Assembly (NCBI GenBank): GCA_025094145.1
Contig: JALLLS010000029.1
Span: 326,458-390,457 of the forward strand
From: Spinellus fusiger
Lineage: Eukaryota; Mucoromycota; Mucoromycetes; Mucorales; Phycomycetaceae
DNA length: 64,000 bases
Direction of reading: 5' to 3'
How positions within the stretch are numbered: the first letter of the stretch is position 1; the number at the start of each line of letters is the position of its first letter. Shown in pieces: positions 1 through 64,000 of this stretch. The notes under the pieces are model-generated. The model ran no database searches. It saw nothing but the letters and a program-made list of their open reading frames with translations, and was not told the DNA's origin. The position numbers and the translations under genes are program-made.

Positions 1-2183
1 ATCATATTAGAGCAGAAATGCTCAAACCCCTAGTTCAAGTGCTAGTGCCTCTGTTACATCAGATCTTCACATTGTGTTGGAGATGGTTGTGGACACCTGT
101 GGCCTGGAGAACAGCACAGGTGGTACATATTTACAAAAACAAAGGAGAGCAGGATGACCCTAGTAACTATTGGCCTATTAGCTTGACATCAGTGTTTTGT
201 AAGCTCTTAAAGATGTATAGCTGGGGAGCTCCTTTCAACCATGCCTGTATTGGACATGGCTCAAGGTGGATTTTGCGCTTGTTGTGGAACTCTAGATCAG
301 GCCCTCTGTCTCCACAAACTTATGGGGTTGTACGCTGCCCAAGGATCAGGAGAGCAAGATCCAAAACCTCCAGTTGTCATCTTTCTAGATATTAAAGCTG
401 CATATGATAGTGTGGAACGCTCTGTCATATGGGAGTTGCTGATGCCCTTTGTGTCTCAGCCGTTGCTCTTGCTACTACAGAATTTGTTTGATGACATTGT
501 GGTGAATGTGATTCTGAAAAATGTAGCATCCTGGGACATTGCACCTAAACGAGGAGTCTTACAGGGTAGTATTCTTTCTCCATTCCTTTATTCTATTTTC
601 ATTGATACTCTTCCATGTTTCTTGAGGTTTGCTTTGGTATCCCCAATACTGGTTGGTATGCACCCACCTACCATGGGATGGTCTATTAATCTCTGTGCTC
701 AAAATCCTTTCTCTTTTGCTTCCCCACAGGCAACTGTTCACACATTGCTTGACAAGTTACAGAATTCCCTTTACAATCCTTTTCCTACTTCTACAGTTTT
801 GGATGACTCTTCTGAGTTGTCAGATTCCTCTTACAGTCCGTCTCATGTCACTGTTACTTGGGCTCCTGTGAATTGTTTGTTGTATGCTGATGATGTGGCT
901 CTTATGGGCTGCCCAGAAAATATACATCAAATGCTGGCACTTGCCAAAATTCACTCAACCCTCCTTGGTTACAAATGGAGTCCCTCCAAATGTGAAGTAC
1001 TCAATGCCCCAGCCAATGTGCTGTTTTACCTCTATGGCAATGAGCTTCCAACCTGTGATACTTTCAAGTACCTTGGTATCCCCTTTTCATGTCAAGGTAT
1101 TAACCAAGACGCACTGTTCTCACACTCACAAGTCAAGGCAATTGCAGTAATGCAAAAGCTGAGAGGAATGGGTGTAAACATGTATGGCTTTGGGATTACA
1201 GCAGCCCTAAGAGCGTATACTGTTTTTGTTTGGCCTATTCTTGAGTATGGGTTGGCTAATTGTAATGTCAATAGAATAGGCATCTGCCTGCTACAAATCT
1301 GTCAGTCTGCTTGTCTGAGACTTTGTCTTGCTAGATCTGCTACTGCTAGGTTTGGAACAATCTAGGTTGCCCAATTAGCTGCCCTCCCTAACATATACTC
1401 TTGTTTTTTTATCTGAAAGCCAAATTTGTTGAGTGCACAGCTACCCTTCCTGAAGACACCCTCCTCTGGTGCCTTGTCCCACAACTTGAAGCACCCCAGA
1501 GTAAAGCCAGATGGACTAAGCTACATGGCAATGTACTCTGGCAAAATGCTCAAAGAATAGGATGGGCTCACAACCCTCCTAAGTATCCATTAAGGGTAGC
1601 TTATCTTGAATGTCTTTAAAGTGAAATTACTAGTCTAGTATGTGGCAGGAACCCACTGGTGATGGTAGCCCATGGACTATGTAGACCTGTTTAGGATCCA
1701 ATTCTACTACCATGCATGTGCAAAGAAAGACATTATTTACTAAAATGGAGGATTGCTTGGTTATCACCAACACCTTCAGTTCCTTGCCAATGTGGTCACC
1801 CTTTGGCTAACAGGGACCACTTCCTCACATGCACATTTGTTGACTATGAATGCTCCACATTCTTGTTCTTCCTAGTTCCTGCACCATCACACAACGTTCA
1901 TCCAATTGACAATTGTCTAAATCTTCTGCCACACACAGTTAAGTCTTTTGTTAAATGGCAAAATCTTTGGCCCAGTTTGTTAATACTGCTGCAAGCCATT
2001 GATCAAGCCACGTCTACTCAAGACTTTAAGGTGGAGCCATCAGCTGTTAGCTTGCTCATTGAGGCTGCTGATGGGTGTGTTGAGCAGGAATGCCAATGCT
2101 GCCATGGAGTGCAAAGACTCCTTCAGCAACAGATGCTGTATCCTCACTTCTCCTCCAATCTCTCCTCTACTACCCATTCTTAG
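1..2183 (+). pseudogene. LINE ORF2 relic (subfamily L-d): reverse transcriptase and C-terminal knuckle
   Basis: This is the 3' two thirds of a non-LTR retrotransposon ORF2, cut by the left window edge. Translated pieces lie at 18-395, 241-1365, 1401-1619 and 1716-2183, in shifting frames. Reverse transcriptase blocks are visible in order: an NYWPISLTSV block near 165-200, FLDIKAAYDSVE near 380-415, GVLQGSILSP near 555, and LLYADDVALMG near 880-905 with the YADD catalytic box intact. A C-terminal Cys/His knuckle, CQCGHPLANRDHFLTC, lies near 1780-1835. Compared with the other LINEs here it has a longer insert between GVLQGS and YADD, rich in Ser and Pro. Several frameshifts (near 300, 1350 and 1650) make it non-functional. 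It would have copied LINE RNA by target-primed reverse transcription. Orientation and family are clear; the subfamily name is mine. Confidence 0.85.
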
Positions 2184-2654
2184 CCTGTTTAGCAAAGCTA
2201 CAAGCTGCTATTATGGCTGCTGTATTTGTGTTCTCAGGATGGTCCAAGTTATTTTGAGTATCCCTTGTTGGATTTCGAATTGCCACAAGATGATGGTTAT
2301 CTTTTTGGTGTCCTGGTTTCCTTGCTGACTTTATGACCTTTTGGATGTCTATTCATAATTCTCATTTTACCATCATTTCCACTCATTTTCATTATTTTCC
2401 CCTCATTTCAAGGTTTTATATTCTCTTTTCTTTCTGTTTCCCATTTATTTGCATTATTTTTTTCACTTTTGTATTTGAAGTATTTATATGTTTATTCTTA
2501 TTTTTTCCAAAAGTTCTCATAGGGTGGCTGATATGCCCAATGTGCAAATAGCAAACCACACCCAAAAAATAAAAAATACTTTGAACTGTATAATCTTATT
2601 ATTCCAAACAGTATACTTTTGCTTAAGGATTTCAAACAATTATTTTTCCTAACA
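2184..2654 (+). other. T-rich 3' tail of LINE L-d and junction to Ty3 relic
   Basis: This is non-coding, pyrimidine-rich DNA that follows the L-d ORF2 and resembles a LINE 3' untranslated region. An AATAAAAAATAC stretch near 2568 looks like a polyadenylation signal or LINE tail. I see no gene. The next recognisable unit is the Ty3 gag at 2655. Confidence 0.45.
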
Positions 2655-3413
2655 ATGAACATAACTGCCCAAAAATTCTTTGCTAAGCAAGCATCCATCT
2701 TCACTGGCAATATTGAGTCCATGGACATTGAGTCTTGGATGGATGAGATGGCTGAATGGGAAAAGAGCTTCTTTGACCAACTGAGCCCTTTCATTGTAAC
2801 AAAGCTCCTTAAGACCAAGCTAGTTGGCAAGGCTGCCAAGTCAGTAGAGACAAGTCTCCACAAAACACCTGATAGCCTTTATAACACTCTGTGCAAAAGC
2901 TTCCTAGTCCATGGGTACAAGATCCAACTGATAATCAAGCTTTCAGAGGGACAATGCTTTGAACAACACTTCCCTACCAGTTGCATAGAAGAAGCCATGA
3001 GAATATACAAGATTCTGGGATCTTCTGACAGTGCAGCATATGCAGTGGCAACTGCTCTTAGCAAGGCCTTCCCTATCACTTGGGCATACACAGGCATGGC
3101 TCCCAGCTGAGTGACAGAGGCAAACTTTGAAGCTACTTTGAACAAGTTTTCAGAGTATGCTGAAGTCACACCCTCTGCAGTGTTGGCATTAGCCCCTGAA
3201 TCCCAAGAACTCAGTAGGCAAGCCCCTGAACCAAGAAACATGGTGGACCAAGCACAAGCCCAACAACACCCCTCCAGGTCTGCCATGAGAAGGAAAAGAA
3301 ACAAAGACTATGCAGCCAAAAATCAAGAGCTCAAGAAGAAGATTGAAGCTCTAAGCATGCAGGTGAAGGCTTTAACCACCCAGATGAGCAAAGGCTCTTT
3401 GGGAAAAGCCTAA
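2655..3413 (+). pseudogene. Ty3-like Gag relic
   Basis: A capsid-like polypeptide begins MNITAQKFFAKQ at 2655. It runs through a hydrophilic helical region with a SWMDEMAEWEKSFFDQLSPF segment near 2735-2795. An in-frame TGA at 3108 is followed in the same frame by about 100 residues ending in a basic, coiled-coil-like tail (RRKRNKDYAAKNQELKKKIEAL). No CCHC zinc knuckle is visible. The size and its place just upstream of protease and RT relics support Gag of an LTR retrotransposon, which would have assembled the cytoplasmic particle. The family assignment rests on context, because Gag is poorly conserved. Confidence 0.6.
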
Positions 3414-3469
3414 GCATTACTTCATCCTCCTCACCCTTAGTAATAGGCTCTTTTGAATTAAATAAAAGT

Positions 3470-4799
3470 GTGTCTATTTTCAGGGGTAGCAAGTGTCACC
3501 ATAATAAGAGGAAGAGTTCAACACATTGGGTAACTCTCCCAGAAGCCTCAATTGAAGGAAAAAGAGTTCATGCAGTAGCCAATCAAGGAGCAGCTGCCAA
3601 TTTAGTTACAAAAGAGACTGCAGATTGCTTGGGCTTGCATATTAAGACAGAATCACTACCAAAGCTCCAATCTCTGTGGGACCCCACAACATACACTACC
3701 TATGGCCAAGAAAATGCCAAGCTAAAGATCAACAATGGTCCTGGCTGCTGGACTAATCTTGTGGTCATTGACTTCAAAACAGAATAGGACATACTCATTG
3801 TTGCCAAAACACTAGACGCCATGGGTATCCTCCTACAAAGTACAGCCATTGGAAAAAGACTTACAATGAAGCCCACATACAAAGCTGATACAGAATCAGG
3901 GGGTGATATCTCTACTGGTGGAGATGTACCACAAAAATGTCTTGTAGTACAAAGAAAGATGCTGGTGTCTCAGGGGTTGCTTGAATGGTATTTTACCCCA
4001 CAACAGGACAAAGAGTTCAAAAAATATGATGCAATGTACCCTGATGTAGACAGTAAAAGCATAGAAAAACAACTCACAACACACAGTGATGATCAAACAA
4101 ACAAACTACTACTAGATGCCATCTTTCCCTACAGAGCTGCACTGAGAGAATACCCCAGTGAATGTCCACCCCCTATGGCCTATGCTCCAATAGTTCCACC
4201 AATGAGAAAAGATGCATAATTACTTTTTGTCACACAATACATGCTCTCAGAGACTGCCTATGACTCTAGAGAAGAGTTTGTCAAAAAGTGCATTGAATAT
4301 GGTATTGATGAGCCAAGCCAAGCCAAGCACATGCCCAAGTCCAAATTTTCTCTGTAGAAAAACCAAGAACCACAGACAGAAGAGTCTTGTTTGATGACAG
4401 CTCTAACAGCTCAATTAACATGACAAAGGTAAGACTCCAACTCCCTACACCAATGGAACATGCTCTGTTTGTCAGAGATAAAAAGATCCTGACCTCACTG
4501 GATCTTACATCATTTTTTATGGCTATATGCCTAGATCAGACTGTGAGAGATTACTGGACCTTTGATGGTGGCAGTGTTGGAAAGCTAAGGACAAAATGTC
4601 TAGTCCAGGGAAACTCCAAATCTCATACTATAGCCCAAGCATTCCTACAACATGTACTGTCCAAAGCAGAAGGCATTGAAAAGAATCTTTTGATTTACAT
4701 TGACAACATCTATCTGAAATCTACTGCTTGCAATGTCCTTGACCACATACAAGACATTACAGAAATAATGCACTGTTTAGCAGATGCAAACTTGCTCAT
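3470..4799 (+). pseudogene. Ty3-like protease-RT relic
   Basis: Pieces at 3470-3787, 3821-4219, 4212-4394 and 4387-4799 carry an aspartic-protease-like segment and then an RT segment. The protease active site, expected as D-T/S-G-A, reads AVANQGAAANLV near 3570-3605, so the catalytic Asp is lost. The RT part has ILTSLDLTSFFMAICLDQTV near 4490-4545 (first catalytic Asp present) and LLIYIDNIYLKS near 4690-4720, where YIDD has become YIDN. Stops at 3785, 4217 and about 4355 and frame changes break the reading frame. The relic ends abruptly at solo LTR D at 4800. It may belong to the same lineage as gypsy-2 at 37911, but the two do not overlap enough to prove it. Confidence 0.65.
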
Positions 4800-5187
4800 T
4801 GTAATAACTAGTTTGTTCTTGAAAAATTATGAAAGTAATTTGGGCATCACCAATGGTCTTGTCCCAGACAAACTCATTAGTCTACAATTTGTCTCAACCA
4901 TTATAAGTCTTTCTTTTCCTGCTCTTATCTTTGTCTTGGCTTTTGTTATAATCATTAAATTGTTTTATTAAATAATATAGAATTAGATCACAGTGTAGAA
5001 CACTCTGGTATAAATACTTGACTCATTGTTAAAATAAAACAATATTCTGATATCTGTTTCCTTTTCATACTCTGTCTTTGTCTTCTCTTGTCTCCTACCT
5101 TTGTTTTCTTCTTGTTCTTTTACCTGTTCTAATGCACAACACCTAGTACCTCTGCTTCTTTCCTCTGCCCCAACCCTGATCCTTACA
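4800..5187 (+). mobile_element. Solo LTR, family D copy 1
   Basis: It starts TGTAATAACTAG and ends ATCCTTACA, and is closely similar along its length to 54527-54903 and to the reverse complement of 14564-14942. TATA-like TATAAATACTTG and an AATAAAAC stretch give plus orientation. Flanking 5-mers (CTCAT on the left, AAGTA on the right) do not match, so one side has been rearranged, probably by the neighbouring AT-rich element. Confidence 0.8.
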
Positions 5188-5188
5188 A

Positions 5189-5564
5189 AGTACTATTCAT
5201 ATTTCAATAATAGAATATATATCTTTTAAGTGTATAATAGTATCTAATAATAATCAATATATAGAAAAAATCTTTATATTCTTTATAATTTTTAAATAAT
5301 AAAAGATAATCTAAGAATATTTTTATCTGAAATAATCTAATTTATCTATTAAACATATAATATCCCAGTACAGTTTTTTCTATTGCTTGTCAATACAATT
5401 ATTTTTTATTATTAAATAGAAACCCTATTTCCAGATCACTTTAATTTAAGTAATTTTATGTAAATTAATATATTCTAATAATTATAATAAATAAAATATA
5501 TATTATCATTATAAGGTAGTATTGTTATGTTTTAATTCACTTATCTAAATAGGAATAGTGCCTC
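5189..5564. repeat. AT-rich repeat C, copy 1
   Basis: It starts AGTACTATTCATAT and ends AATAGGAATAGTGCCTC. It matches 7930-8299 and 59863-60270 over its length, and matches the outer end of 14383 onward in reverse complement. The two ends are imperfect inverted repeats (TACTATTC against GCACTATTC). Together with copy 2 in direct orientation it brackets the DDE transposase at 6558-7843. Confidence 0.7.
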
Positions 5565-6557
5565 TTGATTTAATAAAATTTAATAACCCTTCAGTAAAAC
5601 TCTATTATATTCTGACCTTGTTACAGGTATCACTTTCTTAAAGTTCTTAATTATTATAACTTGTTTTTATTAATATTGATACTATATTTTTAATGAATCT
5701 TGTATTAAGTTATTTATATTAGTTTTTATGCTGAATATAACAATATAAATACCTTAATAATTGGTTTGTATTATTTTACATTTTATAATATTCATCCTTA
5801 GGATATACTTTATTAATTTCTTATAAACAATACATTTAATAAAAACAAAATTTACTATAATAATATATATTCACATATTTTTTTTATAATAAATGATGTA
5901 TAAATGCTTTGATTGCATTTTACTGTAATGATAATAACATTAAAATTGAAAAAATCTATAAAGAAAAAAAAGGGATCAATAATAAATAGATTCATTTAAT
6001 TAACTATAATCATATTTTTGAAAAAATATAGTTCCCTTTATTAATATCACTCCAAATAATAATCATTTATTAATATTTTAAATAAGTTTGTGCATGGGTA
6101 TATCAAAAATCTGATTAATTCATTAAAAAGATATTATTATTACTAGGTATATAATAACTAACTTTTAATATTAACTCTATAAACAATTAAATTTTACTAA
6201 TAAAAATACAGAATTTGTAAAATAATCAATAATTATAATTTACTATTTATATATGAATAGATACTAAAAACAGACATATATTAAAATAATAAATTTAAAT
6301 TTGTATAAAAATTAATCTACTATTGGTATTATGGTTATATAGTATAAATTTCTATAAAATAAGTAGATCTGTAAATAATTAGCCTTTTATATGTAATAAG
6401 AAAAAGATTATAATAAGAAAAAGATTATAGAAAATTTATCTTTCTTTTAGTTGTTTTTCATATTAAACCAAACATCTATTAATTTCAAACACTGATAAAT
6501 GTTAAAATTATTGTTTGTTAACTTTATTATTTAATATATTATATAGAATTTAAATTA
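5565..6557. other. Very AT-rich spacer inside the C/DDE element, no gene seen
   Basis: This is about 1 kb of extremely AT-rich sequence with no open frame of interest. A local duplication of AGAAAAAGATTATAATA is visible near 6405-6430. It lies downstream of the minus-strand transposase and is probably non-coding DNA of the same element. Confidence 0.5.
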
Positions 6558-7843
6558 TTACATTATAACATCATTATCATCAATAATAACACTTGCAACT
6601 TTTTTTGATAATTTTACTTTTTTTCTATTATCAGAATCAGATAAAGATATTTTTAATATTTCTTCTTGTAATTTTGTAATATCATTGTGATTAGCATTGT
6701 ATAAAATTTCTTCTATATCAATATCTTCATTATCTCCTCCTTTATTTTTATATTTAAAATCAAAATCATTATTAAACCAAAACTTATAATGCTCATATAT
6801 TGGTATATTAAACTTATTAGAAAATATAATTATATTTCTTAATAGATTAACTATTTTGTATTGTAAATTATACATTTTTATATTTGAAGTCTTACTAACT
6901 GTTTTAGTATTATTAAATTTCTCAAACTTATTACCAATATCCAAAAATACTGTTTTTATTTTAGATCTAAAACTTCTAAATATCTTATTGAATAAAATTC
7001 TATCTTGGGTCATTTCAATATTTCTAAATTTTCTATATGGATAAATAAAATTTTGCCTACAAAATTTATTGTTTTTTCTAAAAAATCTTCAATATAATAA
7101 TTATATCCACTATCAAATGCTAGGCAATCAGCTTTATTTATAATCTTTGTTTTCATCTTCAGAAATATATTACTATCAACATTGTCTTTACAATATTTAC
7201 TGGTTGATACTGTAACTACTATATCATTAATATCTGTTTTTACCTGTGTTCTTACACCAGAATTCTTAAATTTAAAAGAATATAATTCTTTCTTATGAAT
7301 ATTTACATTCTGGTATTGTAGTCTACTATCATGGCCATCAAGCATTAAAGCTACATGCTTAAACCCAGTTGGATTATACAATTGAGCACATAAAATTCTT
7401 AATTTCAAGCTAGAAAACATTGTAAGTAGTATTTGATCAACTCTTTTATTCATAATATTTGCTTCATCTCCACCCCAAAAATCATTATATATAGCATAAT
7501 AACTAGAGTATGGTATTATTTTCCTTATATCTAATAAAGTAACACCATATAATAATTGATATAATATTAATATACCTTTATCAACCAATTTATATGCCCC
7601 ATCTTTATAATCTCTAATAGCAAAAAAGGTATTAAGAAAAAAAAATACAGATATGAATCCTAATTTATTAAGAACCCTTTCCCTAATGGTTTTTATACCA
7701 GGAATTTCTTTTAATTTTGTTCTGTGGTAATATTTCTTGTTAATTATATTATAACTATCATCAACAAAAGACCAATATGTAGAATAAATATCAGCTATTT
7801 TTTCTTCAATATTCTTAAAAATCTTCTTATTACTATAGCTCAT
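6558..7843 (-). pseudogene. DDE_Tnp_4 / PIF-Harbinger-like transposase, split in two frames
   Basis: The first frame runs 7843 to 7010 (ATG at 7843; upstream of it only a TTG could start). The second starts MTQDRILF at 7013 and ends at 6558. They overlap by ATGA, so either a one-base shift split one protein or the two are coupled. The first Asp is in LMLDGHDSRLQY (7339-7328) and the second in LAFDSGYNYY (about 7114). The third catalytic Glu is expected in the RSxIExxF block, but the sequence reads RSKIKTVF with Lys at about 6956. Catalytic activity is therefore doubtful. Codon use is extremely AT-rich, unlike the LINEs around it. Family assignment comes from the DGHD, DSGY and FRSKI pattern; it would cut and paste the element DNA in the nucleus. 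Confidence 0.65.
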
Positions 7844-7929
7844 ATTTATTTTAATACTAAAATTCAATTATTTTTAATTAATAAAATTTTATTACCAACT
7901 ACTATTTTAAGCTTTTATCATTTGTAAAA

Positions 7930-8299
7930 AGTACTATTCATATCTTAATAATAAAATATATATCTTTTGAGTTATTCTATTTATTTAATAATAATTAATT
8001 TATAAAAAACTTTCTTTAAATAGTATTATGATCTTTAGATAGAAAAAAATACTTTAAAATATTTGTTATCTGAAGTATTATATAATTATTTGTTAAAAAT
8101 ATACATATCTTTATTTTTTTCTATTGCTTATTAATACAATTATTATTAAATAGAAAAGCTATCTCCAGACATTATAAATTTAAGTAATTCTATTTAAATT
8201 AAAAATTTTATAATAATTATAATAAATAAAATATATATTATCATTATAAGGTAGTATTGTTATGTTTTAATCTACTTATCTAAATAGGAATAGTGCCTC
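7930..8299. repeat. AT-rich repeat C, copy 2
   Basis: Direct-orientation partner of copy 1 at 5189, with the same termini. Its right end abuts a truncated LTR B at 8300, so it probably inserted into that LTR. Confidence 0.7.
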
Positions 8300-8706
8300 A
8301 GTGTCTATATTACTACCTTATGATAGTATTAATAACTGCCACCTTATGGTTGGCTCATATGTTTTACTTAGTTGTAGTATTATTAGATTCAACCCTATGG
8401 TTGGTTCCTGGGATAAACACTCCATTATTGAAACCATTAATTATTATGAGTCTTTACTCAATTGACTCTAATAGGTCAATATTGTTCTGTTAGGATTATT
8501 AATGAAGATGGCTCTTGCTAAGTGTCCAATAGTACACTGAGCTTTAGAAGGTGATTTGTAGCTACAACCAATCAGTGAGATGATACAGAGATGTACTATG
8601 TTACTTGTGTGCACTCAAGCTTTCATAGAGTATTCTGAATGTCACAGCACACTACTCATGTTGACTTATTCATAGAGAATCTTTGGATTGAAGTCAGAAC
8701 ATGACA
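8300..8706 (-). mobile_element. LTR B fragment (5' part, reversed)
   Basis: It matches the U3-side portion of LTR B (compare 19600-20001) in reverse orientation and ends in the B terminus CATGACA at 8706. The U5 side (TGAGATTG end) is missing, cut by repeat C. Confidence 0.8.
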
Positions 8707-9706
8707 CTAGACTAGTCTTTGGTAGTGTCTATCACCTCCTTCTATTGTTTCTCTTTGTTAATAATGGCACATTATCTTGCTCAGTTATGTTCATCTTGAC
8801 AAATACTCAAGTATTATATTATATATGCAGTGTGGGAAATAACAAAAGGAAGGAAATATCAAAACAAATAATAATTTTTCTTTCTTTATTCTGGTGATGT
8901 ATACACTAGCCTCCACATAAAATTCACAAGTCAAAATTCACAAGTCAAACAATTAACACTATTTGCCTTGAGCCTAAAGTCCAGTATTAGAAACAATACC
9001 TTGTTTCCACTAAGTACTATTGCTAATACCAGTTACAATGAGATAATTGAGGTGATTATAGATATTGATTCAATAAATAAATGCACTTTTCTTAATATAA
9101 GTAAGTTTGGTTCTATTTTATGGACAAAGATTACTAGAGTTAATTCAGTGTGTTCTATAATAAATCTTTCTTAAGCAGTGCTATACTGCAAATATTGTGG
9201 ACTTATGGATAACACATTATGTTAAACAATAAATGCAGTGACTGAGTTGTAATTTTGGGATGATTCTTGTTCTATGTCTTGTCTTTACAGCCAATTCTAT
9301 ACTTTTTAATTACAGTCAATTATCTTTGTTCTGATAGGCAGGCAGAGTTTGAAATCAAACATCTGGACAACAAAAAGGCATTTTCAAACACATTAGCCAA
9401 TCATAAAAAGATTTTGATTTTATCCTCAGAATATTTCCTTTTATATCCCAAAAATCTTCTGGTGTGTAGTGTGTGAATTTTTTTTTTCATTAAGTGTATA
9501 AATAATTTTGAGAAATACTGTATGTGTTATAAAGTAAGAGTTTATAAACATTTTGTCAAAGCTGTAAGGGACTACTGGAAACAGGTAGGAAAAGTGTACT
9601 AGGTATTGTGGATATAAGATGATATATGGTAGATAGTATAGCTGATAGCTGATATCAGAATGGAGATTTATTATAACAATTGGTCATATGATTGTTTCTA
9701 TGGTAC
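8707..9706. other. Unclassified repeat-derived region without a supported gene
   Basis: No convincing coding region. A 13-bp direct repeat AAATTCACAAGTC occurs twice at about 8921-8950. The stretch 8968-9174 can be read as a short peptide with EIIEVIIDIDS, weakly resembling the N-terminus of the Tc1-like protein near 54920; this is tentative. Sequence at about 9565-9640 resembles 21580-21640 in reverse orientation, so part of the region is an old dispersed repeat, perhaps an LTR related to family D. Confidence 0.35.
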
Positions 9707-9960
9707 TGTTGTAATCATGAAGACAATGGTAGCAGTCACAGACCAATTATTAAGTTGTCTCCTTTCTACAATGTAATTCATAGTTAAGACACTGCATATT
9801 AAAGTCTACTGAACAGGCCATTATTTGACAAGCATCCTAAAACAGTAATAGATCATATTCAGTACACAGCCACTTGTCTATTTAGTATAAATAGACATGT
9901 CAAAATTGTTTAAATAAAAGTATCTTGTTGAGTCTGATTAATTCCCTTTTGAATTTAATA
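9707..9960 (+). mobile_element. Solo LTR, family A copy 1 (TSD GGTAC)
   Basis: It starts TGTTGTAATCATG and ends GAATTTAATA, where the other copies end in ACA. It is flanked by GGTAC on both sides (9702-9706 and 9961-9965), a 5-bp target-site duplication. TATA-like AGTATAAATAGAC and AATAAAAGTATC give plus orientation. No internal region of this element is present, so it is a product of LTR-LTR recombination. Confidence 0.92.
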
Positions 9961-10224
9961 GGTACTATCCAATTACAAAGTGAAATATGCTATACAGATA
10001 ATAAAGGATTGTATGATCAGTGATATAGAAGTGATGCAAAATAAAGGAGTGATATTGATGGTAGGAAAAATGGTGTAAAATAAGGAGTGTTCAAATTAGG
10101 TCATCACAAAAGCATTAAAATAAGAATTTTGGTGCCAACTATAGCATTATACACTTAAATAATGAACCACTTTACTTAATAAAAACTAACTTTGTTCTGT
10201 TGCTTATTTTGAATAAGCACAAAA

Positions 10225-10298
10225 TGATTTCTGCCAGACTTGAACTGGCGACCGTCTGTGTGTTAGACAGACGTGATAACCAACTACACCAAGAAACC
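10225..10298 (-). tRNA. tRNA-Val(AAC)
   Basis: The minus strand folds as a cloverleaf: acceptor GGTTTCT with AGAAATC (one G:T), D arm TGGTGTAGTTGG serving as A box, anticodon loop CTAACAC giving AAC, T arm with GGTTCAAG-type B box and discriminator A. No intron is seen. Its 5' end at 10298 directly abuts LINE L-c, whose first ten bases (10299-10308) are separated from the rest by an LTR E insertion. The pairing is complete, so it is probably functional. Confidence 0.9.
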
Positions 10299-10308
10299 AC
10301 TAATCTTT

Positions 10309-10697
10309 TGTCGTTCCCTAATTTGGATTCAATACTTTTAAACCTGGAGGTATGTGCACAGAGTGGAATAGCTAGTGGTTCTTGGTTTGGACTGAAGCCC
10401 ACGTAGATCAAAGAGGAAGAATAAAAGAGAAGATAGAAGATAATGTTTATTCATTGAATTCACTTGATTATTTATACTAAATTCTACAGTGTACAATTGC
10501 ACATACATGTCTTGGCTTTATGTTCTCTTCACAGTGAACATGTTAAGCCAAGACACTATATTGCATTAGTATTTATCTTATTAATTATATTATATTATCT
10601 GTGTGTATCCACACAGGATAATGTGTGTTTCAAAAAGGGAAGACATGTGCAGCCAATAGTATTACTCTATTTGACAGGACAGTGTCTAGCACAGACA
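10309..10697 (-). mobile_element. Solo LTR, family E (E2 type), TSD CTTT
   Basis: It starts TGTCGTTCCC and ends GCACAGACA, flanked by CTTT on both sides (10305-10308 and 10698-10701), a 4-bp duplication. It closely matches 50489-50877. The TATA and AATAAA-like signals read on the minus strand. It sits 10 bp upstream of tRNA-Val, inside the LINE leader. Confidence 0.88.
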
Positions 10698-10987
10698 CTT
10701 TCTCTGCTATTCCACACTTTTTATTTCATTCTCAGCCAAATCTTACAACTTGTTTTCAGAATTGGCTCATCTTTGGACACAACATACATCAGTCTCCAAC
10801 ACACCTGAATCCGTTTTTACTTTTAATGGATCCATTCTATCCATAAAGATATCCACTTTTCTAATTTTTGACCCTCCAAGACCACCATACAGCAACACAG
10901 CAAACTTTTCACCTCGCCCGTCGCCCCTTTAAATGGTTGGCACCAGCAAGTCACGTGACGCCGACACTGAAGCCTGTAGATAGGCTT

Positions 10988-12205
10988 ATGAAGCACTTGC
11001 AAGATGAATTCTCAACCAATTTGCACCATTTAAAGTGCAAAAGATGCAGCCAGACTGGTAAGATTGCCATGAATGGTAGTAACTCTTGCTCTGGTGCCCC
11101 ACAGTTTCGTTGCAGGTGCCTGCAAACATTCTCTGCCTCTGTCATGCAAGACATGCTTAATAAAATCCAGAACAGGGTGCCATCTGTTGTGTCTCCTGTC
11201 TCTGCCTCTGTCTCTGCTCCTGTGCCTGCACCTTCTGTTTCTTCTGGCAGTGATGTCAGTATTCTGCCAAGTGTCCTGGCCAAACATGACCACACTTTTC
11301 TGTCAGAGGACAGCATGGATGGTGCCTCTTTCCAACTTGGTTCCCAAGATGACTTCCAGACCATGGTCCTGGAACAGCTCAAGGTCCAGGGTGCCTGCCT
11401 TACTGCTCTGGAGTGTGTCCAAGCAGAGAACGTCAAGCTGAGAGAGTCTCTGGCAGCTGCAGAGAAGAAGATTGAGGAGCTTCTCAAGTTGGTTTCTTCT
11501 GGTGCTTCTTCTGCTCCTGGTGTTTCTTCTGTTGGTGTGTCTTCTGTTCCTGGTGTGTCTGTCCTTTCTGCCTTTCCTCCTCTTGCTGTCTCCACCTCCA
11601 CAAAGGGATCCTATGCCAAAGCTGCTGCTGCTGGTGCCTCCAAGGCTAGGCCTCAAAAGAAGAAGGCTGTTACAGCCAAGGCTATTGCTGCTGTTGTCCA
11701 TGGGATGACAGTTAAAGATGCTGATCCTGGATTCCAAGTCCTGTATGTGCCCAATGCTGTTTGTCTGCCTTTGAAGGAGCAAAGAGCCAGACTTAGCAAG
11801 CTGAAGATTGACAACTCCAGAGTGCTGGACTTGCACTACCCAGACAGGAAGGTGATGGGAATGCTGGTGCACAATGAATATGCTCCAGAGCTTACTGCAG
11901 TGCTTGATGGCTATGGTGTCAAGACCCTTGGCAACTTTGACCCCCTGGACCCAGTCCACCTGCATGATCCCAAGCTGGCAACACTATCAGTGAGTGAATG
12001 CTCTGCCAAGGCCTTGTCTGTTCACAACAGCAGAATGATGAAAGCAGTTGCTTTCATCCATGCCCCTATCTGGTTTGCTGTGGCCAAGTCCTTCTGCCAG
12101 CAAGGTTGGATTTCTGAAAAACAGCTGTATGACATTCTACCATTAAGGATGGACACTGACATGCTTGAGGCCTCCAGTACCTTCCACTCCTTTTCTGAAC
12201 TATGA
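10988..12205 (+). CDS. LINE L-c ORF1, zinc-ribbon and coiled-coil RNA-binding-type protein
   Basis: The protein is 405 aa and starts at the first ATG of the frame (10988; upstream only a TTG). N-terminal residues 17-50 carry CKRC, then NG, then CRCLQTFSA, which resembles the zinc ribbon of some bacterial and fungal transposase N-termini. Residues 120-160 form a heptad-like coiled coil (VKLRESLAAAEKKIEELLKL). Ser/Val/Pro-rich linkers follow, then an Ala/Lys basic stretch (KARPQKKKAVTAKA) and a C-terminal RRM-like region with FQVLYVPNAV and RKVMGMLVHNEY. ORF1 proteins coat LINE RNA. The stop TGA overlaps the ORF2 ATG (ATGA at 12202-12205), suggesting termination-reinitiation. The frame is intact, unlike ORF2. 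The zinc ribbon is absent from L-a and L-b ORF1. Confidence 0.8.
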   Translation: MKHLQDEFSTNLHHLKCKRCSQTGKIAMNGSNSCSGAPQFRCRCLQTFSASVMQDMLNKIQNRVPSVVSPVSASVSAPVPAPSVSSGSDVSILPSVLAKHDHTFLSEDSMDGASFQLGSQDDFQTMVLEQLKVQGACLTALECVQAENVKLRESLAAAEKKIEELLKLVSSGASSAPGVSSVGVSSVPGVSVLSAFPPLAVSTSTKGSYAKAAAAGASKARPQKKKAVTAKAIAAVVHGMTVKDADPGFQVLYVPNAVCLPLKEQRARLSKLKIDNSRVLDLHYPDRKVMGMLVHNEYAPELTAVLDGYGVKTLGNFDPLDPVHLHDPKLATLSVSECSAKALSVHNSRMMKAVAFIHAPIWFAVAKSFCQQGWISEKQLYDILPLRMDTDMLEASSTFHSFSEL

Positions 12206-14382
12206 ACCCAGTGACAATTACACTGTGGAATGCTAATGGTCTAGCAAAACAGACCATACCTATGCTTATGCACCATGTTTCCTCCTCCTCCCTTGTCTTT
12301 ATCACTGAGACTTGGCTTCTCCCCCCACATTCATTTCCCCTTTCTTGGCAGCAGCACCACACCTATGGTCAGTCTGTCCCCAATGCATTTTGTGGCAGTA
12401 TGGGTATTTCACTCCTTATCAATCCCTCATTTCCTTACCCTGTTTCCCTTCTTCCATCATCATCCCCCTATGTTCTATCATGTATTGTGTTTGACACTCT
12501 TATCCATTGTATATACCTTCCCCCTTCCCTTACTGACACCAATGCTCTTGCAGTTCTCCATGACCTTCCTTTGACACATGCTCAGGCATCCTCTACTATG
12601 ATCTGTGGTGACTTGAATGCCAGGCTTGGGTTGTTTGTGGGTGACTCTGTGGTGACCAGGCATGGTACTCTTCTGTTGGACTGGCTGGTTGCATCTGGGA
12701 TGGACTGCCTGAACAAGACTCATGCTTTTGGTGTGCCCACTTTGCTCTCTGGATGTGGTGGTAATATATGCTCAAGTGTTATTGACCTTTTTCTTTGCTC
12801 CTCCCCCCTTATGAACCCCTCTATGCATGTTTCCCTTGACCTTTCTCTGGGCTCTGACCACAAAATGGTTCATCTCACATTCACTCCTTTACTTATGCCC
12901 CCTTCACCATCCTCCTCTTCTCACCCTTGTTTGCTCTGGAATCTCACCAAGCTTGGGCAGCCTGACTCTCTCAAGGTCTACAAAGATGCACTCACATGCT
13001 CAATGGACAGCCTTGTTGAGCAGTTTAGTGCTTTTATTTTGTCACCCTCTCCCCCTTCCTTGGACACCCTATGCTCTATGTTTAGTTCTGCTATCCACAA
13101 GGCTCTGGATCAATCTGTTGGCAGGCATGTTCCTAGGTCAGAGAGAAGAAACTGGTTCTAGAGCCAGGAAGTCCAGGATGCCTTTGATTACCATGAGAGG
13201 TGCTACCAACGTTGGAGAAAGTCCTATGGTTTGAGCAAGGCTGTGTGTTGGGTGACTCACTCTGCTGCTTCTGTGGCATACAAGCATGCAGTCCAGAGAC
13301 GTAGGAGACAGACATGGAAGGAGTTCTGTACTTGTTTGGCAACCCAAGACTTTGGCAAGACCACAGCCAGTATCAGGAGCATTAGGCAGAGCCAAAGGTC
13401 CAGTCTCTCTTTTCAGCATGTAGATGGTTCCCAAGAGGCTGCTGATAGCATGGCCTGTCACCTCAAGGCTACATTCTCTGGTTCTTTTCTCCCTGCAGTC
13501 CCTAAACCAGACTGTACAGTGTCACTTACCTCTGCTGCTCCTTTAGATTACACTTGTCCATTTGACAACCATGCTGTGAAAACAGCAATTGAACGTCTTC
13601 CTGCAAGAAAGGCTCCTGGTGTTGACCACCTGAGGGCTGAAATGCTGCATCCTGTTGCTGGTCTGGTGTCTCCTGCTCTGGCTCTTCTGTTTTGTCTGTG
13701 TTGGCAGTGGGGTTCTGCTCCCTTGGCATAGCATGTGGCACAGGTGGTGCCTATCTACAAGAAGGGTGATGCTTCTGACCCTGGGAACTACAGACCCATC
13801 AGTCTTACCTTGATCTTGAGAAAGGCCATGGAGTACTGCTTGGCTGGTGTGCTGCATGAGGTGTCCCCAATGCTTGATCTTGCTCAAGGCAGTTTCAGAG
13901 TCCAGAGGAGTGCCCTGGATCAAGTCCTCTGTCTCCACAAGATTGTCCATCAACATACAAGTGTCTACAAGTGACCTCCAGTGCTGGCATTCCTGGACAT
14001 CAAGTCTGCATATGACACAGTAGACAGGTCTGTTGTCTGGAATGCATTGCATCCCCAGGCATCAGATCCTCTACTAGCTCTGCTCCAGAGTCTGTTTGAC
14101 AAGGTGCAAGTTGAGGTTTTGCTGTCAGGTACTACTTCTCTTCCCTTTCATCCATTGACTGGTGTTCTCCAAGGCTTGGTGCTGTCTCCCCACTTGTACT
14201 CTGTGTACATCAACAGTCTGCCTTTTGCTCTTTGTGCTGCTGGTGCTCTCTGTTCTACAGTCTTCTCACAGCCATCTACAAGTACAGTTGAAGAACACAT
14301 CATTAACTCACTTTTGTTTGCAGACAATGTTGCCATCATTGCTACCCCTGAGGCCATGCCTGTTATCTTAAACTCTGCTGAG
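12202..14382 (+). pseudogene. LINE L-c ORF2: APE endonuclease and RT with three in-frame stops
   Basis: One continuous frame from ATG 12202. The endonuclease shows LWNANGL, FITETWLL, ICGDLNARLG and LGSDHKMVHL, in the usual order and with the catalytic Glu, Asp and His-type motifs. The RT shows RKAPGVDHLRAEML, YKKGDASDPGNYRPIS, FLDIKSAYDTVD and SLLFADNVAI, where FADD has become FADN. Stops at 13159 (TAG), 13729 (TAG where relatives have Trp) and 13972 (TGA) interrupt it without frameshift. It is truncated at 14382 by a C element within the sequence just after the FADN box. The protein would nick target DNA and prime reverse transcription; this copy is dead. Confidence 0.88.
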
Positions 14383-16337
14383 GAGGTATTATTTTTATTT
14401 AGATAAGTAAATTAAAACATAACAATATTACCCTATAATAATAATATATATTTTATTCATTATAATTATTAGGATATATTAATTTAGATAAAATTACTTA
14501 AATTAAAGTGATCTGGAAATTGGTTTTCTATGAGGGTATATTTATATTCTTGATCTTTAAAGGTATAAGGATCAGGGTTGGACAGGAAAAGAAAGCAGAG
14601 GTACTAGGTGTTGTACATAAGGAACAGGTAAGAGAACAAAGGTAAGAGACAAGAGGAGACAGGGACAGAGTACAGATAAAAAACAGATATCAGGATATTG
14701 TTTTTATTTTAACAATGAGTTGAGTATTTATACTAGAGTGTTCTATACTGCAATCTAATTCTATATTATTTAATAAAACAATCTAATGATTATAACAAAA
14801 GTCAAGACAAAGATACAAGCAGGAGAAGAGAGTCTTATAATAGTTGAGACAAAATGGCAGACTAATGAGTTTGTCTGGGACAAGACCATTGGTGATGCCC
14901 AAATTACTTTCATAATTTGCCAAGAACAAACTAGTCATTACAAAAGGTATTTTAATAATTATCTAACATTAGAATAACTGTTTTTTTTAATATTTAAACT
15001 CAATATTAATTTTACAGTCAATTAAATAATATTTTAGACTATTTTTTTTTATTTCTAATACAATAAATGATTTAAAGATCACTTACCAAAATATCAGATA
15101 TATTTAAAATTTTAGGATCAAATTTTAGTCCCAAGTTTATTAAAGTTATTTGTTGCTCCTGAGAATAAATACAGTATTAGAAAGATATGTATATACCTAT
15201 AAAATTCTGAGTGATTGTAAGAAGATAAAGTTGTGTTTTATATTTAAAATCAGAAATTATTTTATATTCTTTATAAAATACTAAAATACTTAGTATATAT
15301 GTATATATAGTCAGGAATTAGCTAATGGACATCCAAGAATGACTTTAATATAAAACTATCAATAAAAAGATACAAATAAGATATATTGATGTTTATACAA
15401 AAAAATTAAAATCATAATTATAAATTACAAAAAGACAAATATCCAAATTGCTTTTTTTTTATTTAAAATAGGTAAGGTGAATAAGAAAAAGAATGTATAG
15501 ATGGTAAGCATGTAATAGATATATTGTGTGGGTACATTAAATAATGAAAATAATGAATAGCCTTAAGGATAAAAAAGTTTATATTATGTATTGTTGTAAG
15601 TGCTAAATACTATTAATGCCTTTTACAATGTCTTTTCTATAATCCTGTGATAATCCTTTTTTTTTAAATATTTATCAAATGTTTTAATTTAGTCTTTTGT
15701 AAATGACTTTAATGTGTTGGTAACAATAATATTTATTACAATTTTTAATACAAGAAAATTGAATTTTTATTATATAAATAAAATTGTATTTAATATCTAA
15801 ATAAATAAAAAATATAATTATAAATATAAAAAATATAAAAAAAAAAGGTGTAAACAAATATATTTAAATCTTTATGATGAATTTATAAGATATTAATTAG
15901 ATAATTATTATTCTGAAAATAATATTATTAAATATAAATCAGAAAATAAAATAAATATCAATTTAAAATTTAAGAGTAAAATACTAAATAAAGTAGGCTA
16001 TATAATATTATACATATTAATAGAATTATTATTAAAAGAAAAAAATATTAATAAAAATATTAATAATGAGGATATGAAAATATTATGGATTTATAATATT
16101 TTATTTAAAACAAACTGGATTGAGATGAATCTAAATAAAAAAAGATGTATATGTCATCTTTAAAGAAAATTTAAAATATTATATTGATGGCAATAAAGAA
16201 TCATCAAAGTTATTTATGAAATCTAATTATTATAAAATATATACTGATATAATTAGAGAGAGTTACTTTAGCAAACCAGAATTAATACTTTTATTAAATA
16301 ATTTACAAGATCAAACTATTAAACAATATAGAATAAC
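14383..16337. mobile_element. AT-rich C-family element, copy 4, interrupted by LTR D
   Basis: The left end (GAGGTATTATTTTTATTTAG) is the reverse complement of the C terminus seen at 5564 and 60270. About 180 bp match repeat C, then unique very AT-rich DNA continues to LTR B at 16338. A readable stretch near 16180-16337 (SSKLFMKSNYYKIYTDIIRE) suggests a decayed protein, unrecognised. The opposite C terminus is not found, so the element is truncated by the LTR B event. Confidence 0.55.
14564..14942 (-). mobile_element. Solo LTR, family D copy 2 (TSD AAAGG)
   Basis: It is the reverse complement of the D copies at 4800 and 54527; it begins TATAAGGATCAGG (a decayed TGTAAGG) and ends CTAGTCATTACA. 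AAAGG flanks it on both sides (14559-14563 and 14943-14947). It interrupts the C element. Confidence 0.9.
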
Positions 16338-16919
16338 TGTCATGTTCTGACTTCAATCCAAAGATTCTCTATAAATAGGTCAACACAAGTAGTGTGCTGT
16401 GACATTCAGAATACTCTATGAAAGCTTGAGTGCACACAAGTAACATAGTACATCTCTGTATCATCTCACTGATTGGTTGTAACTACAAATCACCTTCTAA
16501 AGCTCAGTGTACTATTGAACACTTAACAAGAGCCATCTTCATTAATAATTCTAACAGAACAATATTGACCTATCAGAGTCAATTGAGTAAAGACTCATAA
16601 TAATTAATGGTTTCAATAATGGAGTGCTTGTCCCAGGAACCAACCATAGGGTTGAATCTAATAATACTACAACTAAGTAAAACATATGAGCCAACCATAA
16701 GGTGGCAGTTATTAATACTACCATAAAGTAGTAATATAGACACCAACCATAAGGTGGCAGTTATTAATTCTACTATAAGGTAGTAATATAGACACTGACC
16801 ATAAGGTAGAAGCCACTGAAGGATAAGCACCCACCAAAAGTATAAATGGTGAACCTTTCTTTACTCAATAAAAATTATCTTTGTTCAGTCTTGTTAATCT
16901 ACCTGTCCAAACAATCTCA
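16338..16919 (+). mobile_element. LTR B copy 2, left member of an inverted pair
   Basis: Starts TGTCATGTTCTGAC and ends CCAAACAATCTCA. It contains AAGTATAAATGG-type TATA and CTCAATAAAAATTATC, giving plus orientation. It holds several degenerate ACCATAAGGT units. It shares a private arrangement of these units with 19421-20001. Its right flank GCCAT is the reverse complement of the right flank ATGGC of copy 3. Confidence 0.9.
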
Positions 16920-19420
16920 GCCATCTTGCAAAGGGTGCAGGGACATCCCATTGAGCCATTGGTGCATGGTGCACACTCTTTTCTGCATTGGCTGCAAGTT
17001 GACATTGTGGGCATTTCACTAGCCATTCTTGTATTTGTGTCTTTATGCTTGGCCACCACCATTGTTTGCACAACAAGTCACACACTGTGGTTTCTCCTGC
17101 ATGTCCAAACACACCATGGAAGTTGTTCACTAGATCAGCACAGTTTACATAGGGAGCATATTGGACCTCTATTGTTTCTTCATCAATTTTCACTTTTTGG
17201 TAGACTGTATTCTCTGCCACTACAAAGTTCTCACATTCAGCTAACAGCTTTTGCTTATGTTCTTCTGGCCATTCTTCTTCTGCATACAGGTAACAGTTTG
17301 GCCAGTCTGTTGTGTGTGCAAGTGTTATGGCATAGAGGTAGTCTGGCTCCATTGTGTTTTCCTTTGTCTCTTTGTCTTGATCAAGCCTGGATAATATGTC
17401 AGGTACATTGTTCTCCTTTCTGGGCTTGTAAATTATGATGGGATCATATAGCTCCAGTTCAGATATCCATCTTATCAATTGTGGTGTAGGCTTTGTTTGG
17501 TTACAGAAGTATTGTAATGGTAAATGGTTGGTGTACACTACATATTTTCTTCCTTCAATCATATATCTCTAGGTACATAATGCATGTATGATTCCCAACA
17601 GTTCTCTTTCCTGTGCTGGGTAGGCCTGTTCTGCTTTTGACAGTTTCTTGGACTCAAATGCCAGTGGCTTCCAGTTGTCCTCCCCATCTTCTTGTAAGAG
17701 TACAGCACCTACACCATAATCTGATGCATCTGTTTTGATCCTAAAGGGCTTATCCATGTTGGGTGCTGCTAATACAGGAGCTGTACACAGTTTTTTCTTT
17801 AGTGTTTTGAAGCTTTGTTGGCATTCTTCTGTCCAGACAATGGGCCTTTTTTTTGGTCCTACACCTTGCATCAGATCCATGATTGGGGCTGCAATCCCTG
17901 CAAATCCTGGAATAAACCTTTGATAATATTGAGCAAGTCCAATAAACTGTCAAACTTCTTGTACATTGGTAGGTGGGTTCCACACCTTCAAAACTTTGAT
18001 CTTATCCATTCAAGGCAGTATTCCATCCTTGAGTACTTGAAATCCCAAGAAGGTCAGTTGGTCTTTGTTGAACTTGCACTTTTTTATATTTGCTATGAGT
18101 TTTGCCTCTCTCAGTCTTTCTAGTACGTGGCATACATGTTCTTCATGCTCCTTTTGGTTCTTACTGAATATCAGTATATAATTAAGGTATACCAATGCAA
18201 ATTTGTCTAAACAGTTGCCAAGGACATTGTTCATTAAGTGCTGGAAGGTAGGTGGTGCATTTGTCAAGCCAAAAGGTAGGACTAAGAATTCAAACTGTCC
18301 ATAGTGCATGTTGAATGCTGTTTTTGGTATGTCTTCTGGTCTTATTCTCACTTGGTGATATTTAATTCTTAGATCTAAGCTTGTAAAGTGTTTGGATCCT
18401 CTCAACCTCTCCAAACATTTGTCAATTCTGGGCAATGGGTGGTTATTCCTGATGGTCACTTTGTTCAATGCTCAGTAATCCACACACATGTGCATCTTTC
18501 CATCCTTTTTTCTTACAAACAGTGTGGGTGCTCCCCATGGTGATGAACTGGGTCAAATGAGGCCTAGTTTGAGCAATTTGTCCAACTGTTTCCTGAGCTC
18601 CTCCAACTCCAACAGACTCATTTTGAATGGTGGTCTACTTATGGGTTCAGCATCTCCTGTGTCAATCATATGTTTGATGTCTTGCTCTGGTGGTATCCCT
18701 GGGAGTCCATCCTGAAAAACGTCACTGAATTCCTTGACAAGCTCATTGCACTTGTCACCCCCCTCTTCTTTGCCTGTTGAGTCACATAGGTGCAGTAGGT
18801 AATATTGGGCTTGTTCTTTCTTCATGATCTTTTCAGCCTGTTTTGCAGATATCAGGTAGTTGAGGTGTGTGGTTGCTGAGTCTGTTGTATGTGGTATGAG
18901 TGTAAACTCTTTTCCATCTTGGTGCAAGGTCCATTGATCATTTTGCCAGTTTGGGTTTGGTATTGCTTCTCAAAGCCATGTTCTTCCTAGTATGAGATCA
19001 AATTTGGTGGGAAGGACAAATGCTTTGATGATTGCTTTGAATCCATTCAGTGATACTTCCAGTGTGGCTTTTTGGTTGATGGTGATAATGTGTCCTCCTG
19101 CTGTTTCTACTGATCTTCCTTGTATGGTGCTGGTCTTTATGGCATCTTGTGCTATCTGTGGTGATACATAGTTTGCACTGGCACCACTGTCAATCAGTAC
19201 CAGGATTTGTTGATGGTTGTGTAATGCTGCATACAAGGGAAGGTCTGTCTTTTCTGTGAGGTATATCTCCTCTACAAACTCTTGATCCTGCACCAAAAAG
19301 TTCTCCAAATTATCACATTCCTTCTCTATATATTGTTCAACTGGTTCTTTATTTATAGCATCATAATAGTCACTATCTTTGTTGTTGTATTCTTGTTCAG
19401 AGGCATTTTCCATTGCCCAC
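16920..19420 (-). pseudogene. Gypsy-1 protease-RT-RNase H-integrase zinc domain, inverted segment
   Basis: A single minus-strand frame runs from 19420 to 16920. In order it has an aspartic protease (LIDSGASANYV, about 19194), RT (SLDLRIKYHQV; FLVLPFGLTNAP; then YLNYILIF near 18189 in place of YxDD), RNase H (KTDASDYGVGAVL; YTNHLPLQ where TDH is usual) and an H2C2 integrase zinc finger (near 17130-17010). Stops at 18970, 18553, 18472, 18010, 17950 (all TGA, at positions where Arg is expected) and 17569 (TAG for Trp) kill it, without frameshift. Gag is missing. The end PFARW at about 16920 continues exactly into the plus-strand integrase at 20002, so this segment was flipped between two LTR B copies. 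Confidence 0.9.
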
Positions 19421-20001
19421 TGAGATTGTTTGGACAGGTAGATTAACAAGACTGAACAAAAATAATTTTATTGAGTAATGAAAGGTTCACTATTTATACT
19501 TTTGGTGGGTGCTTATCCTTCAGTGGCTTCTACCTTATGGTCAGTGTCTATATTACTACCTTATAGTAGAATTAATAACTGCCACCTTATGGTTGGTGTC
19601 TATATTACTACTTTATGGTAGTATTAATAACTGCCACCTTATGGTTGGCTCATATGTTTTACTTAGTTGTAGTATTATTAGATTCAACCCTATGGTTGGT
19701 TCCTGGGACAAGCACTCCATTATTGAAACCATTAATTATTATGAGTCTTTACTCAATTGACTCTGATAGGTCAATATTGTTCTGTTAGAATTATTAATGA
19801 AGATGGCTCTTGTTAAGTGTTCAATAGTACACTGAGCTTTAGAAGGTGATTTGTAGTTACAACCAATCAGTGAGATGATACAGAGATGTACTATGTTACT
19901 TGTGTGCACTCAAGCTTTCATAGAGTATTCTGAATGTCACAGCACACTACTTGTGTTGACCTATTTATAGAGAATCTTTAGATTGAAGTCAGAACATGAT
20001 A
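19421..20001 (-). mobile_element. LTR B copy 3, right member of an inverted pair
   Basis: Reverse-complement copy of LTR B: starts TGAGATTGTTTGG and ends AGAACATGATA, the last bases being a decayed TGACA. Nearly the same unit arrangement as 16338-16919. It is followed by ATGGC, half of a target duplication whose partner lies at 16920-16924. Confidence 0.9.
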
Positions 20002-20851
20002 ATGGCACTTGGATTTCATTGGAGAGTTACCAACCACAACATCAGGCAACATGTGGATAATTGTAGCAGTAGATTATGCCACAAATTGGCCTATTGCTAG
20101 AGCTGTACCTCTAGCCACTGGAGAAACCATTGCCAAGTTCCTATATAAAGAGATTGTCATGCGTTTTGGGTGTCCTGCTGAGATTCTCATAGACAGAGGG
20201 CCCAACTTTATGTCTCAAATACTAGCACACTACACTAAGAAGGTAAAGCTCCACCATAAGTTCACCTCAGCATTCCACCCATGCACCAATGGGAAATGTG
20301 AACACCTTAATGGCATACTGAAACAGATGTTGAGGAAGTATATACATGGAGCCATTCACCATTGGGATGAGTATTTGGACACAGCACTATGGGCATGTAG
20401 GATCTGCAAACATCAAACTACAGGTTTCAGTCCTTTCTATCTCACATATGGTCAAGAACCAAGGCTTCCAGGCAACACTATGAGACCATTCATAGACATC
20501 ACAGCCACCAAAGAACAAAACAACAGTAACAGCAATGCCCTTTCTATCCAGAAGCTGCTCAAAGCACAGCAAGAGGCAAACACTCAGACTATGGCCAACA
20601 GTGACAAGGATAAAGAACATTGGGATGCATTGATGAAACCACATAGTTTTGAGATTGGAAACCACATTCTGATGCACCATGAGACCCGCCTAGGCTTGGA
20701 ATACAACTGGAGAGGCCCATACATTGTCATTGAAAAGAACAAACAGACAAACATCTACAAACTGACCACTGTTGAAGGCAAGCCTTACACTTCCTGGATT
20801 TATGCAGACAGACTCAAGGCTGTCAAAACCCCACAAGTTACAAGAACATAG
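20002..20851 (+). pseudogene. Gypsy-1 integrase core and C-terminus (fragment)
   Basis: The open frame starts at the LTR B junction and ends at 20851. It shows the integrase core with LDFIGELPTT (first Asp), RAVPLATGETIAKFL and a second block LIDRGPNFMS. In the third block NGKCEHLNGILKQ supplies the catalytic Glu. The C-terminal domain has GNHILMHHE and NWRGPYIVIEKN. There is no stop in 280 codons, in contrast to the six stops in the inverted part. It inserts element cDNA into chromosomes. No start codon of its own is expected, as it is the severed end of Pol; the upstream part lies inverted at 16920-19420. Confidence 0.88.
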
Positions 20852-20960
20852 TATGATCCAATGCTCTCTAGGCATAGAACCCATCTAGACAGGTGTATAT
20901 TTGCCAACTCTGGTCAAAATGCAGTGATCAAGGATGATCAACAGTTCAGAGGGGTGGTAT
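20852..20960 (+). other. Gypsy-1 3' tail with polypurine tract
   Basis: After the integrase stop there is short non-coding DNA ending CAGAGGGGTGGTAT directly before TGTCATGAAG. A purine tract immediately upstream of a TG start is the usual plus-strand priming site before a 3' LTR. Confidence 0.55.
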
Positions 20961-22080
20961 TGTCATGAAGACATTTTCCATATTTGGATAGATCACTTCT
21001 TTTGGAATGAGCACTCATTTATTACCAAACTAAGAAGGAGACTCTATTGAATATCAAGGGATGTCAATAGTTCATAGCATTTTGATAGTTAGCCCCTGAA
21101 TCTACACAATTAAAAAAGTAAAAAGATATAGTAATTCCATTTAATAAACAACAGAGTTTAACCACATGTACACTTCTTTTATACTTATTTTCTCTTACTA
21201 TTCTAATACTATAAGATATGATGTTAGGTATACATTTGCTGATATGCTGTGAGAGTGTCAATAACATAATGCTTTGTAGTATTCTGTGTTGCTCACATAT
21301 CACTACTACCTTTTGTCATTTTCTTTTTTAGTTGCTCAGGGACACAAATGACAAAACATCCATTTTTGGAAAGCAGTCTTATGACAATAAACAATATTTT
21401 TATTGATAATATAATTTAATATTGAGGTATTCTATAAAAGATAAGAAAATTTTGGATACTTGCAAACCTTTGATTTCAAAAACAGTTCCATAAAAGGCAA
21501 GACATTTTCAGTTTTAAAAGGCAAAGATATCATTGCTTAAAGGCCAGAAAAATCTCCTGGTGTGTACCATATCTCATCTTATATGCACAACACTTAGTAC
21601 TCTTTTCCTACCTGTTATCTGGGGTCCCTTACATCCATAGTAGATTTGTAAGCTCATTGTTGTAATCATGAAGACAACAGTAGCAGTCACAGACCAATTA
21701 TTAAGTTGTCTCCTTTCTACAATGTAATTCATAGTTAAGACACCACATATTAAAGTCTACTGAACAGGCCATTATTATCAAGTATCCTAAAACAGTAATA
21801 GATCATATTCAGTACACAGCCACTTGTCTATTTATACTAAATAGACATGCCAAAATTGTTTTAATAAAAGTATCTTGTTCTTGAGTCTGATTAATTCCTT
21901 TTCAAATTTAATACTCATTGTTAAAAAAAAATAGTATTTTGAAAAGTGAAAAAAAAAGTATGCAATTTTTTTCTGAGGTTGTGCAGATACTTTCCAAAAA
22001 ATAGGTATATCTCCTCAGATTTGTATTAGGAGTTGATATTTCCAAAAGGGGTTCCAGTTCCAGAAAATGTCTTTATGACA
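20961..22080. mobile_element. Unclassified element F with inverted ends, containing an LTR A
   Basis: The left end TGTCATGAAGACATTTTC and the right end GAAAATGTCTTTATGACA are inverted repeats with one mismatch over 18 bp. The left end follows the gypsy-1 polypurine tract, so it may be the gypsy-1 LTR, with the right end being a second inverted LTR copy. Alternatively it is a short inverted-repeat transposon of about 0.86 kb once LTR A is removed. The inside holds no gene. Sequence near 21580-21640 resembles 9565-9640 inverted. Confidence 0.45.
21658..21913 (+). mobile_element. Solo LTR, family A copy 2 (TSD CTCAT)
   Basis: TGTTGTAATCATG start and AATTTAATA end, flanked by CTCAT at 21653-21657 and 21914-21918. 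Same family as 9707-9960 and also with the final ACA decayed to ATA. Confidence 0.92.
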
Positions 22081-22120
22081 CTTAATTAAAATTAAGAATT
22101 AAAACAATGTAAATTAAAAA

Positions 22121-22192
22121 TTCCACATCGGGGAATCGAACCCCGGTCACGACGGTGAAAGCGACGGATCATAACCACTAGACCAATGCGGA
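22121..22192 (-). tRNA. tRNA-Glu(TTC)
   Basis: Minus strand: acceptor TCCGCAT with ATGTGGA (one G:T), A box TGGTCTAGTGG, anticodon loop CTTTCAC giving TTC, B box GGTTCGATTCC, discriminator A, and a T run just past the 3' end (TTTTT before 22121). The anticodon stem CGTCG/CGTCG has a T:T mismatch at the third pair, where the usual tRNA-Glu has A. Its first base is at 22192 and LINE L-a starts at 22193. It may be functional, with slightly weakened anticodon stem. Confidence 0.88.
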
Positions 22193-22411
22193 ATCTTTTT
22201 TTTCTGCTAAGCTTTTTTTATACTAGTATCCAACATCTGTAAGTGTTCCGTTTCAAAAAAAAATCCATTGCCGATCTCCACCAAAACACTGCATCCATCA
22301 ACAATCTCTATCCATCCATCACCATCCACCCTCCATCCATCACCATCCACCCTCCATCCACCTACTGTACAAGTTTCAGAGCACTATCTACCAAACTACA
22401 GTAGTTACAGC

Positions 22412-23284
22412 ATGTTTCCTACACTTACTGGGCAACAGCAGCAACAAAATGCATCCAGCACCACCAAGATGCAATTAATTGCAGCAGTGATGTCACTGCA
22501 GAAAAACTTTGAGGAGCAAAGGCAGAGACTTGATGCTTTTGAGGCCAGAATTGTGCAGTTGACAAATAAGGCAACAACAGTCACACGTGATGTGACTGTC
22601 AATACAACAAAAACTCCGCACCAGGCTGAAAAGACAGTCAAAGATTCCACATGGGCTACTGTAGCCAAAAAGACCTGCCCAGCTCCCCCAAAAAGACAGG
22701 CACCAACTGCTCAAAGAGTAGAGTCTGCTGTATGTGCTTTCTCAATCCAGGAAGGTCCAAAGGGCTTTTCCTATGTGTATATTCCCAGAGGCAGATGCAT
22801 GAACCGTCCTGAGGCAAGATGTCTCTTAAGAACCCTTGGCCTTGACACAGGTAGAATTCTGGATGTCTGTTTCCCTGCCCACTCTGTTCTTGGTCTTCTG
22901 GTCCATGTTCAGTATGAAGCTGAAGTCAAGGAGGTCTTGACTAAGGCTAAAGTAGAAATCTACAGTGGATTTGACCCATTGGATCCCAAACATCTGGCAG
23001 ACCCCAAGTACTCCCAGTTCTCTGAGCAGCAGCTTGAGTTGGAGGCAATGCAGCTGAACCAAAACAGGTGTATCCAGGCCATTCAGTACATGTGCCCTTA
23101 CCCTGCCTATGCTGTAGCTTCAGCCTTTTTGGGAGTTGGATGGCTCAGTGAGGAGCACATGCCTCCCAATCCTAACAAGAAGGCATACCATGACAGAGAT
23201 GACCCTGCCAATGCCTTCAGAGTGAGCAGAAGAAGCTCTGTTGCCATGTCTGAATCCTCCAACAATCAACACCAATATGAATAG
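22412..23284 (+). CDS. LINE L-a ORF1 protein
   Basis: 290 aa from the first ATG (MFPTLTGQQQQQNASS). A short coiled coil (LIAAVMSLQKNFEEQRQRLDAFEA) is followed by a Thr-rich linker, an STWATVAKK motif shared by all L-a and L-b ORF1s, and an RRM-like region (FSYVYIPRGRCMN, LGLDTGRILDVCFP, VLGLLVHVQYEAEV) with a conserved FDPLDPKHLADPKY block. Compared with the copy near 60720 it lacks 17 residues in the coiled coil, apparently deleted between two GAGGCC repeats. The frame is open. It overlaps the ORF2 ATG at 23277. Function, by analogy with LINE ORF1, is RNA binding and nucleic acid chaperoning. Confidence 0.78.
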   Translation: MFPTLTGQQQQQNASSTTKMQLIAAVMSLQKNFEEQRQRLDAFEARIVQLTNKATTVTRDVTVNTTKTPHQAEKTVKDSTWATVAKKTCPAPPKRQAPTAQRVESAVCAFSIQEGPKGFSYVYIPRGRCMNRPEARCLLRTLGLDTGRILDVCFPAHSVLGLLVHVQYEAEVKEVLTKAKVEIYSGFDPLDPKHLADPKYSQFSEQQLELEAMQLNQNRCIQAIQYMCPYPAYAVASAFLGVGWLSEEHMPPNPNKKAYHDRDDPANAFRVSRRSSVAMSESSNNQHQYE

Positions 23285-26200
23285 AGTCTCTATAGGCCTA
23301 TGGAATGCCAATGGACTTCAACAGTCTATGGTATATGACATTATGACACACTCACACTCCTTTTCTATGCTTTTCATAACAGAAACCTGGCTCCTCTCTC
23401 CCTCCCACCTCCCTACTTCCTGGACACAGTTCCACACCTATGGCAAGCCTGTTGAGAACAGCTACCATGGCTCACTTGGTATCTGTGCTCTTGTTTCTCC
23501 CTCCTGTCCCTACCATGTTACCCACATTCCTATGCCCTCCCCCTATGCCCTTGGTGTCCAAATTGGTTCACTGAGAATTATATGTCTCTACCTTCCCCCC
23601 TCCCTTCCCCTTGAAGACACTTTTGCAGTGCTCAACTCCATTCCTTTAACTGAAGACACAATCATCTGTGGGATCTGAATGCAAGACTTGGTGCAGCTCT
23701 TGGTGACCATGACACAAATCCTAGAGGTACACCCCTACTGGAATGGCTAGAAGAATGTCAGCTGTATGTCCAGAACAGCATGCATGCCTTTGGTCAAGCA
23801 TCCTACCACTCTTTCTGACAAGAACAAGAGATGAGTAGTATTGTGGATCTGTTTGTGTCCAACTGCCTCTTTGAAAATACAGCCATGATGGTGTATGGTG
23901 ATCTCTCTCTTGGTTCAGACCATAGGCTGCTCAGTATGACATTTGATCATGACATGTCTACAGCTCCTCTCACACCACCACCCTTCAGAAGAATGTAGAA
24001 TCTCTCTTGCCTTGTAGAGCCAGATGTTGCTGATCTATACAGAGACAAGTTTGATAGTCTCTCCTCTCAACTATGTCAACTAATTACATCTACAGTGAGC
24101 AATCCTCCTGGTGTCTGTCCTGACATTGATGGCCTGACAGATCAGCTCAATAGCTGCATCTACTCTGCCCTGGGCAGCTCTGTTGGAAGCAAGACACATA
24201 GACCTGCACATTGGCAGAAGTTCTGGAGTAAGGCTCTGCAGGAGGCAGTTGATAAGAGGGAGCACAGCTTCAAGAGCTGGAAAAGGGCAAGAGGCCTGGA
24301 CAAGGTTTGTTGGTGGCAGAGGCACCTGGATGCACAGAGAGCCTTTAGGTGTGAAGTGCAAAGAGCCAAAAGAAGACACTGGCAGGAGTTTTGCAAGAGC
24401 ATGAAGAGAGACTATGCAAAGGCTACATCCAAGGTGAAGCAGATTTGTAGAAGAAGACAGCCACAGCAGACATTCCAACACCCAGATGGGCCAGCAGCAG
24501 CAGCAGAAGTGATGAGCCAACACCTTGAGAGTGTTTATAGAGGCTCACTATTAACATCACTTAGACCACCAGCAACAGCACAGCAACATCAGCATCCCTT
24601 CTCAGCAGCCACAACACCATTCTCACAACCTGTTGTCAAGTTCTGTATGAAGCTGCTGCCAAATAGGAAAGCACCAGGAGTTGACCACCTGAAAGCAGAA
24701 ATGCTAAAGCCACTCAGCACCACCATTGTCCCCATTCTTTCTGGTCTGTTCACCATGTGTTGGCAGTGGTCCTATGTTCCTCTCCCATGGCATCAAGCAC
24801 AGGTGTTCCCCATCTTCAAAAAGGGTAATCCAAGTGATCCAGCCAACTACAGGCCAATCTCATTGACTTCTGTTCTCAGAAAGCTGTTTGAGGTATGTCT
24901 AGTACCAGACCTGCACAAGTACTCTCCCCCACTTGATGTTGCTCAGGGTGGATTCAGACCAAGACGAGGTGCACTGGACCAGGCTCTGTGTTTACACAAC
25001 CTGATGAAGAGATATTATCAGAGACACCACCACTATCCTGTGGTAGCCTACTTGGCATCAAGGCAGCCTATGACACTGTAGACAGGAACCTGATCTGGGA
25101 TGCCCTGCACAAGAGAAACACACCGCCACCACTACTTGCTTTGCTTGTCCACTTGTTTGATGATGTCCATGTGTCAGTCATCCTGAACAACTATGTGTCC
25201 TCTTTGTTTTCTCCAGTAACTGGTGTACTGCAAGGCTCAGTTCTCAGCCCCCACCTTTATTCAATCTACATTAACCCACTTGCATGTCTTTTCAGAAGTG
25301 TGGCAACAGCAACAACAACAACACATGTGCAGTCTAGCTCACCATCATCTTTGGCAGAGTATGAAGAATCACTAACAGACAACAGTAGCACCACTATGGA
25401 TAAGCCTACAGGAATCAACTCACTCTTCTTTGCTGATGATATTGCTGTCTTTGGTAAGGTTGGAGAGGTTCAGCACATGCTGCGTTTGGCAGAGCACTAC
25501 TCTGTTTCAGTTGGCTTTAGATGGAGTCCTTCCAAGTGTGCAGTGGTCCTTCCCCCTTCTGTTTCCCAGGCCAACCAGTTCAAGATATATGGAGAGGCCC
25601 TTCCAGCAGCCAATGAGTTTATTTACCTTGGCATGCCCTTTGTCTACAATGGAATCAACTCCTCTGGGATTATCTCACACAGAAAGCAAGGCACAATGTT
25701 TGCCATGTCCACATGCATGCTGTTGGTGCCTCACATTCTGGTTTCTCTTTGCTCCTCAGATCAAGACTATACAAGACCTTCATTAGGCCAAAGTTTGAGT
25801 ATGGTCTGGCAATCACTGTTTTTTGAAGAAAGATATCAAAGCTCTGGAGAAGATACAAGACAGGTGCCTAAGAATGATCATAGGTGGCCACCCCACTAGC
25901 TCTACTCAGGTGTTGAAGCATATCTGTGACTTGCCCAGCATGAGTTTCCACTCAGACTCTCTCAAGACAAGGTTCTGTCTACGTGCTGCCTCACTTCCAC
26001 CCCAATGTCTTTTGTCTCTGCTGCTAAACAGTCCAGGAGTGCCACCACTTGAACCACTCACCAAGAATCACCTCTTTGCCTCTCTTCCAGCAGTATTGCC
26101 AGAATCATCTGCCAACTCAACAATACTTCCAAAACAACACCAACAGCTCCTTGACCAGTATCTGCAAGTGACAGACAAGGTGCTGATCAAGGCATGCAGG

Positions 26201-26590
26201 CCAACACTTGGCATTGATCCAGTCCTCTTCTTGCCAGCAACCAGACATGACAGAAGCAGGCTCATACGTTGGAGAATGGGATGGCTTCCTGGTAAGCCAC
26301 GTCCATGTCAGTGCAGTCCAGCAGAGCACACCTCCAAAGACATCTTGCAGAGTGTCCAGCAATTCCAAGGGACCTATGGGATCAACTGCCACCAGCACCA
26401 CAACACTGCCATCCTGGATCACACCATCAACTGTCTTTCTAAGAAATCTTCTTCCTGTCCTTCTTTCTGGGTGCCTCTACATACAATTCTCTGGCATATA
26501 GACCAGCTTTGCAACCCTGACAGTGAGTTTAGTCCCCACTCAAGTCCAGGCATGCTTTGGCATGATCAGGTGCACCAGGTGCATGAATGA
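23277..26590 (+). pseudogene. LINE L-a ORF2 with frameshifts and stops
   Basis: It starts MNRVSIGLWNANGLQ at 23277. The endonuclease has FITETWLL and then a one-base loss at the ICGDLNARLG motif (near 23672) that shifts the frame. In-frame stops follow at about 23816 (TGA where another copy has Arg) and 23997 (TAG for Trp). RT continues at 24095-25081 with NRKAPGVDHLKAEML and NYRPISLTSVLRK. A second one-base loss near 25055 destroys YLDIKAAYD. FADDIAVFG is at about 25430-25455. Later frameshifts occur near 25715, 25820 and 26330. The product would have been an endonuclease plus reverse transcriptase of roughly 1,100 aa. Confidence 0.88.
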
Positions 26591-26827
26591 ACAGCTTTTT
26601 GTTCTGCTTCCTGCCTCCTCCCTCTCACTGTTACAATCTTTTAAAACAGCTGCAGAGTGGAGAGCAGGGACAGCCTTAAAGTCCAGTAGTCTTAGTTTCT
26701 TTCTCTTGCCTGTCTTTTTTTGTTCTTTTGTCCTGTAGAACTTTTTTGTTTATTTCAATTAGTGCAAGGAGTGCAGTAAGGCTTCATTAAGCAAATGCAT
26801 ATATCTCCTTTAATAAAAATCTTTAAC

Positions 26828-26840
26828 CTAGACAATGCAA
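26828..26840 (-). other. tRNA-Glu 5' relic at LINE L-a 3' end
   Basis: CTAGACAATGCAA is the reverse complement of the first 15 nt of tRNA-Glu with single-base losses (gene: CTAGACCAATGCGGA). It follows the LINE tail TCTTTAAC directly, as expected of the far copy of a target-site duplication. Confidence 0.75.
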
Positions 26841-27516
26841 TCTTTTTTGACATGTTTTGATTTTCCTCAGTGACTGCAAGTTAGTCAGGAATGACTTACA
26901 ATTCTCTGTTCCAACTATTTTTTTTGGTTCTGTTTCTCTTTCTTTCCTTTTTTTGTCAATCTTCTCTTTTCTTCCTCTTTTGGAAACTGATATGTTTCTG
27001 AAATTTTCTGTACATGGTAAAGAGATCAATGCTCTTGTCCCACAATCCTTTTCCTTTCTTTACTCTTTTTCTCATACTATTCTGTTTTCTACCTAAACTT
27101 GTTTTCTTTTTTCTATAATGTATTTCTTTATGCTATTTTAGTTGCTTTTGTAGTGGATAACTTTATTACTATGAGTTCACCTCAATGGCACTATTTTAGT
27201 TTCTTTTTCTTTTTTTTGTTTTCTCCTGAAGAATCATTGTTATGATGTATTCTTGTAACAATGCTAGTATAGTCTATTAAATTTGTAGTTATTATTCATC
27301 CATGATGTAGTAACAATGCAATTGTCATAATTCATTTTCTCTAAGATTGATTTCTTATGAAATCATTCTCTATTTTAACATTTAGTTCTTTAGTATAAAT
27401 ATCCCATTAACCAAGAACTAAATTTGTCAATACTATCCATCTTTTTTTTTTTTCTGTTATTTTTTTTATTTCTTTTGTCATGTATGTTTTTTTTATTTTT
27501 TTTTAATTTTAGCTAT

Positions 27517-27569
<53 letters not shown>

Positions 27570-27629
27570 TCTTTATATTTTTAACTATTTTTATTTTCAC
27601 ATCTTTTCTTTCTGTCTAATCTTTTTTTT
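26841..27629. other. T-rich stretch without a gene
   Basis: Long pyrimidine-rich DNA begins TCTTTTTTGACATG, which echoes the LINE 5' start beside the tRNA. It is probably a decayed older LINE or its leader. No open frame is convincing. It holds the T homopolymer at 27520. Confidence 0.4.
27520..27567. repeat. T homopolymer, 48 nt
   Basis: Uninterrupted T run just upstream of LINE L-b copy 1. Its true length is uncertain because homopolymers are error-prone in sequencing. Confidence 0.9.
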
Positions 27630-27789
27630 TAAGTACCCATGTATCCAACATCTGTAAGTGTCCGTTTCAAGAAAAAAAATCCATTGCCAATCTCCACCAA
27701 AACACTGCATCCATCCAAAAAACAACCCATCCATCTACATCCATCACCAAGGAACCTACTCCAGTTTCAGCACTCTCCAACAATTTTGC

Positions 27790-28745
27790 ATGAGCTACAG
27801 TGTTCAAGTAAAAAGAGACCATTAGAAGACCAACAACCAGAACAACAGCACCACCACCAGACACCCCCAATGTCCAGCCAGAAAGAATTTTTGGCAGCAG
27901 TCACATTGCTCTCCAAAAAGTTTGAGGAGCTAGAGGCCAAAAACCAGAGACAGGAGCAGAGACTGGATGCCTTTGAGGCCCTCCAGGAAGAGAACCAGAG
28001 GCTTAGAGAAGAAGTGGCAAAGCTCAAGGCATTGCTAGCAGTCCCCAACAGTCCCAGAGCAGCCCAGCCCCACGTGATGCTACCTGCACCCCCAAAAGTC
28101 CCAGAAACAGTGAAGACAGCCAAGGATTCTTCCTGGGCTACTGTCACCAAAATGCATTGCCCAGTGACACAAAACATACCCAGACAATCAGAAAAGCAAG
28201 TAGCATCGCCGCACGTGCCTTTTCAATCCCCGAAGGCCCGAAAGGTTACACATATGTGTATATCCCCAGAGGAAGAAGAATCAACTGCCCAGAAGCCAGA
28301 AAGCTTCTTAGAACTGTTGGCCTTGACACTGAAGAGTCCTAGATGTCTGTTTCCCTGCTTGCTCTGTTCTTGGCCTTCTTGTGCATGTCCAGTATGCCCA
28401 GGAAGTTACTGCAATCTTGACCAAGGCCAAGATTGAGGTCTACAGTGACTTTGACCCCTTGGACCCAAAGCACCTGGCAGATCCAAAGTATGAGACATAC
28501 TCTGAGGCAGACTGCTGCAAGAAGCCATGCACCTGCACAGAAACCATTGCCTTGTTGCCATGAAATACATGAGACCACATGTTGCCTATGCAGTAGCCAC
28601 TGAATTCCATCTAGTTGGGTGGATTGTTGATGAAGACATGCCAGCAAGACCTGCTCCCCATGGCTATGTGGACAGAGATGATCCACTGAATGCTCTCAGG
28701 TCACCAAGAAGATCATCTGTCACCTCCATCAACATGGAGTTATGA
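27790..28745 (+). pseudogene. LINE L-b ORF1 relic
   Basis: It matches the intact ORF1 at 45591-46553. The ATG at 27790 is followed by loss of one T in the sixth codon region (TGTTCAAG against TGTTTCAAG), and further shifts occur near 28050, 28205, 28335 and 28510. Coiled coil (EEENQRLREEVAKLKALL type), SSWATVTKM and the FDPLDPKHLADPKYET block are all recognisable. The terminal TGA at 28743 overlaps the ORF2 ATG at 28742. Confidence 0.85.
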
Positions 28746-31700
28746 ATAGAGTCTCAATAGGCTTATGGAATGCCAATGGACTTCAACAGTCTTTGGTACA
28801 TGATATTATGACACACTCACATTCCTTTTCTATGCTTTTCATAACAGAAACCTGGCTCCTCTCCCCCTCATGTCTCCCTACTCCCTGGACACAGTTCCAT
28901 ACCTATGGCAAGCCTGTTGCAGACAGCTTCCGTGGTTCAATGGGTATCTGTGCACTCATCCCTCCTTCCTGTCCTTTCCATGTCACCCAACTTCCTATGC
29001 CCTCTCCCTATGCCCTTGGTGTCCAGTTTGGTTCCCTGAAAATTATATGCCTTTACTTACCACCCTCTCTCTCTATTGAAGCTACCCTAGAGGTTCTCAA
29101 CTCCATTCCTTTGCTTGATGATACCATCATCTGTGGTGACCTAAATGCATGCCTTGGTAGCATCATTGGTGACCATGACACCAACCCAGAGGAACAGCAC
29201 TGATAGACTGGATTGAGGAACACCAACTCCAGGTGCACAACATTATGCATGCCTTTGGCCTCCCAACATTCCTTTCATTTTGTCAAGAGCAGCAATTGAC
29301 CAGCATTGTAGACCTGTTCTTGTCCAACTGTGTCTTTGCCAACACATCCATGCAAGTCTTTGACAACCTCAGTCTGAGTTCAGACCACAAGCTCCTTAGT
29401 CTCTCCTTTGACTATGACATGTCTTCTGCCCCACCCACACCACCACCAGTTGAAGAACTTGGAATCTGTCTGCCTCTTGGAGTCAGAAGTGGTAGACCTG
29501 TACAAAGAAACATTCAGTACCTGTGTCACTGATCTTTCTTGCACACTAGCCTTGGCAGTTGAGAATCCACCAGTCTCCTGCCCAGACATTGAGGGTCTCA
29601 CAGCCCAGCTCAATAGCTGCATTTACAAGGCACTTGACAGTTCTGTTGGTATAAAGGCAGCCAGACCTAAGCACTGGAAGAAGTTCTGGAATGGGCACTT
29701 CAAGAAGCAGTCAACAGAAGAGAACAATGCTATAGAAGATGGAGAATGGCAAGAGGCCTAGACAAAGTTCTTTGGTGGCAAAGACACACTGAAGCAAAGC
29801 AAGCATTCAGGAGTGAAGTACAGAAAGCCAAGAGACAGCAGTGGCAGGCTTTCTGCAGAGAAATGGAGCAAGACTTTGTAAAGGCAACTTCCAAGGTGAA
29901 GCAGATCAGAAGGAGAAGGCAGCCCCAACAAACCTTCCACATGAAGATGGACCTGAAGCAGCAGCTGAAGCCATGAGACAGCACCTTGAGACTGTATACA
30001 GGGGTTCTCTCCTAACAGCAATACGTCCTCCCTGCCCAGCTGTGACACAGACAAGTGCATTTTCTGCCAATGACTCACCCTTTTCTTCTGCCTTGGTAGA
30101 GATGTCCATGAAAAAGCTTCCAAACGCAAGGCACCTGGAGCTGACCATCTGAGAGCTGAAATGCTCAAGCCCATTGGTCACCTAGTCTCACCCATCCTGT
30201 CTCTCTGTTCACCATGTGCTGGCAATGGTCCATTGTTCCTCTTCCCTGGCGCCAGGCTCAAGTCATTCCAATCTTCAAGAAGGGTGACCCTAAGGATCCA
30301 GCCAACTATAGGCCAATTTCTCTGACTTCTGTACTGCAAAAGCTGTTTGAGACATGCCTAGCCCCTGATCTGCACAGGTACTCCCCTCCTCTGGATGTTG
30401 CCCAAGGTGGCTTCAGACCAAGACGAGGTGCACTGGACCAGGCTCTGTGCTTGCACAACCTGATGAAGAGGTACTACAGCAGACACCACCACTACCCTGT
30501 TGTTGCCTATCTAGACATCAAAGCAGCATATGACACAGTAGATAGAAATGTGATCTGGGATGCCTTACACAAGAGAAATACACCACCTGCACTCCTGGCT
30601 CTGCTCATCCACCTATTTGATGATGTCTCAGTTGCTGTGATATTGAACAACTTTGTTTCATTGCCATTCTCTCCAGTAACAGGTGTGCTGCAGGGCTCTG
30701 TTCTTAGTCCCCACCTCTACTCTATTTACATCAACTCCCTGGCCTGCTTGTTCAGAAGTGTAGCATCACCACAGACAACAACATTTGTGCAGTCAACATC
30801 ACCAGCATCACTTGAAGAGTACCATGCAGCACTCAGCAACAGCAGCAACAGGCCTGAGCAGCCCACAGCCATCAACTCTCTCTTCTTTGCAGATGACATT
30901 GCAATCTTTGGCAAGGCACATGAGGTGCACCAAATGCTACAGCTGGCTGAACAATTCTCTTTCTCTGTGGGTTTCCATTGGAGTCCATCCAAGTGTGAGG
31001 TTGTGCTTCCAATCACCATGTCTGCCTCAACGTTATTCAAGCTCTATGGAGAGCCACTGCCCATTGCCCAAGAGTTTATCTACCTTGGTATACCCTTCAA
31101 CTACAAAGGTATTAACCCTGCCTCTATAGTCAAGCATAGGAAACAAGGTACCATGATGGCCATGTCTACCTTGCATGCAGTTGGTGCCTCATGCTCTGGA
31201 TTCTCCCTGCTGCTCAGTTCCAGGCTGTACAAGACCTTTATCAGGCCAAAATTTGAGTATGGTCTTGCCATTTCAGTGCTGCTCAAGCAAGACACCAAGG
31301 CACTTGAAAAGATCCAGGATAGATGCCTTTGCATGATTGTTGGGGGCCATCCAACAAGTTCAACCCAAGTCTTGAAGCATCTTTGTAACCTGCCAAGCAT
31401 GCAATTCAGAACAGACTCACTCAAGACCAGGTTCTGTCTTAGAGCCCACCACCTGCCTCACAACTGCCTCTTGTATCTGCTGAGCAGCACACAGCATGGG
31501 ATATCACCTCTGGAGCCCTTGAAGAAGAACCTCTCTACCACTTGCTCCCAGCCCAATGGCCTTCCACATCAGCCCAGCTCAAGGCATACTTCCAAGACCA
31601 GCAGCAACATCTGTTCACAGAATACCTGGCAACACAGACAAGGTGCTGATAAGAGCATGCAGGCCAACTCTTGGCATAGACCCAGTCCTCTACCTACCAG

Positions 31701-32051
31701 CAGATAGGTATGACAGAAGCAGGCTGGTGCATTGGAGAATGGGGTGGCTCCCAGGAAAACCACCCTTGTCAGTGTAATCCAGATGAGCACACTTCTAGAA
31801 GACACCTTGCTGTTTGCCCAGTAATACCAAGACACCTGTGGGAACAACTCCCCCCATCAGCACAGCAGCATCCACTGGACAATGCCATCAACTGTCTTCC
31901 TCTCAAGTCTCCTTCCTGTCCTTCCTTCTGGGTGCCTCTCCTGACAATACTATGGCACATTGACCAACTCTGTAACCCAGACAGCAACTACAGCACAGCA
32001 GCCAGCCCAGGATCCCTTTGGTCTGAGCAAGCAGCATCCCAGCATGCATGA
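28742..32051 (+). pseudogene. LINE L-b ORF2, mostly readable
   Basis: The endonuclease starts MNRVSIGLWNANGLQ, with FITETWLL and IICGDLNACLG (Arg-to-Cys). A frameshift near 29188, more near 29455, 29695, 29938 and 30125, then a long open stretch 30214-31707. That stretch contains NYRPISLTSVLQK, QGGFRPRRGALDQ, YLDIKAAYDTVD, GVLQGSVLSPHLYSIYIN and SLFFADDIAIFG with FADD intact. The C-terminal knuckle region (CQCNPDEHTSRRHLAVCP) lies in another frame near 31770-31830. It was probably inactivated recently by small indels rather than by nonsense changes. Confidence 0.88.
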
Positions 32052-32294
32052 ACAGCTTTTTGTTTTGCTTCTCTGTCTTCCTCTCTCTCACTGTCACAAC
32101 CTATTAGCACAGTTGCAGAGTAGAGAGCAGGGACAATCACTTAGTCTAGTAGTCTTAGCTTCTTTTTCTTGCATGGCCTTTTTTGTTCTTTTAAGCCTGT
32201 AGAACTTTTTTGTATCTTTTTTTCAAATTGTCATAAGGAGGGTAATATGCTTTATTAAGCTAGTACAAAAACCCCTTTAATAAAAAACTTTAAT

Positions 32295-32305
32295 CTAGAC
32301 CAATG
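32295..32305 (-). other. tRNA-Glu 5' relic at L-b 3' end
   Basis: CTAGACCAATG equals the reverse complement of tRNA-Glu positions 5-15 and follows the LINE tail ACTTTAAT. ATCTTTCTTTT comes next, similar to the LINE 5' start, which suggests an older tandem copy beyond it. Confidence 0.75.
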
Positions 32306-32319
32306 ATCTTTCTTTTAGA

Positions 32320-32320
<1 letters not shown>

Positions 32321-32406
<86 letters not shown>
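32321..32406 (+). repeat. A homopolymer, 86 nt, with flanking near-duplicates
   Basis: A pure A run. CTTTCTTTTAGAC precedes it and CTTTAATCTTTTAGAC follows within 20 bp, so the flanks look duplicated. It may be a poly(A) insertion by the LINE machinery or a slippage product. Confidence 0.85.
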
Positions 32407-32408
<2 letters not shown>

Positions 32409-33394
32409 ATCTTTAATCTTTTAGACATCAGCTGCTATGCTGTTCACAGTGATGTGTGTTCCTAGACTTAGCCACCAAGAAGATGGACAGGCCTGCTTTC
32501 TTTGTTTGGTCCCAACCATGACTGTTTGCAGCTCTCTCTGTCGCAAAGACAGAATTGCTAAGTTTCCTTGTCTTTCTGTTCCTTTTTTTTCCCTTTTTGG
32601 TGTACACTTTCTTTTCCTTTTGACACACATTTTCTTTTTGCACTACATTTCTCTATTTTCCATTTTCAGTCCATACTTTTCTTCTTCTACACCATGCTTT
32701 TCTCTATTTTTCCCTTTTTCAGTCCACACTTTTCATTTTATTAATTACCATTCTTTTGGTAATTCAGTAGTGTTAACCTTATTTTATGGCTTATTTCATC
32801 TTATTTTATTCTATTATCCCATTGATATTATTGTAAGCTATATAATAGTATAATCACATTAGGAATTGCACTATTACTACACTCTACAATGCTTATATGA
32901 ATTGACTTCATTATATTTTTACCTTATTGTCTATTAGTATAAATACTCCTAGTTATTTTCACTAATAAACATTGTCAAATTCTATCATGATACTTCTTTC
33001 TGAATATTTCTTATTCTTTTATTTTGTTATCTTATTCTTCCTTTTCAATTGGATCTTTCAGAGACAAGTGTATCATTTTGTTGATTTCTACTTGTGAATT
33101 ATCCATTGTGTTTTGTACAAGCCAGTCTCTGTGTATTATTGATTGTACTGTTTTCCTTGTGAACTTGTTGTTCACTGTTTTTTTTATATTTGTATCCTAC
33201 AATATCCCTTTCTCTTTTACATTCACTTGTGGGTGTAAATTTCATTTTATTTTAGATAGTTGATTCTTTTGAAGAGACTATTCTCTTTTTTCCCAAACCC
33301 ATTTCCCTCCATTATCAGTGATAATCTTTATTTTAACCTTTATTTCTATCTTTTTATCCACCTGTCACATATCACTAAATACCACATGCATCAC
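32407..33394. other. Pyrimidine-rich region without a supported gene
   Basis: It resembles a LINE 3' untranslated region in composition (repeated CTTTTC and TTTTCA tracts) but no ORF is convincing. AGTATAAATACTCC near 32936 and AATAAACATTG near 32965 look like LTR-type TATA and polyadenylation signals, so an old LTR may be present between about 32750 and 33000. Termini were not found. Confidence 0.35.
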
Positions 33395-33398
33395 TGCT

Positions 33399-33755
33399 TG
33401 TCAGTTACCAATTTGGACAGGATAATACTAAGCCCAAAAGTAGAGACAGCAATAAGAGGAAACTGAGGATAACAAGGTCTGGACTGAAGCCCACATAGAT
33501 CAAAGAAGAATAGGTAAAGAGAGGATAGAAGATGCTTTTTATTCATTCAAAATAGTTGCTTATTTATACTAATTTACATATGATACAATTGACTAAGTAC
33601 ATCTTGTCTTCAGTCTACTCAGGGTGAGTGTGACTTCATCCAAGACATACTGTTTGTTTGATTATTTAATAAACCCAAAAAAAGTAATCCATATGAGTCC
33701 AATAAGGAAAAGTGTGCTGGCCAATGGAATCATAGCATTTAGTATAGTGGTGACA
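33399..33755 (-). mobile_element. Solo LTR, family E (E1 type), TSD TGCT
   Basis: Starts TGTCAGTTACC, ends GTGGTGACA, flanked by TGCT at 33395-33398 and 33756-33759. Nearly identical to 50128-50484. TATA (TTAGTATAAATAAGC) and AATAAAAAGC read on the minus strand. Confidence 0.9.
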
Positions 33756-33769
33756 TGCTAAAGATCACT

Positions 33770-34134
33770 TTTTTTAAAGATTTATAAGTTTAATCTAAAA
33801 ATTCAAAAACGTCCATCTGTCTCCAAAAAGCTGCATCCATTATCAATCCATCTTCCTCCACCTCCCAACTATCTCCTACAAAAGTTTCAGACCTCCAGCT
33901 CTCAAACTCAACCAGATCCACTATGTTCTCTTCTCCAGCAGGACAACAACACCTTCTGGCTAATGCCACCACCACCACCAAAGCTCAACTTATCTTGGCA
34001 GTGACGTCACTTCAACAGAGCTTTGCTCAAATGGCTTCTGAGCACACCCATCAGAAGCAGAGACTTGAGGCCTTTGAGGCCATTATGAAAGAAAACAAGA
34101 AGTTGAGAGAGACTGTGGCAGCCCTTGAGGCTAA
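33770..34134 (+). pseudogene. LINE L-a copy 2, leader and start of ORF1 (left part)
   Basis: L-a-type leader (CATCCATTATCAATCCATC) is followed by ORF1 from ATG 33923: MFSSPAGQQHLLANATTTT, then a coiled coil (QKQRLEAFEAIMKENKKLR). It is cut at ETVAALEAK by LTR B at 34135. The continuation LAALTNKAA is found on the opposite strand starting at 37256, after a segment inversion. Confidence 0.85.
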
Positions 34135-34789
34135 GTGAGATTGTTTGGACAGGTAGATTAACAAGACTGAACAAAGATAATTTTTATTGAGTAAAGAAAG
34201 GTTCACTATTTATACTTTTGGTGGGTGCTTATCCTTCAGTGGCTTCTACCTTATGGTAGGATAATCTATTCTACCTTATGGTAGTTATGATAGTCAACCT
34301 TATGGCTGCTTCACAATTACAACTAAATGGTTGGTGGGGACATTCTACCTTATGGTAGAATTCACTCTCTTTGACCTTATGGTTGGTGTCTATATTACTA
34401 CCTTATGGTAGTATTAATAACTGCCACCTTATGGTTGGCTCATATGTTTTACTTAGTTGTAGTATTATTAGATTCAAACCTATGGTTGGTTCCTGGGACA
34501 AGCACCATTATTGAAACCATTAATTATTATGAGTCTTTACTCAATTGACTCTGATAGGTCAATATTGTTCTGTTAGGATTATTAATGAAGATGGCTCTTG
34601 TTAAGTGTTCAATAGTGCACTGAGCTTTAGAAGGTGATTTGTAGTTACAACCAATCAGTGAGATGATACAGAGATGTACTATGTTACTTGTGTGCACTCA
34701 AGCTTTCATAGAGTATTCTGAATGTCACAGCACACTACTTGTGTTGACCTATTTATAGAGAATCTTTGGATTGAAGTCAGAACACAACA
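34135..34789 (-). mobile_element. LTR B copy 4, left member of second inverted pair
   Basis: Starts TGAGATTGTTTGG and ends GTCAGAACACAACA. Left flank CTAAG. It shares with 37257-37910, and only with it, a CTCC-lacking AGCACCATTATTG and a TTCAAACCTATGG variant. It contains more TTATGGT units than copies 2 and 3. Confidence 0.9.
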
Positions 34790-37256
34790 GGAACATAGGA
34801 CCACTGCTAACACATGGTAAACAGACCAGAAAGAATGGGGACAATGGTGGTGCTGAGTGGCTTTAGCATTTCTGCTCTCAGATGGTCTACTCCTGGTGCT
34901 TTTCTATTTGGCAGCAGCTTCATACAGAACTTGACAACAGGTTGTGAGAATGGTGTTGTGGCTGCTGAGAAGGGATTCTGATGTTGCTGTGCTATTGCTG
35001 GTGGTCTGAGTGATGTTAATAGTGAGCCCCTATAAACACTTTCAAGGTGTTGGCTCATCACTTCTGCTGCTGCTGCTGGCCCATCTGGTTGCTGGTAGGT
35101 CTGCTGTGGCTGTCTTCTTCTACAAATCTGCTTCACCTTGGACATAGCCTTTGCATAGTCTCTCTTCATACTCCTGCAAAACTCCTGCCAGTGTCTTCTC
35201 TTGGCTCTGCACTTCATACCTAAAGGCCCTCTGTGCATCCAGGTGCCTCTGCCACCAACAAACCTTGTCCAGGCCTCTTGCCCTTTTCCAGCTCTTGAAG
35301 CTGTGCTCCCTCTTGTCAACTGCCTCCTGCAGAGCCTCACTCCAGAACTTCTGCCAATGTGCAAGTCTATGTGTCTTGCTTCCAACAGAGCTGTCCAAAG
35401 CATAGTAGATGCAGCTGTTGAGCTGATCTGTCAGGCCATCAATGTCAGGACAGACACCAGAAGGATTGCTCACTGTAAAATTAATTAGCTGACACAAATC
35501 AGATGAGAGACTATCAAACTTATCTCTGTATAGATCAGCAACATCTGGCACCACAAGGCAAGAGAGATTCCACATTCTTCTGAAGGGTGGTGGTGTGCAT
35601 GGTGCTGTGGATATATCATGGTCAAAGGTCATGTTGAGCAACCTATGGTCCAAACCAAGAGAGAGGTCACCATACACCATCATGGATGTGTTGTCAAAGA
35701 GGCAGTTGGACACAAACAGATCCACAATGCTACTCATCTCTTGTTCTTGTCTGAAGGAGTGGTATATTTGTTGTAATCATGAAGACAATGGTAGCAGTCA
35801 CAGACCAATTATTAAGTTGTCTCCTTTCTACAATGTAATTCATAGTTGACACCACATATTAAAGTCTACTGAACAGGCCATTATTATCAAGTATCCTAAA
35901 ACAGTAATAGATCATATTCAGTACACAGCCACTTGTCTATTTAGTATAAATAGACATGTCAAAATTGTTTTAATAAAAGTATCTTGTTTTGAGTCTGATT
36001 AATTCCCTTTTGAATTTAACAATGTTGCTTGACCAAAGGCATGCATACTGTTTTGGACATACAGCTGACGTTCTTAAAGCCATTCCAACAGGGCTCTACC
36101 TCTAGGATTCTTGTCATGATCACCAAGAAATGCACCAAGTCTTGCATTCAGATCACCACAGATAATTGTGTCCTCTGTCAAAGAAATGGAGTTGAGTACA
36201 TCAAATGTGTTTTCAAGGGAGAGGGAGGGGGGAAGGTACAGGCAAATAATTCTCAGTAAACCAAGTTGGATACCAAGAGCATAGGGGGAGGGCATAGGGA
36301 TTTGAGTGACATGGTAGGGACAGGAAGGAGAGATAAGAGCACAGATACCAATTGAGCCATGGTAGCTGTTCTTAACAGGCTTCCCATAGGTGTGGAGCTG
36401 TGTCCATGAGGTAGGGAGACGTGAGGGAGAGAGGAGCCAGGTCTCTGTAATGAATAGCATAGTAAAAGAGTGAGAGTGGGTCATAATTTCATATACCATA
36501 GACTGTTGAAGTCCATTGGCATTCCATAGGCTTATAGAGACTCTATTCATGTTGTTGTTGGGTGTTGGAGGACTCTGACATTGCAGGGGAGCTTCTTCTG
36601 CTAACTTTGAAGGCATTGGCAGGGTCATATCTGTCCTGGTACATCTTCTTGTTGGGGTTGGGAGGCATGTGCTTCTCACTGAGCCATCCAGCTCCCAAAA
36701 AAGCTGAAGCTACAGCATAGGCTGGGTAGGGTCTCATATACTGGATTGCCTGGATGCATCTGTTCTGGTTCAGCTGCATTTCCTCCAGTACAAGCTGCTG
36801 TTCAGAGAACTCAGAGTATTTAGGGTCAGCCAGATGTTTGGGATCCCAGGGGTCAAATCCACTGTATATGTCCACCTTGGCCTTAGCCAAGACCTCCTTG
36901 ACTTCAGCTTCATACTGCACATGGACCAGAAGACCAAGAACAAAGCAGGCAGGGAAACAGACATCCAGGATTCTTCCAGTGTCTAGGCCAAGGGTTCTTA
37001 AGAGGCGTCTTGCTTCTGGGCAGTTCATGTGTCTGCCTCTGGGAATATATACATAGAAAAAGCCCTTTGGACCTTCCTGGATTGAGAATGCATGGGCTGC
37101 AGACTCTACTCTTCTTGCTGAAGGAGCTGGTCTTTCTGGCTACAGTAGCCCATGTGGAGTCCTTGGCTGTCTTCTCAGCCTGTTGGTGGTTCTTTGGTGA
37201 CTGTGTCACCTCTTGTATCACAGGAGCTGCCTTATTAGTCAAGGCAGCAAGCTTAG
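34790..37256 (-). pseudogene. LINE L-a copy 2, inverted remainder: ORF1 end, endonuclease, RT start
   Basis: Minus strand from 37256: ORF1 continues LAALTNKAAPVIQ, STWATVARK, then FDPWDPKHLADPKYSEF, ending at 36543. The endonuclease starts MNRVSISLWNANGLQ (about 36549), with FITETWLL and ICGDLNARLGAFLGDHD, and is interrupted by solo LTR A at 35769-36021. It resumes QEQEMSSIVDLFVSN from 35752. The N-terminal RT region reaches NRKAPGVDHLRAEML and GLFTMC and stops at LTR B (34789). The LTR A insertion point is close to the endonuclease codon that is TGA in copies 1 and 3; this copy keeps AGA there. It is a dead fragment. Confidence 0.87.
35769..36021 (+). mobile_element. Solo LTR, family A copy 3 (TSD ATATT/ATGTT)
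   Basis: TGTTGTAATCATG to GAATTTAACA. Flanks ATATT (35764-35768) and ATGTT (36022-36026) match at four of five positions, consistent with an aged duplication. It interrupts the LINE endonuclease. Confidence 0.9.
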
Positions 37257-37910
37257 TGTTGTGTTCTGACTTCAATCCAAAGATTCTCTATAAATAGGTC
37301 AACACAAGTAGTGTGCTGTGACATTCAGAATACTCTATGAAAGCTTGAGTGCACACAAGTAACATAGTACATCTCTGTATCATCTCACTGATTGGTTGTA
37401 ACTACAAATCACCTTCTAAAGCTCAGTGCACTATTGAACACTTAACAAGAGCCATCTTCATTAATAATCCTAACAGAACAATATTGACCTATCAGAGTCA
37501 ATTGAGTAAAGACTCATAATAATTAATGGTTTCAATAATGGTGCTTGTCCCAGGAACCAACCATAGGTTTGAATCTAATAATACTACAACTAAGTAAAAC
37601 ATATGAGCCAACCATAAGGTGGCAGTTATTAATACTACCATAAGGTAGTAATATAGACACCAACCATAAGGTCAAAGAGAGTGAATTCTACCATAAGGTA
37701 GAATGTCCCCACCAACCATTTAGTTGTAATTGTGAAGCAGCCATAAGGTTGACTATCATAACTACCATAAGGTAGAATAGATTATCCTACCATAAGGTAG
37801 AAGCCACTGAAGGATAAGCACCCACCAAAAGTATAAATAGTGAACCTTTCTTTACTCAATAAAAATTATCTTTGTTCAGTCTTGTTAATCTACCTGTCCA
37901 AACAATCTCA
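37257..37910 (+). mobile_element. LTR B copy 5, right member of second inverted pair
   Basis: Starts TGTTGTGTTCTGAC and ends AACAATCTCA. The left flank CTTAG (37252-37256) is the reverse complement of CTAAG found left of copy 4. The right flank AGAAG belongs to gypsy-2. Confidence 0.9.
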
Positions 37911-38901
37911 AGAAGACAGAGAAAAGTTATCCTTTACTTGTCCTTATACAAACAAACAATTCTGTTTTATAAAGGCTTGTTTTGGTATCACTTTTGTAGG
38001 CAATGTAGTTCAACAGGTCCTTACAAATTTATTTGAAGATTTACCCTATGTCAATGTTTACATTGATGATATTGTAATCAGTACCTATCCACCATTCTCA
38101 TATCACACTGAGTGTGTGGTTACAGTTATCAGTCACCTAACACAAGCTAACCTGGTGCTGAACCCTGATAAAATTGTATTTGCTCAGCATAGCATACACA
38201 TTTTGGGTTGGTCTCTAATCAATGGCCAGCTTCTACCTGATCCTTGCAAAGTGGCAAATGCTCATATGTGGCCTATTCCTACCACTGGAAAAATGATCCA
38301 ATGCTATCTTGGCTTTATGAACTTCTTTTGGTCAGTAATTCTATCTTTCTTGGATATTGCTGCACCATTGGATGATCTTTGTAATTTGGGCAGCCTTAAA
38401 GATTGTTGGACCAAATGTCATGAAAAGGCTTTCTATAATCTTCAGATTGCTTTGGCCAATGCACCTGTCATATCCCCACCTGACTTACACTATTGTTTTC
38501 ATGTGGCTACAGACACCTTGATAACTGGTATTGGTGGCATGCTTTATCAAGTCATTGATGGTGACATAAAGTATATTGCTATGGTCTCACATAAACTTTC
38601 TGTATCTGAAAGAAATTACCATACTACTAAGCAAGAACTACTGGCTGTTGTTTATACATTTACCAAGTTCCATAAGTGGTTATATCTTATTCTATTTACC
38701 TTACATACAGACCACAAGAGCCTGATATACCTTAATACTCAGGAAACAACTAATGCACTTATGCTAGGGTGGTGGGAATGTATCTTTGCCTATTGTTTTG
38801 ATTGTATTTATCTTCCTGGTTATAAGAATCTTATTCCAGACTGTTTGAGCTGCCTGTACTCTAACAATGACAATGATGTTGTCATCTTGGAGGGGGGGTA
38901 G
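37911..38901 (+). pseudogene. Gypsy-2 RT (C-terminal half) and RNase H
   Basis: It begins at the LTR B junction in the RT finger/palm, so the first catalytic Asp is missing. VYIDDIVIS (38056-38082) keeps the catalytic YIDD. Then the thumb, the tether and RNase H are seen: HVATDTLITGIGGML (first Asp), ELLAVVYTFTKF (Glu) and HTDHKSLIYL (Asp). The frame ends in a run of seven G at about 38891-38897 (ILEGG, stop), and integrase continues in another frame from 38867. The only start in this ORF lies inside the LTR and is not genuine. It copied element RNA into DNA in the particle. Confidence 0.85.
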
Positions 38902-40486
38902 TTCTGCTAAGGACAAGAAGAGCAAAGTAGAAAACATAGCAGGTAAACAGAAATATTCATACAGACCAGTAAAGAAGTCTTGTTCAGATGCCTTCAGAAG
39001 TAATACAAGTGAAGTGTTGATAAGTGAACAGTCATCTTCAAGCATGAAAAAAGATAATTCACCAATACAAACTGAACAAGAGAATGATAATCCTGTTATG
39101 AGAACACTCAAGTTTGCTGAGTACATGATGCCACCTGCTAATGAGAGAGATGATCTTATTTTCAAGGCTCATCTATTGGGGCATTTTGGATTGCAAAGTA
39201 TTGAAAACCAATTACATCATGATGGTGTACATTGGACTAATATGCAAAAAGATATTCAGCACATCATAAGTGAATGTCTTGAGTGTAATAGATTCAATAT
39301 TACCAAAGTGGGTTATCATCCTCCAAAGTCAGTGCTGCCAGATCAACCACTAGATCATTGGTGCATGGATCTTGGCTCATTCAACATTACCTCATCAAGT
39401 GGCAATAATTTCATGCTAGTAATGGTTGATTACTTCTCCAGGTTCACCATTCTAAGAGCATTGCCTGATAAACACAGTACAACCATTGCAAAAGAACTTC
39501 TGTCTATATTTTCATTATTTGGTTTCCCAAAGATTATCAACAGTGACAATGGTACTGAGTTTGTAAATAAGATTGTCACAAATCTTTTTGAAATGAGTGG
39601 TATTGATTGACAACTGTCTCTACCATATTCTCCAATGGGTAATTCAGTCAATGAAGCATACATTGGTTTGGCCAAACATACCATCATTAAAGAACTATGT
39701 GGTAAAGGTCAGGATTGGGATTTATACCTCAATTATGCACAGTACGCAATGAACTGCAGATATGCTTGTTTACATAAATCAAGACCATATACTGTTATGT
39801 TCAATTGGCAACCTGCAGGGTTCCAGAATTATCAGGATGTTAAGCCTACAATTTGAATAGAGAAAGCTGACATGAAACTTATTGATGAAAAGTATACATT
39901 TGTCAATGAAGTCATCATACCAGCACTCCACAAACATATTAGAGATACACAGCTTAAAGATCATGAACAATTTAACAAGTTGCACAGAGTAGTGCAAGAA
40001 CAGTACCCTGTCAGGGCAAAAGTAATGATAAAGAATGTCAATAGACAGAGCAAATTAGATGCTCAAAATGATGGACCATTCTACATTCACAACATAACTA
40101 AGAATGGCAGTTATGTTCTCAAGGATAAAACTGGATCCTTATTATCAAGAGATGTCCCTACTTCACACATCAAACTTATTGCAAACAGTAGCACTGCTGT
40201 CCTTGCAGAAATTGAAGAGCTTAAAGAAACTCATTATAAGGTACAAGCTGTGATTGATCACAAGAACTCTAATGGCAATTACCTATACAGAGTGAGATGG
40301 AAAGGCTACCCTGACCCATCTGATGACACATGGGAACCAACAGAACACTTTGACTCTAAAAAACATATTGAAATATATTGGAGTTGTCATACTACTGGTC
40401 AGCCATCTAAGAAACATAAAACTATAAAAACAGTTAATACATGTAAGATAGCTACAAGAAACAAATGCAGCCACAATTCTGCCTAA
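38867..40486 (+). pseudogene. Gypsy-2 integrase with chromodomain
   Basis: One frame with two stops. The H2C2 zinc finger includes HLLGHFG and CLEC. The catalytic core has DLGSFNITSSSG (Asp), NSDNGTEFVN (Asp) and GNSVNEAYIG (Glu near 39653), so the triad is complete. TGA at 39608 sits where SGIDxQLSLPYSP would need Arg; TGA at 39854 lies where Trp is likely. The last 60 residues hold a chromodomain (YRVRWKGYPDPSDDTWEP, about 40286-40340), which in chromoviruses directs integration to heterochromatin through histone marks. This part is free of stops (39872-40486). Confidence 0.88.
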
Positions 40487-40677
40487 ATGATCAGCTGATA
40501 TATATCCAATGTAATAACAGGTCTTTTCCTTGTATTTTTGACCCACTGGGTTTTAAAGGCAAGGTTTTTATTGACCCAATACATTACAGCAATCAGTTAC
40601 TTAACAAGCATGTCAAAATCCATCTGTGTACATTATAAGAAAATCACTATAATATGTGCTTGTCTGAGAAGGGGCTA

Positions 40678-40932
40678 TGTTGTAATCATGAAGACAATGG
40701 TAGCAGTCACAGACCAATTATTAAGTTGTCTCCTTTCTACAATGTAATTCATAGTTAAGACACCACATATTAAAGTCTACTGAACAGGCCATTATTATCA
40801 AGTATCCTAAAACAGTAATAGATCATATTCAGTACACAGCCACTTGTCTATTTAGTATAAATAGACATGTCAAAATTGTTTTAATAAAAGTATCTTGTTT
40901 TGAGTCTGATTAATTCCCTTTTGAATTTAACA
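40678..40932 (+). mobile_element. Solo LTR, family A copy 4
   Basis: TGTTGTAATCATG to GAATTTAACA, like the other copies. Flanks GGCTA and ACCCT do not match, and the left neighbour (gypsy-2) and right neighbour (LINE L-e) are unrelated, so this LTR marks a rearrangement breakpoint. Confidence 0.88.
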
Positions 40933-43253
40933 ACCCTGTTTGTGCTGACCTTATTACCACAGTGTACAATGAGGCATTGACACTTGGTATATTCCCTCCT
41001 TCCTGGCAGTTGATGTGTTTGACACTCCTACCAAAGAAAGGGGATCTGACCTCTCTAAAGAACTGGAGGCCCATTGCCTTGATCAACACAGATGCCAAAG
41101 TATTCACTTGTCTTCTGAATGCTTGCTTGATCCATGCTGCCAGTAGCCTTGTTTTGCCTTACCAGACAGGTTTTGTGCAAGGAAGGTTCATTGCTGACAA
41201 TGGCATGCTCACAAAGATTGCCATGGAGCAGGCTAGAATAGAGAACTCTTCTGCTGTGGGTCTCTTGTTGGATCAAGAAAAGGCCTATGACAGAGTTCAT
41301 CCAGAGTACCTTAAGAAGGTTATGCTACACTTCAAGTTTCCTCTTTCTCTGGTGAATAGCATATGTAATCTCTTCTTTTCTACACAGATACAGGTCAATG
41401 TGAATGGGCATATCTCTTGCTCACTCACTCAGTCTTGTGGTCTTTGCCAGGGAGATCCTCTCTCTCCTGTGCTTTTCAATCTTGCTTTTGAGCCTCTGTT
41501 GCATTGTTTGCTCCATGATACAACATTCAAGGGTCTCTCTCCTCCTCCACATCCAAGTCTTTCTCCACCTCCTGCTCTCAAGTTTCTAGCCTATGCAGAC
41601 AATCTCCTAGTCTTTCTACCCAACCATGCCCATTTACATTGCTTACAAGAACATCTTACTACATACTCTGCAGCATCCAATGCTCACATTAATATGCACA
41701 AAACACAAGCCTTTTCTCTTTTGGGTGCTCCCCAGCCCTTATGGACACCAATCCTTCAGCAGTACAATATCACAGACTGGCATGACTGTTGTTCACCAGA
41801 ACCTCTTAGGTATCTTGGGTTTCCCTTGATGACTTCTCTACCACAGAGAGATGTCTTTTGAAAGTCACTTTTGTTGAAGATAGAAGCTACCTGCAATATA
41901 CATCTTTCTTGTTCTTTGTCTGTTTGTGGCCATGCAACAGTGCTTAACACTCTTGTTCTCTCAACTCTTTGGCATGTTCTTCATGTAGTGTCTCTTCCCT
42001 CTGTGTTCTTCCAGAAGGTATGGTCACTCATGGGTTGTTTCCTCCAGCACTGCATGTTCCCTCCCATAAAGCTTGCTACTTTATGCTCTCAGACTAGCCA
42101 TGGTGGATTAGGTGTCTTGGATCCCAGCATCCAACAAAATGCTCTCCAATTTCGTTGGCTTGTTCCTTTTTGCTTTTTCCCTTGTTCTCCTTCTGGTCTG
42201 GTACCTCCATGGTTCTCATATCTTCTGCAAGTGGCTGCCCCTTCCTTGGATCCTCTTCATTGTCTTCTGTTTCCCAATCTTTGTCCTTCTGTCTATTGTT
42301 CTTTGAGTAGTGCATTCCACACTATCTTTAGTGCAATGGACCAATTGCCACACTCCTTTGAAAAGATTGCAGTGAATCTTCCCACTTGTCTTGAGCTTCT
42401 GCTTTCTTCTGCTTTTTTTGTTGCTTCTGACTCTCCAGCTTTCCCTTGCTCTTGGCATGCTCTTCAAGTCAGTGATGCTTTTGAGATGAATCAAGAGCTT
42501 GATGTTCTGCAGCACTGTCTCCCTGGTGGCCTTACCAATTATCCACACATTGTTCACAAGTTTTTTTGTAGAATTGATAGCCAATCCTTACTCTTACAGC
42601 CCTTCTTCCTCAGAGCATTGTTACCTGTCCAATTGGTACAGACTCTCTTTCCTTTGCTTTCTCCTAGGACTGGATCTACAGTAGACATCTCTCCTTTCCT
42701 TTCTGCTTTGGTACCCTCCAAGCCATGGTCTTGTCTCTCTCCACATCTTTATCAAAACATATGCATGCAAGTATCTTCAACAGCACCTTCCTTTAACCCT
42801 CCTCTTTGTCCTTCCCACTGGAAAGAGCTCTGGTCTTTGCCATTACAGCATATTACTTGCAATGTATGGTACCAGGCTCTTCATAGCAAGCTTTCATGCC
42901 ACTCTCTTCTACACAAACTTGTTCCCTCTTCCTTTCCCTCTGGCATTTGTCTTGTTTGTTTGGCCACTGAAGATACACAAGAGCACCTTCTTTTTACTTG
43001 TCCAAAGAAATGGTCTTTTTGGTCCTCTTGGCATAAACATTTTGGCCTCTCTCCCCAGCCCTCCAACCTTGTTGCAGCTCTTCTCTCTTTTGTTTTTCCC
43101 AAGGCCAGTGTCTCTAACACTCCCAACGTCTCTATCTTTGGCTGTGCTCTTTTGGCTATATGGCACCACTATTGGATGTTCATATTTGATAATATACCTG
43201 TTACCTCCTCTGCTGTTCTCTTGTCTGCTACTTGCCTCTTGGACCATCTCTAG
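40933..43253 (+). pseudogene. LINE L-e (L1/Tx1-like) reverse transcriptase relic
   Basis: 5'-truncated at LTR A. RT blocks are of the L1 type: LPKKGDLTSLKNWRPIALIN, QTGFVQGRFIADN, LLLDQEKAYDRVHPEYL (first Asp), GLCQGDPLSPVLFNLAFEPLL and KFLAYADNLLVF (about 41580-41615), where the second Asp of the FADD-type box is Asn. An in-frame TGA at 41859 separates the RT from a 460-residue C-terminal region in the same frame (41871-43253), which contains a CLVCLATEDTQEHLLFTC knuckle. It is clearly a different clade from L-a to L-d. No tRNA relic is visible at its end. Confidence 0.85.
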
Positions 43254-44025
43254 TCAGAACTTGATATGGACATTGAGTAACACAGTGCTCTCACCCTGTT
43301 AAAAAATACTTAATTAGAAAAACAATAGAAAATTAGAAAAGCCAAAAACAAGTTGTGACTCTCTTTTCCTCCCTAAAAAAAAGATTATCACCAAATAAAC
43401 TCAGAGCCAGAGGCTCCATACAAAAAAAAATCTATAACTTATATAATAGCTTGTTGTAGAAATTTTAACTTCAAATCACTACATATAATATTTATAGGAT
43501 TTAGTTTTAATTATTAAATTTTTAATGTATCATCAGATTAATATTATGGCTTAAGGATATAATAATCCTACTTCAGATACAAGAATTAAACTTCAGATAC
43601 ACCAAGATTTTTTAAAAATTTGGTTTTATTAATAAATTATAAAGTCTTTATATATTATCAGATATAACAATGTATTGGAACCTATTATTATGTATTATTA
43701 TTGATAGCAACAATACCTCTTAGTATAAATAGACATAAAATAAACTTGAGGTACTCTTGAGATAGAAAGCCTTAGGGCTTGGGAAATAGAAGGATGAACT
43801 TTTGGGTAGAGAAAAGATAGTTTATTCTGTATGTATAAGTCTGTATATTTATACTACTCTAATTCTATAATCTCTATGGAGCTATTATGACTAACTGTTA
43901 TCAAGTACTGTGGGTAACAGTACAGTAATCCTTACAGCTAATGACTCATGGTATTTGAGTTAGCAACAATGGAAGAATGTTCTTTTTCTATTGGAACTCT
44001 GGGAGTTCCAGGCTCACAACAGTTT
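43254..44025. other. AT-rich region with a possible solo LTR at its right end
   Basis: No gene. On the minus strand, 44025 leftward begins TGTTGTGAGCCTGG and later has AGTAGTATAAATATACAG and GAATAAACTATC, an LTR-like promoter and polyadenylation arrangement. The other terminus is uncertain (around 43710). The stretch 43300-43700 is AT-rich with nothing recognised. Confidence 0.4.
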
Positions 44026-44063
44026 TAATTTACTTATCTAAATAAAAATAATACTTCTTGATA
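44026..44063. repeat. AT-rich repeat C, terminal fragment
   Basis: TTAATTTACTTATCTAAATA followed by AAAATAATAC matches the C terminus at 5530-5564 and 60240-60270. It truncates the Tc1-like transposase to its right. Confidence 0.6.
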
Positions 44064-44910
44064 AGGCCTTGAGCAGATGTTGCTCCCATGATAGTTGTTG
44101 TTTTGGCCCTTGTTCTTGGTACTTTTACTAATGCACAAGTAACTACTTTTGACCAAGCAAAAGTATGCTTCATGTTGATGTGGAATGCCACCTCATCTAT
44201 GAAGACACAGCTGCTTATGTAGTCCATATCTGTCTACATCCATTTTTGTACCCACTCCTTTTGATTCTTGATCTTTTCAGGACTATTATGATCAACTGAA
44301 TGAAAATGGGATCTTTTCAGACTGATCTTGCAATTTTTGGTGACAAATTTTATAGAGCTGTTTTCAATATCTCCAAATCATTAAAAGACATTCTTAAACT
44401 CTCCATCATTTGATCCAGGACTAAAGAGGGCTGATTGTCCAATAAATTGACTAAGAATCTTTTGTGGCTATTGTCCAGTAGTGCTGGTCTACCAACTAGC
44501 CTTCCATTACCTTCTTTTCTGGAAATGAATGTCTGTGGATTCTGCTGATTGTTTGAATACCATTGCTGAGCAGTGTGTGGGTTGATTTGAAGTTTCAGTG
44601 CAGCAGCTCTGATGCTTATACCCCTTTCATAAATCAATACAAATAGCTGCTCTTTCTTAGAATCTTTGAAGTGCCTGTGGATGCCAGGAGCTCTGTTATC
44701 CTCTTCCATATTGACATCTCTGTCTATGGATTGTTGTACAGTTCTTTTTTCTGGCTTCTCTGGTGGTTTGAGGTCAAGGTACACCCTGAAATTTGTAACT
44801 GTCTCAATGGGGTACATCTCCTTGTCTACCTCCATCTCCATTACTGTAACAGCTATTCCTTCATCATTATAGATATTTCCTTGGCTGTCTTTGTGCACAA
44901 TGTTATTCAT
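44064..44910 (-). pseudogene. Tc1-like transposase relic (type P, copy 2)
   Basis: Minus-strand ORF from ATG 44910 (MNNIVHKDSQGN) has an acidic N-terminus, then a paired-type helix-turn-helix region (FKDSKKEQLFVLIYERGISI, ALKLQINPHTAQQWY) and a second domain (RPALLDNSHKRFLVNLLD). After a frameshift near 44345, the catalytic part begins CVFIDEVAFHINM (first Asp about 44197) and reads KVPRTRAKTTTIMGATSAQG. It is cut by the C fragment, so the remaining catalytic residues are missing. The FIDE(A)GF-type box marks the fungal Tc1/mariner group that differs from the WSDES type at 55917. Confidence 0.75.
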
Positions 44911-45331
44911 TTTTTAAGAAAAGTAAAATGTAAGAAAACCTCAAGTACTTAGAATATGCCAGTTTTAAATCTTTTACTATGCCAAATTTTAATTAATTAA
45001 TGCAACAAATTTTCTCTAAAAGTGCAACAATAATAAGTAAAAATAGTGTTGGAAATATTATGGTGCTTCCCCTGAAGCATAAAGACCCACTATGTTTTTA
45101 CTGTTACAAGAAGTTTCCATATACCAATATAGAAACCATAGAAACAGGATGGCTACACATACCCCTGAATATCCATAGAAAAATAGACAGTATATAAGCA
45201 AGCATAGAAACAAACATTTACAAGTTGAAAAATATACTTTCTATTTTGCCAAGCACACCTTTTGCCTCTGCCTTCTAAACAATAGTGTAAATATATCTCA
45301 AAAATATTAATTATTTTATTAATAATAAAAA
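44911..45331. other. AT-rich spacer, no gene
   Basis: It lies between the Tc1-like relic and tRNA-Asp. No terminal inverted repeat of the transposon and no ORF could be recognised. Confidence 0.5.
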
Positions 45332-45403
45332 CTCTTCAACCGAGAATTGAACCCGGGTCTCCCGCGTGACAGGCGGGGATACTTACCACTATACTATCGA
45401 AGA
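45332..45403 (-). tRNA. tRNA-Asp(GTC)
   Basis: Minus strand: acceptor TCTTCGA with TTGAAGA (one G:T), A box TAGTATAGTGG, anticodon stem CCCGC/GCGGG with loop CTGTCAC giving GTC, B box GGTTCAATTC, discriminator G. All stems pair, so it is probably functional. The first base at 45403 abuts LINE L-b copy 2. Confidence 0.92.
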
Positions 45404-45590
45404 ATTTTTCTTTCTACTAAACTTTTTTTTACATCAGTTTCAAACATCTGTAAGTGTTCCATTTCAAGAAAAAAATCCATTGCCGATCTCCACCGAAACA
45501 CTGCATCCATCCAAAACAACAACCCATCCATCTACATCCATCACCAAGGAACCTACCCTCAAAGTTTCAGCACTCTCTAACAATATTTGC

Positions 45591-46553
45591 ATGAGCTACA
45601 GTGTTTCAAGTAAAAAGAGACCATTAGAAGACCAACAACCAGAACAGCAGCACCACCACCAGACACCCCCAATGTCCAGCCAGAAAGAATTTTTGGCAGC
45701 AGTCACGTCGCTCTCCAAAAAGTTTGAGGAGCTAGAGGCCAAAAACCAGAGACAGGAGCAGAGACTGGATGCCTTTGAGGCCCTCCAGGAAGAGAACCAG
45801 AGGCTTAGAGAAGAAGTGGCAAAGCTCAAGGCATTGCTAGCAGTCTGCCCAACAGTCCCAGAGCAGCCCCAGCCCCACTTGATGCTACCTGCACCCCCAA
45901 AAGTCCCAGAAACAGTGAAGACAGCCAAGGATTCTTCCTGGGCTACTGTCACCAAAATGCATTGCCCAGTGACACAAAACATACCCAGACAATCAGAAAA
46001 TCAAGTAGCATCCGCCGCACGTGCCTTTTCAATCCCCGAAGGCCCGAAAGGTTACACATATGTGTATATTCCCAGAGGAAGAAGAATCAACCACCCAGAA
46101 GCCAGAAAGCTTCTTAGAACTGTTGGCCTTGACACTGGAAGAGTCCTAGATGTCTGTTTCCCTGCTTGCTCTGTTCTTGGCCTTCTTGTGCATGTCCAGT
46201 ATGCCCAGGAAGTTACTGCAATATTGACCAAGGCCAAGATTGAGGTCTACAGTGACTTTGACCCCTTGGACCCAAAGCACCTGGCAGATCCAAAGTATGA
46301 GACATACTCTGAGGCAGACTTGATACAAGAAGCCATGCACCTGCACAGAAACCATTGCCTTGTTTCCATGAAATACATAAGACCACATGTTGCCTATGCA
46401 GTAGCCACTGAATTCCATCTAGTTGGGTGGATTGTTGATGAAGACATGCCAGCAAGACCTGCTCCCCATGGCTATGTGGACAGAGATGATCCACTGAATG
46501 CTCTCAGGTCACCAAGAAGATCATCTGTCACCTCTATCAACATGGAGTTATGA
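45591..46553 (+). CDS. LINE L-b ORF1 protein, intact
   Basis: 320 aa from the ATG at 45591; the frame is open upstream into the tRNA, but that ATG is the first that fits the related copies. Residues 1-30 are Gln/His-rich; 34-84 form a coiled coil (KKFEELEAKNQRQEQRL, EENQRLREEVAKLKALL), probably for trimerisation or oligomerisation. SSWATV at 115-120 is shared by L-a. Residues 145-225 are RRM-like (YTYVYIPRGRRIN, DTGRVLDVCFP, VLGLLVHVQYAQEV), followed by FDPLDPKHLADPKYET and a C-terminal SPRRSSV tail. The stop overlaps the ORF2 ATG (ATGA, 46550-46553). By family analogy it binds LINE RNA in a ribonucleoprotein particle. Confidence 0.8.
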   Translation: MSYSVSSKKRPLEDQQPEQQHHHQTPPMSSQKEFLAAVTSLSKKFEELEAKNQRQEQRLDAFEALQEENQRLREEVAKLKALLAVCPTVPEQPQPHLMLPAPPKVPETVKTAKDSSWATVTKMHCPVTQNIPRQSENQVASAARAFSIPEGPKGYTYVYIPRGRRINHPEARKLLRTVGLDTGRVLDVCFPACSVLGLLVHVQYAQEVTAILTKAKIEVYSDFDPLDPKHLADPKYETYSEADLIQEAMHLHRNHCLVSMKYIRPHVAYAVATEFHLVGWIVDEDMPARPAPHGYVDRDDPLNALRSPRRSSVTSINMEL

Positions 46554-49500
46554 ATAGAGTCTCAATAGGCTTATGGAATGCCAATGGACTTCAACAGTCT
46601 TTGGTACATGATATTATGACACACTCACATTTCTTTTCTATGCTTTTCATAACAGAAACCTGGCTCCTCTCCCCCTCATGTCACCCTACTCCCTGGACAC
46701 AGTTCCATACCTATGGCAAGTCTGTTGCAGACAGCTTTTGTGGTTCAATGGGTATCTGTGCACTCATCCCTCCTTCCTGTCCTTTCCATGTCACCCAACT
46801 TCCTATGCCCTCTCCCTATGCCCTTGGTGTTCAGTTTGGTTCCCTGAAAATTATATACCTCTACTTACCACCCTCTCTCTCTATTGAAGCTACCCTAGAG
46901 GTTCTCAACTCCATTCCTTTGCTTGATGATACCATCATCTGTGGTGACCTAAATGCATGCCTTGGTAGCATCATTGGTGACCATGACACCAACCCCAGAG
47001 GAACATCACTAATAGACTGAATTGAGGAACACCAACTCCAGGTGCACAACATTATGCATGCCTTTGGCCTCCCAACATTCCTTTCATTTTGTCAAGAGCA
47101 GCAATTGACCAGCATTGTAGACCTGTTCTTGTCCAACTGTGTCTTTGCCAACACATCCATGCAAGTCTTTGACAACCTCAGTCTGAGTTCAGACCACAAG
47201 CTCCTTAGTCTCTCCTTTGACTATGACATGTCTTCTACCCCACCCACACCACCACCAGTTTGAAGAACTTGGAATCTGTCTTGCCTCTTGGAGTCAGAAG
47301 TGGTAGACCTGTACAAAGAAACATTCAGTACCTGTGTCACTGATCTTTCTTGCACACTAGCCTCTGCAGTTGAGAATCCACCAGTCTCCTGCCCAGACAT
47401 TGAGGGTCTCACAGCCCAGTTCAATAGCTGCATTTACAAGGCACTTGACAGTTCTGTTGGTATAAAGGCAGCCAGACCTAAGCACTGGAAGGAGTTCTGG
47501 AATGAGGCACTTCAAGAAGCAGTCAACAGAAGAGAACAATGCTATAGAAGATGGAGAATGGCAAGAGGCCTAGACAAAGTTCTTTGGTGGCAAAGACACA
47601 CTGAAGCAAAGCAAGCATTCAGGAGTGAAGTACAGAAAGCCAAGAGACAGCAGTGGCAGGCTTTCTGCAGAGAAATGGAGCAAGACTTTGTGAAGGCAAC
47701 TTCCAAGGTGAAGCAGATCAGAAGGAGAAGGCAGCCCCAACAAACCTTCCAGCATGAAGATGGCCCTGAAGCAGCAGCTGAAGCCATGAGACAGCACCTA
47801 GAGACTGTATACAGGGGTTTCTCCTTACAGCAATACGTCCCCCTGCCCAGCTGTGACACAGACAAGTGCATTTTCTGCCAATGACTCACCCTTTTCTTCT
47901 GCCTTGGTAGAGATGTCCATGAAAAAGCTTCCAAACTGCAAGGCACCTGGAGCTGACCATCTGAGAGCTGAAATGCTCAAGCCCATTGGCCACCTAGTCT
48001 CACCCACCTGTCTCTTTGTTCACCATGTGCTGGCAATGGTCCATTGTTCCTCTTCCCTGGCACCAGGCTCAAGTCATTCCAATCTTCAAGAAGGGTAACC
48101 CTAAGGATCCAGCCAACTATAGGCCAATTTCTCTCACCTTTGTACTGCAAAAGCTGTTTGAGACATGCCTAGCCCCTGATCTGCACAGGTACTCCCCTCC
48201 TCTGGATGTTGCCCAAGGTGGCTTCAGACCAAGACGAGGTGCACTGGACCAGGCTCTGTGCTTGCACAACCTGATGAAGAGGTACTACAGCAGACACCAC
48301 CACTACCCTGTTGTTGCCTATCTAGACATCAAAGCAGCATATGACACAGTAGATAGAAATGTGATCTGGGATGCCTTACACAAGAGAAATACACCACCTG
48401 CACTCCTGGCTCTGCTCATCCACCTATTTGATGATGTCTCAGTTGCTGTGATATTGAACAACTTTGTTTCATTGCCATTCTCTCCAGTAACAGGTGTGCT
48501 GCAGGGCTCTGTTCTTAGTCCCCACCTCTACTCTATTTACATCAACTCCCTGGCCTGCTTGTTCAGAAGTGTAGCATCACCACAGACAACAACATTTGTG
48601 CAGTCAACATCACCAGCATCACTTGAAGAGTACCATGCAGCACTCAGCAACAGCAGCAACAGGCCTGAGCAGCCCACAGCCATCAACTCTCTCTTCTTTG
48701 CAGATGACATTGCAATCTTTGGCAAGGCACATGAGGTGCACCAAATGCTACAGCTAGCTGAACAATTCTCTTTCTCTGTGGGTTTCTATTGGATCCATCC
48801 AAGTGTGAGGTTGTGCTTCCAATCACCATGTCTGCCTCAACGTTATTCAAGCTCTATGGAGAGCCACTGCCCATTGCCCAAGAGTTTATCTACCTTGGTA
48901 TACCCTTCAACTACAAAGGTGTTAACCCTGCCTCTATAGTCAAGCATAGGAAACAAGGTACCATGATGGCCATGTCTACCTTGCATGCAGTTGGTGCCTC
49001 TGCTCTGGATTCTCCCTGCTGCTCAGTTCCAGGCTGTACAAGACCTTTATCAGGCCAAAATTTGAGTATGGTCTTGCCATTTCAGTACTCTCAAGCAAGA
49101 CACCAAGGCACTTGAAAAGATCCAGGATAGATGCCTTTGTATGATTGTTGGGGGCCATCCAACAAGTTCAACCCAAGTCTTGAAGCATCTTTTAACCTAC
49201 CAAGCATGCAATTCAGAACAGACTCACTCAAGACCAGGTTCTGTCTTAGAGCCCACCACCTGCCTCACAACTGCCTCTTGTATCTGCTGAGCAGCACACA
49301 GCATGGGATATCACCTCTGGAGCCCTTGAAGAAGAACCCTCTCTACCACTTGCTCCCAGCCCAATGGCCTTCCACATCAGCCCAGCTCAAGGCATACTTC
49401 CAAGACCAGCAGCAACATCTGTTCAAGAATACCTGGCAACATCAGACAAGGTGCTGATAAGAGCATGCAGGCCAACTCTTGGCATAGACCCAGTCCTCTA

Positions 49501-49860
49501 CCTACCAGCAGATAGGTATGACAGAAGCAGGCTGGTGCGTTGGAGAATGGGGTGGCTCCAGGAAAACCATGCCCTTGTCAGTGTAATCCAGATGAGCACA
49601 CTTCTAGAAGACACCTTGCTGTTTGCCCAGTAATACCAAGACATCTGTGGGAACAACTCCCCCCATCAGCACAGCAGCATCCACTGGACAATGCCATCAA
49701 CTGTCTTCCTCTCAAGTCTCCTTCCTGTCCTTCCTTCTGGGTGCCTCTCCTGACAATACTATGGCACATTGACCAGCTCTGTAACCCAGACAGCAACTAC
49801 AGCACAGCAGCCAGCCCAGGATCCCTTTGGTCTGAGCAAGCAGCATCCCAGCATGCATGA
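46550..49860 (+). pseudogene. LINE L-b ORF2, endonuclease and RT with stops and frameshifts
   Basis: It starts MNRVSIGLWNANGLQ, keeps FITETWLL, IICGDLNACLG and SSDHKLLSLSF. TGA occurs at 47018 (LIDxIEEH, where Trp is expected), a shift near 47260, an open stretch 47288-47884, then loss near 47820, and RT at 48016-48939 with NYRPISLTFVLQK, YLDIKAAYDTVD, GVLQGSVLSPHLY and SLFFADDIAIFG. Further small indels lie near 48793, 49002, 49087 and 49190. The knuckle CQCNPDEHTSRRHLAVCP is at about 49575-49630. It resembles copy 1 at 28742 closely. Confidence 0.88.
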
Positions 49861-50101
49861 ACAGCTTTTTTTTTGCTTCTCTGTCTTCCTCTCTCTCACT
49901 GTCACAACCTATTAGCACAGTTGCAGAGTAGAGAGCAGGGACAATCACTTAGTCTAGTAGTCTTAGCTTCTTTTTCTTGCATGGTCTTTTTTGTTCTTTT
50001 AAGCCTGTAGAACTTTTTTGTATCTTTTTTTCAAATTGTCATGAGGAGGGTAATATGCTTTATTAAGCTAGTACAAAAACCCCTTTAATAAAAAACTTTA
50101 A

Positions 50102-50117
50102 TATAAACCAATGTGGA
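50102..50117 (-). other. tRNA-Glu-type 5' relic at the end of L-b copy 2
   Basis: TATAAACCAATGTGGA is the reverse complement of TCCACATTGGTTTATA, matching the tRNA-Glu 5' end (TCCGCATTGGTCTAG) apart from transitions. CTGCTAAGCTT follows, the same sequence as in the LINE 5' end at 22204, then LTR E1. Confidence 0.7.
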
Positions 50118-50127
50118 CTGCTAAGCT

Positions 50128-50484
50128 TGTTGGTTACCAATTTGGACAGGATAATACTAAACCCAAAAGTAGAGACAGCAATAAGAAGAAACTGAGGATA
50201 ACAAGGTCTGGACTGAAGCCCACATAGATCAAAGAAGAATAGGTAAAGAGAGGATAGAAGATGCTTTTTATTCATTCAAAATAGTTGCTTATTTATACTA
50301 ATTTACATATGATACAATTGACTAAGTACATCTTGTCTTCAGTCTACTCAGGGTGAGTGTGACTTCATCCAAGACATACTGTTTGTTTGATTATTTAATA
50401 AACCCAAAAGAAGTAATCCATGTGAGTCCAATAAGGAAAAGTGTGCTGGCCAATGGAATCATAGCATTTAGTATAGTGGTGACA
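50128..50484 (-). mobile_element. Solo LTR, family E (E1 type), TSD AGCT
   Basis: TGTTGGTTACC to GTGGTGACA, flanked by AGCT at 50124-50127 and 50485-50488. Near-identical to 33399-33755. Confidence 0.9.
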
Positions 50485-50488
50485 AGCT

Positions 50489-50877
50489 TGTCATTCCCTA
50501 ATTTGGACAGAATAGTTCTAAGCCCAGAGGTATGTGCACATAGTGGAATAGCTAGTGGTTCTTGGTTTGGACTGAAGCCCACATAGATCAAAGAAGAAGA
50601 ATAAAAGAGAAGATAGAAGATAGTGTTTATTCATTGAATTCAATTGATTATTTATACTAAATTCTACAGTGTACAATTGCATATACATGTCTTGTCTTTA
50701 TGTTCTCTTTACAGTGAGCATGTTAAGCCAAGACAATATATTGCATTAGCATTTATCTTATTAATTATATTATATTATCTGTGTGTATCCACACAGGATA
50801 ATGTGTGTTCCAAAAAGGGAAGACATGTGCAGCCAATAGTATTACTCTATTTGATAGCACAGTGTCTAGCACAGACA
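50489..50877 (-). mobile_element. Solo LTR, family E (E2 type), next to E1
   Basis: TGTCATTCCC to GCACAGACA, near-identical to 10309-10697. Its left 4-mer is AGCT (shared with E1) and the right is AAAC, so its own duplication is not visible. Confidence 0.85.
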
Positions 50878-50886
50878 AAACATCCC

Positions 50887-50901
50887 ACCTTCTTGACTCA
50901 G
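50887..50901 (+). other. tRNA-Thr 5' relic 1
   Basis: CACCTTCTTGACTCAG-type sequence (one G-to-A change from GCCTTCTTGGCTCAG), directly before the reversed 3' end of a LINE tail. First of four relics leading up to the intact tRNA-Thr. Confidence 0.8.
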
Positions 50902-51128
50902 TTTAAAGATTTTGTTTTATTAAGGATGTATGCATGGGCTTATTTAGCACTCTGCTATCCAAAGAATCAAAAGAAAAAGATATAAAAAAGTTCCACAGGA
51001 CAAAAGAACAAAAAAAGTAGTGCAAGGAAAAACTAAGACTAATTGGTCTAATTCTTGTCTCTGCTCTCCACTCTGCAGCTGCTCTAAATAAGTGTGGCAG
51101 TGAGAGGGAGGAAGACAGAAGAAAAACA
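50902..51128 (-). mobile_element. LINE 3' tail fragment, strongly 5'-truncated
   Basis: Read on the minus strand it matches the 3' untranslated region of L-a (compare 26600-26820: CCTCCCTCTCACTG, GCAGAGTGGAGAGCAG), ending CTTTAAA at 50902. Only about 230 bp were copied. Confidence 0.8.
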
Positions 51129-51143
51129 GCCTTCTTGGCTCAG
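51129..51143 (+). other. tRNA-Thr 5' relic 2
   Basis: GCCTTCTTGGCTCAG, identical to the first 15 nt of the tRNA-Thr at 54159. Confidence 0.9.
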
Positions 51144-51455
51144 ATGAAAGATTTTTTATTTGTTACAAGTATCTTGGGCATGCAATCTATGGATCATATT
51201 TGCTATACTTTGGGAGTCTTATTTTATAGGAGAAGCATATTGTTCACCCAGGAACACAGACCAAGAACCAGGGACAAGAGAACAATAGCATCAAACCCTT
51301 ATTTGAGGTGGAGGGGACAGGAGGACTACAGAGTGGTCACACAAGGAGGGGAGAAGGATAGGACTCAAGGTTGAAACCACCAGCCAAGCACACAGCAACC
51401 AAAGATGGACCAGACATCTGCTGGGATTGCAGTAGGGGCTGTAGATGCCCATATT
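51144..51455 (-). mobile_element. SINE-X, 5'-truncated copy
   Basis: Minus orientation; matches 61054-61365, including TTACAAGTATCTTGG near the 3' end, the central GTTCCTGGGTG and GGGCTGTAGATGCCCATAT. It lacks the tRNA-like head of the longer copy. It is non-coding. Confidence 0.75.
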
Positions 51456-51470
51456 GCCTTCTTGGCTCAG
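51456..51470 (+). other. tRNA-Thr 5' relic 3
   Basis: GCCTTCTTGGCTCAG again, identical to relic 2 and to the tRNA-Thr start. Confidence 0.9.
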
Positions 51471-51898
51471 TTTAAAGATTATTTTTATTAAGGAGTATAT
51501 TTCACAGGCTAAATATAGTACAGTGACTCTGCAGAACATAGAGAGAAAGGAAAGGAATTGAAGTACAGACAAATTTTAGACTAAGACTTATTGGAAAGAT
51601 AGCTTAATTAAGCCCATGAGAGCATCCTCTACCTGCCTGGACAACCACACCAGACAGAAATGGCATTAAACCCTTTTGGGACATACAGATCATATAGGAT
51701 ACCAGGCAGTGCCTGCATGAGGGGGGGAAGGACAGGATGCATGGTCAAAACCACCAGCCAAGACTGCAAAACCAACCTGGCCAGAAAATATTAGGGGCTG
51801 GGATGGCTGTTTTAGAGCAGAAATTGTTCTTCCCTGGGATTTGAACCCACAACCTCTGCAATGCTTAGCACATGTTAATACCAACTTGGCCAAGCCAA
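51471..51898 (-). mobile_element. SINE-Y with tRNA-like head
   Basis: The head (about 51826-51896, minus strand) has a good A box TGGCCAAGTTGG and, about 40 nt on, a B box GGTTCAAATCC, so it carries an RNA polymerase III internal promoter. The body shares segments with SINE-X (CTTGGCTGGTGGTTTTGACC against CTTGGCTGGTGGTTTCAACC; CCTTCCCCCCCTC against CCTTCTCCCCTCC). The 3' end TTAATAAAAATAATCTTTAAA matches the LINE tails, as expected of a SINE mobilised by a partner LINE. Confidence 0.72.
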
Positions 51899-51906
51899 AC
51901 ATCCCA

Positions 51907-51920
51907 CCTTCTTGGCTCAG
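51907..51920 (+). other. tRNA-Thr 5' relic 4
   Basis: CCTTCTTGGCTCAG, 14 nt identical to tRNA-Thr positions 2-15, preceded by AAACATCCCA, as also before relic 1. Confidence 0.9.
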
Positions 51921-54158
51921 GTTAAGGATTATTTTCATTAAAGGGGTATTTATCACATGCTTCAAAAAGTAAAGTGACCCCACAGAAAAGAAAAGAAAAG
52001 AAACAAAAAATATCTAAGACTAAAAGATATAAAAAATGCTAAACTACTTGACAGAAAACTCTAAACTACTCTCTAAACTACTGTTCTGGAGGTCTTCCAC
52101 CCAATGTGCACTAAATGGTTGTGGCAGTGGGGGAGAGCAACCAGGAGACAGACAGAAAAGGTTTCATTCTTGTAAGGACCTAATACTGCCACCAGAGGCC
52201 AGCCACAGGGATCCAGGAGACAAGTCCTCAGGAAAGAAACAGTCTGGGCGACATAGTGTTTCTATGTGCCAGAGCAAGGCAAGCAAGGCAGGCCACCACA
52301 CAGGACAGGGAGCGCCACAATGTGTTGACATGCTGTTGAGGCAGGAGTCAATAGGGTGAACCCCAGCAGAACAAACAGGCAGCAAAGACCAAAGGGAGGC
52401 AGGAACAAGAGGACACTCCAAAAGGTGATGGTGTGAGGTGTGGTCCAGGCCACAGGAACATTTTCTAGGCTTTCCAGGGAGCTACCCAAGATGCCAACAG
52501 ACCAAATGGCTTCTTTCTGCTCTAGAAGCAGGCACCAACAGAACAGGATCAATTCCCAACAAGGGGCGGCAGTGTTTGATCAACACCATGGTGGTGGTGG
52601 CAAGGAACAGGTCAAACTTGTGCTGGCAGTACTCCTCAAAGAATAGTTCAGCTGGCTATCTTTGGTAGGAACAGGGTCTGGCAGGGCAAGGTACAGAGCA
52701 TTTTCTACCAGATATGAACTCCTTCTGGCCATGGGCAGAGAGGCAGAGAGAATGACAAGAAGACAAGAGGAAGGCAAGGACCAAAAATGCAAGACAAAAT
52801 GGGTCACCAGCACATTTACTCTATGCTTCATGGAGGGCATGTTGGTAATGTGCTTCAGCACTGTTGTGGATGAAGTTGGGTGGCCACCCACCAGGAGATG
52901 GAGACACCTGTCTTGGAGCCTTTCAAGGGCCTTGAACTCTGTAGCCTTCAGATAGGAGATGGCCAGGCCAAACTCAAACTTGGGCCTCACAAAAGTCTTG
53001 TAAATGTGGGAGCAGAGGTGGAGAGAGAAGCCAGCATGGTTCACACCAACCAGGTTTAGGATGCCCATCACCTTGAGCACACCAGGGGACCGAGAAGACA
53101 CCAAAGAGGAAGCAGACAGACCCTTCTTGCCAAAGGGCAGACCAAGATACATCACCTCCTCTGCATGTGGAAGTGGCACACTATACAAAGAGAGGGAGAG
53201 GCCATGGGATGTTGAAGAAGTGGAGGAAGGATGGTTCAACACCACACACTTGCTAGGGTTCCACCTGTACCCAAGAGAGAATGAATGCTGCTCTGCCAGA
53301 GCCAGCATATCTTGTACTGCATCTTTGTCTCCAAAGACAGTCACGTCATCTGCAAAAAGCAGAGAGTTCACAGGAACTAAGGCAGGACCAGAGCCAGAAC
53401 CAGAACCAGAACCAGAGGGAAAGGACACACAGTGGGTTGTTGGCCTAGCAGCACAACAAAGCAAGGCAGGCAGAGAGTTGATATACAGTGAGTATAGACA
53501 TGGGCTCAACACTGACCCTTGGAGCACCCCAGTCACTGGAGCAAATGGTAAAGAAGAGTGGTTAGACAAGAGCACAGAGATGGTTACCTCATCAAAAAGG
53601 TGAGAGACAAATGAGAGGAGTGCTGGAGGAGTGCCAAAGGAAGACAGGGCTTGCCAGACCACATGTCTGTCAACCTTGTCATATGCTGAAGATATATCCA
53701 GAAGTGCCACAACTGGATAATGGTGGTGTTGAAGGTAGTGAGCATGCATCAGGTCATGCAGACACAGGGCCTGGTCCAGAGAACTTCTCTTTGGGCAAAA
53801 TCCACCTTGTGCCAAGTCAGGAACTGGAGAATACTGTGACAATGAGGGGGCAATGCAGAATTCCAGCAGCTTTCTGACCACTGAGGTAAGGGAAATTGGC
53901 CTATAATTGGCAGCATCAGATTTCTCACCCTTCTTGTAAATTGGGAAGACTGCAGCATGTCTCTATAGCTGAGGAGTGTGGGACCACTGCCAGCAAACAG
54001 TGAACAGGTTAGCCAGTAGGGGGGCCAGGACCAGACTAAGAGGCTTCAGCATTTCTGCCTTGAGGTGGTCTGTACCAGGGGCTTTCCTGTTGGGGAGAAG
54101 CTTGATACAGCCAGCAACAAGATCAGACTCAAACATTGGAATGTCCATATGCATACCA
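51921..54158 (-). pseudogene. LINE L-c copy 2 (5'-truncated) with ORF2 relic, abutting tRNA-Thr
   Basis: Minus strand. The element is truncated in the linker before RT and directly abuts the first base of tRNA-Thr. RT blocks: LPNRKAPGTDHLKAEML, NYRPISLTSVVRK, QGGFCPKRSSLDQ, LLDISSAYDKVD, GVLQGSVLSPCLYSLYIN and SLLFADDVTVFG with FADD intact. A Gly-Ser dipeptide repeat lies before FADD (near 53386-53420). TAG at about 53961 replaces the Trp of the PWxxAxV block, in frame. Frameshifts after 52580 and near 52460 disturb the C-terminus; the knuckle and LLECPLVPASLW reading lie at 52164-52450. The 3' tail ends CCTTAAC at 51921. Closest relative is L-c copy 1. Confidence 0.87.
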
Positions 54159-54231
54159 GCCTTCTTGGCTCAGTTGGCAGAGCGTCTGCCTAGTAAGCAG
54201 AAGGTCGCCAGTTCAATTCTGGCAGAAGGCA
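54159..54231 (+). tRNA. tRNA-Thr(AGT)
   Basis: Perfect cloverleaf: acceptor GCCTTCT/AGAAGGC, D arm GCTC/GAGC, anticodon stem TCTGC/GCAGA with loop CTAGTAA giving AGT, T stem GCCAG/CTGGC, discriminator A. A box TGGCTCAGTTGG; B box GTTCAATTC. No intron. Despite at least four insertion events at its position 15/16, the gene is intact because each insertion duplicated the 5' part. Confidence 0.95.
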
Positions 54232-54440
54232 TATTCTATATTATATATAATTTTTTATTCAAACTACAGTATTTTTACTTAGTTTTTGGACCTTTTCAAA
54301 ACAAAAATTCAGACAATTCCAATTTTTTATTGGATGAGTTTATTTTAGAGAAGTAGTAAATTTCATCAACCTATTTCATTATCTCTTTGAACTTCACATT
54401 TATAATTTTTTTAAAAAAAAAAACTAAACTAAATAAAAAG
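54232..54440 (+). other. tRNA-Thr 3' flank and presumed left end of Tc1-like element P
   Basis: An ATTTTTT run near 54250 could terminate RNA polymerase III. TACAGTATTTTTACTTAG near 54265 resembles a Tc1-type terminal repeat next to TA. No partner repeat is visible, so this is tentative. Confidence 0.4.
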
Positions 54441-55360
54441 ATGGACTATATTAAATACCAACCATTAGAAGATGCATACTTGACAGAAGATACTGATGAA
54501 GAGATGGAACTAGAGACTACAGCAACTGTAATGACTAGTTTGTTCTTGGCAAATTATGAAAGTAATTTGGGCATCACCAATGGTCTTGTCCCAGACAAAC
54601 TCATTAGTCTACCATTTGTCTCAACCATTATAAGTCTCTTCCTCCCACTCTTATCTTTGTCTTGGCTTTTGTTATAATCATTAGATTGTTTTATTTAATA
54701 ATATAGAATTAGATTGCAGTATAGAACACTCTAGTATAAATACTTGACTCATTGTTAAAATAAAAATGATATCCTGATATCTGTTTCCTACCTGTACTCT
54801 GTTCTTGTCTTCTCTTGCCTCTTCTCTTTGTTCTCCTACCTGTTCCTGATGCACAACACCTAGTACCTCTGCTTCTTTCTCCTGTCCAACCCTAATCCTT
54901 ACAGCAACTGAGTACAGCAATATTGAGATGATTATAGATTTTGACATGATGTTGCAAAATCAAACATCACAAATGACAGAAGCTATGGATAACATTGTTG
55001 AAGACATGGGAGCTGTATCATTATATCAGTCAAACAGATATAAGAAATATACCCAAGATCAAATAGAACAGTTTATCCATGTAAAGCAAGAAGAGGGCAT
55101 GTCAGTCCCAAAAGCTGCTATGCTGTGCAGTATTCCTCAAAGCACTGCATATGAATTAATAAATGAATTCAATGTTAGTAATGGCACTGTTCTGCCTAGA
55201 AACAATCTAAGAAAAACAAACAACAAACCAAAGAAACTGTTCCCTCAACACTTGGCATTTCTAGTCAAGCTCTTTGATAAAAATCTGTTGATTGTCCTTG
55301 AAGAAGCAAGATTAAAGTTGTATGAGGCATTTCCTGGACTGGAAGTCTCTGTCAGTAGGC
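54441..55360 (+). pseudogene. Tc1-like transposase (type P, copy 1), N-terminal half interrupted by LTR D
   Basis: ATG at 54441 (MDYIKYQPLEDAYLTED). After removal of the LTR D insertion (54527-54903 plus one GCAAC) the frame continues TEYSNIEMIIDF, then an acidic stretch, a helix-turn-helix (KYTQDQIEQFIHVKQEEGMS, AAMLCSIPQSTAYELI) and a second DNA-binding domain (HLAFLVKLFDKNLLIVLEEA), ending SVSRL at LTR B. The catalytic middle is missing. A matching C-terminal piece lies inverted at 57039-57292. DNA-binding half of a cut-and-paste transposase; non-functional. Confidence 0.75.
54527..54903 (+). mobile_element. Solo LTR, family D copy 3 (TSD GCAAC)
   Basis: TGTAATGACTAG to ATCCTTACA, flanked by GCAAC at 54522-54526 and 54904-54908. 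TAGTATAAATACTTG and AAAATAAAAATG give plus orientation. It interrupts the transposase ORF in codon 29. Confidence 0.94.
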
Positions 55361-55916
55361 TGTTGTGTTCTAACTTCAATCCAAAGATTCTCTATGAATA
55401 AGTCAACACAAGTAGTGTGCTGTGACATTCAGAATACTCTATAAAAGCTTGAGTGCACACAAGTAACATAGTACATCTCTGTATCATCTCACTGATTGGT
55501 TGTAACTACAAATCACCTTCTAAAGCTCAGTGTACTATTGGACACTTAACAAGAGCCATCTTCATTAATAATCCTAACAGAACAATATTGACCTATCAGA
55601 GTCAATTGAGTAAAGACTCATAATAATTAATGGTTTCAATAATGGAGTGCTTGTCCCAGGAACCAACCATAGGGTTGAATCTAATAATACACAACTAAGT
55701 AAAACATATGAGCCAACCATAAGGTGGCAGTTATTAATACTACCATAAGGTAGTAATATAGACACCAACCATAAGGTCAAAGAGAGTGAATTCTACCATA
55801 AGGTAGAAGCCACTGAAGGATAAGCACCCACCAAAAGTATAAATAGTGAACCTTTCTTTACTCAATAAAAATTATCTTTGTTCAGTCTTATTAATCTACC
55901 TGTCCAAACAATCTCA
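55361..55916 (+). mobile_element. LTR B copy 6, left member of third inverted pair
   Basis: TGTTGTGTTCTAAC to ACAATCTCA. It has fewer TTATGGT-type units than other copies (556 bp). Flanks TAGGC and AATGG do not match. Confidence 0.9.
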
Positions 55917-56997
55917 AATGGTGTAGAAACAAGGTTGATTGGCCAGTGGATACATGGAGTAACATTGTTTGGTCTGATGAGTCTTGTTTCACAGTTGTGG
56001 GGAACAATAAAGGAACTAGAGTGATCAGAAAAATGGGTGAGAGATATGAGGAGCATCACATGCAAAGGAAATACAAGTATGGCAAAGGTTCAGTCATGGT
56101 TTGAGGTTGTTTTTGGTATGGAGGTGTAGGACCTCTTGTACTCTTGGAGGGGTCAGTTGATCAAGACAACTATGTCAATGTACTTGCCAAATATTTTCTT
56201 CCCTGGTTTCAGAAATTGCAAAAGAACCTAAATAAGACCATGCTCTTCCAAGAAGATGGTGCTCCTTGCCATACTGGAGGATATAGCAGATGGTACAAAC
56301 AGGAGAGATGTATGATCAAAGGTTTTTGTTGTAATCATAAAGACAATGGTAGCAGTCACAGACCAATTATTAAGTTGTTTCCTTTTTATAATGTAATTCA
56401 TAGTTAAGACACTGCATATTAAAGTCACTGTACAGGCCATTATTATCAAGTATCCTAAAACAGTAATAGATTATTCTCAATAACACAGTCACCTGTCTAT
56501 TTAGTATAAATAGACATCGAAATTGTTTTAATAAAAGTATCTTGTTTTGAGTCTGATTAATTCCTTTCAAATTTAACAGTTTTGATTCTTGGCCTGCACA
56601 AAGTCCAGATCTTAACCCAATTAAACATGTTTAGGCTTATCTTGAAAAGAAGATCAATCTGCATCAAACAAGCATAGCCAATGCACAACAGCTTGAACAA
56701 TGCTTGCATAGTGAATGAAAGAAGATTCCAAATGAATTTTTGGAAATTTTAGTTGATAGCATGCCAAGGAGGTGCTCTGGTATGATATAGAATAGAGGCT
56801 TTGCTACAAAGTACTGAGAAATATCTATATAATGAAAATATAGATAATCATCTAAAGAACAACTGTTCTAAATCTTGTGTTATTCCATGAACTTTTTATT
56901 ATGAACATCTTAGACTGATAGAAATACTTTTATTTTTCAAAAAAATAAAATTCAAAAAAATTAATATTTTTTTCCAGTCACTTATTATGTGGGACTG
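55917..56997 (+). pseudogene. Tc1-like transposase (type Q) catalytic part and 3' inverted repeat
   Basis: After LTR B the frame reads WPVDTWSNIVWSDESCF (first Asp), GVGPLVLLEGSVDQDNYVN, MLFQEDGAPCHT (second Asp), then solo LTR A, then SWPAQSPDLNPIKHV, where the third acidic residue (normally NPIE) is Lys. TGA at 56102 and TAG at 56632 both replace Trp (FGCFW and HVWAYLEK contexts), and a further TGA lies near 56717. The C-terminus IPNEFLEILVDSMPRRC is typical of Tc1. The 3' end carries CCAGTCACTTATTATGTGGG ACTG (about 56974-56997) followed by TA, fitting a Tc1 inverted repeat and TA target. The 5' half is missing. Confidence 0.82.
56327..56578 (+). mobile_element. Solo LTR, family A copy 5 (TSD GTTTT)
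   Basis: TGTTGTAATCATAA to AATTTAACA, flanked by GTTTT at 56322-56326 and 56579-56583. It sits in the transposase Q ORF between the second and third catalytic residues. Confidence 0.92.
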
Positions 56998-57038
56998 TAT
57001 ATGTTGGATGTAATAAATGCAACATAAATGTTTTATTT

Positions 57039-57292
57039 TTAAAGAGGCTTCTCTTGTAAGCAATCCTCAAATCTATCAACAGAGTATTTGCAAAATTCTC
57101 TGAGATCACCAAGAAAAACTTGATTAGATGCATTGGCAATTCTAGATGATAGTATTTCTTCTAAGAGTCTTTTTCTTTTCAATTTGCTTTTGCAAACAGA
57201 CCAGAATTGCTTGATAGGATTCAACTCTGGTGAGTAAGAAGGAAGATAGATACACCTGTACCCATGGCCTTCAATAAAGCTTTTAATGTCTT
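57039..57292 (-). pseudogene. Tc1-like type P C-terminus, inverted
   Basis: Minus strand from LTR B at 57292: DIKSFIEGHGYRCIYLPSYS, then PELNPIKQFWSVCKSKLKRK, ending at 57039. The usual SPxLNPIE box has Lys in place of the catalytic Glu. It likely completes the type P protein whose N-terminus is at 54441-55360, with the middle lost. Q inserted at a TA in the 3' flank of this fragment. Confidence 0.72.
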
Positions 57293-57874
57293 TGAGATTG
57301 TTTGGACAGGTAGATTAATAAGACTGAACAAAGATAATTTTTATTGAGTAAAGAAAGGTTCACTATTTATACTTTTGGTGGGTGCTTATCCTTCAGTGGC
57401 TTCTACCTTATGGTAGGATAATCTATTCTACCTTATGGTAGAATTCACTCTCTTTGACCTTATGGTTGGTGTCTATATTACTACCTTATGGTAGTATTAA
57501 TAACTGCCACCTTATGGTTGGCTCATATGTTTTACTTAGTTGTAGTATTATTAGATTCAACCCTATGGTTGGTTCCTGGGACAAGCACTCCATTATTGAA
57601 ACCATTAATTATTATGAGTCTTTACTCAATTGACTCTGATAGGTCAATATTGTTCTGTTAGGATTATTAATGAAGATGGCTCTTGTTAAGTGTCCAATAG
57701 TACACTGAGCTTTAGAAGGTGATTTGTAGTTACAACCAATCAGTGAGATGATACAGAGATGTACTATGTTACTTGTGTGCACTCAAGCTTTTATAGAGTA
57801 TTCTGAATGTCACAGCACACTACTTGTGTTGACTTATTCATAGAGAATCTTTGGATTGAAGTTGGAACATGACA
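57293..57874 (-). mobile_element. LTR B copy 7, right member of third inverted pair
   Basis: Reverse copy: TGAGATTGTTTGG to GGAACATGACA. It is about 26 bp longer than copy 6, by one extra TTATGGTAG-type unit. Flanks GTCTT and AGCTT. Confidence 0.9.
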
Positions 57875-58924
57875 AGCTTCATACAGAACTTGACAACAGG
57901 TTGTGAGAATGGTGTTGTGGCTGCTGAGAATGGATGCTGATGTTGCTGTGCTGTTACTGGTGGTCTAAGTGATGTTAATAGTGAGCCCCTATAAACACTC
58001 TCAAGGTGTTGGCTCATCACTTCTGCAGCTGCTGCTGCTGGCCCATCTGGGTTCTGGTAGGTCTGCTGTGGCTGTCTTCTTCTACAAATCTGCTTCACCT
58101 TGGACATAGCCTTTGCATAGTCTCTCTCCATACTCTTGCAAAACTCCTGCAAAACTCCTGCCAGTGTCTTCTCTTGGCTCTGCACTTCACACCTAAAGGC
58201 CCTCTGTGCATCCAGGTGCCTCTGCCACCAACAAACCTTGTCCAGGCCTCTTGCCCTTTTCCAACTTCTAAAGCTGTGCTCCCTCTTGTCAACTGCCACC
58301 TGCAGAGCCTCACTCCAGAACTTCTGCCAATGTGCAGGTCTATGTGTCTTGCTTCCAACAGAGCTGTCCAAAGCAGAGTAGATGCAGCTGTTCAGCTGAT
58401 CTGTCAGGCCATCAATGTCAGGACAGATGCCAGGAGGATTGCTCACTGTAGATGTAATTAGTTGACATAGTTGAGAGGAGAGACTATCAAACTTTTCTCT
58501 GTATAGATCAGCAACATCTGGCTCCACAAGGCAAGAGAGATTCCACATTCTTCTGAAGGGTGGTGGTGTGAGAGGAGCTGTAGACATGTCATGATCAAAT
58601 GTCATACTGAACAGCCTATGGTCTGAACCAAGAGAGAGATCACCATACACCATCATGGCTGTATTTTCAAAGAGGCAGTTGGACACAAACAGATCCACAA
58701 TACTACTCATCTCTTGTTCTTGTCAGAAAGAGTGGTAGGTTGCTTGACCAAAGGCATGCATGCTGTTCTGGACATACAGCTGACATTCTTCTAGCCATTC
58801 CAGTAGGGGTGTACCTCTAGGATTTGTGTCATAGTCACCAAGAGCTGCACCAAGTCTTGCATTCAGATCCCCACAGATGATTGTGTCTTCAGTTAAAGGA
58901 ATGGAGTTGAGCACTGCAAAAGTG

Positions 58925-59180
58925 TGTTTTAATTATGAAGACAATGGTAGCAGTCACAGACCAATTATTAAGTTGTCTCCTTTCTACAACATAATTCATA
59001 GTTAAGACAATGCATATTAAAGTCTACTGAACAGGCCATTATTATCAAGTGTCCTAAAACAGTAATAGATTATTCTCAATAACACAGTCACATGTCTATT
59101 TAGTATAAATAGACATGTCAAAATTGTTTTAATAAAAGTATCTTGTTTTGAGTCTGATTAATTCCCTTTTGAATTTAACA
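58925..59180 (+). mobile_element. Solo LTR, family A copy 6 (TSD AAGTG)
   Basis: TGTTTTAATTATG to GAATTTAACA, flanked by AAGTG at 58920-58924 and 59181-59185. The uninterrupted paralogue near 23620 shows one AAGTG-equivalent (CACTT), confirming the empty site. Confidence 0.95.
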
Positions 59181-59862
59181 AAGTGTCTTCAAGGGAAAGG
59201 GAGGGGGGAGGGTATAGGCATATAATTCTCAGTAAACCAATTTGGACACCAAGGGCATAGGGGGAGGGCATAGGGATTTGGGTGACATGGTAAGGACAGG
59301 AAGGAGAAACAAGAGCACAGATACTAAGTGAGCCATGGTAGCTGTTCTCAACAGGCTTGCCATAGGTATGAAACTGTGTCCAGGAAGTAGGGAGATGAGA
59401 GGGAGGGAGGAGCCAGGTTTCTGTGATAAAGAGCATAGTAAAGGGGTGTGAGTGTGTCATAATATCATGTACCAAAGACTGTTGAAGTCCATTGGCATTC
59501 CATAGGCCTATAGAGACTCTATTCATATTAGTGTTGATTGTTGGAGGACTCAGACATGGCAACAGAGCTTCTTCTGCTCACTCTGAAGGTGTTGGCAGGG
59601 TCATCTCTGTCATGGTATGCCTTCTTGTTAGGATTGGGAGGCATGTGCTCCTCACTGAGCCATCCAACTCCCAAAAAGGCTGAAGCTACAGCATAGGCAG
59701 GGTAAGGGCACATTTACTGAATGGCCTGGATACACTTGTTTTAGTTCAGCTGCATTGCCTCCAACTCAAGCTGCTGCTCAGAGAACTGGGAGTACTTGGG
59801 GTCTGCCAGATGTTTGGGATCCAATGGGTCAAATCCACTGTATATTTCCACTTTAGCTTTAG

Positions 59863-60270
59863 TACTATTCATATCTTAATAATAAAATATATATCTTTTG
59901 AGTTCTATTTATTTAATAATAATTAATTTATAAAAAAACATTCTTTAAATAGTATTATGATCTTTAGATAGAAAAAAAGTACTTTAAAATATTTGTTATC
60001 TGAAGTAATATATAATTATTTGTTAAAAATATACATATCAATTTATTTTTTTCTATTGCTTGTTAATACAATTATTATTAGAGGATGATTATTATCTTTA
60101 TATTATCTTTTTATTATTAAATAGAAAAGCTATCTCCAGACATTATTAATTTAAGTAATTCTATCTAAATTAAAAATGTTATAATAATTATAATGAATAA
60201 AATATATATTATCATTATAAGGTAGTATTGTTATGTTTTAATTCACTTATCTAAATAAAAATAGTGTCTC
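59863..60270. mobile_element. AT-rich repeat C, copy 3, clean insertion
   Basis: It inserted into LINE L-a ORF1; TTAG (or TTA) is present on both sides (59859-59862 and 60271-60274). Ends TACTATTCATATC and AAAATAGTGTCTC are imperfect inverted repeats. It has about 30 bp not present in the other copies (GAGGATGATTATTATC near 60080). No coding capacity; a non-autonomous element, possibly mobilised by the transposase type at 6558. Confidence 0.8.
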
Positions 60271-61038
60271 TTAGTAAAGACCTCCTTGACTTCAGTTTCA
60301 TACTGAAAATAGACCAGAAGACCAAGAACAGAGTGGGCAGGGAAACAGACATCCAGAATTCTACCTGTGTCAAGGCCAAGGGTTCTTAAGAGATGTCTTG
60401 CCTCAGGATGGTTCATGCATCTGCCTCTGGGAATATACACATAGGAAAAGCCCTTTGGATCTTCCTAGATTGAGAAAGCACATACAGCAGACTCTACTCT
60501 TTGAGCAGTTGGTGCCTGTCTTTTTGGGGGAGCTGGGTGGGTCTTTTTGGCTACAGTAGCCCATGTGGAATCTTTGACTGTCTTGTCAGCCTGGTGCAGA
60601 GTTTTTGTTGTATTGGCAGTCACCTCATGTGTGACTGTTGTTGCCTTATTTGTCAACTGCACAATTCTGGCCTCAAGGGCTGTGACTGTCCCTTTCAGTC
60701 TCTGGTTTTCCTTAAGCAAGGCCTCAAAAGCATCAAGTCTCTGCCTTTGCTCCTCAAAGTTTTTCTGCAGTGACGTCACTGCTGCAATTAATTGCATCTT
60801 GGTGGTGCTGGATGCATTTTGTTGCTGTTGTTGCCCAGTAAGTGTAGGAAACATGCTGTAACTACTGTAGTTTGGTAGATAGTGCTCTGAAACTTGTACA
60901 GTAGGTGGATGGAGGGTGGATGGTGATGGATGGATAGAGATTGTTGATGGATGCAGTGTTTTGGTGGAGATGGGTGATGGATTTTTTGTTGAAAATGGAG
61001 AACTTAGAAATGTTGGATACTGGTACAAAAAAAAGCTT

Positions 61039-61053
61039 TCCACATTGGTCTAG
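61039..61053 (+). other. tRNA-Glu 5' relic
   Basis: TCCACATTGGTCTAG equals the first 15 nt of tRNA-Glu with one G-to-A change, placed between the L-a copy 3 5' end and the SINE-X 3' end. Confidence 0.85.
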
Positions 61054-61435
61054 ATGAAGGATTTTTTATTTGTTACAAGTATCTTGGTGCACACAATCTA
61101 TGGATCATATTTGCTATACTTTGGGAGTCTTATTTATATAGGGGAAGCATATTGATCACCCAGGAACACAGACCAAGAACCAGGGACAAGAGAACAATGG
61201 CATCAAACCCCTATTTGAGGTGGAGGGGACAGGAGGACTGCAGACTGGTCACACAAGGAGGGGAGAAGGACAGGACTCAAGGTTGAAACTGCCAGCCAAG
61301 CACACAGCAACCAAAGATGGACCAGACATCTGCCAGGATTGCAGTAGGGGCTGTGGATGCCCATATTTTAACTGGGCAACTGGGGATTGAACCCAGGCCA
61401 CACCAATGACATGACACATTACTACCACCACATCA
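61054..61435 (-). mobile_element. SINE-X, long copy with tRNA-like head
   Basis: Minus orientation. The head near 61365-61432 has a B box GGTTCAATCCC and a weak A-box-like TGGTGGTAGTAATG. The body is like 51144-51455; the 3' end is ATAAAAAATCCTTCAT. No ORF. It is flanked on both sides by tRNA-Glu relics. Confidence 0.7.
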
Positions 61436-61449
61436 TTGCAAACATCTAC

Positions 61450-61464
61450 TCTGCATTGGTCTAG
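61450..61464 (+). other. tRNA-Glu 5' relic
   Basis: TCTGCATTGGTCTAG matches the tRNA-Glu start with one C-to-T change, directly before the LINE L-a copy 4 3' end (GTTAAAGATTTTTT). Confidence 0.85.
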
Positions 61465-64000
61465 GTTAAAGATTTTTTTATTAAAAGAGATATATGCATT
61501 TGCTTAATGAAGCCTTACTGCACTCCTTACACTAATTGAAGTAAACAAAAAAGTTCTATAGGACAAAAGAACAAAAAAAGACAGGCAAAAGAAAGAAACT
61601 AAGACTACTGGACTTTAAGGCTGTCCCTGCTCTCCACTCTGCAGCTGTGTTAAAAGATTGTAACAGTGAGAGGGAGGAGGCCAGAGAAGCAGAACAAAAA
61701 GCTGTTCATTCATGCACCTGGTGCACCTGATCATGCCAAAGCATGCCTAGACTTGAGTGGGGACTAAACTCACTGTCAGGATTGCAAAGCTGGTCTATAT
61801 GCCAGAGAATTGTATGTAGAGGCACCCAGAAAGAAGGACAGGAAGAAGATTTCTTAGAAAGACAGTTGATGGTGTGATCCAATGGGTGGCAGTGTTGTGG
61901 TGCTGGTGGTAGTTGATCCCATAGGTCCCTTGGAATTGCTGGACACTCTGCAAGATGTCTTCTGGAGGTGTGCTCTGCTGGACTGCACTGACATGGACGT
62001 GGCTTACCAGGAAGCCATCCCATTCTCCAACGTATGAGCCTGCTTCTGTCATGTCTGGTTGCTGGCAAGAAGAGGACTGGATCAATGCCAAGTGTTGGCC
62101 TGCATGCCTTGATCAGCACCTTGTCTGTCACTTGCAGATACTGGTCAAGGAGCTGGTGGTGTTGTTTCTGGAAGTATTGTTTGAGTTGGGCAGATGATTC
62201 TGGCAATACTGCTGGAAGAGAGGCAAAGAGGTGATTCTTGGTGAGTGGTTCAAGTGGTGGCACTCCTGGACTGTTTAGCAGCAGAGACAAAAGACATTGG
62301 GGTGGAAGTGAGGCAGCACGTAGACAGAACCTTGTCTTGAGAGAGTCTGAGCAGAAACTCATGCTGGGCAGGTCACAGATATGCTTCAACACCTGAGTGG
62401 AGCTAGTGGGGTGGCCACCTATTATCATTCTTAGGCACCTGTCTTGTATCTTCTCCAGAGCTTTGATATCTTTCTTCAAAAGAACAGTGATTGCCAGACC
62501 ATACTCAAACTTTGGCCTAATGAAGGTCTTGTATAGTCTTGAGCTGAGGAGCAAAGAGAAACCAGAATGTGAGGCACCAACAGCATGCAGTGTGGACATG
62601 GCAAACATTGTGCCTTGCTTTCTGTGTGAGATAATCCCAGAGGAGTTGATTCCATTGTAGACAAAGGGCATGCCAAGGTAAATAAACTCATTGGCTGCTG
62701 GAAGGGCCTCTCCATATATCTTGAACTGGTTGGCCTGGGAAACAGAAGGGGGAAGGACCACTGCACACTTGGAAGGACTCCATATAAAGCCAACTGAAAC
62801 AGAGTAGTGCTCTGCCAAATGCAACATGTGCTGAACCTCTCCAACCTTACCAAAGACAGCAATATCATCAGCAAAGAAGAGTGAGTTGATTCCTGTAGGC
62901 TTATCCATAGTGGTGCTACTGTTGTCTGTTAGTGATTCTTCATACTCTGCCAAAGATGATGGTGAGCTTGACTGCACATGTGTTGTTGTTGTTGCTGTTG
63001 CCACACTTCTGAAAAGACATGCAAGTGGGTTAATGTAGATTGAATAAAGGTGGGGGCTGAGAACTGAGCCTTGCAGTACACCAGTTACTGGAGAGAACAA
63101 AGAGGACACATAGTTGTTCAGGATGACTGACACATAGACATCATCAAACAAGTGGACAAGCAAAGCAAGCAGTGGTGGCGGTGTGTTTCTCTTGTGCAGG
63201 GCATCCCAGATCAGGTTCCTGTCAACAGTGTCATAGGCTGCCTTGATGTCCAAGTAGGCTACCACAGGATAGTGGTGGTGTCTCTGATAATATCTCTTCA
63301 TCAGGTTGTGTAAACACAGAGCCTGGTCCAGTGCACCTCGTCTTGGTCTGAATCCACCCTGAGCAACATCAAGTGGGGGAGAGTACTTGTGCAGGTCTGG
63401 TACTAGACATACCTCAAACAGCTTTCTGAGAACAGAAGTCAATGAGATTGGCCTGTAGTTGGCTGGATCACTTGGATCACCCTTTTTGAAGATGGGGAAC
63501 ACCTGTGCTTGATGCCATGGGAGAGGAACATAGGACCACTGCCAACACATGGTGAACAGACCAGAAAGAATGGGGACAATGGTGGTGCTGAGTGGCTTTA
63601 GCATTTCTGCTCTCAGGTGGTCTACTCCTGGTGCTTTCCTATTTGGCAGCAGCTTCATACAGAACTTGACAACAGGTTGTGAGAATGGTGTTGTGGCTGC
63701 TGGGAAGGGATGCTGATGCTGCTGTGCTGTTACTGGTGGTCTAAGTGATGTTAATAGTGAGCCTCTATAAACACTCTCAAGGTGTTGGCTCATCACTTCT
63801 GCTGCTGCTGCTGGCCCATCTGGGTGTTGGAATGTCTGCTGTGGCTGTCTTCTTCTACAAATCTGCTTCACCTTGGATGTAGCCTTTGCATAGTCTCTCT
63901 CCATGCTCTTGCAAAACTCCTGCCAGTGTCTTCTCTTGGCTCTTTGCACCTCACACCTAAAGGCCCTCTGTGCATCTAGGTGCCTCTGCCACCAACAAAC
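61465..64000 (-). mobile_element. LINE L-a copy 4, 3' half, runs off the window
   Basis: The 3' tail (61465-61705) and most of ORF2 are present on the minus strand. By analogy, its 5' end should abut a tRNA-Glu gene or another relic to the right of the window. Confidence 0.88.
61706..64000 (-). CDS. LINE L-a ORF2, intact RT and C-terminal knuckle (partial at edge)
   Basis: An open frame of over 760 codons continues past the window edge; the apparent internal start at 63949 is not genuine. Counting from 63949: NRKAPGVDHL 103-112, NYRPISLTSV 164-173, QGGFRPRRGALDQ 197-209, YLDIKAAYDTVD 232-243 (Asp 234), GVLQGSVLSPHLYSIYIN 290-307, FADD 359-362 (both Asp intact), thumb with SPSKC and YLGMPF, and a Cys/His knuckle at C653, C655, H660, H665, C669. 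All reverse transcriptase catalytic residues are present and no stop or frameshift is seen, unlike every other ORF2 here. It would carry out target-primed reverse transcription at tRNA genes. The missing N-terminal endonuclease lies outside. Confidence 0.9.
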   Translation of the reverse strand, partial: VCWWQRHLDAQRAFRCEVQRAKRRHWQEFCKSMERDYAKATSKVKQICRRRQPQQTFQHPDGPAAAAEVMSQHLESVYRGSLLTSLRPPVTAQQHQHPFPAATTPFSQPVVKFCMKLLPNRKAPGVDHLRAEMLKPLSTTIVPILSGLFTMCWQWSYVPLPWHQAQVFPIFKKGDPSDPANYRPISLTSVLRKLFEVCLVPDLHKYSPPLDVAQGGFRPRRGALDQALCLHNLMKRYYQRHHHYPVVAYLDIKAAYDTVDRNLIWDALHKRNTPPPLLALLVHLFDDVYVSVILNNYVSSLFSPVTGVLQGSVLSPHLYSIYINPLACLFRSVATATTTTHVQSSSPSSLAEYEESLTDNSSTTMDKPTGINSLFFADDIAVFGKVGEVQHMLHLAEHYSVSVGFIWSPSKCAVVLPPSVSQANQFKIYGEALPAANEFIYLGMPFVYNGINSSGIISHRKQGTMFAMSTLHAVGASHSGFSLLLSSRLYKTFIRPKFEYGLAITVLLKKDIKALEKIQDRCLRMIIGGHPTSSTQVLKHICDLPSMSFCSDSLKTRFCLRAASLPPQCLLSLLLNSPGVPPLEPLTKNHLFASLPAVLPESSAQLKQYFQKQHHQLLDQYLQVTDKVLIKACRPTLGIDPVLFLPATRHDRSRLIRWRMGWLPGKPRPCQCSPAEHTSRRHLAECPAIPRDLWDQLPPAPQHCHPLDHTINCLSKKSSSCPSFWVPLHTILWHIDQLCNPDSEFSPHSSLGMLWHDQVHQVHE

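Follow-up and report, generated by a model that had tools for sequence, protein, structure and literature searches.

LINE retrotransposons and their partner SINEs in Spinellus fusiger very probably insert inside tRNA genes by target-primed reverse transcription, with a target duplication that regenerates the interrupted gene. The families concerned (LINE-A, LINE-B, LINE-c, LINE-d and LINE-e) are, with the same high confidence, APE-type LINEs. The fixed register of insertion, the duplication length, the orientation of the elements, the nick motif of each family, the stacking, the many targets and the isoacceptors with every located gene hit are read directly from the DNA, whereas the enzyme steps that would produce them are deduced from it. 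The window is the whole stretch of DNA that was analysed, 64,000 nucleotides of contig JALLLS010000029.1, and its features are listed in Table 1.

Within the window, four elements at 50887-54231 lie head-on to a tRNA-Thr gene, each flanked by 15-nt copies of the tRNA start. The sequence GCCTTCTTGGCTCAG occurs with two mismatches at 50887, none at 51129 and 51456, one at 51906 and none at 54159, where the intact gene begins; the original prediction had located the same copies, with the fourth at 51907 rather than 51906. At up to three mismatches, six matches were found in the window, compared with 1.83 on average and at most 5 in dinucleotide shuffles, and the sole match beyond the Thr stack carries three mismatches. 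The elements that had been described between the copies (a LINE tail, a truncated SINE-X, SINE-Y and LINE-c, all in minus orientation) were seen again, as were the 3' ends CTTTAAA, CTTTCAT, CTTTAAA and CCTTAAC against the relics. Since the members of the stack are different elements, its origin by tandem duplication of a single unit was ruled out. Beyond this stack, the window holds further cases at tRNA-Glu and tRNA-Asp, including a Glu stack at its end (61038-64000); approximately 760 bp separate the 5' side of the LINE-B at 27602-32294 from the next relic.

Table 1. Elements, tRNA genes and tRNA relics in the window, in order of position
Feature	Position	Strand	Basis or remark
tRNA-Glu(TTC), target of the second stack	22120-22193	-	ARAGORN
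LINE-A, 5' end adjoining tRNA-Glu, 3' end TCTTTAAC	22194-26827	+	
tRNA-Glu relic, decayed (one indel)	26828-26842	-	
LINE-B, 3' end ACTTTAAT, then Glu relic 32295-32305	27602-32294	+	
tRNA-Asp(GTC)	45331-45404	-	ARAGORN
LINE-B, 5' end against tRNA-Asp; 3' flank 50103-50117 decayed, Glu-like (discordant)	45405-50102	+	
tRNA-Thr 5' relic 1 (ACCTTCTTGACTCAG)	50887-50901	+	2 mismatches
LINE-e tail, 5'-truncated, 227 nt, 3' end CTTTAAA at 50902	50902-51128	-	match to C120:377431-377528
tRNA-Thr 5' relic 2	51129-51143	+	exact
SINE-X, 5'-truncated, 312 nt (395 nt at the Glu copy)	51144-51455	-	
tRNA-Thr 5' relic 3	51456-51470	+	exact
SINE-Y, 435 nt, tRNA-like head with A and B boxes, LINE-c-like tail	51471-51905	-	
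tRNA-Thr 5' relic 4 (ACCTTCTTGGCTCAG)	51906-51920	+	1 mismatch
LINE-c, 5'-truncated, 2,238 nt, RVT_1 ORF 52580-53881	51921-54158	-	
tRNA-Thr(AGT), intact, target and restored gene	54159-54231	+	ARAGORN; 6 genome copies found
tRNA-Glu 5' relic (TTCCACATTGGTCTAG)	61038-61053	+	
SINE-X, 395 nt, within tRNA-Glu	61054-61448	-	
tRNA-Glu 5' relic (CTCTGCATTGGTCTAG)	61449-61464	+	
LINE-A 3' part, RVT_1 ORF 61706-63949, cut by the contig end	61465-64000	-	

A reverse transcriptase (RT) domain is present in LINE-A, LINE-B and LINE-c and matches the structures of L1 ORF2p and R2. In profile searches, LINE-c gave an APE domain (PF14529/PF03372) above the cut-off together with the RT (PF00078); in the broken window copies of LINE-A and LINE-B, PF00078 was clear and PF14529 was weak or at or below the Pfam cut-off. 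In C77, the only LINE-c copy read from end to end, ORF2 is split over two frames, and LINE-d and LINE-e are known mostly from their tails. No RNase H family was among the domain matches of the LINE proteins, and no other nuclease family among those of LINE-c and the broken window copies of LINE-A and LINE-B. The fixed 3' end, variable 5' truncation and target duplication of LINEs were all found, with 5'-truncated copies at 50902 and 51921 and in C12, C30, C1 and C88. SINE-Y has the Pol III head and shared tail of a SINE partnered with a LINE, its A box lying at 14, its B box at 59, and its nucleotides 353-434 being 76% identical to the LINE-c tail; in SINE-X only a B box was found (Glu copy), and the LINE-c tail was not matched. 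Of 495 matches to the RT, 120 were listed; the relatives among these are 37-55% identical and include named proteins of Umbelopsis, Rhizopus, Mucor and Lichtheimia; a scan of viral contigs gave no relatives beyond this genome.

Across the genome, 59 of 77 LINE and SINE 3' ends are followed, in a fixed register, by a tRNA 5' end that is read in the same genome, and control windows 16-45 nt further out gave 1 of 2,235. The 77 ends are those left after genome matches lacking a 3' end, and LINE tails found by the SINE query, had been dropped; by family, the matching ends amount to 27/40 for LINE-A/B/d/e, 12/14 for LINE-c, 16/17 for SINE-Y and 4/6 for SINE-X. The 3' ends are thus not mostly next to unrelated sequence, the outcome that the original prediction had named as counting against itself. 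Of the 18 ends failing the strict test, some adjoin tRNA relics that have decayed, are shifted or were not listed; no tRNA was visible at six 3' ends (C158:80470, C134:46452, C161:151380, C121:610698, C110:989015 and C13:29112), and the 3' end of the SINE-Y at C129:324549 was not recognisable. Relics of approximately 15 tRNA species were found, so that insertion into tRNA-Thr, as first proposed, stands for that gene and is rejected as a limit. LINE-A relics are, according to place, of Glu, Asp, His, Gly, Pro, Val, Thr-TGT or Tyr, and those of SINE-X are of Thr and Glu. A multicopy RNA gene is entered at a defined nucleotide position, with two such positions for LINE-A and with 18 of the 77 ends unmatched.

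On the other side of the elements, SINE-Y 5' ends lie no more than 3 nt from an intact tRNA gene (13) or relic (2) in 15 of 17 copies. LINE-A/B 5' ends are found against Asp, Glu, Val, Pro, Ala, His, Gly and Thr-TGT genes or at most 4 nt from them, and LINE-c 5' ends adjoin tRNA-Tyr and tRNA-Cys; for 14 LINE 5' ends the upstream-motif rule was revised with the data in view, the first rule having missed LINE 5' ends. LINE-A/B 5' ends were not found where a fixed length predicted them in C20, C101, C125 and C141, LINE-c 5' ends were not found at the predicted places in C129, C161 and C121, and the C176 5' end lies approximately 100 bp away from its fixed-length prediction.

Among the 38 elements with both flanks read, 29 have the same tRNA on both sides, whereas 20,000 shuffled pairings gave 4.0 on average and never more than 14. 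The flank labels are the analyst's reading of the junction sequences, and C74 was scored as concordant with Ile though its relic fits Thr-TGT one base better. This comparison was made without ends whose opposite flank was not read and without elements interrupted by LTR-like repeats (C103, C126, C154:330392, C1:182883, C88:11784, C135:263153 and the window LINE-B ending at 32294). LTR-like repeats also end shortly upstream of many tRNA genes in this genome.

The remaining nine of the 38 carry different tRNAs on their two sides, which a simple insertion would not yield. Eight of the nine are LINEs (the window element at 45405-50102, C36, C49, C79 (LINE-A), C54, C1, C88 and C176, with the SINE-Y at C59:25528 as the ninth); discordance affects 8/22 LINEs vs. 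1/16 SINEs (Fisher 0.052), and 7/15 in LINE-A/B alone. The likelier origin is that copies from different tRNA genes recombined ectopically or that different copies were joined in the assembly, considering that the discordant elements belong to families rich in similar copies, that long elements are more affected than short ones and that the relic sides still resemble tRNA upstream regions. Mixed flanks are also known for Dada-tL, where the excerpted text of the source ascribes them to one-ended transposition (PMC3706591). C1 and C88, however, are 5'-truncated LINE-A copies that are continuous over their full length, and a truncated partner would be required for them. It seems rather unlikely that cDNA begun at one tRNA gene was instead completed at another. 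Closeness of tRNA genes in the nucleus could be a cause, the 5' junctions of discordant copies are still at tRNA nucleotide 1 and the bias toward long elements would be expected; however, each event would rearrange chromosomes, and no feature here tells such joining from later recombination.

The target duplication has a median of 14 bp in 25 of the 29 concordant elements, a sample picked for concordance (the four outside it are the window LINE-A at Glu, C135, C129:302802 and C110:494916, which duplicates a measured copy in inverted orientation), which agrees with the 14-15 bp originally suggested to rebuild the tRNA. Full-length LINE-c copies in tRNA-Tyr (C77) and tRNA-Cys (C79) show exact repeats of 16 and 15 nt, respectively, reaching up to A14. 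The tRNA-Lys and tRNA-Ala-AGC genes have A15 and their relics G15, in 6/6 cases where an A15 gene adjoins (Lys in C54, C125, C197 and twice in C110, Ala in C135); the two C110 cases are duplicates of each other, and the C135 junction is odd, with an additional 13-nt partial repeat. Because the relics of A15 genes carry a G15 that comes from the element side, the nick is placed after A14 (14/15); the A-box region had been predicted correctly, and the position 15/16 is rejected.

Insertion follows TA or AA in 27/27 cases for LINE-A/B and TCA in 42/44 for LINE-c/d/e and SINE-Y, the TCA motif being found in 0/27 of the former (Fisher 1.4e-17). LINE-A/B insert next to TAG/AAG, and a cut at 9/10 is also possible: both in Thr-TGT and in a tRNA-Tyr relic of C59, LINE-A lies at position 9, following TTTA, and the C59 relic also holds LINE-c at 14. 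One LINE-B was additionally found at CAATA/GAGTGG, slightly upstream of tRNA-Leu. These positions bear on the alternative that the elements are placed by Pol III tethering only, as for TRE5-A or Ty3, with recruitment by TFIIIB/TFIIIC and a cut at fixed distance by an endonuclease that does not read sequence. The targets are mostly Pol III genes, and this route is proposed for TRE5-A in the excerpted text of PMC5391098. However, the two motif classes (TA/AA at 14 or 9 and TCA at 14), the two families that cut one tRNA-Tyr at two positions and the LINE-B site near tRNA-Leu place the nick according to sequence and not distance, so tethering alone is unlikely; tethering combined with sequence reading may apply.

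In the proposed insertion mechanism, the element endonuclease would nick the sense strand of the tRNA within its A-box region: after A14 (TCA/RTTGG) for LINE-c/d/e and SINE-Y and after TA/AA (TA/G) for LINE-A/B. The 3'-OH of tRNA nucleotides 1-14 would prime reverse transcription of the element RNA, starting at its 3' end, which would place the element head-on to the tRNA. The second strand would be cut close to nucleotide 1 and fill-in would duplicate approximately 14 bp, one copy becoming the upstream relic and the other forming, with nucleotide 15 onward, a complete tRNA gene including the A and B boxes. The rebuilt gene would remain a target, so that each new insertion in the stack comes to lie between the gene and the element inserted before it. 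Successive stacking ahead of a rebuilt gene had been proposed from the Thr stack and holds genome-wide; rebuilding by the duplication was likewise retained, and a special self-repair was dropped, as any duplication that spans the stretch from nucleotide 1 to the nick suffices.

Insertions were found at 6/6 tRNA-Thr-AGT, 4/4 tRNA-Cys and 2/2 tRNA-Thr-TGT genes located. Because every located gene of these isoacceptors carries an insertion, the interrupted genes probably still work, and transcription of the restored genes would continue. That an insertion kills the gene, the downstream sequence being a pseudogene or a neighbouring copy, is very unlikely in view of these complete sets and of restored genes that have their full length and both the A and the B box, even though the 5' flanks are replaced along with any upstream promoter elements and the C189 Thr-AGT is, close to its 3' end, unlike the other five. 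It is scarcely credible that the tRNA 5' fragments are parts of the elements and the stacks tandem duplications: every 3' end in the Thr stack adjoins a relic and the relic is unlike the opposite-side gene in 9/38 elements, but relics differ within one family (LINE-A, SINE-X) and so follow the locus, they equal the local gene in 29/38 against 4.0 by shuffling, and stacked elements differ from each other.

A broader reading, doubtful when taken as a whole, is that the A box serves as an address partly read by base pairing, that isoacceptor 5' flanks have been replaced and that finishing at a second gene may occur. Element RNA might extend into UGAG (or CUA) past the 3' end and anneal to the nicked ...CTCA-3' of the next tRNA; this UGAG-CTCA pairing would explain the G15 relics at A15 genes. 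Repeated rounds by several LINE lineages and SINEs might then have put element 5' ends before whole isoacceptor sets.

Bacterial genomic islands at tRNA 3' ends restore their target, leave a fragment and stack in tandem; they use a site-specific recombinase and bring the gene end themselves, whereas here it comes from the target duplication. Elements that target tRNA genes are already known as such; a LINE/SINE cut inside the gene with restoration through the duplication distinguishes the present families from the relatives described below. No fungal example of such tRNA-rebuilding insertion was found in the open-access literature, in line with the original prediction, which named none. The dictyostelid TRE5, TRE3, NLTR-A and NLTR-B are tRNA-targeting non-LTR elements that, in the excerpted sources, insert beside the gene (approximately 50 bp upstream, approximately 100 bp downstream and 2-6 bp upstream), and TRE5-A contacts TFIIIB (PMC5006619, PMC5911963, PMC5391098). 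They resemble the present elements as two-ORF LINEs (APE-type in TRE) at many different tRNA genes, and the NLTR-A site, 2-6 bp upstream of the mature tRNA, is near the 5' junctions seen here; those excerpts describe no in-gene cut or rebuilding, whereas the elements here lie inside the gene at 14/15 or 9/10. NeSL-1_TV (tRNA-Pro), LIN15_SM (tRNA-Arg) and LIN25_SM (tRNA-Glu) are target-specific non-LTR elements (excerpt of PMC4640811) and likewise link LINE-type insertion to tRNA gene sequences. The excerpt names one tRNA per family and a restriction-like endonuclease for NeSL-related elements, in contrast to the approximately 15 species and the APE of LINE-c in this study, with no restriction-like enzyme found among the domain matches of LINE-c and of the window copies of LINE-A and LINE-B. 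Five Dada lineages insert at tRNA nucleotides 8-13, in the A box (PMC8869645, PMC3706591, in excerpt), and share with the present elements this location and mixed flanks from two tRNA genes. As described there, Dada has a DDE transposase, a 6-7 bp duplication and no LINE/SINE pair, and its tolerance is ascribed to high tRNA copy number; here, RT/APE elements have a median duplication of 14 bp, and tolerance is ascribed to rebuilding. In Rhizopus, Ty3 LTRs co-locate with tRNA genes (PMC2699053, PMC5911963, in excerpt) and Ty3-type elements occupy the same genomic niche, but their integrase inserts outside the gene, at the transcription start or upstream of it, whereas the present insertions are inside it.

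The insertion point lies within an essential gene and yet would be cheap, owing to strand polarity and a 14-bp stagger that together restore it, a strategy unlike both insertion at a safe distance and reliance on spare copies. The dense stacks record the order of insertion at each gene, and the restoration of its own target makes such a LINE interesting for gene delivery. The system makes it testable how an APE endonuclease reads the A box, with two motif classes and two positions, and whether element RNA pairs with the nicked target. Additionally, tRNA supply becomes testable where a retrotransposon is the 5' flank of every located isoacceptor gene; if the broader reading is true, host Pol III genes would run behind leaders supplied by retrotransposons.

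The 3' ends of these LINEs and SINEs are mostly followed by the start of a tRNA gene throughout the Spinellus fusiger assembly (38.08 Mb, 197 contigs; the window is G000:C120:326458-390457). Genome searches gave at least 40 matches with the LINE-B 3' end as the query, at least 11 with the SINE-X unit, at least 25 with the LINE-c 3' end and at least 31 with SINE-Y, these counts being lower bounds because scoring covered the best candidates. With matches short of a 3' end and LINE tails caught by the SINE query left out, 77 3' ends were read (40, 6, 14 and 17, respectively); the 40 include two tail groups, labeled LINE-d and LINE-e and known here from tails alone. The 15-mer after each end was compared, ungapped and in one fixed register, with 32 tRNA 5' sequences of this genome over the first 14 nt (at most two mismatches) or, where the gene has TAG at 8-10, over the first 10 nt (at most one mismatch). 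The original prediction had proposed a genome-wide comparison of this kind, and a tRNA 5' end was found after 59 of the 77 ends, as against one among 2,235 control windows placed 16-45 nt farther from the element. The best matches were Thr-AGT (11, plus one entered by hand), Tyr (10, plus one at position 10), Lys (8), Glu (6), Gly-GCC (3), Ile (3), Thr-TGT (3, plus one at position 10) and His, Asp, Val, Cys, Ala-AGC and Pro (2 each); single assignments may be wrong (Ile vs. Thr-TGT, Val vs. Pro) because some tRNA starts are one base apart. Among the 18 ends that fail are Glu relics (tRNA 5' fragments left at element 3' ends) in a decayed or shifted state, relics of tRNAs outside the 32 (GGTTTTGTGATGTAG twice, GCATCAATAGTTTAG and a relative of it), a LINE-B site upstream of tRNA-Leu, one SINE-Y without a recognizable 3' end and six ends at which no tRNA is visible by eye, two of them in a divergent LINE-c subfamily (C161, C121).

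Within the window, the layout of the tRNA-Thr array stands as first described, apart from one coordinate that was off by one, and tRNA-Thr is joined as a target by Glu and Asp. The LINE-A adjoins tRNA-Glu and has a decayed Glu relic at its other end, one LINE-B meets a Glu relic with its 3' end, another starts at tRNA-Asp, and a SINE-X sits between two Glu relics. Where a relic departs from the gene, C has often become T, or G become A (GCCTG for GCCCG, CTGG for CCGG); this is an impression rather than a tally, and it resembles decay of CpG sites once the duplication has formed. The 5-nt repeat at a LINE-B end on contig C36 perhaps reflects slippage at priming.

In several tRNA families every gene located is occupied. 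A LINE or SINE was present at this site in all six tRNA-Thr-AGT genes located (five identical, the one on C189 97% alike), both tRNA-Thr-TGT genes carry an insertion, and LINE 5' sequence stands in front of all four tRNA-Cys genes matching the pattern; at one of these, 12 nt of it remain behind an LTR-like repeat, and the 3' end of that LINE is followed by a Cys relic. All six tRNA-Phe genes located have some 9-12 nt (more in two) that look like a LINE 5' end, which is weaker evidence of insertion. Other isoacceptors include genes without a visible element; among five His flanks sought, for example, those on C101, C103 and C112 have only LTR-like ends. Of 63 Rfam tRNA places, 62 were used (one partial hit was left out), and for 45 of these the upstream sequence covered 40 nt or more; a SINE 5' end lies upstream of nine and a LINE 5' motif upstream of 14 (0.6% and 1.4% at random positions), and two more adjoin 5'-truncated LINEs, a share that is no genome-wide rate because some places were chosen on account of a LINE and the rule for LINE motifs was written with the flanks already in view. 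Additionally, several LTR-like repeats (e.g., ending ...AAATTAGGGAACGAC) stop some 5-20 bp short of many tRNA genes, on their upstream side; between some of these repeats and the tRNA, 9-12 nt from the 5' end of an older LINE survive. The genome combines a Ty3-like habit with that of the LINEs.

The position of the nick can be read from tRNA-Lys and tRNA-Ala-AGC genes, in which bases 11-15 are CTCAA. Six insertions have such a gene next to the element, and in every one the relic is CTCAG; two of the six are duplicates of each other, and the Ala case (C135) has an extra 13-nt partial repeat. As the two copies in a target duplication derive from a single gene, base 15 of the relic has to lie on the element side, which places the nick after A14; most LINE-A and LINE-B relics end in G, suggesting the same position for these lineages. 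Insertion inside the A box was therefore correctly predicted, but not its exact point, 15/16. Across 25 concordant elements (same tRNA on both flanks), the median length of the target duplication is 14 bp, with four values of 23-24 inflated by similar element 5' ends on both sides. This median corresponds to tRNA nt 1-14, so that the right-hand copy together with nt 15 onward forms a complete gene, in agreement with the earlier proposal that a duplication of this size gives back the whole tRNA gene.

The sequence before the nick differs by family, being TA in LINE-A (18 of 21; AA in 3 of 21) and LINE-B (6/6), and TCA in LINE-d/e (13/13), LINE-c (14/14) and SINE-Y (15/17), while six SINE-X copies have TCA (3), CCA (2) or CTA (1). 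LINE-A is also found after TTTA at position 9, in tRNA-Thr-TGT (C130) and in a tRNA-Tyr start (C59), the latter being cut by LINE-A at 9 and by LINE-c at 14. One LINE-B lies between CAATA and GAGTGG, just upstream of tRNA-Leu. Insertion position thus tracks base sequence, which favors reading by the element's endonuclease, whether or not Pol III factors assist.

Flanks were compared on both sides of 38 elements, and the same tRNA was present in 29, while in nine the 5' junction and the 3' relic belong to different tRNAs. Shuffled pairing (20,000 rounds) gave a mean of 4.0 matches and a maximum of 14; the observed concordance is far above chance. Discordant flanks were seen in 8 of 22 LINEs vs. 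1 of 16 SINEs (Fisher 0.052). The tRNA-Tyr, LINE-c 5' junction and downstream flank are near-identical on C77 and C176, the 3' relics differ (Tyr vs. Thr), and the C77 copy, of the same family, is concordant; this likeness fits exchange or joining between copies. Recombination, assembly joins, or elements finished at a second tRNA gene are all possible sources of discordance. On C1 and C88 the discordant element is in each case one 5'-truncated LINE-A copy, with 97-98% likeness along the full length.

Locations of discordant elements and other features (C-numbers are assembly contigs)
Location	Feature	tRNA, first flank	tRNA, second flank
Window 45405-50102	Discordant element	Asp gene	Glu-like relic
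C36	Discordant element	Glu	Outside list
C49	Discordant element	Val-TAC	His
C79	Discordant LINE-A	Pro-TGG	Val-like
C54	Discordant element	Gly	Glu
C1:190183	Discordant element	Glu-CTC	Outside list
C88:3716	Discordant element	Ala-TGC	Gly
C176:18971	Discordant LINE-c	Tyr	Thr
C59:25528	Discordant SINE-Y	Lys	Tyr
C129:302802	3' end entered by hand		Thr-AGT
C36:63354	LINE-B, 3' end TTTAATCTAAT (5-nt repeat of the end) ahead of relic		Glu relic
C135:146500-146700	LINE-c; extra 13-nt partial tRNA-start copy between LINE 5' end and gene	Ala-AGC	
C110:491931-495340	Two SINE-Y/tRNA-Lys units, near-identical, inverted, ~2.5 kb apart	Lys	
Window 61038, 61449	Glu relics around SINE-X	Glu relic	Glu relic
Window 50700-50886, 10320-10520 (also other flanks)	LTR-like repeats upstream of tRNA genes		
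Window 39872-40486	ORF with stretch resembling a chromodomain by eye, at end of LTR-type pol region		
Window 40962-43253	Further reverse transcriptase region (RVT_1, E 8.7e-32)		

The LINE-c on C77 is 4.96 kb long and lies between TCCCGGCTTTAGCTCA repeats in a tRNA gene called Asn by ARAGORN and read here as Tyr, with anticodon GTA and an intron. It has an ORF1 of 345 aa and, overlapping by 4 nt, an ORF2 that encodes APE and RT domains; ORF2 is split over two frames, which marks the copy as broken. The head of SINE-Y is tRNA-like, its tail is shared with LINE-c (76% over 83 columns) and a 41-nt central piece is shared with SINE-X. Among the matches listed, the best named ones to the LINE RT are mucoromycete proteins from Umbelopsis isabellina, Rhizopus stolonifer and Mucor velutinosus (48-49% identical).

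In the portions consulted of a 2018 review of Pol III targeting and of a second paper, the non-LTR cases TRE5, TRE3, NLTR-A and NLTR-B all lie beside the tRNA gene (PMC5911963; PMC5006619), whereas the elements described here lie inside it. The excerpted account of NeSL-1_TV, LIN15_SM and LIN25_SM describes them as tRNA-specific (PMC4640811). Dada elements, according to the part of the source used, insert at tRNA nt 8-13 (PMC8869645) but are DNA transposons, unlike these LINEs and SINEs. The titles and abstract openings covered by searches of the open-access literature mention no fungal LINE with this habit, though one may already have been described. The elements are read here as target-specific LINEs: APE-type, A-box-directed, using many tRNAs, accompanied by a SINE partner and rebuilding their target.
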